A stretch of DNA of 64,000 nucleotides from Asterias amurensis (Eukaryota; Echinodermata; Asteroidea; Forcipulatida; Asteriidae): the NCBI RefSeq assembly GCF_032118995.1, contig NC_092650.1:17913501-17977500 (forward strand). The letters run 5' to 3'. A model generated the notes under the pieces. That model worked only from the letters and a program-made list of their open reading frames with translations, was not told the origin of the DNA and ran no database searches. Positions 1 to 64,000 of the stretch are shown one piece after another. Position 1 is the first letter of the stretch; every line of letters begins with the position of its first letter. Both the position numbers and the translations under genes were made by a program.

Positions 1-250
1 CAATCTTCACGTTGAAGGATTCCACTGACTTTCCATAGTCTTGTTGATCGCCCTGCAATAAAACAAGTGACAACAAATGTAAACAAAACTGCAAAAAGTT
101 ACAACTCAAAACACTAACTGCCAACAAGGACACAAGCTTTTCCTATTCCATCATGTCTAGCACAAGACAGGTTGGAAAAGCTTGTGTCCGCCTGCTGTGC
201 AGGCGACTGATGATGATGATGCATAATGAACAGCGCACTTCCCCACATCT
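1..250. repeat. Local duplication, copy 1 (uninterrupted)
   Basis: This segment recurs at about 419-897 in direct orientation with small indels and substitutions. Both copies contain the 'AAGGATTCCACTGA' start, a 'CATAGTCTTGTTGATC' stretch and an inverted 'AAGCTTTTCC...GGAAAAGCTT' hairpin. This copy lacks the MITE that interrupts the second. No coding content is seen. Confidence 0.8.
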
Positions 251-418
251 ATCCACGGAACAGTAAGGGGTTAACCCGGTAATTCAGGTTTACTTAGCAA
301 GCACCCATAGTTTCATTACTTACTACACGTAGACTATTAGTAATAAAAGGCACACAATAGGGGGAAAAAAACCTGCATATGCATCGAGTGCTTACTGTTT
401 CATGGCTGACTGAATTCT

Positions 419-897
419 CAATTTTCACATTGAAGGATTCCACTGAATTTCCATAGTCTTGTTGATCATCCTGCAATAAAACAATAAACAAGTGAAAACA
501 AATGTAAACAAAACTGAAATAAAAAACACTAACTGCCAACAAGGACACTAAGCTTTTCCCATTCTATCCTGTCTAGCACAAGACAGATGGGAAAAGCTTG
601 TCTCCACCTGGGTCCAATTTCATAGAGCTGCTAAGCAAAACAATTTGCTCAGCACAAAACTTCGTCCTTGATAAAAACAAGATTACCAACCAAATTTCCA
701 TATGATTTTCAGATCAAGCAAACAACAGCTGAATACAATATGCAACAAATGGAAATTTGGTTGATAATCCTAACTTTTAACAATAAGGAAATTTCATGCT
801 AAGCAAATGTTTGTGCTTAGCAGCTCTATGATATTGGGCCCTGCTGTGCAGCCAACTGAGGATGATGATGATACACAATGAAAAGCGCACTTCCCAA
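419..897. repeat. Local duplication, copy 2 (interrupted by a MITE)
   Basis: Direct repeat of 1-250. Homology runs to about 608 and resumes at about 841, with an inserted GGGCCC-type element between. The unfilled site is preserved in copy 1 at about 192-197. Confidence 0.8.
611..840. mobile_element. GGGCCC-type MITE inside the duplicated segment
   Basis: Terminal inverted repeats read GGTCCAATTTCATAGAGCTG at the left and the complement of GGCCCAATATCATAGAGCTG at the right. Internally there is a second inverted pair around 'AACCAAATTTCC'. Comparison with the unfilled copy suggests a 3-bp target duplication (CTG); CCTG with a shorter element is equally possible. No ORF is present, so it is non-autonomous. 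Confidence 0.75.
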
Positions 898-908
898 CGT
901 TTATCCTG

Positions 909-1261
909 TTTGCCATTTTGGGAGTCAAAATGTACACAGTCTGCGCAACACATATTGACTACTAAAATCGTTGTTATGGTAGACATCCATTGTCATTAAC
1001 TCATAGACCTTTTCGCAAATACCGTTGCGCAAGCGCAGACTGTTGAATGGTGGGGTGCATTGTGGGATAGATATGGATCAAATTCGATCAAATTTGATCA
1101 CCAGTAAGTTAGACCACAATGCACCTAATTCCAAGCTTTACACGCTCGCCCAAGTATTTGTGCACGAACAGCGCTCTCTATAAGCGACATCCAACACATA
1201 TGCTTATCATGTGCATTTTGTTTCACAGTAATCATTTTCTCTTGCTCAAAACTCATCATCT
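909..1261. other. Unassigned intergenic stretch
   Basis: No gene is seen. A short imperfect inverted pair lies at about 1046-1126 ('GGTGCATTGTGG' versus 'CCACAATGCACC'), which may be a decayed foldback element. Confidence 0.4.
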
Positions 1262-1505
1262 GGTAACTGAATTTGTATGAATTATAGTAAAACAAATTAA
1301 TATGATTTATTTCGGGTGACTAGCCGATGAGCTCCCCTCGGTATTGGAAGTTGACAAACTAGTTCCCGAGGCATCACCTCGGGAACTTCGCCTCGGGAAC
1401 TAGTTTGTCAACTTCCAATACCGAGGGGAGCTAATCGACTAGTCACCCGAAATAAACCATGTTATATTTGTTTTACTATACTTCATACATAATTATTCAG
1501 TTACC
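1262..1505. mobile_element. Foldback palindrome (MITE-like)
   Basis: Long inverted repeat. The outer arms begin GGTAACTGAAT and end in the complement, then share 'TAGTAAAACAAAT', 'TTTATTTCGGGTGACTAG' and 'CTCCCCTCGGTATTGGAAG' up to a small loop near 1375-1395 containing 'CCTCGGGAAC' repeats. The inner arms (about 1308-1457) are nearly perfect. No coding potential. Confidence 0.8.
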
Positions 1506-1636
1506 GTTGCAAATAGGAACAAGGGGAAATGACGACTGAAGAAATAAAATGCAATCTTGATAACTTTTTTCATGAACATTTCTTAATTTAATTTCTGCAC
1601 TTATTAAACACAAGGAAGGATACAATAAATATGGAT

Positions 1637-3031
1637 TTAGCTCATTCCATTATTGTTTACGAGTTCATGTTTTTTAGCTGTTATAAATAATACCTGGCAG
1701 TTGTGGAATCGCAAATTGGATGACGTTTGCACCAGTTCACCCTGCCGAGAAATTCCAATGTTCAAGGATTGTCCGAAGTTTGGTGAATTTGTCAAATCAT
1801 TCAGAATTGCTTCCTCTTGGGAGTTTGACAGCAACTGAAGTTGTGGAGATTGCGGCAACTTTACATGTGTATCAGAGTCAATGATGGTGGAACCTGAGGA
1901 GGTTGATGGCTGATGATCTCGGTCTGTTGCTATAGCGCTGCCATGCAAAGAAGTTGCAATCGTTTGTGAAGTATTAGCTGACAGAATTTGGCTCGTTTTG
2001 CGTTTCTCATCCTCACCAGTTTTACTGTAACTCCTGATACTTGTTTCTGATCGACGTCCTGACACAGACATGATGTGGCGGGCTTCACATCCAGCAGAAT
2101 CTAGAACGGTGACCCCAGTTGCTCGTAGACAGCGATTGGTGTAATGTGTTGAACACTTTGCCTGCAGTGAAATGTCATTCATTTTGTTGAAGAGCTTGTT
2201 TTTCCCCAGAGGCATGTTGTCATACCAAACATTGCTGTCAATAAGGAACAGTTTTTTGGGGTGTTGCCAAAAAGCCTCACAGTTTGGGTTGAGAAAAGAT
2301 ACATACTTCTCAAATGAGAGCACCGGACACCGTTGCGGATTGTCTGATGTTTCATACATTCTACCTTCGTAACTTTCGTCGCCAGTACGGTGATTTTTGG
2401 TCAGACGATCTCTGGTTCTGCATACATAACGCTGATTATTAGTAGCATCAGTTTTAATCTCAAAGTCGTCTTTGCCCATTTCACATAGATTTTCACGACC
2501 TCTGTTACACATATGCAGCATTATATCTATGAAAACTTTATTTTGAAGGCCCAGTGGTGTGTGTTGATCAAGTGCTTCAGAGTTCTGAATTTTCTCCATA
2601 TCCTCGCTATGAATAGGTTCTTTGTGTGTAACAGCAACCTTGCCTTCATGTTTCAGCAGTTTAATCATCATGCTGTTAAACATGAGATTGGCATCGTTAA
2701 AGGCTTTGTTTTTTACAATGTCAATCTGACGTAGTTTTAAAAAATGTCTTTGAAGACCAAATCTCCATACCTCCATCGAATTCTTGGCATAGAAGTTTCC
2801 CTTTGCGGTTCGCACCTCAGCATAAAATTTTCGCAGAAATGAGCTCAACTCGGGAAGGGAATATTCCTCTACCGCTGAAATATCTAGGTGTTTAGCATGA
2901 CAGTACGTTTTCAGGGTATCTACAGCATTGCGGACACTCTTTTTAGTTGCAGGGCCATCTTTACTGTCGACAATACCCTCTAGTTCGGCATCGTTGAGCT
3001 TCGGAAAACATTCATTCACGTGCGCCGACAT
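1637..3031 (-). CDS. Crypton/DUF3504-type tyrosine recombinase-like protein
   Basis: Uninterrupted 464-codon ORF with its ATG at 3031; the reading frame stays open upstream but an AG acceptor-like site (ATACAG) directly precedes the ATG. The protein resembles the DUF3504 domain of KCTD1/QRICH1/ZMYM proteins, which derives from Crypton transposon tyrosine recombinases. Visible family residues: the box-I arginine in CNRGREN, the HYTNRCLRATG segment equivalent to HxLR-T, and the terminal SGRRSETSIRSY segment with the presumed nucleophilic tyrosine. A Ser/Thr/Gln-rich tail of about 110 residues follows. Crypton enzymes cut and rejoin DNA, but many animal copies are domesticated; activity cannot be judged here. 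A degenerate 16-bp repeat region lies immediately upstream. It could be a single-exon transposon gene or one exon of a larger gene. Confidence 0.75.
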   Translation of the reverse strand: MSAHVNECFPKLNDAELEGIVDSKDGPATKKSVRNAVDTLKTYCHAKHLDISAVEEYSLPELSSFLRKFYAEVRTAKGNFYAKNSMEVWRFGLQRHFLKLRQIDIVKNKAFNDANLMFNSMMIKLLKHEGKVAVTHKEPIHSEDMEKIQNSEALDQHTPLGLQNKVFIDIMLHMCNRGRENLCEMGKDDFEIKTDATNNQRYVCRTRDRLTKNHRTGDESYEGRMYETSDNPQRCPVLSFEKYVSFLNPNCEAFWQHPKKLFLIDSNVWYDNMPLGKNKLFNKMNDISLQAKCSTHYTNRCLRATGVTVLDSAGCEARHIMSVSGRRSETSIRSYSKTGEDEKRKTSQILSANTSQTIATSLHGSAIATDRDHQPSTSSGSTIIDSDTHVKLPQSPQLQLLSNSQEEAILNDLTNSPNFGQSLNIGISRQGELVQTSSNLRFHNCQVLFITAKKHELVNNNGMS

Positions 3032-3059
3032 CTGTATTATTGTGTTTGACGCGAATGTC

Positions 3060-3470
3060 AGACAACTCGTCCATTCGGACAATTCGACAGTTCAGAGAAC
3101 TTGACGGTTCGGACAACTCCACTTTGAGACAACTCGACGGATGGCCACCAAGACAAGTCAATGGTTGAGCGGCCTGTCATGTTTACACAAACTTTCCTGT
3201 ATAATCTGAGCCCCCGTCACGGCCATCCGTCGACTTGTCTTGACCCCAAGTTGAGTTGTCTGACGGTTGAATAAATCATCCGTCGAGGTGTCCGAACCGT
3301 TGAGCTGTCTGAATGAAACCCGTCTGAACCGTCAAGTAGTCCGACGGACGAGTTGTCCGACGGACGAGTTGTCCGACGGACGAGTTGTCCGACGGACGAG
3401 TTGTCCGACGGACGAGTTGTCCGACGGACGAGTTGTCCGACGGACGAGTTGTTGAGTGTGGACCAGTTGG
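3060..3470. repeat. 'GACAACTCGACGG' dispersed repeat with 16-bp tandem
   Basis: Contains many variants of GACAACTCGACGG and its complement in inverted arms around about 3200. From about 3340 to 3450 a 16-bp unit (GACGGACGAGTTGTCC) repeats about seven times. The same family appears at 23090-23520. It overlaps the upstream side of the recombinase ORF. Confidence 0.75.
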
Positions 3471-3602
3471 TGCTCTTCGTTCCCCAAGTGACGTCACCGC
3501 GATGATGTCATGTATTCATGAGCTACGGTCTATTTTTAGTGGGCGTTCCAGAAGTGCTACATTTTAATTCAATTTAATTCAATAAAAAAGCCCCTGACAA
3601 GA

Positions 3603-3850
3603 GCTAAACGAACGACCACTCACCGCTCTCGTAGTGACGTCATGCACCTGGGGCCAGCCCCCAAGTGACCCACTCCAAAATCAAAGCACTTAGGGCTTGC
3701 CACGGGTGAGCCCCTGGATTGACATCAAAGCAATTCAAACGCACCTGGGCAGTCCAGAACTGCCAATTTGACAACCAATCTACTCAGATTGCAATAGACT
3801 TTAGGAGACTTTGACAAGACTTTGCTACACTATAATGGCTTGGTGTTACA
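3603..3850. repeat. Dispersed repeat fragment
   Basis: The stretch 'CATGCACCTGGGG' followed by 'AAGTGACCCACTC' recurs in diverged form inside the element in Rab2 intron 6 (about 34980-35100). No ORF. Confidence 0.45.
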
Positions 3851-3872
3851 TATTTGCTCATGCACGTCATCA

Positions 3873-4116
3873 GGGCCCAATTTCATAGAGCTGCTAAGCA
3901 CAACAATTTGCTTAGCATGAAATTGTTGCCTTGATAAAAACAGGATTACCAACCAAACTGCCATGTGATTTTTGGGATTTAAGCAAACGACAGCTGAATA
4001 CCAGTAACAAGCAATAGTAATAAATGGAAATTTGGTTGGTAATCATGTTTTTATCATGGAAGAAATTTCATGCTAAGCAAAATTTGTGTGCTTAGCAGCT
4101 CTGTGAAATTGGGCCC
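3873..4116. mobile_element. GGGCCC-type MITE
   Basis: Starts GGGCCCAATTTCATAGAGCT and ends in its near complement (AATTGGGCCC). Same family as 611-840. Confidence 0.8.
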
Positions 4117-4261
4117 AGTTAATAATAATGTACAAGATGATTTAATACCGAGTACTGACTGCATCTTTATAGTTGTGGTTGCCAATTCAGACAAGGCCTT
4201 AAAATTTAAAGAAAAGGTACACATTTGGTATATTACTAAAAACAAATATTAACTTTAAACT

Positions 4262-4690
4262 GAATTGGTAATGAGCATTGAAGAGCTGAAACGGCTCCTT
4301 CTGAAGTAGCAAAGATTTTTAGAAAGAAGTAATGTATCAATAAATAAAAGACTTCTAGCCAGAAGTCTTTTATTCCTATCTAATTCGTCCTCTGAGGGTG
4401 TTTTTTCTCTCATCATTTTCTCGCAACTTTGATGACTAATTTAGCTCAAATTTTCACAGGCTTGTTATTTTATGCTTTATGATGTTGAGATGCACAAAGT
4501 GAAAAAAAATGGTCTTTGTTTGACATTTACCAAACATGTACCTCCCCTTTACTAAAAATAACTAGTAGCATAAAACCCTACTTGGTAACAAGTGATGGGG
4601 AGCTGACATAGTATAAAACATTGTGAAAAACAGCTCCCTCTGAAGTAACTTGTTTTTTTGTGAAAGAATAAATAATTCACTAATCAACAG
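4262..4690. mobile_element. Decayed relatives of the AGGCAGTGG MITE
   Basis: Diverged blocks of the AGGCAGTGG element are present ('CGGCTCCTTCTGAAGT', 'CTCGCAACTTTGATGA', 'CTCAAATTTTCACAGG', 'ACAGCTCCCTCTGAAG') but terminal repeats are worn and rearranged. Confidence 0.6.
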
Positions 4691-5048
4691 TTAAAAGGCA
4701 GTGGACACTAATTGGTAATTACTCAAAATAATTATTAGCACCATAAAACCTTACTTGGTAACATGTTTATGGGGAGCTTTTGATAGAATAAAACATTGTG
4801 AGTAGTGGGTAAATTCCACGAATTTGATTTTGAAACCTCAAGATTTAGATTTTGTGGTCTGGAAATCAAGCATCTGATTGAAAGCACACAACTTTGCATG
4901 ACAAGGTTTTTTTTCTTTCAATATCTCGCAACTTTGATGACCAAATTGAGGTCAAATTTTCAGAGGTTTGTTATTTTAAATGATGTTGAGATACACCAAG
5001 TGAGAAGACTGGTCTTTGACAATTACCAATAGTGTCAAGTGTCTTTAA
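4691..5048. mobile_element. AGGCAGTGG MITE (TTAA family)
   Basis: Begins TTAAAAGGCAGTGGACAC and ends near 'ACCAATAGTGTCAAG'. It abuts the next copy, sharing the TTTAA junction. Confidence 0.75.
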
Positions 5049-5431
5049 AGGCAGTGGACACTATTGGTAATTACTCAAAATAATTATCACCATAAAACCT
5101 TTCTTGATTCTGAGTAATGGGGAAGAGGTTGATGGTATAAAACATTGTGAGAAACAGCTCCCTCTGAAGTGACGTAGTTTTCGAGAAAGAAGTAATTTTC
5201 CACGAATTTGATTTTGAGACCTCAAGTTTAGAACTTGAGGTCTCGAAATCAAGCATCAGAAAGCACACAACTTCGTGTGACAAGGTTGTTTTTTCTTTCA
5301 TTATTATCTCGCAACTTCTACGACCGATTGAGCTCAAATTTTCACAGGTTTGTTATTTTATGCATATGTTGAGATACACCAAGTGAGAAGACTGGTCTTT
5401 GACATTTACCAATAGTGTCCTCTGTCTTTAA
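5045..5431. mobile_element. AGGCAGTGG MITE (TTAA family)
   Basis: Terminal inverted repeats TTAAAGGCAGTGGACACTAT and complement, with an internal short palindrome 'GACCTCAAGTTTAGAACTTG'. No ORF; both ends lie in TTAA, consistent with a piggyBac-like 4-bp target. Confidence 0.85.
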
Positions 5432-5458
5432 TACTACATTTATGTATAATTTAATTTT

Positions 5459-5890
5459 TTATAATACCTTGCGGGGCAAGGGTGTTCTAGGAGACTCCAA
5501 AGCCTTCCTTTTAGCCACTTTTGCTCGAAGTAGATCTACCTCTGGTGGATTACATGGTGGTGGTATTAATGCTGTGTTTGCTCCATGGTTTAATAGTGTT
5601 TCTGAGCTTGTTGACAAGATGTGCTTGGCTGTTGTTTTGTGGAACTTGTAGCTGATGGTCTCTTGTAGCGTCTTTACTTTGATGCACTTCATTACCATCA
5701 AATGGCATGGACCGCACATATATTGACTCATGTGGGGAGCATAAATATCAATTTCCTCGCCAACTACGTCACCTAAAAAATCCAGGAATGTAGGTTCTCT
5801 CTTCAGTGTTGCACTAGCGAAATCTAGTGACATGTATTTTGTGGCTTTAATTTGCCGATCACAAATGATGCACCATTTTGCGTTCGCCAT
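5459..5890 (-). CDS. Possible ZAD-like zinc-binding exon, hypothetical protein
   Basis: Starting at ATG 5890 the frame encodes 143 residues. The first 80 look like a ZAD-type zinc-chelating domain: CIIC at residues 7-10 and CGPC at 59-62, with a hydrophobic stretch (FLDFLGDVVG) between. The rest is proline/lysine-rich. An AG acceptor-like site (TTTCAG) precedes the ATG and a donor-like AAG|GTATTA lies three codons before the stop, so this may be one exon of a spliced gene rather than a whole protein. No partner exon was found; the downstream side is occupied by MITEs. It could be a transposon-derived fragment. No exact function is assigned. Confidence 0.35.
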   Translation of the reverse strand: MANAKWCIICDRQIKATKYMSLDFASATLKREPTFLDFLGDVVGEEIDIYAPHMSQYMCGPCHLMVMKCIKVKTLQETISYKFHKTTAKHILSTSSETLLNHGANTALIPPPCNPPEVDLLRAKVAKRKALESPRTPLPRKVL

Positions 5891-6061
5891 ACTGAAATAT
5901 GAATATGATGAAATGATGCACTTACTGATTTCATAGAACAATGCTAAGTTGAAGTACCAAACCATATACATACAGTGAGATGTTTGTGTGATACTTATCA
6001 TATGTATCAGTTCTCCAATAATTTGTGTTCTTGCGGACAGTAAATGGCGTTGCGATATCAA

Positions 6062-6664
6062 GCGTTGCCGTTATCAAAAATACCTCGCCAGTCAACCTAC
6101 TGTAACTTGTCGCGGAACAAACCTCAATATAGGCTGATTGATGGGGGAGGAGTACCAGTGACTGAAATAATAACCGCGTAGAGAGAATTTAGAAAGTGTA
6201 CCTTTTGTCAGGTCTGCAGTTGTTTACTGAAAATGAAAGTTGACCTAGTCGATTGACAAATATTGAGACTGACGCTGACACCGTCTACACTACGTACTTC
6301 TTCAGCTAGTTCTACACTACATGCAGTCCGACACAGTCAGACTGGCAATGGCAGATATTTTAAAATGTAATCAGGTAATTACCCGGCCGTGACTTGACCT
6401 GATAAGTAAATAACAAAATACCACTCTCTGTCTCTCGGAGCGTTTTCCAGCCTTCTTTAACTTAAAGCAATGTCAGTGGGAATATAGTTGGAACGTAGCA
6501 TTTTTTTTTAATTATGCCAAACATATAAAAGCATTTGGTTTGATTTTCGAGTCGAACTTATTGTAGAGCCCACACGCCGAATGAAAACATTGTCACTGAT
6601 GTGGTTCATTTCTAGTGATTTCTACCTCCATTCTACAGTACTTTACAGTGCAAACAATTTGCTT
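6062..6664. other. Unassigned intergenic stretch
   Basis: No ORF, RNA or clear repeat recognised. Confidence 0.4.
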
Positions 6665-6880
6665 TTAATGTGCAAACCAACCGTGTCCCGTCATACGATA
6701 CGAGGGTCCTGAACACGACTTGAGTCGAGATTTTACATCAGATGGAAACTTGCGCAGGCTCACACCGTCTCTCATGGTATAGTTGCACCCTGCGACTTTA
6801 CAACTTACAGGAAGTTCGGTGATATATTCTGCAAAAACACTGCGAGTTTTCCGACCACACCACCACCACCACCATGCCAC
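6665..6880 (-). pseudogene. Weak THAP-domain-like fragment
   Basis: A 71-codon frame contains VSCKVAGCNYTM followed by SLRKFPSD, similar to the first third of a THAP zinc finger (C-x4-C then a FP motif). The expected downstream tryptophan, C-x2-H and AVPTIF-type parts are absent. It may be a remnant of a P-element-like gene or chance. Confidence 0.22.
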
Positions 6881-7286
6881 ACTCGACCATTATTTTTCCC
6901 TTGACAGAAAACGGTAGTCAATATTGTCGAACGCCCTCAACGGCATATTCCTCTGACAAAAGAACTCGTCGTGCTCACTTGCTCGAATGAAAACAGAATT
7001 CCCCATCGAGGAATTAATTATTATACAATGAATGCAGGCTAGTTCGTGTTAGTAAAGTAAACTACCGTTGCTTTCCAGGCTTTTTGCATTTAAAGGCACA
7101 TCTTTGTGATTTAGCGGGAAATAAGTTCGTGGGGTGTTGTTTTTCGCTGAGGGCGACATTCAATTTCTATGATTTGTTTTCCATTTTTCGTCTTTAAAAA
7201 AAAGAAGAAAAAAAAAAAAGTGCGCAGGCCGCAGAATTGCCATCCTCCACGATAATTTTGTTTTCGTTGTTTTCTTAAGGATTCTC

Positions 7287-7676
7287 TTAAAGGAACACGT
7301 TGCCTTGGATCGGACGAGTTGGTCAAAACAAAAGCGTTTGTAACCGTTTTTTATAAAATGCATATGGTTGGAAAGATGTTTTAAAAGTAAAATACAATGA
7401 TCCACACAAGCTTGCCTCGAAATTGCGTGGTTTTCCTTCTACTGTGCGAACTAACATGGTCGGCCATTTATGGGAGTCAACATTTTGACCCCCATAAATG
7501 GCCGACGTGTTAGTCGACGAGGTAAAAGGAAAACCACGCAATTTCGAGGCATGTTTGTGTGGATCATTGTATTCTACTTTTACAACATCTTTCTACCCAT
7601 ATGTATTTTATAAAAAAACGGTTACAAACGCTTTTCAAAGACCAACTCGACCGATCCAAGGCAACGTTTCCTTTAA
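7287..7676. mobile_element. 390-bp near-perfect palindrome (foldback MITE)
   Basis: Left arm starts TTAAAGGAACACGTTGCC and the right arm ends in the complement (GGCAACGTTTCCTTTAA). Arms of about 190 bp meet near 7490 at 'GGCCATTTATGGGAGTC'. Both ends lie in TTAA. A second, broken copy is at 58508-59076. Confidence 0.88.
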
Positions 7677-8843
7677 TGTTTGAATCGAAAATTGAGGAAA
7701 CAAAATTCCCCGTAGAAAAGCACAGCGAAAGTGCATGGACAGTGGCAATAAAATGCATTGAAACCATAGAGGTTCAAAGCACTTGGAAATATATTATTTG
7801 TATTTATTTTATCTGTTAACATTTACATAGAAGTATCAATAAAAAATTGTTTGAGTGATTGTCAGGCTTTATGTGAATATACACAACTGTTTGTGTATGG
7901 TTGTGTATTATTCCCGATGACTTGTGTATGGATGTGTAGTTTCCCATTGACTTGTGTATGGTTGTGTAGTTTACCCATTGACTTGTGCATGGTTGTGTAG
8001 TTTCCCATTGACTTGTGTATGGTTGTGAAGTGTCACATTGACTGGTGTATGGTTGTGTAGTTTCCCATTGACTTGTGTATGGTTGTGTAGTTTCCCATTG
8101 ACTTGTGTATGGTTGTGTAGTTTACCATGGACTTGTGTATGGTTGTGTAGTTTCCCATGGACTTGTGTATGGTTGTGTAGTTACCCGTTAATTGTGTATG
8201 GTTGTGTAGTTTCCCATTGACTTGTGTATGGTTGTGTAGTTTCCCATTGACTTGTGTATGGTTGTGTAGTTTCCCATTGACTTGTGTATGGTTGTGTAGT
8301 TACCCATTAATTGTGTATGGTTGTGAAGTGTCACATTGACTGGTGTATGGTTGTGTAGTTTCCCATTGACTTGTGTATGGTTGTGTAGTTTCCCATTGAC
8401 TTGTGTATGGTTGTGTAGTTTACCATTGACTTGTGTATGGTTGTGTAGTTTCCCATTGACTTGTGTATGGTTGTGTAGTTTCCCATTGACTTGTGTATGG
8501 TTGTGTCAATTCCCATTGACTTGTGTATGGTTGTGAAGTGTCCCATTGACTTGTGTATGGTTGTGAAGTGTCCCATTGACTTGTGTATGGCTGTGTAGTT
8601 TCCCATTGACTTGTGTATGGTTGTGTAGTTTCCCATTGACATGTGTATGGTTGTGTGTGTTTCCCATTGACTGGTGTATGGTTGTGGAGTTTCCCATTGA
8701 CTTGTGTATGGTTGTGTAGTTTCCCATTGACTTGTGTATGGTTGTGAACTGTCCCATTGACTTGTGTATGGTTGTGTAGTTTCCCATTGACTTGTGTATG
8801 GTTTTGTAGTTTCCCATTGACTTGTGTATGGTTGTGTAGTTTC

Positions 8844-11800
8844 CTATTGACTTGTGTATGGTTTTGTAGTTTCCCATTGACTTGTGATGGTTGTGTAGTT
8901 TCCCATTGACTTGGGTATGGTTGTGTCAATTCCCATTGACTTGTGTATGGTTGTGAAGTGTCCCATTGACTTGTGTATGGTTGTGTAGTTTCCCTTTGAC
9001 TTGTGTATGGTTGTGTCAATTCCCATTGACTTGTGTATGGTTGTGAAGTGTCCCATTGACTTGTGTATGGTTGTGTAGTTTCCCATTGACTTGTGTATGG
9101 TTGTGTAGTTTCCCATTGACTTGTGTATGGTTGTGTAGTTTCCCATTGACTTGTGTATGGTTGTGTAGTTTCCAATTGACTTGTGTATGGTTGTGTCAAT
9201 TCCCATTGACTTGTGTATGGTTTTGTCAATTCCCATTGACTTGTGTATGGTTGTGAAGTGTCCTATTGACTTGTGTATGGTTGTGTAGTTTCCCATTGAC
9301 TCGTGTATGTTTGTGTAGTTTCCCATTGACTTGTGTATGGTTGTGTAGTTTCCCATTGACTTGTGTATGGTTGTGTAGTTTACCATTGACTTGTGTATGG
9401 TTGTGTAGTTTCCCATTGACTTGTGTATGGTTGTGTAGTTTCCCATTGACTTGTGTATGGTTGTGTAGTTTCCCATTGACTTGTGTATGGTTGTGTCAAT
9501 TCCCATTGACTTGTGATTAGTTGTGAAGTGTCCCATTGACTTGTGTATGGTTGTGTAGTTTCCCATTGACTTGTGTATGGTTGTGTTGTTTACCATGGAC
9601 TTGTGTATGGTTGTGTAGTTTCCCATTGACTTGTGTATGGTTTTGTCAATTCCCATTGACTTGTGTATGGTTGTGAAGTGTCCTATTGACTTGTGTATGG
9701 TTGTGTAGTTTCCCATTGACTCGTGTATGGTTGTGTAGTTTCCCATTGACTTGTGTATGGTTGTGTAGTTTCCCATTGACTTGTGTATGGTTGTGTAGTT
9801 TACCATTGACTTGTGTATGGTTGTGTAGTTTCCTATTGACTTGTGTATGGTTGTGTAGTTTCCCATTGACTTGTGTATGGTTGTGTCAATTCCCATTGAC
9901 TTGTGATTGGTTGTGAAGTGTCCCATTGACTGGTGTATGGTTGTGAAGTGTCCCATTGACTTGTGTATGGTTGTGTAGTTTCCCATTGACTTGTGTATGG
10001 TTGTGTAGTTTACCATGGACTTGTGTATGGTTGTGTAGTTTCCCATTGACTTGTGTATGGTTGTGTAGTTTCCCATTGACTTGTGTATGGTTGTGTAGTT
10101 TCCCATTGACTTGTGCATGGTTGTGTTGTTTCCCATTGACTTGCGTATGGTTGTGTAGTTTCCTATTGACTTGTGTATGGTTGTGTAGTTTCCAATTGAC
10201 TTGTGTAAAATGGTTGTGTAGTTTGCCATTGACTTGTGTATGGTTGTGTCAATTCCCATTGGCTTGTGTATGGTTGTGAAGTGTCTTATTGACTTGTGTA
10301 TGGTTGTGTAGTTTCCCATTGACTTGTGTATGGTTGTGTCAATTCCCATTGACTTGTGTATGGTTGTGTCAATTCCCATTGACTTGTGTATGGTTGTGTC
10401 AATTCCCATTGACTTGTGTATGGTTGTGTCAATTCCCATTGACTTGTGTATGGTTGTGAAGTGTCCCATTGACTTGTGTATGGCTGTGTAGTTTCCCTTT
10501 GACTTGTGTATGGTTGTGTAGTTTCCCATTGACATGTGTATGGTTGTGTCAATTCCCATCGGCTTGTGTATGATTGTGTAGTTTCCCATTGACTTGTGTA
10601 TGGTTGTGTAGTTTCCCATTGACTTGTGTATGGTTGAGTAGTTTCCCATTGACTTGTGTATGGTTGTGTAGTTTCCCATTGACTTGTGTATGGTTGTGTA
10701 GTTTCCCATTGAATTGTGTATGGTTGTGTCAATTCCCATTGACTTGTGTATGGTTGTGTCAATTCCCATTGACTTGTGTATGGTTGTGTCAATTCCCATT
10801 GACTTGTGTATGGTTGTGTAGTTTCCCATTGACTTGTGTATGGTTGTGTAGTTTCACATTGACTTGTGTATGGTAGTGTAGTTTCACATTGACTTGTGTA
10901 TGGTTGTATTTAGTGTCCTATTGACTTGTGTATGGTTGTGTAGTTTCCCATTGACTTGTGTATGGTTGTGTAGTTACCCGTTAATTGTGTATGGTTGTGA
11001 AGTGTCACACTGACTAGTGTATGGTTGTCTAGTTTCCCATTGACTTGTGTATGGTTGTATAGTTTCCCATTGACTTGTGTATGGTTGTGTAGTTTACCAT
11101 TGACTTGTGTATGGTTGTGAAGTGTCCCATTGACTTGTGTATGGTAGTGTAGTTTCCCATTGACCTGTGTATGGTTTTGTAGTTTCCCATTGACTTGTGT
11201 ATGGTTGTGTAGTTTCCCATTGACTCGTGTATGGTTTTGTAGTTTCCCATTGACTTGTGATGGTTGTGTAGTTTCCCATTGACTTGTGTATGGTTGTGTC
11301 AATTCCCATTGACTTGTGTATGGTTGTGAAGTGTCCCATTGACCTGTGTAAGGTTGTGTAGTTTCCCTTTGACTTGTGTATGGTTGTGTTGTTTCCCATT
11401 GACATGTGACTGGTTGTGTCAATTCCCATTAACTTGTGTATGATTGTGTAGTTTCCCATTGACTTGTGTATGGTTGTGTAGTTTCCCATTGACTTGTGTA
11501 TGGTTGTGTAGTTTCCCATTGACTTGTGTATGGTTGTGTAGTTTCCCATTTTCTTGTGTATGGTTGTGTAGTTTCCCATTTTCTTGTGTATGGTTGTGAA
11601 GTGTCCCATTGACTTGTGTATGGTTGTGTAGTTTCCCATTGACTTGTGTATGGTTTTGTAGTTTCCCATTGACTTGTGTATGGTTGTGTAGTTTCCTATT
11701 GACTTGTGTATGGTTTTGTAGTTTCCCATTGACTTGTGTATGGTTGTGTAGTTTCCCATTGACTTGTGTATGGTTGTGTCAATTCCCATTGACTTGTGTA

Positions 11801-12055
11801 TGGTTGTGAAGTGTCCCATTGACTTGTGTATGATTGTGAAGTGTCCCATTGACTTGTGTATGGCTGTGTAGTTTCCCATTGACTTGTGTATGGTTGTGTA
11901 GTTTCCCATTGACTTGTGTATGGTTGTGTAGTTTCCCATTGACTTGTGTATGGTTGTGAAGTGTCCCATTGACTTGTGTATGGTTGTGTAGTTTCCCATT
12001 GACTTGTGTATGGTTTTGTAGTTTCCCATTGACTTGTGTATGGTTGTGTAGTTTC
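8844..12055. repeat. Higher-order repeat unit 1 of the minisatellite
   Basis: The order of unit variants in this 3,212-bp block is repeated from 12056: rare markers such as the 28-bp unit 'TTACCCGTTAATTGTG' (10975 and 14187) and 'GTATTTAGTGTCC' (10906 and 14118) are 3,212 bp apart. Confidence 0.75.
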
Positions 12056-15000
12056 CTATTGACTTGTGTATGGTTTTGTAGTTTCCCATTGACTTGTGAT
12101 GGTTGTGTAGTTTCCCATTGACTTGGGTATGGTTGTGTCAATTCCCATTGACTTGTGTATGGTTGTGAAGTGTCCCATTGACTTGTGTATGGTTGTGTAG
12201 TTTCCCTTTGACTTGTGTATGGTTGTGTCAATTCCCATTGACTTGTGTATGGTTGTGTCAATTCCCATTGACTTGTGTATGGTTGTGAAGTGTCCCATTG
12301 ACCTGTGTAAGGTTGTGTAGTTTCCCTTTGACTTGTGTATGGTTGTGTTGTTTCCCATTGACATGTGACTGGTTGTGTCAATTCCCATTAACTTGTGTAT
12401 GATTGTGTAGTTTCCCATTGACTTGTGTATGGTTGTGTAGTTTCCCATTGACTTGTGTATGGTTGTGTAGTTTCCCATTGACTTGTGTATGGTTGTGTAG
12501 TTTCCCATTGACTTGTGTATGGTTGTGTAGTTTCCCATTGACTTGTGTATGGTTGTGAAGTGTCCCATTGACTTGTGTATGGTTGTGTAGTTTCCCATTG
12601 ACTTGTGTATGGTTTTGTAGTTTCCCATTGACTTGTGTATGGTTGTGTAGTTTCCTATTGACTTGTGTATGGTTTTGTAGTTTCCCATTGACTTGTGTAT
12701 GGTTGTGTAGTTTCCCATTGACTTGTGTATGGTTGTGTCAATTCCCATTGACTTGTGTATGGTTGTGTCAATTCCCATTGACTTGTGTATGGTTGTGTAG
12801 TTTACCATGGACTTGTGTATGGTTGTGTAGTTTCCCATTGACTTGTGTATGGTTTTGTCAATTCCCATTGACTTGTGTATGGTTGTGAAGTGTCCTATTG
12901 ACTTGTGTATGGTTGTGTAGTTTCCCATTGACTCGTGTATGGTTGTGTAGTTTCCCATTGACTTGTGTATGGTTGTGTAGTTTCCCATTGACTTGTGTAT
13001 GGTTGTGTAGTTTACCATTGACTTGTGTATGGTTGTGTAGTTTCCCATTGACTTGTGTATGGTTGTGTCAATTCCCATTGACTTGTGATTGGTTGTGAAG
13101 TGTCCCATTGACTGGTGTATGGTTGTGAAGTGTCCCATTGACTTGTGTATGGTTGTGTAGTTTCCCATTGACTTGTGTATGGTTGTGTAGTTTACCATGG
13201 ACTTGTGTATGGTTGTGTAGTTTCCCATTGACTTGTGTATGGTTGTGTAGTTTCCCATTGACTTGTGTATGGTTGTGTAGTTTCCCATTGACTTGTGCAT
13301 GGTTGTGTAGTTTCCCATTGACTTGCGTATGGTTGTGTAGTTTCCTATTGACTTGTGTATGGTTGTGTAGTTTCCAATTGACTTGTGTAAAATGGTTGTG
13401 TAGTTTGCCATTGACTTTTGTATGGTTGTGTCAATTCCCATTGGCTTGTGTATGGTTGTGAAGTGTCTTATTGACTTGTGTATGGTTGTGTAGTTTCCCA
13501 TTGACTTGTGTATGGTTGTGTCAATTCCCATTGACTTGTGTATGGTTGTGTCAATTCCCATTGACTTGTGTATGGTTGTGTCAATTCCCATTGACTTGTG
13601 TATGGTTGTGTCAATTCCCATTGACTTGTGTATGGTTGTGTCAATTCCCATTGACTTGTGTATGGTTGTGAAGTGTCCCATTGACTTGTGTATGGCTGTG
13701 TAGTTTCCCTTTGACTTGTGTATGGTTGTGTAGTTTCCCATTGACATGTGTATGGTTGTGTCAATTCCCATCGGCTTGTGTATGATTGTGTAGTTTCCCA
13801 TTGACTTGTGTATGGTTGTGTAGTTTCCCATTGACTTGTGTATGGTTGAGTAGTTTCCCATTGACTTGTGTATGGTTGTGTAGTTTCCCATTGACTTGTG
13901 TATGGTTGTGTAGTTTCCCATTGAATTGTGTATGGTTGTGTCAATTCCTATTGACTTGTGTATGGTTGTGTCAATTCCCATTGACTTGTGTATGGTTGTG
14001 TCAATTCCCATTGACTTGTGTATGGTTGTGTAGTTTCCCATTGACTTGTGTATGGTTGTGTAGTTTCACATTGACTTGTGTATGGTAGTGTAGTTTCACA
14101 TTGACTTGTGTATGGTTGTATTTAGTGTCCTATTGACTTGTGTATGGTTGTGTAGTTTCCCATTGACTTGTGTATGGTTGTGTAGTTACCCGTTAATTGT
14201 GTATGGTTGTGAAGTGTCACACTGACTAGTGTATGGTTGTCTAGTTTCCCATTGACTTGTGTATGGTTGTATAGTTTCCCATTGACTTGTGTATGGTTGT
14301 GTAGTTTACCATTGACTTGTGTATGGTTGTGAAGTGTCCCATTGACTTGTGTATGGTAGTGTAGTTTCCCATTGACCTGTGTATGGTTTTGTAGTTTCCC
14401 ATTGACTTGTGTATGGTTGTGTAGTTTCCCATTGACTCGTGTATGGTTTTGTAGTTTCCCATTGACTTGTGATGGTTGTGTAGTTTCCCATTGACTTGTG
14501 TATGGTTGTGTCAATTCCCATTGACTTGTGTATGGTTGTGAAGTGTCCCATTGACCTGTGTAAGGTTGTGTAGTTTCCCTTTGACTTGTGTATGGTTGTG
14601 TTGTTTCCCATTGACATGTGACTGGTTGTGTCAATTCCCATTAACTTGTGTATGGTTGTGTAGTTTCCCATTGACTTGTGTATGGTTGTGTAGTTTCCCA
14701 TTGACTTGTGTATGGTTGTGTAGTTTCCCATTGACTTGTGTATGGTTGTGTAGTTTCCCATTGACTTGTGTATGGTTGTGTAGTTTCCCATTGACTTGTG
14801 TATGGTTGTGTCAATTCCCATTGACTTGTGTATGGTTTTGTAGTTTCCCATTGACTTGTGTATGGTTGTGTAGTTTCCTATTGACTTGTGTATGGTTTTG
14901 TAGTTTCCCATTGACTTGTGATGGTTGTGTAGTTTCCCATTGACTTGGGTATGGTTGTGTCAATTCCCATTGACTTGTGTATGGTTGTGAAGTGTCCCAT

Positions 15001-15267
15001 TGACTTGTGTATGGTTGTGTAGTTTCCCTTTGACTTGTGTATGGTTGTGTCAATTCCCATTGACTTGTGTATGGTTGTGAAGTGTCCCATTGACTTGTGT
15101 ATGGTTGTGTAGTTTCCCATTGACTTGTTTATGATTGTGTAGTTTCCCATTGACTTGTGTATGGTTGTGTAGTTTCCCATTGACTTGTGTATGATTGTGT
15201 AGTTTCCCATTGACTTGTGTATGGTTGTGTAGTTTCCCATTGACTTGTGTATGGTTGTGTAGTTTCC
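12056..15267. repeat. Higher-order repeat unit 2 of the minisatellite
   Basis: Second register of the block that starts at 8844. Later markers recur at offsets of 2,578 bp (14118 to 16696), so a third, shortened copy follows to about 17.6 kb. The end coordinate is set by the period, not by a visible border. Confidence 0.6.
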
Positions 15268-18200
15268 CATTGACTTGTGTATGGTTGTGTAGTTTCCAAT
15301 TGACTTGTGTATGGTTGTGTCAATTCCCATTGACTTGTGTATGGTTTTGTCAATTCCCATTGACTTGTGTATGGTTGTGAAGTGTCCTATTGACTTGTGT
15401 ATGGTTGTGTAGTTTCCCATTGACTCGTGTATGGTTGTGTAGTTTCCCATTGACTTGTGTATGGTTGTGTAGTTTCCCATTGACTTGTGTATGGTTGTGT
15501 AGTTTACCATTGACTTGTGTATGGTTGTGTAGTTTCCCATTGACTTGTGTATGGTTGTGTAGTTTCCCATTGACTTGTGTATGGTTGTGTAGTTTCCCAT
15601 TGACTTGTGTATGGTTGTGTCAATTCCCATTGACTTGTGATTGGTTGTGAAGTGTCCCATTGACTTGTGTATGGTTGTGTAGTTTCCCATTGACTTGTGT
15701 ATGGTTGTGTAGTTTACCATGGACTTGTGTATGGTTGTGTAGTTTCCCATTGACTTGTGTATGGTTTTGTCAATTCCCATTGACTTGTGTATGGTTGTGA
15801 AGTGTCCTATTGACTTGTGTATGGTTGTGTAGTTTCCCATTGACTCGTGTATGGTTGTGTAGTTTCCCATTGACTTGTGTATGGTTGTGTAGTTTCCCAT
15901 TGACTTGTGTATGGTTGTGTAGTTTACCATTGACTTGTGTATGGTTGTGTAGTTTCCCATTGACTTGTGTATGGTTGTGTAGTTTCCCATTGACTTGTGT
16001 ATGGTTGTGTCAATTCCCATTGACTTGTGATTGGTTGTGAAGTGTCTCATTGACTGGTGTATGGTTGTGAAGTGTCCCATTGACTTGTGTATGGTTGTGT
16101 AGTTTCCCATTGACTTGTGTATGGTTGTGTAGTTTACCATGGACTTGTGTATGGTTGTGTCAATTCCCATTGACTTGTGTATGGTTGTGTCAATTCCCAT
16201 TGACTTGTGTATGGTTGTGTCAATTCCCATTGACTTGTGTATGGTTGTGAAGTGTCCCATTGACTTGTGTATGGCTGTGTAGTTTCCCTTTGACTTGTGT
16301 ATGGTTGTGTAGTTTCCCATTGACATGTGTATGGTTGTGTCAATTCCCATCGGCTTGTGTATGATTGTGTAGTTTCCCATTGACTTGTGTATGGCTGGTA
16401 GTTTCCCATTGACTTGTGTATGGTTGAGTAGTTTCCCATTGACTTGTGTATGGTTGTGTAGTTTCCCATTGACTTGTGTATGGTTGTGTAGTTTCCCATT
16501 GAATTGTGTATGGTTGTGTCAATTCCCATTGACTTGTGTATGGTTGTGTCAATTCCCATTGACTTGTGTATGGTTGTGTCAATTCCCATTGACTTGTGTA
16601 TGGTTGTGTAGTTTCCCATTGACTTGTGTATGGTTGTGTAGTTTCACATTGACTTGTGTATGGTAGTGTAGTTTCACATTGACTTGTGTATGGTTGTATT
16701 TAGTGTCCTGTTGACTTGTGTATGGTTGTGTAGTTTCCCATTGACTTGTGTATGGTTGTGTAGTTACCCGTTAATTGTGTATGGTTGTGAAGTGTCACAC
16801 TGACTAGTGTATGGTTGTCTAGTTTCCCATTGACTTGTGTATGGTTGTATAGTTTCCCATTGACTTGTGTATGGTTGTGTAGTTTACCATTGACTTGTGT
16901 ATGGTTGTGAAGTGTCCCATTGACTTGTGTATGGTTGTGTAGTTTCCCATTGACCTGTGTATGGTTTTGTAGTTTCCCATTGACTTGTGTATGGTTGTGT
17001 AGTTTCCCATTGACTCGTGTATGGTTTTGTAGTTTCCCATTGACTTGTGATGGTTGTGTAGTTTCCCATTGACTTGTGTATGGTTTTGTCAATTCCCATT
17101 GACTTGTGTATGGTTGTGAAGTGTCCCATTGACCTGTGTATGGTTGTGTAGTTTCCCTTTGACTTGTGTATGGTTGTGTTGTTTCCCATTGACATGTGAC
17201 TGGTTGTGTCAATTCCCATTAACTTGTGTATGATTGTGTAGTTTCCCATTGACTTGTGTATGGTTGTGTAGTTTCCCATTGACTTGTGTATGGTTGTGTA
17301 GTTTCCCATTGACTTGTGTATGGTTGTGTAGTTTCCCATTGACTTGTGTATGGTTGTGTAGTTTCCCATTGACTTGTGTATGGTTGTGTCAATTCCCATT
17401 GACTTGTGTATGGTTGTGTCAATTCCCATTGACTTGTGGTTGGTTGTGAAGTGTCCTATTGACTTGTGTATGGTTGTGTAGTTTCCCATTGACCCGTGTA
17501 TGGTTGTGTAGTTTCCCATTGACTTGTGTATGGTTGTGTAGTTTCACATTGACTTGTGTATGGTAGTGTAGTTTCACATTGACTTGTGTATGGTTGTATT
17601 TAGTGTCCTATTGACTTGTGTATGGTTGTGTAGTTTCCCATTGACTTGTGTATGGTTGTGTCATTTCCCATTGACTTGTGTATGGTTGTGAAGTGTCCCA
17701 TTGACTTGTGTATGGTTGTGTAGTTTACCATTGACTTGTGTATGGTTGTGTAGTTTCCCATTGACTTGTGTATGGTTGTGTAGTTTCCCATTGACTTGTG
17801 CATGGTTGTGTAGTTTCCATTGACTTGCGTATGGTTGTGTAGTTTCCCATTGACTTGTGTATGGTTGTGTAGTTTTCTATTGACTTGTGTATGGTTGTGT
17901 AGTTTCCCATTGACTTGTGTATGGTTGTGTAGTTTCCCATTGACTTGTGTATGGTTGTGTAGTTACCCGTTAATTGTGTATGGTTGTGAAGTGTCACATT
18001 GACTGGTGTATGGTTGTGTAGTTTCCCATTGACTCGTGTGGTTGTGTAGTTTCCCATTGACTTGTGTATGGTTGTGTAGTTTCCCATTGACTTGTGTATG
18101 GTAGTGTAGTTTCCCATTGACATGTGTATGGTTGTATTAAGTGTCCTATTGACTTGTGTATGGTTGTGTAGTTTCCCATTGACTTGTGTATGGTTGTATA

Positions 18201-18274
18201 GTTTCCCATTGACTGGTGTATGGTTGTGTCAATTCCCATTGACTTGTGTATGGTTGCGAAGTGTCCCATTGACT

Positions 18275-18562
18275 TTTTTAGTTTGGAAGGAAATAATCTG
18301 ACACAATCGTACCTTCACATTAACCATCAACATATTCTGTGTACCTCCTGTTAGTTTTTATTATTATGAAGAGGTTTTTGATGCATTTTGGAAATAAAAT
18401 TTCTGATGTTTTTTTTTCTAAAAAAAAAAAAATAAATAAAAACAGTTGGGCGGCGATTTCGAAAGGCCTTCTAAAACTGGCGATTTTTTTTTGCGGGGGG
18501 GATGGAGCTTTGAAAAATCTCACGCACAGCTGGCCTCTGGACTTGGCATCTCTGACAACTAG
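18275..18562. repeat. Dispersed repeat fragment (family of 28711-29287)
   Basis: Shares 'CACAATCGTACCT', 'CACATTAACCA', 'TTCTGTGTACCTC' and the end 'ACTTGGCATCTCTG' with 29095-29287 in the Rab2 intron. It directly follows the minisatellite. Confidence 0.7.
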
Positions 18563-19664
18563 TTTGTGTTTGTTTACTCCGCCTAACTTAACTCCGCCCT
18601 TGTGACGTCGAGGCAAAGTTCGCCACCGCGATCGAATGGCGACCCCCGAAGGGTCAAAATATATATTTCCAGGTGACTTTAATGGCAAGGCTTCCCATTA
18701 TATTTCTGAACTGCTTCAAGTGTACACTGCATCAAGGAATCTTCGATCAAGTTCCATGCTTCTCCTCATTGAACCCAAGCCTCGACACTCTGACTTATGG
18801 GTAACAGGTCTTTTTCTTCAGCCGCACCACGCATCTGGTACATACACTCTACGATCTTGTCTTTGTACAACAAAATTCAAATCTCTTCTCAAAACATCTT
18901 ATTGTTGTCTTATTTTATTTAAAATATTCATTTTGTTTTCTTTCAAATTACTTATCTTTCAGAGCTCCGATGAAGAAGATGCGCAACCATGTCCTACCCC
19001 CGAGACAAACAATTGACAGCCGGAGGTGGCACAAGATGAACAATTCTGGTAAAGACTACCATCAGACTAAAGCAGAAGCCATTTTGTATCTGAAGGCTCG
19101 CCTCAAGCTACTCAGAATTCTCAACATCAAAGACAACGACGGGGCCTTCCAGATGTAGACAGGTCTTCCTAACTATGCCGTCTTCAAAGTTTTGCACGAC
19201 TATCTGAAACCCAATTCAAAATGTTCGGGAAAGAACACACTTTTACTTATACAGGAAGGTTGCCGAAAAGTGGTAATTTGCTGTTTGGCTTTCAAAGGAC
19301 CGCCCGCCGTTTTGGTTTAGTGCACACGTCCAACGTGTCATCCGGGCATTTGTCTTGTCAACACCTTTCGCTATTGGCATCTATAGGCCTAAATATAATA
19401 AAGTGAAAACCACTTTCTCCAATTATATTTTTTTTAAATTCATTTGAAATGTTTTTGAGACAAACTATGTGATTGTTGCATAATTATTAACACCTAGTAT
19501 GAATATAGAGGTTGCGGTTGAAGTGAAAGTTTTCGCTGCATTCGATTAAAATGTACACGATATGCATGTGGTACTTTTCTAATGAAATTGTTTAAATTAA
19601 GATTTTTAAAACAATGAATAATTCCAAACCGTAGCACCGTCAAACTTTCATAAACTAATTCCTC
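18563..19664. other. Unassigned stretch upstream of HSF5-like gene
   Basis: Holds only short frames (for example 18636-19016 and 18970-19158 on the plus strand) with no recognised domain. AT-rich from 19400. Confidence 0.4.
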
Positions 19665-19685
19665 AGACAGTTTTGCAAACTGTCT
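19665..19685. other. Short perfect hairpin
   Basis: AGACAGTTT-TGC-AAACTGTCT, 9-bp stem and 3-nt loop. Confidence 0.7.
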
Positions 19686-19720
19686 GTTATATTTATGAAT
19701 CTATTTCATAACAAAGATTT

Positions 19721-19775
19721 AAAGGGGAGTGTAAAAGAGGAATAACGAAACGATTCCTCTTTTATATTCCCCTTT
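19721..19775. other. 23-bp-arm inverted repeat
   Basis: Left arm 19721-19743 and right arm 19753-19775 are complementary with two mismatches (AAAGGGGA...AAAAGAGGAAT). It lies about 350 bp upstream of the HSF5-like start codon; role unknown. Confidence 0.75.
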
Positions 19776-20034
19776 GTTTCTTTGTTGTTATTTAATTTTG
19801 AAAAGCCCGCCCCGCCCATCGAATGTTCGTCGTATAACTAGAATCAAATTGTATTCCACGCGCTCGCGTAGTACTTGTACACGTACGCGCTAAAACTGCT
19901 GTCACACGCATCGCGCTTGCTTCATACAAAATAGAGTGCCCTCCAATGCGTGCGCGTGTCAATGAGTGCATCATGCGCGTTTGAGCGCGTGGCGGGTTGA
20001 TTGCGCGCGTTTGAAAAAACTCATTTTTTTCGAG

Positions 20035-20044
20035 AGAATGTTCA
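20035..20044 (+). promoter_or_regulatory. Minimal heat-shock-element-like dyad
   Basis: AGAATGTTCA matches the nGAAnnTTCn dyad bound by heat shock factors, 80 bp before the HSF5-like ATG. Only two of the usual three pentamers are seen, so autoregulation is only a possibility. Confidence 0.25.
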
Positions 20045-20123
20045 TTTCCCATTCTTTGCGTACCGTACAAACAGGTATTCTTTCGTGTTCTTGCGGACAT
20101 TCCTATCGACTATTAATTTTATC

Positions 20124-20955
20124 ATGAGTTCTTCAAGCTCAGCTTCACTCGGTGCCGTTTCTTGCCCAATCAACTCCAACACATTCCCCGGAAAGTTGTG
20201 GAAACTAGTGAACGGCGGACGGTTCCAGTCCATCGGCTGGAGTAACGCTGGAACTTGCGTTGCAATCAACGGCACGACCTTCAAGAATGAGGTCCTCTAC
20301 AATGAAGAATTCAGCGTTTTCAAAACGCAGAACTTCTCTAGTTTCGTCCGGCAGCTCAACCTGTACGGATTCCGGAAACTGGCGGCAGTTTCCACCAAGG
20401 AGAGCATGTCCGGGGAGGACGTCCACCATTTCCAGAACCCTTTCTTCAATCGGAACCGTCCGGAATTATTAGGCCACGTTCGCCGGGCTGGCAATCGACG
20501 TCGAGGAGGAAGCGAGAATGCCGAGAACTCGTATTTCACCACCATCCCTTACAACCGATTTGGCCATCTGTCCTCGGGCTGTCGTAACTCGCAGACATTG
20601 TTCCACCACCAGGGAGCGACTTATGCCCCGGTCAAGTCCGAACCTCTTCATGATATTCACAATCGCTTCAGCCCGTACCAGCAGACACCGTTCACCACTA
20701 GCACTGTCCAACCGAATTGCTACGGTCCCTCCTCGTGGAGCCCAAGTGTCAACGGAGCGGGAGTCGGCGGCCTTCACGGCCTGACGTTGATCGCGAGCAC
20801 GGTCAGCGGGTCTCTCACGGCAACTTGCCCGGCAGAGCCCCGGCAAGTCGACTTCCCTACGCTATTCAACCAACAGGGGCAGCTGAAGAAATTTGTCGTC
20901 ATCCAAGAAGCTGACATTGGCCAAAGCTTTATGGGCAGTGTGCAGAATCCAGGCG
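20124..20955 (+). CDS. HSF5: HSF5-like exon 1 (DNA-binding domain)
   Basis: 277 codons plus one base; ends at GCG|GTAAGT. Contains the whole winged-helix domain, so binding capacity is encoded by one exon. Confidence 0.88.
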
Positions 20956-22136
20956 GTAAGTTTCGACGCAGATGTGTTTTTACTATTTTTAGGCCTTTAA
21001 TTGGAGTAAGACTCCCGACGGTGTCACTTATATAATAGTAGGCTAGGCCTATCTGGGCTGAAGGGTGTGCATAAATAATGCTCATGGCGCACATGATTAC
21101 ATGCATTGTTAAGTTTTTGATTGGTCTTGTGCATTTTGTTGCTTTGCCACTAACTTGTTGCATAAAGAAGGGTCGGAGGATGGATCAGTGTTTGTTTGGG
21201 AAAAACTTATGTTCGGATATAATTTCAAAAACTATGATTTTTCTCAACAGGTATTTCATTGTCAAGATGTAATGACCCCCTGCTGACTACCAACTATGAC
21301 CCAATGTTGTGTGCCATACCACAACCGAGCCCTCCTCATCACCCACCCACCACCAGCCAAGCATTCATCATGTCTCCGACCCCGTCCAATCAGAGTGGTC
21401 TATGCTACAACCTGGCCCAAGCCGGACACTCCGGACTGAGCAGTGACCCACAACCATTGCATCTCGCGTCTAGTGTTGGCCAAGGGGTTCCAGTCTCTAC
21501 TACTGAGGTCCCAATTCAGGTCTACACAAACCTAGCCCCGATTGTATCCGTAGACAGTCAACTGCAGCACCGCCAGCAGGTATTGGTATATCAAAGATGG
21601 GGGAATACAAATTTTATATGGGTGATAGGGAGGGGGGGGGGGGGGCTAAATGGATATTCCAATCACTCAAGTGCAACTGAGAAGATAAAGCGACCGTTGC
21701 TAACGATCTAAAGGGTGACGTAATAGTGACGGTGAAGGTTTTTACTAACGTGACCTTTTTTATGACCGTCACACTCATAAGGGACCCTCAACAAAACAAA
21801 CAAAAACAGCATCGACACAACATTATACAAACTTATAAAGGTTTTTTTTTCATTGACGTTGTTCCTCTATAAATGCACAGGAGAACAAAATAACAAGAAA
21901 CATTACAGTAACAGTAACATTTATTGTCGAATAAAAATACTGAAGTGGACAAAATAACAAGTTTTTGTGTGCAATACTTTACAATGTTACTTATTTTGTA
22001 TATATCTTTTTCCTTATAGGTCTGTCTTCCCCAAGTTTCAAGTGGAGAGCCGTCAGGCGGTTCATCTGCAACAGTTTCAGAGGACTGTGGAAACATTGAG
22101 GGAATGTCCAATGTATGCACCAGTACGGGTGTATAA
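20124..22136 (+). CDS. HSF5: Heat shock factor 5-like transcription factor (3 exons)
   Basis: Joined exons 20124-20955, 21251-21579 and 22020-22136 give 425 residues; phases (1, then 0) and GT-AG borders agree. Residues 19-121 form a single HSF winged-helix DNA-binding domain starting FPGKLWKLVN, with the recognition helix segment FKTQNFSSFVRQLNLYGFRK. The T-Q-N in place of the usual K-H-N and the phrase after it match HSF5/HSFY rather than HSF1-4. No heptad-repeat trimerisation region is evident in the Pro/Ser/Gln-rich remainder, also as in HSF5. Mammalian HSF5 acts in male meiosis; whether this one does is inference. The start is the first in-frame ATG (MSSSSSASLG). A run of G at 22193-22206 lies just past the stop. 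Confidence 0.88.
21251..21579 (+). CDS. HSF5: HSF5-like exon 2
   Basis: Starts after TTCTCAACAG and ends CAG|GTATTG. Encodes a Pro/Ser/Thr/Gln-rich region (NYDPMLCAIPQPSPPHH...), probably disordered. Confidence 0.8.
22020..22136 (+). CDS. HSF5: HSF5-like exon 3 (C-terminus)
   Basis: Starts after TCCTTATAG in phase 0 and encodes 38 residues ending CTSTGV before TAA. A different frame stays open to 22290; the chosen frame follows from the exon 2 phase. Confidence 0.7.
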   Translation, partial: VCLPQVSSGEPSGGSSATVSEDCGNIEGMSNVCTSTGV

Positions 22137-22382
22137 ACATGAACTATACCACAAGAAGTATCAGCAACTGATTGTGGAAAGCACACCAAGGGCCGGGGGG
22201 GGGGGGGACTCAGAACCCACCCCCTCTTTTCCTCAGAGCATCACTCACGTGAAAGACGTGTACATCAATAGTACGAATTTGAAGGAATAATAAAACAACA
22301 TTTTCAAAAATGGCACATCACTCGGTTTTTATAGCCTGTGCACTATGTTTTGTTGCTGTTTGAGCAATAATGAAATGCACAA

Positions 22383-22388
22383 AATAAA
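22383..22388 (+). terminator. Candidate polyadenylation signal of HSF5-like gene
   Basis: AATAAA about 250 bp past the stop. Another AATAAA is at 22289-22294; which is used is unknown. Confidence 0.4.
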
Positions 22389-22940
22389 GTATGACTCGAG
22401 TGTTCCAACAACCCAAAAAATGTAAGAATTTAATATTACTTTAAGTGTAAAAATGAAATGTTTTGTAAATATATTGTTGGAAACTTTGGACCGTTTGTGA
22501 GATGACCGTCTTCTTGTGAATATGTATTTATTATTACATATTATTTTATTATAATTATTAAATATTTAAATATTTATTTATTTGTTAAACTTATAAAATT
22601 AGTGGCGAATTTACATATTTTAATTATTGTGTTATTATACATTATTATACATTGTATGAAATAAATATAGATACTGGAGTCTTTAATTTATGAATAAATG
22701 TTGACTGAATGTAATTGCCTCGTTGTGAACTCGGGCTAAACAAAACATTTTCGGAAAAGTTTGGGTTGGTTGGGGGCCAAATGCTGTCAGCAGAAACGCC
22801 GTAATTGTTTATGTGTGTGTTTGGGATTACGAAAGCACAAAATAAAAATATTACTATAGGTGAAAATCTCTTCTAAACTTGCAGTGTAATCAGAAGATGG
22901 GCTCCATCTCCAAGTGTTTTGGTAACAAATAAAACTGAAA
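22389..22940. other. AT-rich intergenic stretch
   Basis: Very AT-rich (especially 22500-22700) with no gene or recognised repeat. Confidence 0.4.
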
Positions 22941-22959
22941 GTATAATAGGGACCCGATC

Positions 22960-23085
22960 CGAATTACAGGCCCGGTGTCAGATGCAATTGTGTCCGCCAT
23001 GTAATACTGCCCACTCCGGACATTTTTGCATATGCAATCGTGTCCGGGGCTATGCAAAAACCGTCCGGTGGTGGACATGTATACA
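22960..23085. repeat. Left arm of a 'GCATATGCAATCGTGTCCGG' inverted repeat
   Basis: 'TTTTTGCATATGCAATCGTG' and 'AAACCGTCCGG' recur in inverted or shuffled form at 23686-23800, flanking the next repeat. Confidence 0.6.
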
Positions 23086-23089
23086 TGAC

Positions 23090-23520
23090 TGGAGACCAGA
23101 CAACTCGACGGTTCAGACAACTCGACAGTTCGGACAACCCGACGGATGATTTGTTCAACCGTCAGACAACTCGACTTGGGGTCCAAGACAAGTCGACGGA
23201 TGGTCGTGATGGGGGCTCAGCGCGGGGCGGTAGGGGTAAATAGCGGCCTGTGGATGTACTGACTAGCGACTTGGCGATAATGCAGGGGCGTTCCCCCGGG
23301 GGGAGGGGGTACATTATGGTGGGTGGGTTTAATATCTAGGCAAACGGATAAAAATGATCAATATAGGAATGATACAGGAAAGTTCGTGTAAACTTGACAG
23401 TAAACGGAGTTCGGCCGCTCAACCGTCGACTTGTCTTGGCCATCCGTCGAGTTGTCTCAAAGTCGAGTTGTCCGAACGGACGAGTTGTCCGACGGACGAC
23501 TTGTCTTACGTTCAACCTAC
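23090..23520. repeat. 'GACAACTCGACGG' dispersed repeat, second copy
   Basis: Same family as 3060-3470, in opposite overall order: GACAACTCGACGG units at the left, then 'CCGTCGACTTGTCTTGG' and 'GAGTTGTCCGACGGACGA' at the right. Only about two copies of the 16-bp unit are present here. Confidence 0.75.
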
Positions 23521-23685
23521 GTATGCAGCGTTGATATTCACGTGTTTTTATGATTGCAGCGACTACCACCCAAACGGTCGAACATTTCCCAAACATTTTC
23601 CATGTCATTCATGACATGCACTTTATAGCTTGTAAAAAAATGGTGAACGTGTTCCGACGACAAAGCGTTTAATTTACTGCAATGG

Positions 23686-23800
23686 TGCGGACACAACTTC
23701 ATATGCAGCAGCGTCCGGGCGGACACGATTGCATATGTAAAACCGTCCGGCAGACATTATTGCATATGCAATAACGCCTCCAGATAGTATTGCAGAGGAC
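23686..23800. repeat. Right arm of the 'GCATATGCAATCGTGTCCGG' inverted repeat
   Basis: 'CGGACACGATTGCATATG', 'AAACCGTCCGG' and 'TTGCATATGCAATA' mirror 22960-23085, so the tandem-bearing repeat sits inside a larger inverted structure. Confidence 0.6.
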
Positions 23801-23839
23801 ATAGTTACATGCGACACCGGTCAAAAATAATATATGAGC

Positions 23840-24590
23840 ATCGTTTGTGCCAATTTGTTTGAGAAAAAGATCGATAACTCAGCCCAGCTTAACTCAGCCT
23901 AGCCTCCTGAAAACCTAACCCCATTAAGTCTCCAATATGATGCATGTTGCCTGTAGTTGCCTTCCGCCGGCAGGTGGTGACGCTGCTGACTTTCAAGAAA
24001 GCAGCAACATTGAATCTTTAAAGGAAAAGCTTACGCAGTTATCTAGTTTTTGAGTGACGATTTCTTTTTGTTTTTTTCCTGAATGGTTACTGCTGATCTG
24101 ATGTGAAACTACCCTTTATAGCCTTTTCTCTGCCCCTATGTTACATTGTTGCCTATATAAACGATAACATTAAATTTATAACTAAAGGAATTGGACAACC
24201 CCGCCCTTTGTTGTTGCTTAGATGGAAGGTTATTCTGAGACGATCGTGTTCGGCCCGCCCCTTTGTGTTGTTGTGTGTACAACAAAATAAACATAAAATT
24301 GTCTTGCCCAAGCTTTCTAGAGAAGATGTTATAGTATTAATAGTTAAAAGGAACCTGACTCGATTTCCAAAAAACTCTTTCAAGTGAAAAGTTCTTCTGA
24401 GTGAGACTACCCCCTTTAATAAGGCCTGGGGATGTCAAACAAACATTATTATTAAAACAATTCTTTCATACATTTTCCAAGATAATCTCTTTCAAGTGAA
24501 CAGCTGGTCTGATCATGGTCTGAGACTCCCTCCTTTTAATAGACCAAGTTCCCCGCCTCTTGTTGTTGTGTACTTATTATGTACATCAAT
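23840..24590. other. Unassigned stretch upstream of Rab2
   Basis: Two diverged direct repeats near 24340-24420 and 24470-24545 ('CTCTTTCAAGTGAA' then 'GAGACT...CC'). No gene recognised. Confidence 0.4.
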
Positions 24591-24606
24591 TATAAAAGTG
24601 ACGTCA
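24591..24606 (+). promoter_or_regulatory. TATA-like box and CRE upstream of Rab2
   Basis: TATAAAA at 24591-24597 followed by a full cAMP-response palindrome TGACGTCA at 24599-24606, about 220 bp before the Rab2 ATG. Function is inference. Confidence 0.3.
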
Positions 24607-24824
24607 ATATTACGATCGGTAAAACCATGGGTAATCAGCGCCCAGCATCTTCAACAAACATGATGTCGTCATCAAACAAAGTGAAGACCTTCCAATGGTG
24701 CCCGACAACCACAGATCAGAACCACCTGCATACGCACGGAACAAAATAACAGGGAACCAGCTTAGTTAGGGCCATACTAAAATCATTACATTATTTTCTA
24801 CACGGTGTACAAAAACAAGACAAA

Positions 24825-35596
<10,772 letters not shown>

Positions 35597-35926
35597 AAAT
35601 AGGTCTTCACATTTCCACAAAAAAAAAAAACTAAGGAGGGTGGCATTACAAGTAAGACGCGTATTATATTCTATGTTTAGACTTCATGTGCAACAACCAG
35701 TGTAAAACTTATTATTAAAAAAAAAAAAAGTAAAAAAAAAAAAAGGTGAAAATATGTAGTATATTCTGGTTATGTATTCCAAACGCCCGAGGGAGGAAAA
35801 AGGGATTGGTTTCTTTTTGAGTTGTGGACATCGGTAACCTTCCATGAATGTTTTTTGCATCCCACATGGAATTTTGTTTCTTCTGTGGGAAAAAAACCTC
35901 ATTTGTAGTTGTAAAGTTCTTACCAA

Positions 35927-35932
35927 AATAAA
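35927..35932 (+). terminator. Candidate polyadenylation signal of Rab2
   Basis: AATAAA about 330 bp after the stop, followed by a GT-rich stretch (TTTGTGATGTGATTG). Confidence 0.45.
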
Positions 35933-36099
35933 CGCATTATTTGTGATGTGATTGTAGATGAGCGCGATTGTACAAAGCCCAGCCGATCTCATTGCCTTTG
36001 AAACTGTTGTGAGATGTGCAGTGTAATGTATGTAGAGATTCTTTTCCTGGGCCTTTAGGTGGTGTTTTAGACACTAAATTCAATCATTACAAATGCATC

Positions 36100-38030
36100 G
36101 GGAAATCTAATTGGAAAACATAATGCATGGTTTGTAATTCCCAATTTTGAAAATTGGATAACTGCAGATAGTGTGGTGAACCGTACATTGTGTGGTCTTC
36201 TGTACAAAATGTGGTCAACCCTCCAGAGTGTGGTCAACCGTGCCTAGTACGGTAAACCGTACAGAGTGTGGGTAACTAGCTTTTATGTTAACTACATTGT
36301 TTTGTACAATACACATTAACTAACTTCTACAGAGAACCATGGATCCAAACCTGGGTTACAGAGCTTAGCTAACTAGTTAACTAGTTAACCATACTTTGAT
36401 TGAGTCATACTTTGAATAACCGGTTAACTTGTTCAAAGTTTTGTATGGTAAACTTGTGTTCTCCGACTTGCAAAAAGACTTCAATTATGCGGATGTATAA
36501 TGAAAAATAAATCAAAAACTTGTTTTAAAAGGAAGGTTATTTAAGAAATTAAAATGCACAAAGTGCTACTGGATGGTCAAATGTATGTGACCTAAAACAA
36601 CGTGAGGTTCATCCAGTGAAATGTTTTCATTTTCCTACATGAGGTTTTCAATTACTGAGTGGATACGACAGAAGTCACTTTCACATTGTGTACCATGGGT
36701 ACGTTTTCGGGGTCGTAACCAAAAACTGTTGAACTTGCGGTTGGTTGATCACTGGCCATTGACTAAAACAGTTAATTGGTATCGATCGGCAAAATGGACT
36801 CCAGTACAATGGTAACATCAAAAGAGTACTTCTTCTGAAATTTTTATCAGCCCGTTCTGACACAATGGACCGATCCGGCCTATCAATCAAACTGTGCGTG
36901 TTCACCCATTTGACCAATCACAGCAATGATTGTGGTTGGACAAACTTGGCCATGCGTGCGCGTATATTTGGCACGCGCGTCGGAATCGTTCCATTGTCTT
37001 TCGGTGTAAGTTGTATCCATATTAAAAAATGTACCATACAATGTATTGCTTTCTTCCTTTTGAGATTTGAAAAAAGAGAACGGTTTTAAATACCATGGAA
37101 GAAGTCTGCTTTGTTAGTACGGAGTAGTTCTATTCAGAACCATCAAGCATAGAAAACTTTAACAATAGAACATTTTTGTCTTAATTTGTAAGTTAACATT
37201 TTATGTTAAGAATTCAAATTAAAAACATTCATATATTAATCAAGCTGAACTAAAGGTTTTTTAAAAACACTTTCTTTGACTGTAATTACCTACAGCTCTA
37301 GAAGTATGTCTTATCATATTTATATATAAGGCTAAATATTATAAATACTATGTAGGAAATCAAATGAAGATTGCTTCTTTCTGATCCCCTTTGCTGCTTT
37401 ATTTCAACATGGCTTGTTAATCGCTCAATCGTTTCCTGTTTCCCATATGAAATGTCTTTCCTTCCACCATTTCACTGGTACATGTTTTCTCCTTAAGTGG
37501 AGACTTTTTTTGCAAGTTATTTTACAAAAAGATCACTTAAACAATGATTAAAAAAGAAATTGTATTGCTTTATGATAAACTTTCTTGAAAGAGTAATTCA
37601 TAACATTACTGCATGGGATAAAATCCACTGAAAACAAATAATTATTAAACATGAAATTCTGGTTAAAGAATACACCATAATTGAATGAAAAGCACATTGA
37701 AGTTGATGTTGTAGATCCTTTATGTCACGATTTAAGACGAAAAAAAATGTATATATATTAACATGATTAATATGCTTTGTGCACAGTGAATGTAACCGCT
37801 TTTTTGTGGCATGCGTCGAGTATTTGTTGTTATGTGATAACCTTGAAGTAATGGAATATAATTATTAGGGTACTAAGTTTATCTTTAAAAATATGCCTTA
37901 TGTGGAGATTGCTGTCAGATTTCAGACATACGTACTATTCAATTTTTTGTAAAACAGTAATTTGACGACCCAGTTTGAATGCATCGGGGAAAGAGGGGTG
38001 TTTGTGTAGAGGGAGGGTATACTGATGGTA
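36100..38030. other. Intergenic stretch or long Rab2 3' UTR
   Basis: Contains a degenerate tandem of 'GTGTGGTCAACCGTA' at about 36170-36270 and AT-rich DNA. No gene seen. Confidence 0.4.
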
Positions 38031-38456
38031 ATTGTTGTCAAAGACCAGGGGCGATTTCACAAGGATAGTTCTAACTTAGGACTAGTCATACAAAACTTAA
38101 GTCTAGTCCTAAAGTTAGGAAAAGTAAACTCGAGCTAAGACTAAGACTTTGCGAAATCCACCTAGTATCCTTACTTCGTGTATCCCAATATATATGCATA
38201 CAATAACATACCTATGAACATTTGGGCTCAATTGGTCAAAGACGTTCCAAGAAGGAGCCACCCCTCGTTGCATTGAGTTGTGTAATTTCAGATACCTGAG
38301 AAGGTTTCATGCCTGGAACCTTATCTCAGATTCAAAATTTGCGGGTGAAAATTAACCTCTTTTTGTAAAGCTTAAATTTTCACAGGTTTGCTGTTATATG
38401 TATTCATAAGATCACATAAAGTGCTGATACTGGTCTTTTGACAATTACCAATGTTG
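38031..38456. mobile_element. Diverged AGGCAGTGG relative with nested insertion
   Basis: Left end 'GGTAATTGTTGTCAAAGACC' and right end 'TTTTGACAATTACCAATG' match the AGGCAGTGG family. A separate palindromic element (38048-38162, 'GCGATTTCACAAGGATAG' ... 'CTTTGCGAAATCC') is inserted near the left end. Confidence 0.6.
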
Positions 38457-38856
38457 CCCAGTTCGCTTTAACCCACAGAGTTAAGATAGAAGAGTATCTT
38501 GCTGCACGTAGAGTTGTACGCACATAATATGTAGATTCTAGAAGTTTCAATGTTATGTTCAATTTTTGGAGAATGAGTTTAGCAATTGTGGGGGAAGAGC
38601 AATCGTTGTTGCCCAATTTCTAGGTACTGCTCTTTGGCAGCGTTTCTTGTTCAGCTTTTCACTATTTTCCTACTCTAAGGGATTATTAGTGCATGCGGTA
38701 GCTCTGTAAGCATGACATTTGTAATAATACTAAGAAAACGCCCAAGCTAACCAATATTCCTGCCTAGCCCTTATTTTCCTAAGGTGATTATGGATACTTC
38801 TTCTCTCTCAAACTCAAACATCCAAACTGTTGGACTCTGATTATGGTGGCATGCCA

Positions 38857-39097
38857 GGGCCCAATTTTATAGCGCTGCTTAGCGGCCGATTTTGTGCTTA
38901 CTGTGCAATTTCTATTTCATAGCGCTGCTAACCGTAACCACACGAAAAGGCATGCTAACCTTCCGGTGCTTACCGCACGAAAATAAATGACGTCACAATG
39001 CAAATCCATGGTAAACACGCAATATGGCCGCCCAATTTTCTGCTACAGTAAGCATGCAAATTTGCTTACCGTTAAGCAGCGCTATTAAATTGGGCCC
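38857..39097. mobile_element. GGGCCC-type MITE
   Basis: GGGCCCAATTTTATAGCGCTG to AGCGCTATTAAATTGGGCCC; terminal repeats nearly perfect. Confidence 0.8.
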
Positions 39098-39284
39098 TGA
39101 TCCTGAAAAGCATGATAAGTTTACTAGTGCAGTCCTCAGTCCAACAGAATCAAACAAAACATGCTGTTGGAGTTTGTTCGGTCTGGGATGGCTGACTGTA
39201 CAATGAATACCTCAAATATGACAATTCTTTGCTTTTGGTTAGAATTACCATGAAGTCTGAAGAACTGAAGAAGAAGTGAAGTAA

Positions 39285-39615
39285 GGATCCAATTTCATAA
39301 AACTGTTAAGCAATAAACAATCTTGCTTAGCAGATAATATATGCTAAAATGGTTTCATGCAACCTTGAACCCATGGACCAATCCCATTGCATTGCTCAAT
39401 CAAATTAATGGTAAGACAAGTTTTGTGCTAACTGTAACGGACATAATTGCTTAAGTGTATTTCACAGGGTAGCTAGAAAATAAGGTGACCAGCTTGTTTG
39501 CTTTCAGTAAGCACCAGCAGGTTATCAAGCCTTTACCAGAGCATAAGGTTAGCAGCTTTATGAAATGGAAACTGTAAGCACAAAGTTGGCCGCTAAGCAG
39601 CTTTGTAAAATTGGC
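39285..39615. mobile_element. GGGCCC-type MITE, decayed
   Basis: Starts GGATCCAATTTCATAAAACTG and ends 'GCAGCTTTGTAAAATTGG'. Confidence 0.55.
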
Positions 39616-40680
39616 TGAAGGCCCCGAGATGATTTTCCTGTACCGGCAGTACAGTGTGTGTAAAATACTTGTCGCACTCTTCTGTTGTTGCTTACAATTC
39701 CCCACATCTCCGAATACCTTCCCTGATAAAAAAAAATTAAAAATCTTAGAGCGATTCTTCAAACTAATGTATATCTTTATGTAGTAACCCGTGGTGAACC
39801 AACTGCATATTGTTTAGTCTTATTTATTGTAACTTCATTTATTTTTATTTCTTGAAAAAAAAAAAATGGTTTTATTGACTTAAATAATTAAGAGATTTAT
39901 TATTCACTGTTGTTAATATTTTGTGAATCGTGACTAAGTTACACCACATAGTTTGATCTGTAAATTCCAAATGCAGGGACCGTACACTACTTTATGAAAT
40001 TTCTGCAAGTGATTTCATGCTTACTTTTTTTTCCAGGTCAAACGATATCCGAGAAGAAATTGGATGGAAATTCAACTCATTTGACGAGTAAACTTTTAGG
40101 GTTTTGTTTGAAAACATACAATGATGTTTTCGATTGAGGAATTGGGATTGTTGGGCCTGGATAATTTTCGCCATTTTTCCTTCTCCCAGCATCCATCTTC
40201 TGAATTTTTTTAGAAAGTTTCTAACAAAACAAAAAAGTTATTAATCATAGTGTACAGTTCCTGAAAGCTGGCTCATTCTTCAAATAAAATGCAAAAGTTT
40301 CAATGATCCAAGAGAGGTTTTGCCTTGGAAGTTAAAAAAATGCTTATTTTATTTTGGGGGTATTTTGTTTGAAGTTTTGACCAGCTTTTTTAGGGTACCA
40401 CTACAAGTCGCCAAACCAAATAGTAAATATAATTCTAATCTTGAGACTTTGGCAAGGGACTGTATGGGGGATGTAGATGCGTGATTTATTTTGCAGTTGG
40501 TGTTGGTTGTTAGGGCAACCCGTCTTGCCACAAAATGAAAACTAAAAAAAAAATTAATAAAAACTGATGAAAATGTACCAAGACGAATGTGTGATGTAGT
40601 TTTTTTTTTAGAAGTTCTGTTTGTGACCACCAGTACTCCTTTCAGCATCGAGGATTAAAAAATAAAGAAGTTGCCTTACA
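39616..40680. other. Unassigned intergenic stretch
   Basis: AT-rich; no gene or clear repeat. Confidence 0.4.
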
Positions 40681-40689
40681 TTACAAATA

Positions 40690-40979
40690 CAAGGCCAGAG
40701 GGCCACTTCAAGGTGAGGGCTACACTGAACTGCCACCAGGAGTATGTTGCCACCTACTCATGGGGCTGAAACAGGGTTGCAAGGATGTAAGCATGGGTAG
40801 CCTACAATCCACTAAGAGTAGGAGCCTACTTTCCCAACTTATTACAAAGCAATTATGGTAAAACATTGTGCTCAGGGGCACAAGTGTCTATATACCCATA
40901 TTTGAACCCCATACTCTCTTGCCGGCCGACAACACAAGAGCTTGGGTCTGGTACCCTGTACTGCTCAGCCAAAAGTACC
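40690..40979 (-). repeat. tRNA-derived SINE
   Basis: On the minus strand the head (40899-40979) has TTTTGGCTGAGCAGT (A-box-like) and GGGGTTCAAATATGG (B-box-like), followed by a tail with 'ACACTTGTGCCCCTGAGCAC'. The AGGCAGTGG MITE at 40981 abuts its head. Confidence 0.6.
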
Positions 40980-40980
40980 C

Positions 40981-41365
40981 TTAAATGCAGTGGACACTAT
41001 TGGTAATTACTCAAAATAATTATTGGCATAAAACTTTTCTTGGTGATGAGTATGGGGAGAGGTTGATGGTAAAAAACATTGTGAGAAACGGCTACCTCTG
41101 AAGTGCCATAGTTTTTGAGAAAGAAGTAATTTTCCACGAATTTGATTTCGAGACCTCAGATTTAGAACTTGAGGTCTCGAAATCAACCATCTAAACGCAC
41201 ACAACTTCGTGTGACAAGGGTTATTTTTCTTTCACTTTTATCTCGCAACTTCGATGACCAATTGAGCTCAAATTTTCACAGGTTTGTAATTTTATGCATA
41301 TGTTGAGATACACCAACTGTGAAGACTAGTCTTTGACAATTTCCAATAGTGTCCACTGCCTTTAA
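40981..41365. mobile_element. AGGCAGTGG MITE
   Basis: TTAAATGCAGTGGACACTAT to GTGTCCACTGCCTTTAA, 385 bp. The flank after it (to about 41520) is an inverted copy of the flank of 31251-31637 ('CGATTATAATGTAC', 'AGACTGTG'). Confidence 0.88.
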
Positions 41366-43351
41366 ACCGATTATAATGTACGCATATAAATTTAATTTTA
41401 AATGCTGATTATGTGAGTCTATTCTTAAATGAAGCTTACTTTTGAGAGGGAGGGGGGTCCAAAAACATCTGATTGAAATGCTTTTAATGGCCGGACTGGT
41501 CACAGTCTGTGTAGTACGCAGTGGACACTATTGGAAAATTTACATGTACATGTAACATACAACATGTACAAGCAGTCCTGATGCCAATTACAGGATTTGA
41601 ACCGAGCTTAATTGCTGCTTACCGTAAACAAAGAATCTGTGCTTTAGAAGCAGGGAATTCTACGTTTACGTCATGTCAAAGGTTAGCAGGGAAATGTTTT
41701 GCATGTATGCTACCAGTGTTCACCTACACGACTAGCGCAGAAACTTTGCGCTTGCCCTGAAAGCAAGGAATGATGATTGCATTCGTGAAGAATTTGGCGG
41801 TAGGCAGAGCTATGTTAATGCACCATGGCTTCTCATCAAAGGTTAGAGGGGAGTGCACTCGAGTGCTAACACAAACAGAAAAGCAGTCAAAAGTTGAGTA
41901 GGTTTATAATCTTAGTTTTAATCCATTTTTGTATACTTCAAGTCTCTTAAATGTACTGTATTTTATTTATAAAACAAAACACCACAAAAAATGTTCAAAC
42001 CATATTATTCTATTTGACATCTCGGTCTCATTATGATTATGTACAGTATCTACAAACAGCTCAAATACTTCTCCCAAATTCATGTCAATACTCAAATGCT
42101 GCACGATGATTTCGGCATCAATAATAAATAATTTGGGGTTGAGCAAAGAAAAGTTTATTTGAGCGGGATTTGAATTGTGGCGTCGCTCCACCAAATCAGC
42201 TATTTAGCACTAATGTTAGCGGTTTTGCTATTTTAGTCAATATCTTTGTTAGGGGTTGCCAGTCACAGAAGCCGTTCAATCTGCAACTGCTGTATAGCCA
42301 GGGATTACATCGACATTTAATATACAGCCTGTGGAGAGGCAGCTTAGGGATCAACTTTTTATTTTAGTAAGCATTGCCTTTGACATTATTTAGATATGGA
42401 CATGTGAATTTTACCAAAAAGCATAACGACTACAACTTTTTATTAGGTATCACGAGCAGTGCACTTGGAGCTCAGCTGATGACTAGAGTGCTGGTTTTTT
42501 TTAGCAAGGGCCATGAGCACCTGCTTTGGCAGATACAGGCGCCATACAAGGCTTTGATTATTATTATTATTATCATCATCAAATAATTAACACTTTGTGT
42601 ATATCAATACGTCCTGTAATTATGTCATCTACTGTAGACTCAAAGCTTTTGATAAACACAAACCTGACCATTTCATTGTTCAAGATCATTTCTTTCAAAA
42701 CCACATTGGATAATATTGATACATGTATGATAGACAAAAGGAGGCTTGACTGTGTACAATGCAGATGCAGTCCTGGTGTCATATTCCAGGCCAGCATAGT
42801 TTACTCATTATTCTAAGACAAGGTGGATTATATTGAATGGTAAGATAGTAGGAGGGTTAATTCTGTGAGTGCTTTCACCAAATGATATCTTATTGCAAGC
42901 TGGCATACAAAACAAGTGCCCAGGGTTCCCCCTTGGACAACAGGCAAACATAAAAAGTCAGAGTTCTGAAATTTCAGTATAACCTAGTATGTTTTTTTTT
43001 ACGAGTCAAAACAATAAACACATTGTTTTTTTTATAGTAAAAACAACAACCCCAAGACGAAAGAAACCATTTTCTACCTCCTATCAAACTCAAAGCAAGA
43101 AACAAATATCCCAACAAACAGAATTGAAATAATCACAAATAAACAGTTTCTGTCAAAAACATTATAATATGCAAAAAAGTAAAGGTTTCATAAATCAACT
43201 CAGTGTATAATTTATTTCCGTACTCAAAATAAGAAAAGACAGACTTTTACAGCAGTAGGGTATCTGTGTAAAGAATTGGCACAATTTGATGTGTACAGCT
43301 CCAACTTGAAGCGAATTAGAACCACAGATCAATTATTTTTTAAATGTTGGC
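41366..43351. other. Unassigned intergenic stretch
   Basis: First 150 bp mirror the region 31090-31250. A short (ATT)n run lies at 42557-42585. No gene. Confidence 0.4.
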
Positions 43352-43690
43352 TTAAAGACTCTGAACACTGTTGGTAATTAATTGTCAAAGACTAGTCTTC
43401 TCACTTGCTGTATCTCAACATACATGTATGCATAAAATAACAACCCTGTGAAAATTTGTCAAATATAAAAAAAAGAAAACCTTGTCACACGAATGCTTGA
43501 TTTCGAGACCTCAAAGAAATCAAATTCGTGGAAAATTACTTCTTTCTCGAAAACTACTTCACTTCAGAGGGAGCTATTTCTCACAATGTTTTATACCACC
43601 AACCTCTCCCCATTACTTATTACCAAGTAAGGTTTTATGCTAATAAATAGTTTGAGTAATTACCAATAGTGTCGGAACCACTGCCTTTAA
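43352..43690. mobile_element. AGGCAGTGG MITE, internally deleted
   Basis: Starts TTAAAGACTCTGAACACTG and ends 'ACCACTGCCTTTAA'; shorter than the other copies. Confidence 0.75.
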
Positions 43691-44486
43691 TTCTCAAAGT
43701 AAAAAGTACAAACACCCTGCATAAAGCCAAATAATATTTCATAATCACTGCATATTTTTCCTGTATTTCTTTTTTCACAGTTAGACTGTACAAATAAATA
43801 AGTATGACCTATTTCTTTCTCAATACCTACTCCTTATTTGGCATCAGCGGCGACACAAATAAATATCTTTAATAGACAAAATTTCATTTATTTTCAAATT
43901 CATTAGCAAATGAGTCACAAATTATTATTTTTTCTATGGGTTAAATTTGACAACTCTTCAGAAAAAAGTAGGAGGATACAACAGTCGTATGAATTCACCC
44001 TGTGTGTGTTTTTACAGGAAAACAAGGAGATGACTGTCTGCTATGTCGGCTAGAATGCATCACTGTAATGTTATTTCCAATTGTTTGGCAATGCTGTCAC
44101 TTGAAAACAGATTTTCAGCAATCTGCTAAGCAAAGCAGTTAAAAAAATAAAATCTGCTATGCACTTTTCTTAGAAACCAGCTAAGCAAATTTGGAGCAAT
44201 CTGCTTAGCAGATTTTTTGAAATCTACTAATTTGAAAGAACTATCCATGGCAGTAGTATTCTCTTCTGAGTGTTAGTCAATATTCTCACTAAACATGGAT
44301 AACTACAAGCTGAATCTGATTGGCCTGAATTCTAATTTCTTCAGGGCCAAGGCATCTTGTCCCGAGTAAATCAATCATCTGTGGAAAGTTCAGAATGTAA
44401 AGGGGAAGATCTCCAAAGGGAACCAAAGCAAGTAACAGGGGGAAATTGAGACTACATGAGAAACCTTTCCGGTGCTCTCAACACCT

Positions 44487-44686
44487 GGGCCCAAATTCAT
44501 AATAAGCAGAGAACACTGCTTAACGGCTTAGCAAATTTCTTTAATAGGCAAAGAAATGAGTGGGCACCAGTTGCAACAATGTAAAACTTGAGGGAATTTC
44601 GGCTGGTAACCAGTTTCTGTTAAGCAAGATTTGTTTGTTTGTGCTTGGCAAGTTTCTTTGGTTACAGGCTTTAAGACGTCGGGCCC
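44487..44686. mobile_element. GGGCCC-type MITE in the CHD 3' flank
   Basis: GGGCCCAAATTCATAATAAGC to the right end GTCGGGCCC; it lies within the first 300 bp after the CHD stop codon, so it may be part of the 3' UTR. Confidence 0.6.
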
Positions 44687-44778
44687 TGATCTGATTGAAC
44701 CAGACAGTCAGACATTTTATAGACGGTTGTGTCAGCATCTTAGAGAGTCGGGGTAAACTTTTTCCTCTTGGTTGAATC

Positions 44779-45432
44779 TTATTCCAAGTCACTGTCTCCT
44801 CCTGATTCCTCACCATCCTGCTCCACTTCCTCCGCATCCATCTCTTCCATTTCATCAACCTGAATCTCTGGCCCTAGTTGTGGGTCCGAGGCTGGGTTCA
44901 GAGTCACCCCAGCTCCGTTGACATTTGCAATATCCATGGGTACCGACGTCGGTACAAGCCCCTGGGTCGCCAGGAACGGTGAGTAGTACATCCCCGCCGT
45001 ACTGGGCAGCAAGAAAGGGGAAATCCCCGCTAGGGAGGCCGGCGTGGTCATGGCAATAACGGGCTGATCAGCCGAGAGGATTTTTCTTGGTGCAATGTTC
45101 TTCCGTTTCTTGGACTTTTCCTTAACGTGGCCCTTCTGATTTGTTGCCGGTTGCAACCCGGCAAGGCTCGCTATGGGTGCCACGCCTATCGGGAGGGTAC
45201 CTAACCCTAGGGTTGGGTAACCAGACAGGGCAAGGCCTCCCAGTGAGCCTGCGCCAATCTGCATGGAGACTTTGTTGCTGAGATCGGCAGAGGTTGCGAG
45301 GTGGTTCGGAGAGAATGGTTGGGTGGATTGTGCAGGGAGTACTGTGGTGTAGACAGCAGGCTGGATTGCAGGGGAGGTTGTCTTGGCCATTTGGGGCATG
45401 ATGCGATTGTACTGATCGGCTGGAAGGTAACC
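44779..45432 (-). CDS. CHD6-9: CHD last exon (C-terminus)
   Basis: Starts GYLPADQYNRIMPQ in phase 0 after a pyrimidine-rich acceptor (CCCCCCCACAG); Ala/Pro/Gly-rich, ending in an acidic EEMDAEEVEQDGEES tail and TAA. Confidence 0.9.
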   Translation of the reverse strand, partial: GYLPADQYNRIMPQMAKTTSPAIQPAVYTTVLPAQSTQPFSPNHLATSADLSNKVSMQIGAGSLGGLALSGYPTLGLGTLPIGVAPIASLAGLQPATNQKGHVKEKSKKRKNIAPRKILSADQPVIAMTTPASLAGISPFLLPSTAGMYYSPFLATQGLVPTSVPMDIANVNGAGVTLNPASDPQLGPEIQVDEMEEMDAEEVEQDGEESGGDSDLE

Positions 45433-48400
45433 CTGTGGGGGGGAAGAAGATTAAGAACAACACGTGATCAACATGAACAAGGGGAATTCCCATTTAAATT
45501 TAAATCCTACATAATCCTACAAAGTAACTGCTCTAAGCCTACCAACCAATAATCCCATAGCATCTAAAAGCATTTAATATCAGTATATTGTGTTATTATT
45601 GAATTCTTTAGAATCACTTTACAACTTGGACATTCGATGTTTGTTCAGTATAACAGTACCCAATACATAAAAACCTAGTAGAACACAGGTTTAACTCTTT
45701 CAAATCGGTGACCGGAGACCAACACAAACTGTCAGGTAGTAAATGCACCAACACTTAACACACATGTACACAGTTAGTTCTGTACTCAGTTCAAAGATCT
45801 GTACATAGTTTACTTCAAAACCAAATGGAACATAAACAAATCGCTATAACTGCAGCTTTATATGGTGTATAATGGTACAGGTTACTTAGACCAATTCCGA
45901 TTTCTATCAAACAGTGCGACTAAATTTGTTAACAATGTAAAGTTTCCAAGCCATGGTGAGCACCAACCTTGATTTTAACCACCTCTGCCCACTCTGGTGC
46001 CACATAGTAGCCAGGGTGTTTATGCAACCAATCCGCTAGATTCTTCAGCATCGGGACCAGTTTGGCCGACAGCTTACGGCCAGACTCCTTCTCTACGATC
46101 CCGACCCTCTCCTCACCGGTCACTTTAGTCAGGTCTAGCTTAGCCGGATTCCTGAGACGTCTACGCTTGGGTTTGGCGTCTGCTGCATTGCCTTGGGGAT
46201 TCTCCTGGGAATCCTATACAATGAGACGAAGAAGGCACAACATTGTTTTTTAAGTGTCTCAGTTTACATCAAGTAAAGATACAATTTAGTTTTTTTTTCC
46301 TATCTATTTAGTCCATGCTTTTAACCTATAACCTTACTTTGTGTAAAAATGATTATGCCTTTTATCATAAATCTCTTTGTTGAAGGGGTATACTACTTTC
46401 TGACCATGGAGTGGGTAACTCTTTGATGTCGCTAGCGACTGGTTTAAATTCCTCAAAAAAGCAGTGAAGTGTGGGAGAGACGGAGACCCAGTTTTCATAA
46501 TGGGAAAGAGAACTCCTGAGGGTGCTATTATGTCTCATTTCTTTTGCAGTTTGCAAAAATCAAATATTATTAAATAAGTCTATCTGATCAATTTGTCACT
46601 TTAATAAATAGTCCATAATAGGGTTTAAATAAGTGAAAGGTATCAGATGTGAAAAGAAAAAGGGAAAAAATAAAAGAATATATATTTTAAAAATTTTTAA
46701 AAAAAATTCAGAAAATTTCATAAAAAACAATGAGACGAGAAAATCTAGGAAGGACCTTACCTCCAAGGCTGTTGGATTTCCAGCAGAGTTAACCCTAGCA
46801 GCAAGAGCTGAATGTGAATGACTCTGAATGATGAAGTCAGTATTAGCAGAGAGCCACATCATCAGGTCCTTCTTGAGCGGTGCCGTTGGCCCCGATAACT
46901 TCTCATCTGTCTTACGGTTGATCACTGGCACGTGGTCGTCTGCATGTACAATCAGAAGAGGGAGAATTGAAATCTTGGCTCGGGTCAGTTTCAATCGTTG
47001 ACTTGCAACTTTGTTTTAGCAAAAAACTAAAAACCAAAACAAGACGACAACACATGAGGAAACTGCTGAACATAAAAAACTTCGTATAGTGATATCAGTA
47101 TTTTTTAGTGCTAGAAAGAAGAAGAAAAAAACCAACAGGGAAATAAGATCATCCTAAAAATTTGCAAACAGAGTGTAGAATTGAGAAATTTAGTATTGAT
47201 AAAGAAATATGTCACAACTTACCGTCTTTAAAGTTGGCTAGATTCAAATGGCGTGCTTTCCTTTTCTTTTTCACAGTACCTGTTTGCATTTGTTCACCCT
47301 GGAAAAATTGAAGGGACAATATTTTGATATATTGCAAACAAAATCAGTCTAACAACATGTTTGATTATCTTCCTACCTAGAGTGGTAGACCTACATATAA
47401 GAGAGTAACTATTTATTGTAAGCCTAATCTGATATTAATGAGCTAAATGGTTAAAGGCAGTGGACACTATTGGTAATTACTCAAAATAATTATTAGCATA
47501 AAACCTTTTTTGGTGACGAGTAATGGGGAGAGGTTGATGGTATAAAACATTGTGAGAAACGGCTCCCTCTGAAGTGCCATAGTTTTCGAGAAAGAAGTAA
47601 TTTTCCACGAATTTGATTTCGAGACCTCAGATTTAGAACTTGAGCCAAATCTAAACGCACACGACTTCGTGTGACTAGGGTGTTTTTTTCTTTCATTATT
47701 ATCTAGCAACTTCGATGACCGATTGAGCTCAAATTTTCACAGGTAAGTTATTTTATGTATATGTTGAGATACATCAACTGTGAAGGTTAGTCTTTGACAA
47801 TTACCAATAGTGTCCACTGCCTTTAAACGACAGTATAGAGATGTGATTCAATTACAGTAACAAGGCATGAAATGGAGGAATAATCCTCAAGACCAGAGGG
47901 CCTGTTGCTCAAAATGTTTACTAGCTCAGTATTCTTTTTACTTGACCAGAATAAAACTTCCTAACCTGTAGACTGTATGTGTAAAACCAAAATGAATATA
48001 CATTTAACCGTTTTTTATTTAAACAAGAACTAAGAAATGTAAGAGACTATTACCTAAGAACATATTGAGTGCATTTACTATTAAGTATACTTCATTACTA
48101 AATAAGTACTTTATCAGACTGGACTCAAACAGGACAGAGTGAGATACTATTATTCATTTGAAAAACACAAGACTACCGGACTTGTCGGTCAAGAGTTTAT
48201 GTACTGGCCCAACATTCAAACTGCCAGCCTTGGGCCCAGTGTAAAATTTCAGCCCTTCAATCATCATTTTTTTCCCCAAAAACTGACAAACGTTGTAGTG
48301 TTTTTCTGCTTTCCATGCAGTATTTTACATATAAACTAGAACAGGTGGACGGACGGACAGACGAACAGAAATTGGTATTACATAGGTCTCACACTTGCTT

Positions 48401-51400
48401 CACAGCTCCCCCCCAAAAAGGAAATCTTCCGATCATATATTATTATTTTACTTCTCGCAACACATTCAATAAAAATACACACAAAAGAGAATTACAAAGG
48501 GTACATTAAATAAGGAGAATTACAAAGGGTACATTAAATAAGGAGAAGGCTAGACTGTAGAAGAAAATGTAAAAGGCTGCCAATAAAGATATTTCCAAAA
48601 TGATTAGACATGCAAATATTACACAAGAAAATTACAAAGAGTAAGACATAAACAAATAAAAACCTTGAGTATCAAATGTTGTACTTATATCAAAGAGGAT
48701 ACGGTTGACTGCAATTAAATAGTTACATGCTTGTTGTATTGTAAGGCTCATAGTAACAATGCAATTTTTTTTACAATGAAGCAAACACGAACATGTTTTA
48801 TGGAGAGATAATATTTATAACTAAAAAATCACAAATTGCCAAAGTTAAAACAAAATAAAAATCGGAAATCAGACTAAAGACACACACATTAGAGAATTAC
48901 AAAACAGACATTAAATAGGTAGACTAGATTGTAGAAGAAAATGTAAAAGTCGGTCAATAAAGATATTTCCCAAAAAAGTTAAGACAAGGCAAATATTATG
49001 TCATTCTGTACACAGTTAGGAAGAACATCAAAAAGTACGGTCTTGACAGACATCCTTACCTCTCCTCTCATCGCTGCTCCCATCCCGTGCATCGTCTTCA
49101 TCTTGACCTTCAAGTAAGCCTTCTTCTTCTTCCTTCTCATCTCCTCTACCGAGGGTCTCCTGTTGGGGTCTAGAGCCCTGCCGTGGCTGCCGGGTCTCCC
49201 CTCGGCTCCACCCTCCGGCTGGGCGTCCGGGTCCTGGTAGCGCGATGACCCTTGGGAAAGATCTAGGGGTGATTCCAAGCTACCACCCTTGCCTTGCATG
49301 GATGGGTGATGGGGGTCTGTGTTTGGGACACAAAGCAGTAAAATGTTGAAACTTAGGATTAACCCTCCTCCTGACTGACCACTTAACATCATCCATCATA
49401 ATCCTGAGGTAACCCCAGAAAACCAGAGATATATAAACAAAACCTTGAGGCCAACCTCGAGAAACCATCTGTTTAATCTTGCTTTCCTCTATTATTGGCC
49501 AGGGTTTTATGGACGCTCCTTCGTATTTACCTTTCTCCCCGCCAAGATCCACTCTCCGTTTCCTCTTGCGCTTTCTCTGGTGGACCAGGGCCAGCAATCC
49601 ATCCGCCATCCCAGCGTAATTATGCTCGGGGGGTACAATGTTAGGGTCCCACAGGGCTTCAGGCCCCCCTGGATGGGCGTAGTCCTTGTGGTCTGAGTCG
49701 TAGGGGTGCTTGAGAAGGGCGGCTTGCTGGGCGTGGTGATTCTGACGACGGCCCGGCCAGCAATTCTTCAGGACGCAGTGGCAGATGTTCTCCAGACGGT
49801 GGACAATAACTCGGTCCTGGGATTTTACGGAAAAGGAATTATAGAGGAGTTTATGTGTTCTTGTATATATGGTGAAACAAGCTTAAACTGGGACCTTACT
49901 GAGACCAAAGGAAAGCAAAGCGGTGAGAGGCACTTGTGCTTTGCATAGAAGTTCACAAAATGCACCTTTAACCTCATTGACCTAGGCCCAATTTCATAAA
50001 GCCTATAAGCACACAAACTTGCTTAGCACAGAATAGTATTGCTCAGCAGAAACAGGTAACCAACCCACATCAATTAAGTTTGTATTGTTGTGGCTGGTGC
50101 CCGACTCAATTTTTGCTTAGCAAAGAAATTTTTCATGCAGTATTTTCTGCTAAACAGCTTTATCAAATTGGGCCTTGAGCTAGGTAGGAGTATTCATGAT
50201 AAATTAAAGAAACCTTCGATAAAGTAAAACATAAAACCCAAGCCTACCTTAGGCCACTTCATAAGAAATGCATACGTCATATTGGTAGCTACTGATGATG
50301 AATCGGGAAACTCTGACCCCTGGCCCTGGCTAGACTCTTCCCCAGCCGCATGATGCGTCGGACTGGCACAGTCCATATCCTCTTCCTCTCTGACATCCAA
50401 GGCACGACTGCTGCTCGGGAGACTAGTTCTTTCCTGCTCAAAGCTTGAGTCAAGGATATTTCTGGACGGAGCAGAGTCCGGCTCGTCTTCGGCAAAGTCT
50501 GGTTCTTCTTTCACACTGCTTGACACAGCCTGCACACAGCCTGGCTCCTGTACTGTTTCACGGTCTGGTTCATCTTTCTGATCTAATATAGTACTGCAGT
50601 CTCCAGTATCCTGGAACTCATTTTCATCCTGAGCCATCGAAACGTCTCGCGAGTCGTCCATCGTCATGGATGGACTCTCCTTGAAGCTCCTTTCCTGAGA
50701 TAAATATTCATTTCCGCTATCCTCGATCCCCGATTCATCGGACTCCATCTGCTTTCCGTCGTCCCTCGCACCCTCACGGTTTCCTCCAGATTTTCCCGGT
50801 GAACTGGAGACGCTCTCCCTATCGTTCACATCCTCCCTCCTCTCTTCACTAGTTCTTAACTCATCATCCTCTGGGCGAGGTGTTGTGCTCTTAGTTCTGT
50901 CCCCTTCTTGGGAAGAGGGTAGGCCAGGGCCTCCCGAGGGGACCTTTACGGGCGGAGGGAGGGGGACCGGAACTGGGACCATGAGAGGGTACTTCTCCTT
51001 GAGATCCTTGAAAGACAGATCGGGGTCGACCAGCATCTGCTGCTGTGACTCCATGCGATTGATTCCGTATCTGTGAATAATCATAGAGTTTTTATGAAGT
51101 CGGTGGATAGTAAACCCAAAGATCCTCGACTTTAATCCTACAGACGCTTGACAGCAGTTTTATCATTTTACACATCTACCATGTGTCTACAACATCCCAA
51201 ACCTCACCCCATGCCAAGATTATGGTTGACTCTAGTTAACTCCCTGCACTTAAATAGGTGCCCCCCTCGCTGAGCAATATAGCACAAATTTGTTTAAGGT
51301 GCCCGTACCAAGTTGAAATGATGGCATTTCAACCTTTTGGCAACCCCTGGGAATTACATTTTACAGAGCTTTTAGAAACAGTGTCCTCGGCACTTTAAAT

Positions 51401-54400
51401 ATGGAGAAATTTACAGCAGATTTTCTTCACCAGGCTGACTGCAAAAGTTCAACTTCAGATAGAAGTCAAAAATTTCTCATCTCTGATAATGCAAACAAGC
51501 TTAGCTTTAAGAAATGAACATTCTGTGTTTACATACCTGGCGACACCAATGAGCAGATCTCGGTCATGAACTCCGACCTCCCACCAATCGGGTAGCTCCA
51601 GGCTCTTCCTGCAGTGGCGCATGCGTATCTCCATCTCTGGATGAGGGCAGGCTTCGTTGCGCACCTTGAGGAGGAGGTCGATGCGGTGAAGTACCTTGTT
51701 GGCCCGCTCCTCCGAGATCTCTTCGATGGTGAAGTCTGGAAGGGGCATCGAGCCTGGGGGTTCCCAAATACAACGCACAGCAGAAAGGGAGAAAAAAGGT
51801 TTTAGATAATCAATTTGAAAGTTGGAGCATACATTGAAAAAAGGTGTCTGGGAATATCATTGCAAACTGAATGCCATAAACAAGAAAACAAAATGGAACA
51901 GATACAGAAACTATTTTTTTTCTTCAAAAACATGCATGATATTTGGTCCTTGTAAACAAAATGGTAGGAACTTTTTTATCAATAACAAGAGTGACCTACA
52001 AATGTACACAAGGCGTAGGCTTTAAAAGACCGTACAGGCAAATTTAATTACAGCTTTCCTGACTTGTCCAAGGCCAACCACATTCAAAGTAAGAAAAAAT
52101 TAAAGTATCAACCTTTTTTCTTTAAAGATTGCTGCATGCATTTTATTTTTACATTGCTCACACCGATGAGAAATATGTTTTGCTTAATTGGTGCCCCCCC
52201 CCCACACCCTGAAAAAAAAATGTCGCAGACATACTACCCGAGTGGGAAACAAGTGGGTAAAATTTGTTCAAAGAAAAATTTTGAAAGAAACTGGACTCAC
52301 CAAAATCCTGAGGTATCTCTTCTTCTCTCTTGCATTTCCTGAGACACATCGCTCTGAAGTGTTGATAGTACTCCAGCAGCCGATGGTCGTACTTCCGTTC
52401 CAACTTGGCCACCTTGCGGAAGTTGGACCAGTCGTATTTACCTGTCATCACGTCCTGTTCCACACCAAATGTGGCCAGGACGCGATAGAAATCGGCTTCC
52501 TCGCGCCGCGACCATCTGTGGATGAATCAAGAGATGGGGGAGAATTACAGGAAGTCATGTTGGCAGTAGTTAAATTTAGGTCTTGTGGCAAAGTTTGCCT
52601 CCAAGTTGCCTGTAAAACTTGCGTCTAAGTTTGTCAAATTAATTGGGTTCTAACAAGAACAAGTAATATCATTCAGTTATGCAGTTAAGCGAAGTGCTGA
52701 GGATGAATGGTACTTACTTCTGTGCATTCTCTTGTTTCTTAAGTTGTCTTTGTCTCAACTGCTCTTCAAATCTAACTTGCTTCACCATCTCACGCTGTCA
52801 AGGAAAGCACATACACAAATAACACTAATTAATTATGTATGACAGGACAATCAGTCGGTTGACCGTGCAACTTGATCAGGCTAAATATAAATCAATCAAA
52901 AGCAGGAACTACCATGCGGTGGATTCTGAAAGATTTCAATAGTGATGGGTAAAAGCAAAAGTGACTGAATGAAGGTAATTAATCCAGGGTTGGATTTCAC
53001 AAAGAGTTAAGACTAGTCTTATCTCGCGTTAAGACTTTAGGATTTACCCTTTTCAATAGCTCTTAGGACTAGTCCTTAGTTATGGCTATCTTGTGAAACC
53101 GACCCCAGGATTGAGTTGTAACCTACCCAGGATTGAGTTTTACCCTACCCAGGATTGAGTTTTACCCTACCCAGGATTGAGTTTTACCCTACCCAGGATT
53201 GAGTTTTAACCTACCCAGGATTGAGTTTTAACCTACCCGTGCTCTCTTGGCTTGCTTCTGCTGTTGTCTTTTATGGTTCCGCTGATATGCCGCTACAAGT
53301 CGTCTGAGTCGGGTGTTCACGTCAGGCGCCAGTGGGAACGGCAGCTTACCGGGTATAACTGCCAATAAAATATGTGTCAGAGAATGAGTCGTAACTGGAG
53401 ATAATGTATTAGAACATACTTGGCTCAATTGCCATCTGGGTCTGCAGGGCCCAATTTCATAGAGCTGCTTAACGGTAAGCAATCTTTTATGCTTACTGTA
53501 GCAGAAATATTTGCCAAGGTGTAAATGTATTTCACAGGTTAGCAAGAAAGTTTGGCAACCATCTTGCACGTTCACCATGGATTTGCATTGTGATGCCATT
53601 CATTTCCCTGCAGTAAGCAACGGAAGGTCAGAATGCCTTTTAGCGTGCTTGCGGTTAGCAGCGCTATAAAAAAGAAATGGTACAGTAAGCACAAACTCGG
53701 TTGTTAAGCAGCTCTATGGAATTGGGCCAATTGGAATCTTCAATCCCTGATTCATCAGACTCCAGCTGCTTCCAAACCCCTGCTGTTGACGCAGCGTCAA
53801 TACAATGTGACAAGCCTGGCAAAGTTAACCAGGGTCCAATTTCAAGGCTCTGAATCGGGGCTTGCGGAAGCAGGAAATTATGTCATTACGTGAAGCGTAT
53901 TTCACAGTTAGCAGGGAGTTTTGGCTTGTGCGCAATGTGTACTCCGCATTACTAGGCATTCTTCACTTACACAGCTAGCGTAGAAATAACGTGTTTGCCC
54001 AGTAAGCAGAGAATGGTGAACTTGGCCGTAAGCGTAGAAATAACGTGTTTGCCCAGTAAGCAGAGAATGGTGAACTTGGCCGTAAGCGTAGAAATAACGT
54101 GTTTGCCCAGTAAGCAGAGAATGGTGAACTTGGCCGTAAGCGTAGAAATAACGTGTTTGCCCAGTAAGCAGAGAATGGTGAACTTGGCCGTAAGCGTAGA
54201 AATAACGTGTTTGCCCAGTAAGCAGAGAATGGTGAACTTGGCGGTAAGCAGAGGCATGAAGTTTGACCCAGATCAACTGATGGGTAAGCTCAAAATTTCA
54301 TTGGGGTGTCATGACCGAGTGGTTAAGAGCATCAAAATCAGGTTCTTGTGGCTATGTCATCAGGGTGTGGGTTCGAATCCCAGTCATGACGTTTGTGTCC

Positions 54401-57400
54401 TTGCTTCTCTTCACACAGGGGTCATTTGGCATGTACCATTTGTGGCTGGTATCCTGCTTGTTTTTGCTTAGTGTAAATTTGTTAAGCAACATTTACTGTG
54501 CATTTGGGCCCTGATTGACTCTTGATCAGAATTGCAGAACATTTTCATCAGCGAGTTGTTATACACTCAGCTAGTTAGTGTGTTTGTTGGTTTATCATCA
54601 TATCAAGAGACAGGGTCATATTAGTGTGGAAGATGGTTCTTGCTATGGTTCTTTCACTATGTGACGGATTTTGAGCGTCATATAAGAAGCCACTATTATT
54701 AAAGCAAGCAAGTTGCCATGCTAATATAAGGGGGTAAAAAATTGGGGTGTTAAAAAAAAAAAGAAAAAGGAAAACAAACCCAAAAGACTAACCAATGGAA
54801 CTAAAAAGTTGGCCTGATAAGCAAAGATTTCACAGGCCCGATTATTACTACATATAAAACATGATTTTTAAAATATAGCATAAGTTCCTACCAGGCATGG
54901 TTGTTGGTTCCGGCTCTGACTTGAGTTTCATAGGAGCAGGTGAAGAGGTCCGGATACTAGAAGGTGACAAAGACCCTTCCTGTAAACCAACAAAAAAACA
55001 AAACGTCACTAAAAAACACATGAAAGGAGAAATAAAATGTCACTAACATCCCTGTAAGTACAGAATCCTGCATTAAGCAGTGCCATGATATTGGGCAATA
55101 TAGCTGCTTAAGCACTAAGAAGTCACTAAGTACAAAACAAAGTTGGCTTACAAGAACAAGGTTACCAGCCATAATGCCATAATATGGCATGTACCATTTG
55201 TGGCTGGTAGCCTACTAATTTTTGCTTAGCGTAAATTTGGTTAAGCAAGACTTTCTATGATTCTGGGCCCCATTTGACTCTTGATCAGAATTGCAGAACA
55301 TTTTCATCAGCGAGTTGTTATACACTCAGCTAGTTAGTGTGTTTGTTTGTTTATCATCATATCAAGAGACAGGGTCATGTTAGTGTGTCAGGTCACCCCC
55401 GAATTGACGGCTACGGCTACTGCTACGGCTAGATATCCACACCACCATGTGTTGAAGTATAGGACATACTTAGCAATAGTCATAGCCAACTGATAGCCAT
55501 ATTTGCCAAATCTGATATGGCCTTAATCTTTACGATGCTGTCCATTTTTAGCAATCCACCTCGCAGATTTTTTTTGATAAGCAATAGCAGATTTCTAAAA
55601 AACCTGCTCAGCAGATTTTTTTTTTTTTCTTTTTTAAATAGTGTTAAGTGCCCAGGAGCATGTTTCATGGATGGACGCTTGTTAAAAATTGTCATTGATT
55701 ATTATTATTTTTTCAAAAGTCTATAGCAAACTGAAAATGATTTTTTTGGAAAATGTATGTGTACAAACCTCCAGGTAGTCCTTGAGATCTCTAATGTTGG
55801 GTTTCATGTCTAGATCAGCACCCTCCCCCTTCAGGTCAGTCTCCATCGATTCTACATCCAGTTGACTGCATCAAGAAACAACACAATGAACCTGGTATTA
55901 AGTAAGAACGTTCAGCCGTCGGACCTCGCTAACCGGGACAGCCTCTTGACCTATCGCTATCAGTGTCAGCTTAAAATCTGCTACAAATCACTGGATTCAG
56001 GACTGCAGTTCCCTAAACATCCGAGCATCAATCTTAAAAAAAGACCCGATACCTCTCGGCAAAATTGGACCATTTATTTTATGTCATCCAAAATACCTCA
56101 AGTTGGAAGTCAACAACCCCCAGGTCACAACTGGGCACAGTTTTTACACTTCATCCTTTTTCTTAGACTCTAATATCGGTCTATAATGGATAATTTTGAG
56201 GGCTGACAAAATATTAATGAGGCCAATGCTCTGTTTTCTCCTATATTTAGTGGTCAGCATCCAGACTGTCATGTGGTTTTGATGTGTGATCAGATTGATA
56301 TATTGAGAAGAATTTCAACTCATTGAGCTCCAGCGTGGCGTCCGTCAAGACGCCACGTGAGTCCTCAGTATTAGCATGACATATCTCATCATGTCACACA
56401 CCATCCATCACTAGTTCAGCATAACTGACAATTAGTCTTATTTTCACGATTGTTTCAAAATTAGTGTAATGGTGAGTTACAGTATAAAATCTACAAAAAT
56501 AAAGCAAAAAGTGAGGGAAACTTTACCTGAGAAAATAGAATTAGCTGTTGCAAACAACTAACCAACCAAATGGACCGATGGTATAAATGCAAAAATAGTA
56601 ATGGCCTGACGTTTCGACCCTAGCAGAGTCTTTCAAAGACTAAATGACAACACAACAAACATGGACAAGTAACTAAGCAGTGAAATGGAAATACATGAAT
56701 GGCATCTTTACCTGTCGTCATTGTCTCCATTCTCCCTAGCAATCTCTCTTTTAGTAGGGGCTCCACATCTACCCAGGAAGCAAAGGGTTGTATCTGTCCG
56801 CATGGCTGCATATCTCTCATAACCTGTGATGATTGAACAACATAAAATAATACAAATTATAGACAGAGTTCTCCCCACACACAAGCTAGCGTATCGGGAA
56901 TATAAGCGCAGTATGCATGCCTATTTTCGCAAATAATGGCAGATGCAAAAAAATAATTTAATAGTTATACAAATTCTATTTAGAAATAATTTCTAAAAAT
57001 TCATAAGAAAACCATACAGGATGCTCCAGATCACACAGTAGGGTTTTTTCAAACCTAAGATAAACACCCAAGTTTAAAACATTCCAAAGACCTTGTTTCA
57101 ATTCAGCTTGCTTCAACCCAAACATCACAAAAAAGTGGGTCTAGAATGCCCTACCCCCTAAGTGTTTTTTTAAAAACCTTTGGAGAACCCTGACAATTTA
57201 TTTCACCAATTACTGACAAAGTTTCAGACAGAGTATCAATGGCCACTTATTTGTCTCCTGTCCACTACTGTCATCTGGCATCTAAGAAAACAAAATTCCT
57301 TACTGGTCCTTTCTTTTGATCAGAATTGCAGAACAAAGCATCAATGAGTGATATACACTCAGACAAGTTAATGTGATTGTTATTTCATCATCACATCAAG

Positions 57401-60400
57401 AGAAAGGAGTACAATAAAACAATAAAAAAACATTTCCTTTTTTTAAATTAAAAATCTTTCCTTGAGTAGCTTTCAGTCCTATTTTCTTTTGCGCCTCAGA
57501 CTAGAGCATCTAGATAGATGGCTATATAAATGGCTATTATTATCATTATTAAAGGCAGTGGACACTATTGGTAATTACTCAAAATAATTATTAGCATAAA
57601 ACCTGTCTTGGTGACGTGTAATGGGGATAGGTTGATGGTATAAAACATTGTGAGAAACGGCTCCCTCTGAAGTGCCATCGTTTTCGAGAAGGAAGTAATT
57701 TTCCACGAATTTGATTTCGAGACCTCAGATTTAGAACTTGAGGTCTCGAAATCAACCATCTAAACGCACACAACTTCGCGTGACAAGGGTTTTTTTCCCT
57801 TCATTATTATCTCGCAACTTCGATGATCGATTGAACTCAAATTTTCACAGGCTAGTTATTTTATGCATATGTTGAGATACACCAGCTGTGGAGTTTAGTC
57901 TTTGACAATTACCAATAGTGTCCACTGCCTTTAAGGATTGTGGACAGTATGATGACAGTCAGTAGTAAGAAGTGCAATATTTTAATCAGTATGCTCAGTG
58001 CATCTCCAGGATTAACTCGGACTCTAGTGATGCATTTTGCTGAACCAGTATCTTCTTAACTACAGAATTACCTGTAGAGCACAACAGGGCCCAATTCCAT
58101 AAAGCCTGTAAGCACAAAAACTTAATGAGCCAAAAGAAAAAAAAACTTGCTGAGCCAAAAACAAAACAAAAAAACTTGCTGAGCAAAAAATAGCTTACAA
58201 TCCAGAATACCATACAGCTACCATTGCTGCGACTTGGAACCCCACTTATTTCTTGCTTAGCAAAAAAAATTGCTTGGCAGAATTGTCTGCTGTAACAGCT
58301 TAATGAAATTCGCCCCAGTACTTTGATGTTAAACTGACCGTGTTTGAAGACCCCTACTAGGAGGGAGCGATCTGCATCTTCATCCCACCAACCGATCGGA
58401 GGTTCACCCTCGGGTAGCACCATCGACAACGGTAACTCACTAAAGTAAAAGACAATCAATCAATAAATCAAATCAATCAATCAATCAGTCAGTCAATCAT
58501 AGCAAAAACTTGGATCGGGCGAGTTGGTAAAAAAAAAGCATTTGAAAGAGTGTGTTAAAGGCAGTGGACACTATTGGTAATTGTCAAAGACTAGCCTTCA
58601 CAGTTGGTGTATCTCAACATATATGCATAAACCTGTGAAAATTTGAGCTCAAACGGTCATCGAACTTGTGAGATAATAATGACAGAAGAAAAAACCCTTG
58701 TCACACGAAGTTGTGTGCGTTTTTAGATGGTTGATTTCGAGACCTCAAGTTCTAAATCTGAGGTCTTGAAATCAAACTCGTGGAAAATGACTTCTTTCTC
58801 GAAAACTATGGCACTTCAGAGGGAGCCGCTTCTCACAATGTTTTATACCATCAACCTCTCCCCATTACTCATCACCTAGAAAGGTTTTATGCTAATAATT
58901 ATTTTGAGTAATTACCAAAAGTGTCCACTGCCTTTAAAAAATGCATATGGTTAGAAAGATGTTTTAAAAGTAGAATATAATGATCTGACGATACACAAAT
59001 ATGTGTCGAACTTGCGCGGTTTTCCTTTCACTTTGCGAACTAACACGGTCAGCAAAATTTTGACTCCATAAAATGGCATTTCTTTTAAGGGGGCTGTGTC
59101 ATCAAGATCAATTCACAAATGTCTAACTCCTGGTCCATGAGAAGCTGGACACTTTTAAAACTAAGTGAACTTTCCTAAAATTATTTCCAGACTTACTTCA
59201 GTCATGTTGCCAGCAATGCTTTACAACAAGTCTAGTAATATATACCTGGTTTCTCTTGATCAGAATTGCAGAACATTTTCAACAGTGAGTTGTTATACTC
59301 TCAGGTAGTAAGTGTGTTTGTTTGTTTATCATCATTTCAAGAGATAGGTTTAGGATATACTGTGACTGAAATGCAGGCAATGTTGCTCCACATTTGATTT
59401 ACCTGAACTATGTACAAAGCCAAATATAGAGCTGCTTAAAGGCAGTGGACATTATTGGTAATTACTCAAAATAAGTATTAGCATTAAACCTCACTTGGTG
59501 ACGGCTATTGGGTAGAGGTTGATGGTATAAAACATTGTGAGAAACGGCTCCTTCTGAAGTGACTTAGTTTTCGAGAAAAAAGTAATTTTCCACGAATTTG
59601 ATTTCGAGACCACAGATTTAGAATTTGAGGTCTCAAAATAAACCATCTGAAAGCACACAACTTCGTGTTTAATACAAGGGTGATTTTTTCTCCCATTATT
59701 ATCTCGCAACTTCGACAACCAATTGAGCTCAAATTTTCACAGGTTTGTTATTTAATGCATATGTTGAGATACACCAGGTGAGAAGACTGGTCTTTTTCTG
59801 TTTAGGCCCAGTCTATAAAATATGGCCAAGGGTCTGAAGTCAATAAAATAAACATTAAAGTAAATCGTACCTTGCCTCACAACCATCCGCTATCCTCTCC
59901 ATCATGTCACCTATGACCTCTTGCTTCAAGTAGTACAATAGTCTGACACGCAGCAGCACCCTGCAAGAAACCAACAAGGGCAATAGCTATAAAGATGGGC
60001 AATAATTACACCAAACCTAACCCCAACTCCAGGCCTAGTGTAACACTGAGGCATTGTCCTTGGTACAGGCCTTGGTGCCTCAATTTTTTTATTTATAGCT
60101 TCTCTTTTTAAAAAAAATCAACGGAAACGCTCTTACAAAATGAAATTGACTAGCTCTTGATCAGAATTGCAGAATATTTTCATCAGCGAGTTGATAAAAC
60201 ACTTGGGGCCTTGGTGCCCCTTCAATTTTTATTTTAATAGCTTCTTTAAAAAAAAAAAAAAACCAACGGAAACGTTTTTTACAAAATGAAATTGACTAGC
60301 TCTTGATCAGAATTGCAGAACATTTTCATCAGCGAGTTGATAAAACACTCAGCTACTGTGTGTGTTTGTTTGTTTATCATCACTTCAAGAGATATAGATG

Positions 60401-63400
60401 AGACTATGAAGCATCTGGGAATGTCGAGGCTTGCATGTTCAACTGAGGTTAGAAACTTGTAAAATGTCCCCCTAGTTTCATAAGGTCTCTATCCATTGGA
60501 AAAATGAGTTTAACTTTGGAGTTTGATCCCTTCTTGACCAATATGGATCGGACGGGGTGATAAACTGAAGAAATCCACTGCTCTAAAATGCACTTCACGA
60601 CAGGGAATCATTTTCTTAACCACACCCTAAAAATCAGAACCTGACTTACTTGTTACAATGTCTCTTGAGATGGTTCTTGTACCCTTGATCAGTGAGCAGC
60701 GTCTCGGGATCCTGATCCCTGGCGTTGAAGTCATACTCCAAGATGGCTGGAACAACGTCTTCCTCCTTCTTGGGCTTCTTGGACTTGCGGCCACGAGGCA
60801 CCGGAGCAGACAGACCTTAAGAGAAAAACAAATTGTCACTTTAGTGTGTATTTTTTTGTGTTAGATTAGGGCTCAACTTCAATGCACTGCTTTTGCTCAA
60901 TGGCTCTAAAAACAAGTTTTCTAAGGGCTCAGCTTCCTAAGGAACCTGAGTGAGCTTTCCTAAAACTATTTCAAAACTTGTTTCACTCCCGTTGCAAGCA
61001 ATGCCTTAAAACTATTTTTTCTGAAATAGTGGGTACTTTTTTTCTCTTGATCAGAATTGCAGAACATTTTCAACAGTGAGTGTTTAACTCTCAGCTAGTT
61101 AGTGTGTTTGTTTGTTTATCATCATTTCAAGAGACACGTTTGTGAAACATTGTGTTCCCTCCTACTTTTCATTTTTAATTGGGAGCCATCTCAGTTCTGA
61201 AAACACTAGAACTGTTCTGCCTATTAACTACTACCCTTCCAACTTACTAATTTCACTTAGTGGATCGAGGGGACTTCAAGATATAAACTTCAATGCCGTG
61301 GAGTGAGTTCTAGCTTGCTATAGTAATTGTCAATGCATACCTTTGTGGTTTCTGTAGTCTTTGATAGAGCCATCCGGGGCCGGAGTGACCAGGTCCCAGA
61401 TGAAGCTTTTGATGTTCTCATCTCCTTTGTAGAACTTCAGACAGAAGATCAGCTGAGTAAAGATTGACGATAAAAATGGAACAAAGGGTTGAATTCACAA
61501 AAAGGCTAAAACAAAATTCTACCATCTCACAAAGAAAACCTTTGAAGAACAATCCACATTTAACAAGGCCTTGTGCCACTTCCAGAATGAGTCTCTGGTG
61601 TTCAACCTCTAAATTGTTTCATTATGACTGTTCTGTAACTTTTAAATAACTTATTGTAATGTTTTTTTTCTTCTTGATACAATTGTCAATTATTATTTGT
61701 GTCAATGTTTTGCAATAACTTGAAACTAAATGGTCCCAATTCTTACACACAAACAAATTTTCCATGTATCACTCAAACCATGCCTGATTTAACAGCTATG
61801 GCTTGGTGGCTGGATGATAATGCATTAAAGCATAGGTTGCCATTAGCAACAGCTGCAGCCACAGCTGCCAAGTCCGACACGGCTATTTGATCAATTGAAA
61901 CCAAAAGAAAAGTTTGACTCCTATTATCAGTGAGAAACCCCTCAAAAAGGCACCGGAGCTGACATACCTTCAAAGAGAAACAAATTTTCGTCTTAAAATG
62001 TTTTTGTATGTGTCAAATTTCGGTTTTATGGCACTGCTTTTGCTGAAAATCCTTCCACAAATAAAAATGTTCCTTGGGAAGATCCAGCCTATTTTCACAA
62101 AACCCTAGGATCAATCCTACCTTAGAGGATGGTTCAATGCATCCTATTATGATCTTAAGATTAGTTCTACGTTAGATAGAGTTTAGTGTGATCGACAGCA
62201 GGATACTTTTAAAACTAAGTGAGCTTTCCTAAAACTACTTCCAGGCTTGTTTCCGTCCTGTTGCAAACAACGCCGTACAACAACTTGAGTTGCAAATATA
62301 CCTGGTTTCTCTTGATCAGAATTGCAGAACATTTTCAACAGTGAGTTGTTATACTCTCAGCTAGTTAGTGTGTTTGTTGGTTTTTCATCATTTCAAGAGA
62401 CATAATAGGTCCAGGAAATATTGGGTTCCCTCCTACTTTGCATAACATTTACCAGATAATTCCAATGGAAGGAAAACCCATGCGATCAGGTAGGGTTTGA
62501 AAATCCCAAAAGGTCGGGAGAAGAAACAACTGAGACAAACTCACCATTGTTCTTGAGATGGCCTCTACGTCTTTCTCACCCAGAGGTCTCTTGAATCGAG
62601 TCGTCATCAGAACATCTTCCCATCTACCCCACCTTCAAAATAAAAACAAGCCATTTGTTTAAAGACAACATTATTTCAGGATACATTTCCTTTTGTTTGT
62701 TTGTTCAAGAACAGAAACCCATTTGAAAAGGAAAAAAAATATGCGATTTGCTTCAACAGAATACACATTAAGTTTTGACAAGAGGTGCACTCATGAAAAA
62801 ATCAAGGAGTTTCTTACATCTTTCCAAAATCATGAGAGAAAAACCTTTTTAGTCGATGCAGTATTTAAAACCACGTCTAGGTATTGGCAGGCTCAATTGA
62901 ATAGACAACAATCTGCAGTTCAGATCAGCACTTTAAGAGGTTCTAATCACGTTAATCAGCTGAAACACGGATAAAGTTAAATCATCACTTCCAAACTGCA
63001 GTCTCTCTTAAATCGTAAGATTTTTAAATACTAAGCTTACGAAAAAAATGCTGTCAGTGTACATGCCATTCGTGGGATGGGGATATAAATGGTACTCGGG
63101 CTTCACCTACAGGCCATTCCTGTCCACTAATAACGCGAACCTCCAGCATTATGCTATAAAGGACAGTTCATCTTTTGATGTCAGCTTACCCATACAGTGC
63201 AATCTAAAATAATGTGATTTAATATTTATTTTCTATTGGGCTGAATTTATAGGAGACCTTATTGTGAGACTATTTAGAAGTAAGAGTTCGGATGGCAGCT
63301 TACCCGTATGTAAGCAGACCCTTCTCCACACGGAAACACTCCAGCCTAGTCCAGCCAGACTGCAGCTGGCTCTTGCATGGCTTTACCATCTTAATAGCCA

Positions 63401-63916
63401 CAGCGGGCGCCCCAGCGGTAGCCGTTGCAGAAGAAGAAGCCTTGTGGCCCTTCTGCTCCGCCTTCTTTGGCGGGGCCGGTTGTTCATCGTCGCTGTCCTC
63501 GTCATTGCTGGTGAACTCTACCATCTCGTCCAGGTTGCCAAAGCGACGGGTTTGTTTACGTTTGCGGGGCTCGTTGATCACATGACTTTCCTGATGGAGG
63601 TTAATTGAAAAGAATTTTCTTGATACTTGTTGACTAATTATTCTGTCATATATAGAGAAGTAAACCTGAATCCAAATTTCTGAGTCCAATATTAGGCTGG
63701 TGCTATGGGCCCCTACTCAAGGTCATTTTTTCCGAGGCAGACCACAAACCACCTATGAGGATACCTTGTGCCAGGACTCTGGACTGTGTTGGGAAGAGCT
63801 GCGTACAGCAATGGAGGACCAGCGTGTTTGAATGAATGAATGAACTCACAGTCTTAGCCTTGGTGCCCTTGAAATCTTCCCATACACTTTTCGAATATCT
63901 AACGGAAGTGCTGCTT
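44779..63916 (-). CDS. CHD6-9: CHD6/7/8/9-class chromatin remodeller, C-terminal part (21 exons, 5' end outside window)
   Basis: Twenty-one minus-strand exons join in phase to about 1,452 residues ending ...GGDSDLE and TAA at 44779-44781. The window starts after the chromodomains and SNF2 ATPase, which lie beyond 64000. In order: a basic RKRKQTRRF segment and a SANT/SLIDE-like region (GWGRWEDVLMTTRFKR, YKGDENIKSFIWDL, GLSAPVPRGRK, VLLRVRLLYYLKQEVIG, GWWDEDADRSLLVGVFKHG), a second conserved block (WSRREEADFYRV, WWEVGVHDRDLLIG), an acidic Ser/Glu-rich exon, two BRK domains, and an acidic tail. Two BRK domains mark the CHD6-9/kismet subfamily, ATP-dependent nucleosome remodellers at enhancers and promoters. 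Paralogue choice is not meaningful if, as expected, this lineage has a single gene. Eight introns carry snoRNAs on the same strand. Confidence 0.95.
45968..46213 (-). CDS. CHD6-9: CHD exon: BRK domain 2
   Basis: Reads RRRLRNPAKLDLTKVTGEER then the second BRK (VGIVEKESGRKLSAKLVPML to HPGYYVAPEW). Donor AAG|GTTGGT is weaker than average. Confidence 0.93.
46761..46939 (-). CDS. CHD6-9: CHD exon: BRK domain 1
   Basis: Reads DDHVPVINRKTDEKLSGPTA then PLKKDLMMWLSANTDFI, a typical BRK domain, the motif shared by CHD6-9 and Brahma-type proteins. Confidence 0.93.
47223..47298 (-). CDS. CHD6-9: CHD exon: short basic linker
   Basis: Reads GEQMQTGTVKKKRKARHLNL to NFKD; acceptor TTTTTCCAG, donor GACG|GTAAGT. 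Confidence 0.82.
47451..47826. mobile_element. AGGCAGTGG MITE in CHD intron
   Basis: TTAAAGGCAGTGGACACTAT to GTGTCCACTGCCTTTAA; the internal palindrome is partly deleted. Confidence 0.9.
49060..49316 (-). CDS. CHD6-9: CHD exon: linker with KKKKAYLKVK
   Basis: Reads DPHHPSMQGKGGSLESPLDL to MRRKKKKAYLKVKMKTM; phases fit. Donor GAGAG|GTAAGG uses the last G of the exon. Confidence 0.85.
49531..49816 (-). CDS. CHD6-9: CHD exon: DRVIVHRLENIC
   Basis: Reads DRVIVHRLENICHCVLKNCW (WPKDRV...RL..IC in the family), His-rich middle, and a basic KRKRKRR segment; donor AAAG|GTAAAT. Confidence 0.9.
49985..50174. mobile_element. GGGCCC-type MITE in CHD intron
   Basis: GGCCCAATTTCATAAAGCC to AGCTTTATCAAATTGGGCC. 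Confidence 0.75.
50248..51070 (-). CDS. CHD6-9: CHD large acidic exon
   Basis: 823 bp. Starts RYGINRMESQQQMLVDPDLS F, matching the family, then a proline run and a long Ser/Glu/Asp-rich, probably disordered region, ending YAFLMKWPK. Confidence 0.92.
51537..51753 (-). CDS. CHD6-9: CHD exon: DWWEVGVHDRDLLIG
   Basis: Reads EEISEERANKVLHRIDLLLK, ending DWWEVGVHDRDLLIGVA; donor CCAG|GTATGT. Confidence 0.93.
52301..52515 (-). CDS. CHD6-9: CHD exon: WSRREEADFYRV (SANT-like)
   Basis: Reads WSRREEADFYRVLATFGVEQ, then YDWSNFRKVAKLERKYD; closely matches the second conserved block of CHD7/8/9. Confidence 0.93.
52718..52794 (-). CDS. CHD6-9: CHD exon: basic coiled segment
   Basis: Reads REMVKQVRFEEQLRQRQLKK to NAQ; Gln/Lys/Arg-rich, probably helical. 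Donor CAGAA|GTAAGT. Confidence 0.85.
52985..53106. repeat. Palindromic repeat (family of 38048-38162)
   Basis: 'GGATTTCACAAAGAGTTAAG' at the left and 'GGCTATCTTGTGAAACC' at the right, with 'GACTAGTC' blocks inside. Confidence 0.55.
53108..53236. repeat. 22-bp minisatellite abutting a splice donor
   Basis: Six units of GGATTGAGTTTTACCCTACC plus CA. On the gene strand each unit contains GTAGG(T/G), and the unit next to the exon supplies the real donor GTAGGT. Confidence 0.9.
53237..53358 (-). CDS. CHD6-9: CHD exon: LRRLVAAYQR
   Basis: Reads VIPGKLPFPLAPDVNTRLRR then LVAAYQRNHKRQQQ. Its donor CGG|GTAGGT is the last copy of a 22-bp minisatellite that fills the start of the intron. Confidence 0.92.
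53447..53728. mobile_element. GGGCCC-type MITE in CHD intron
   Basis: GGGCCCAATTTCATAGAGCTG to CAGCTCTATGGAATTGGGCC, near-perfect ends. Confidence 0.8.
53832..54270. mobile_element. GGGCCC-type MITE with internal tandem expansion
   Basis: Starts GGGTCCAATTTCAAGGCTC and ends in the near complement GGCATGAAGTTTGACCC; its middle is the 54-bp tandem repeat. Confidence 0.6.
53978..54247. repeat. 54-bp tandem repeat, exactly five copies
   Basis: Unit starts GCGTAGAAATAACGTGTTTG and ends CTTGGCCGTAA; five copies of 54 bp, almost identical. 54 is a multiple of three, so 18-residue periodic frames appear on both strands but nothing supports coding. Confidence 0.95.
54305..54500 (+). repeat. tRNA-derived SINE (Ser/Leu-like head)
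   Basis: Head 54308-54391 has a 7-bp acceptor-like stem (GTCATGA / TCATGAC), A box GACCGAGTGG and B box GGGTTCGAATCC. The anticodon arm is degraded, so it is a SINE head rather than a tRNA gene. Confidence 0.65.
54519..54609 (-). ncRNA. Box C/D snoRNA, U96-like copy 1
   Basis: Terminal stem CTCTTGAT / ATCAAGAG; on the gene strand C box ATGATGA (54595-54601), D' CTGA (54567-54570), C' CTGATGA (54545-54551), D box CTGA (54526-54529). The guide before D reads GTTCTGCAATT and pairs with 5.8S rRNA AAUUGCAG(G/A)AC; the fifth base faces the position equal to human G75, the U96/SNORD96 target. In a CHD intron, host strand. Confidence 0.88.
54892..54979 (-). CDS. CHD6-9: CHD exon: Ser/Pro linker
   Basis: Reads EGSLSPSSIRTSSPAPMKLK to TTMP; acceptor GGTTTACAG, donor CCTG|GTAGGA, phases consistent. 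Confidence 0.8.
55278..55368 (-). ncRNA. Box C/D snoRNA, U96-like copy 2
   Basis: Same stem, boxes and guide as the copy at 54519, with one base changed in the C-D' spacer. About 100 bp of flank on each side is also shared with that copy. Confidence 0.88.
55769..55865 (-). CDS. CHD6-9: CHD exon: acidic linker
   Basis: Reads SQLDVESMETDLKGEGADLD to KDYLE; phases fit both neighbours. Little family conservation expected here. Confidence 0.8.
56283..56400 (-). ncRNA. Box C/D snoRNA in CHD intron, mgU6-53 (SNORD8/9)-like
   Basis: Terminal stem TGTGTGA / TCACACA; C box ATGATGA (56386-56392), D' CTGA (56365-56368), D CTGA (56290-56293), inner hairpin GTGGCGTC / GACGCCAC. The D' guide GTCATGCTAAT pairs with U6 snRNA and places the fifth base opposite A53. 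Human mgU6-53 snoRNAs (SNORD8, SNORD9) are in CHD8 introns, so both guide and host gene agree. Confidence 0.9.
56712..56823 (-). CDS. CHD6-9: CHD exon: YERYAAMR
   Basis: Reads GYERYAAMRTDTTLCFLGRC, directly continuing the previous exon as in CHD7/8. Donor GACAG|GTAAAG. Confidence 0.93.
57313..57402 (-). ncRNA. Box C/D snoRNA, U96-like copy 3 (most diverged)
   Basis: C box TGATGA, D' CTGA, D CTGA and the guide GTTCTGCAATT are kept, while C' is worn (TTGATGC) and the spacers differ. Terminal stem retains one G-U pair. Confidence 0.75.
57549..57934. mobile_element. AGGCAGTGG MITE in CHD intron
   Basis: TTAAAGGCAGTGGACACTAT to GTGTCCACTGCCTTTAA, 386 bp, complete. Confidence 0.92.
58087..58316. 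mobile_element. GGGCCC-type MITE in CHD intron
   Basis: GGGCCCAATTCCATAAAGCC to AGCTTAATGAAATTCGCCCC. Confidence 0.7.
58339..58439 (-). CDS. CHD6-9: CHD exon: WWDEDADRSLLVGVFKHG
   Basis: Reads SELPLSMVLPEGEPP then the family hallmark WWDEDADRSLLVGVFKH; donor CACG|GTCAGT. Confidence 0.93.
58508..59076. mobile_element. Broken copy of the 390-bp palindrome element
   Basis: 58508-58554 and 58938-59076 match the left arm of 7287-7676 ('ATGCATATGGTTAGAAAGATG', 'GCGGTTTTCC'); the right arm is missing and an AGGCAGTGG MITE splits it. Confidence 0.7.
58555..58937. mobile_element. AGGCAGTGG MITE nested in another MITE
   Basis: TTAAAGGCAGTGGACACTAT to GTGTCCACTGCCTTTAA, inverted relative to its neighbours, inserted in the palindrome element. 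Confidence 0.9.
59253..59343 (-). ncRNA. Box C/D snoRNA, U96-like copy 4
   Basis: Stem CTCTTGA / TCAAGAG, C box ATGATGA, D' and D CTGA, guide GTTCTGCAATT. C' is CTGTTGA. Flanks shared with the copies at 61044 and 62309. Confidence 0.87.
59438..59795. mobile_element. AGGCAGTGG MITE, truncated at its right end
   Basis: Left end TTAAAGGCAGTGGACATTAT is intact; homology stops after 'GAGAAGACTGGTCTTT', so the right terminal repeat is lost. Confidence 0.8.
59871..59960 (-). CDS. CHD6-9: CHD exon: LLYYLKQEVIG
   Basis: Reads VLLRVRLLYYLKQEVIGDMM to DGCEA; acceptor TTTCTTGCAG, donor GCAAG|GTACGA. Confidence 0.93.
60069..60345. repeat. Tandem duplication of about 138 bp containing a partial snoRNA
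   Basis: 'CCTTGGTGCC...CAATTTTT' through 'TGAAATTGACTAGCTCTTG' to 'GATAAAACACT' occurs twice head to tail (60069-60206 and 60207-60345). Confidence 0.8.
60154..60203 (-). pseudogene. Truncated U96-like snoRNA
   Basis: Keeps D box, guide (with one change, ATTCTGCAATT) and C', but the D' and C-box half is missing because the duplication ends within the snoRNA. Confidence 0.8.
60300..60391 (-). ncRNA. Box C/D snoRNA, U96-like copy 5
   Basis: Complete: C box GTGATGA, D' CTGA, C' CTGATGA, D CTGA, guide GTTCTGCAATT, terminal stem CTCTTGA / TCAAGAG. Shares the intron with the truncated copy. Confidence 0.86.
60650..60815 (-). CDS. CHD6-9: CHD exon: GLSAPVPRGRK
   Basis: Reads GLSAPVPRGRKSKKPKK to GYKNHLKRHCNK. 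Donor AACAA|GTAAGT, phase 2. Confidence 0.93.
61044..61133 (-). ncRNA. Box C/D snoRNA, U96-like copy 6
   Basis: Stem, C box ATGATGA, D' and D boxes and guide as in the other copies; one base shorter between D' and C'. Confidence 0.87.
61341..61452 (-). CDS. CHD6-9: CHD exon: IKSFIWDL
   Basis: Reads LIFCLKFYKGDENIKSFIWD to YRNHK; donor AAAG|GTATGC. Confidence 0.93.
62309..62399 (-). ncRNA. Box C/D snoRNA, U96-like copy 7
   Basis: Stem CTCTTGA / TCAAGAG, C box ATGATGA, D' CTGA, D CTGA, guide GTTCTGCAATT. Lies 145 bp after the exon donor, on the host strand. Confidence 0.87.
62545..62632 (-). CDS. CHD6-9: CHD exon: SANT-like GWGRW
   Basis: Reads WGRWEDVLMTTRFKRPLGEK then DVEAISRTM; strongly conserved family block. 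Donor ATG|GTGAGT. Confidence 0.93.
63304..63590 (-). CDS. CHD6-9: CHD exon: RKRKQTRR linker
   Basis: Reads ESHVINEPRKRKQTRRF, an acidic patch, then RLECFRVEKGLLTYG; matches the post-ATPase linker of CHD7/8. Donor ACGG|GTAAGC. Confidence 0.9.
63850..63916 (-). CDS. CHD6-9: CHD exon (tentative, first in window)
   Basis: Acceptor-like TTCATTTTAG, donor AAGACT|GTGAGT, phase agrees with the next exon. Reads SSTSVRYSKSVWEDFKGTKA; only the tryptophan region fits the family, so the exon is less certain than the others. Confidence 0.45.
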
Positions 63917-64000
63917 CTAAAATGAAAATGGCCTTGCCCAAAGATGAAATTCCAGCCATGGGCTCGATTTTATAAAGAGCTAAGATTGATCTTACCACCA

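Follow-up and report, generated by a model that had tools for sequence, protein, structure and literature searches.

Introduction

Several described systems come close to the arrangement reported here. SNORD96A (U96; RF00055), hosted by GNB2L1, is a box C/D snoRNA and the predicted guide of 5.8S Gm75 (PMC7812721). CHD genes are among the known snoRNA hosts. According to PMC6023535, CHD8 hosts SNORD8 and SNORD9, which are guides for U6-A53, and chicken CHD4 hosts an H/ACA snoRNA (PMC2653536). Both chicken and human have box C/D paralogs that local duplication has spread over the introns of a single host while their guide was retained (PMC2653536, PMC8178906). For a sea cucumber, an enrichment of snoRNAs in introns is reported (PMC8580430).

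Here we analyse a window of 64,000 nucleotides from the starfish Asterias amurensis (contig NC_092650.1, positions 17,913,501 to 17,977,500), and all coordinates below are those of this window. Like SNORD96A, the main family of this locus is of box C/D type with a predicted 5.8S Gm75 target, but its host is a CHD gene in which seven copies occupy seven introns, and it scores below the Rfam cut-off. The U6-53 family (RF00377; SNORD8/SNORD9, mgU6-53) resides in the same CHD subfamily here as in human; both human genes are assigned to CHD8, whereas of the two found here one belongs to the CHD gene and the other presumably to a RAB2-like gene of the same window. The locus also resembles the chicken paralogs and human SNORD12 and SNORD58 in that paralogs came to lie in different introns by local duplication, with the guide retained and the sequence varying. 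It differs from them in that two families (seven and six copies) and a third snoRNA share one chromatin-remodeller gene.

A first-pass annotation of this DNA had regarded a CHD gene as undescribed in the role of host to a multi-copy snoRNA family. This was too strong in view of SNORD8 and SNORD9 in CHD8 (PMC6023535), but a narrower form stands: among the papers listed by the literature searches none dealt with a multi-copy snoRNA family in a CHD gene, or with this gene in echinoderms. The arrangement is of a known kind and a rather large case of it, and a CHD gene with so many copies is unreported in the literature searched.

Results

The host gene lies on the minus strand, and 11 of its exons were modelled in the window from splice sites and reading frame (52718..63590). 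The complete model, hand-placed from these two features alone over the window and adjoining loci, to extended coordinate 80500, comprises 30 exons and 29 introns. All 29 modelled introns are GT-AG and the frame is open throughout, with three stops, all ahead of the first methionine. Pfam searches of the predicted protein detected Chromo in two stretches, SNF2 and Helicase_C. When the part following the helicase was compared with known proteins, 594 matches were obtained; the numbered CHD names among the 120 listed were CHD7, CHD8 or CHD9, and the two nearest named proteins among the matches listed were CHD8-like of Apostichopus (57%) and CHD7-like of Saccoglossus (55%). Among the solved structures matched (best 60 of 92), CHD4 and Chd1 led a list made up of CHD and SNF2 proteins other than this one. 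Homology of the host protein extends to 45944 (~46 kb) in two of four queried relatives bearing a BRK domain. Together, the domain content, the CHD7/8/9 matches and the homology down to 45944 point to a single CHD6-9-type host gene, in agreement with the CHD host named in the first-pass annotation. With two chromodomains, an SNF2 ATPase and these nearest relatives, the predicted protein is of the CHD6-9 type.

Seven introns of this gene carry one complete copy each of a box C/D snoRNA of 90-92 nt, all on the minus strand, that is, the strand of the host. The copies are found at 62309..62399 (copy 1; intron 21, 61453-62544), 61044..61133 (copy 2; intron 22, 60816-61340), 60300..60391 (copy 3; intron 23, 59961-60649), 59253..59343 (copy 4; intron 24, 58440-59870), 57313..57402 (copy 5; intron 25, 56824-58338), 55278..55368 (copy 6; intron 27, 54980-55768) and 54519..54609 (copy 7; intron 28, 53359-54891). 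The element of about 91 bp previously noticed in seven introns is therefore present in all of them. Copy 5, which one measurement placed at 57315-57400, is the most diverged, with 75-80% identity to the others.

Box C has the consensus RUGAUGA near the 5' end of such RNAs and box D the sequence CUGA near the 3' end. The alignment of the seven copies shows an intact D', D and box C core in each; the C' box is looser, UGAUGA-like in four copies and UGUUGA in three. A terminal stem, CUCUUGA/UCAAGAG, has 7-8 bp in six copies and six of seven pairs, with one mismatch, in copy 5. No covariation of this stem was found among the copies, and for copy 5 the stem is absent from the best predicted fold. 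The box C/D anatomy and terminal stem assigned in the first reading are thus present, with a looser C' and the mismatch of copy 5 as qualifications. The alignment has 101 columns, 33 of them variable. The guide preceding box D, and box D itself, are identical in all seven copies and belong to the longest invariant run, 20 columns that also take in the start of the stem; a run of this length was equalled in 91 of 20000 column shuffles.

Intron 23 contains, beside copy 3, a 3' half copy (60150..60203, minus strand) that has the C' box, the guide with one change and box D, and is without the 5' half and box C. The segment 60068-60203 is 87% identical to 60207-60349, and a model of the family matches 60150-60244 with 48.5 bits. 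The half copy is a tandem duplicate and probably non-functional; one copy per intron, as first proposed, holds for complete copies, and this intron adds a half. The family model was built from the seven copies and scores them at 96-126 bits (E of 3e-19 or better), a result that is circular by construction; in the window at E <=1 it gave, beyond the seven copies and the half copy, two further and weak matches (18.9 and 16.8 bits).

The guide pairs with the 5.8S rRNA of the same genome over 12 bp (11 Watson-Crick and one G-U) at 5.8S nucleotides 70-81, numbered from the Rfam start. A duplex of this kind in 18S plus 5.8S was matched by 5 of 4000 shuffled guides. The predicted target, at the fifth base from box D, is 5.8S G74. 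This equals human G75 (Gm75), by comparison with a stretch of human 5.8S. The Rfam SNORD96 model (RF00055) scores all seven copies at 26.8-30.7 bits, under its gathering cut-off of 43. A model search of the minus strand, as the first-pass annotation had suggested, recovers the copies, below cut-off with SNORD96 and, by construction, with the family model. Judged by its predicted target the family would work like SNORD96; its score does not place it in the Rfam family.

The guide adjoining D' differs in sequence between copies, and no convincing rRNA target was found for it, the best being 9 bp, including one G-U, in 18S for four of the seven copies. This, together with the dense packing in consecutive introns, would be in keeping with snoRNAs that act mainly on the host transcript, in splicing or regulation, instead of on rRNA. 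We consider such a role very improbable: the invariant part of the family is the 5.8S guide, and it is the D' guide that varies.

Across the gene, a single complete C/D snoRNA, always on the gene strand, is present in 14 of the 29 modelled introns. Introns 21-25, 27 and 28 hold the 5.8S-guide family, intron 26 a U6-53 snoRNA, and introns 4, 7, 12, 13, 18 and 20 SNORD126-like snoRNAs. Introns 20-28 make nine in a row with one snoRNA each. The consecutive series had been recognized at the outset but counted as eight; it is nine, since a SNORD126-like snoRNA lies in the intron just before (62633-63303). A family-free scan of the 29 introns asked for both boxes, C and D, together with a stem of 5 or more Watson-Crick pairs. 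Its hits fell in 13 introns for the gene strand and in 0 of 29 for the opposite strand, which agrees with the placement of all copies on the host strand; the scan missed copy 5, whose stem has a mismatch. Median intron length is 817.5 nt with a snoRNA (n=14) versus 465 nt without (n=15). Searches with Rfam and the family model, which covered the window and the loci next to it, found no further copy in the 5' untranslated part or in the introns below 52718.

The U6-53 snoRNA of intron 26 (56285..56397, minus strand) scores 49.5 bits with RF00377, above the cut-off of 36. A second one (27513..27626, plus strand; 46.8 bits, above the same cut-off) follows at 187 bp a RAB2-like exon whose strand it shares, and presumably sits in the intron after that exon. 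The two are 89% alike over 176 bp, flanks included. A genome-wide profile search with RF00377, in which 55 of 24537 candidates were scored, indicates at least two U6-53 genes, namely the CHD copy and the RAB2-like copy.

The SNORD126-like snoRNA of intron 20 (62918..62996, minus strand; 34 bits with RF01168) has five more copies in upstream CHD introns beyond the window, six in total, with one change in 87 columns. A relative lies in an intron of SF3B3, sense to that gene, on the same contig and 3.5 Mb off, as found by an RF01168 search that scored 61 of 72545 candidates and gave at least one match. Because none of the six CHD copies appears in the result of this genome search, counts of this kind are minimum values. 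Scores are 34.0-34.9 bits for the six CHD copies and 40.2 for the SF3B3 copy, all below the gathering cut-off of 55; in this, and in being multi-copy in a CHD gene, these snoRNAs differ from SNORD126, a guide for 28S modification. The 17-nt block UCCGUGUUUCAGCUGAU is common to the six copies and the RF01168 consensus, and the six share with the SF3B3 relative a block of 20 nt, the same guide block. The interpretation offered by the first-pass annotation is supported in part; missing from it were this six-copy family, the 5.8S target and the traces of duplication.

The seven copies form a cis-duplicated family in one gene: copies 1, 2 and 4 share 213-237 bp and copies 6 and 7 share 206 bp, flank included. 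Inside intron 21, downstream of copy 1, lies a remnant (61948..62047, minus strand; 72%) of the junction between intron 22 and its exon (60796-60900), which includes the end of the next intron and the first bases of the next exon. The shared flanks and the junction remnant point to DNA duplication within the gene. In the pairs tested, neither copy 3 nor copy 5 has more than 9 flank bases in common with another copy, and the same limit holds between the two groups, so for these we infer a common origin rather than read it from the flanks.

Genome-wide occurrence was assessed by a pattern search with a 23-mer from the 5' half of the family in the 491.5 Mb genome (23 contigs, the host contig being 28.6 Mb). 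With up to 3 mismatches there were 50 matches, against 45 for the reversed control. Five of the 50 have 0-1 mismatch and all lie in the CHD gene; three places have 2 mismatches, of which one is copy 1 and two are on another contig. Against the family model, one of the latter reaches 18.7 bits, whereas no match at E <=1 was obtained for the other. The 23-mer is blind to diverged copies, as copy 5 is not among its matches. Among the close matches of this pattern search, a scatter over random strands and places in the genome, which the first-pass annotation had named as contrary evidence, was not seen, those with 0-1 mismatch being in this gene only.

These data bear on whether a mobile or snoRNA-derived repeat landed repeatedly in the gene, in place of duplication in cis. 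Retroposition of snoRNAs is known in mammals (PMC2653536, PMC8178906), and the seven copies with their sharply bounded conserved core, the lack of a long flank shared by copies 3 and 5 with the copies compared, and the presence of U6-53 and SNORD126-like relatives in other genes could be read in this way. Nevertheless, the copies keep to a single strand, the near-exact 23-mer matches are confined to the CHD gene, the two places on another contig find little or no match in the family model, and non-snoRNA flanks are shared along with a duplicated splice-junction remnant. Repeated insertion is accordingly an explanation to which we give very little credence.

Rates of change in the snoRNA core and in the aligned flanks were compared in 16 of the 36 possible pairs (7 of 21 in the 5.8S-guide family and 9 of 15 in the SNORD126-like family), which were hand-chosen and are not independent. 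Ten pairs gave p <0.05, and six were uninformative, with 27 or fewer aligned flank bases and p of 0.49 to 1. In the 5.8S-guide family, four of the seven pairs tested have long flanks, and the core changes more slowly in each: 4/90 versus 29/135 (p 0.0004), 4/91 versus 22/128 (p 0.005), 4/90 versus 28/115 (p 0.00007) and 1/91 versus 14/113 (p 0.002), the flanks differing by 12-24%. The contrast is stronger still in the SNORD126-like family, where six of the nine pairs were significant, with alignable flanks differing by ~11-19%. Local alignment favours the better flank, so the bias runs against a slower core. Taken with the 20-column invariant run, these comparisons support the earlier description of boxes and guide as kept while flanks and spacers diverge. 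Purifying selection would explain the slower core; gene conversion limited to the core may do so instead.

Not every copy need be active. One or two might supply the RNA while the rest are duplicates in decay whose guide and boxes still survive, a narrower reading that overlaps with that of a functional family. The stem mismatch of copy 5, the diverged spacers, the half copy without box C and the drift of spacers and D' guides lean towards it. Set against them, guide and box D are the same in all seven copies although the alignable flanks of the four pairs have diverged, and the guide is intact even in copy 5, the most diverged. We regard this reading as possible but somewhat doubtful.

Discussion

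It is highly probable, judging from the sequence evidence above, that some and probably all seven copies constitute a functional intronic box C/D family that guides modification of the 5.8S G75 equivalent and has grown by local duplication in the gene. The host pre-mRNA would be spliced, the introns debranched, and the products trimmed back to the snoRNP, which is bound at the terminal stem and at boxes C and D. Each snoRNA would then direct fibrillarin to 2'-O methylation of the 5.8S G via the 12-nt element before box D. Growth would have proceeded by duplications of local DNA, which in the readable cases (copies 1, 2 and 4; copies 6 and 7) took along 19-44 bp of sequence ahead of the snoRNA and 96-112 bp behind it. 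Selection would retain boxes, stem and guide and let the D' side and spacers drift, and the copies probably raise the dose of one guide.

As a protein gene in which two C/D guide families have multiplied, with part of the duplications still recorded in the flanks, the locus is a clear case and probably one from outside the vertebrates. It raises the question of why a single 5.8S methylation should have seven guide copies.

The occurrence of U6-53 snoRNAs in CHD6-9 genes suggests a very old bond between the two. A more tentative proposal is that this CHD6-9 gene could be a major snoRNA host in the lineage (14 C/D snoRNAs of three families), tying remodeller output and the supply of guides for 5.8S, U6 and, through the SNORD126-like family, 28S to one transcript. 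Its role as U6-53 host would then predate the echinoderm-vertebrate split, with the other two families amplified around U6-53.

The RAB2-like gene lies near the CHD host in the same window. This proximity resembles the human neighbourhoods, in which RAB2B adjoins CHD8 and RAB2A adjoins CHD7.

A second snoRNA family in the CHD gene

The CHD6-9-type host gene carries a second multi-copy family, six SNORD126-like snoRNAs (RF01168 matches below the Rfam cut-off), all on the minus strand. Four lie in the adjoining locus L011 (1367-1445, 4570-4648, 5216-5294 and 9163-9241), one in the adjoining L012 (1669-1747) and one at window positions 62918-62996. Across 87 alignment columns the six copies show a single substitution, and their flanks have diverged. 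Selection or gene conversion may be behind this near identity. On the same contig, 3.5 Mb from the CHD gene, an intron of SF3B3 holds a SNORD126-like snoRNA (minus strand, about 1501-1579 of locus L020, G000:C3:21462936-21463014) that has the guide block of the CHD copies; these were possibly derived from it.

A second U6-53 snoRNA beside a RAB2-like exon

A short way 3' of a RAB2-like exon lies a second U6-53 snoRNA (27513-27626, plus strand), on the RAB2 strand and opposite in orientation to the CHD copy. The proximity of CHD and RAB2-like sequences in the window resembles that of the human pairs CHD8-RAB2B and CHD7-RAB2A.

Repeats and other features

A repeat of ∼360-390 bp with 28-bp inverted ends occupies eight window sites in both orientations (5045-5431, 30520-30907, 31251-31637, 40981-41365, 47451-47826, 57549-57934, 58555-58937 and 59436-59795), its copies being 84-93% alike. 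It resembles a MITE. The intron that hosts snoRNA copy 4 contains two of these repeats and the intron of snoRNA copy 5 contains one, and several of the weak mir-3036 Rfam matches fall within the repeat. The intron of snoRNA copy 7 also holds a 54-bp tandem repeat (53977-54249) of nearly identical units.

A long hairpin at 1339-1423 weakly matched mir-1990 on both strands, scoring below the family cut-off. Histone 3' stem-loop matches occur in three adjoining loci (L012, 227-272; L014, 1046-1242; L015, 1493-1537), one within an intron of the CHD gene, antisense to it, and the rest upstream of the modelled gene; L014 also has two tRNA matches. Open frames form a repeating series on the minus strand at 8188-18700, including two of 669 codons (8844-10853 and 12056-14065) 3.2 kb apart.
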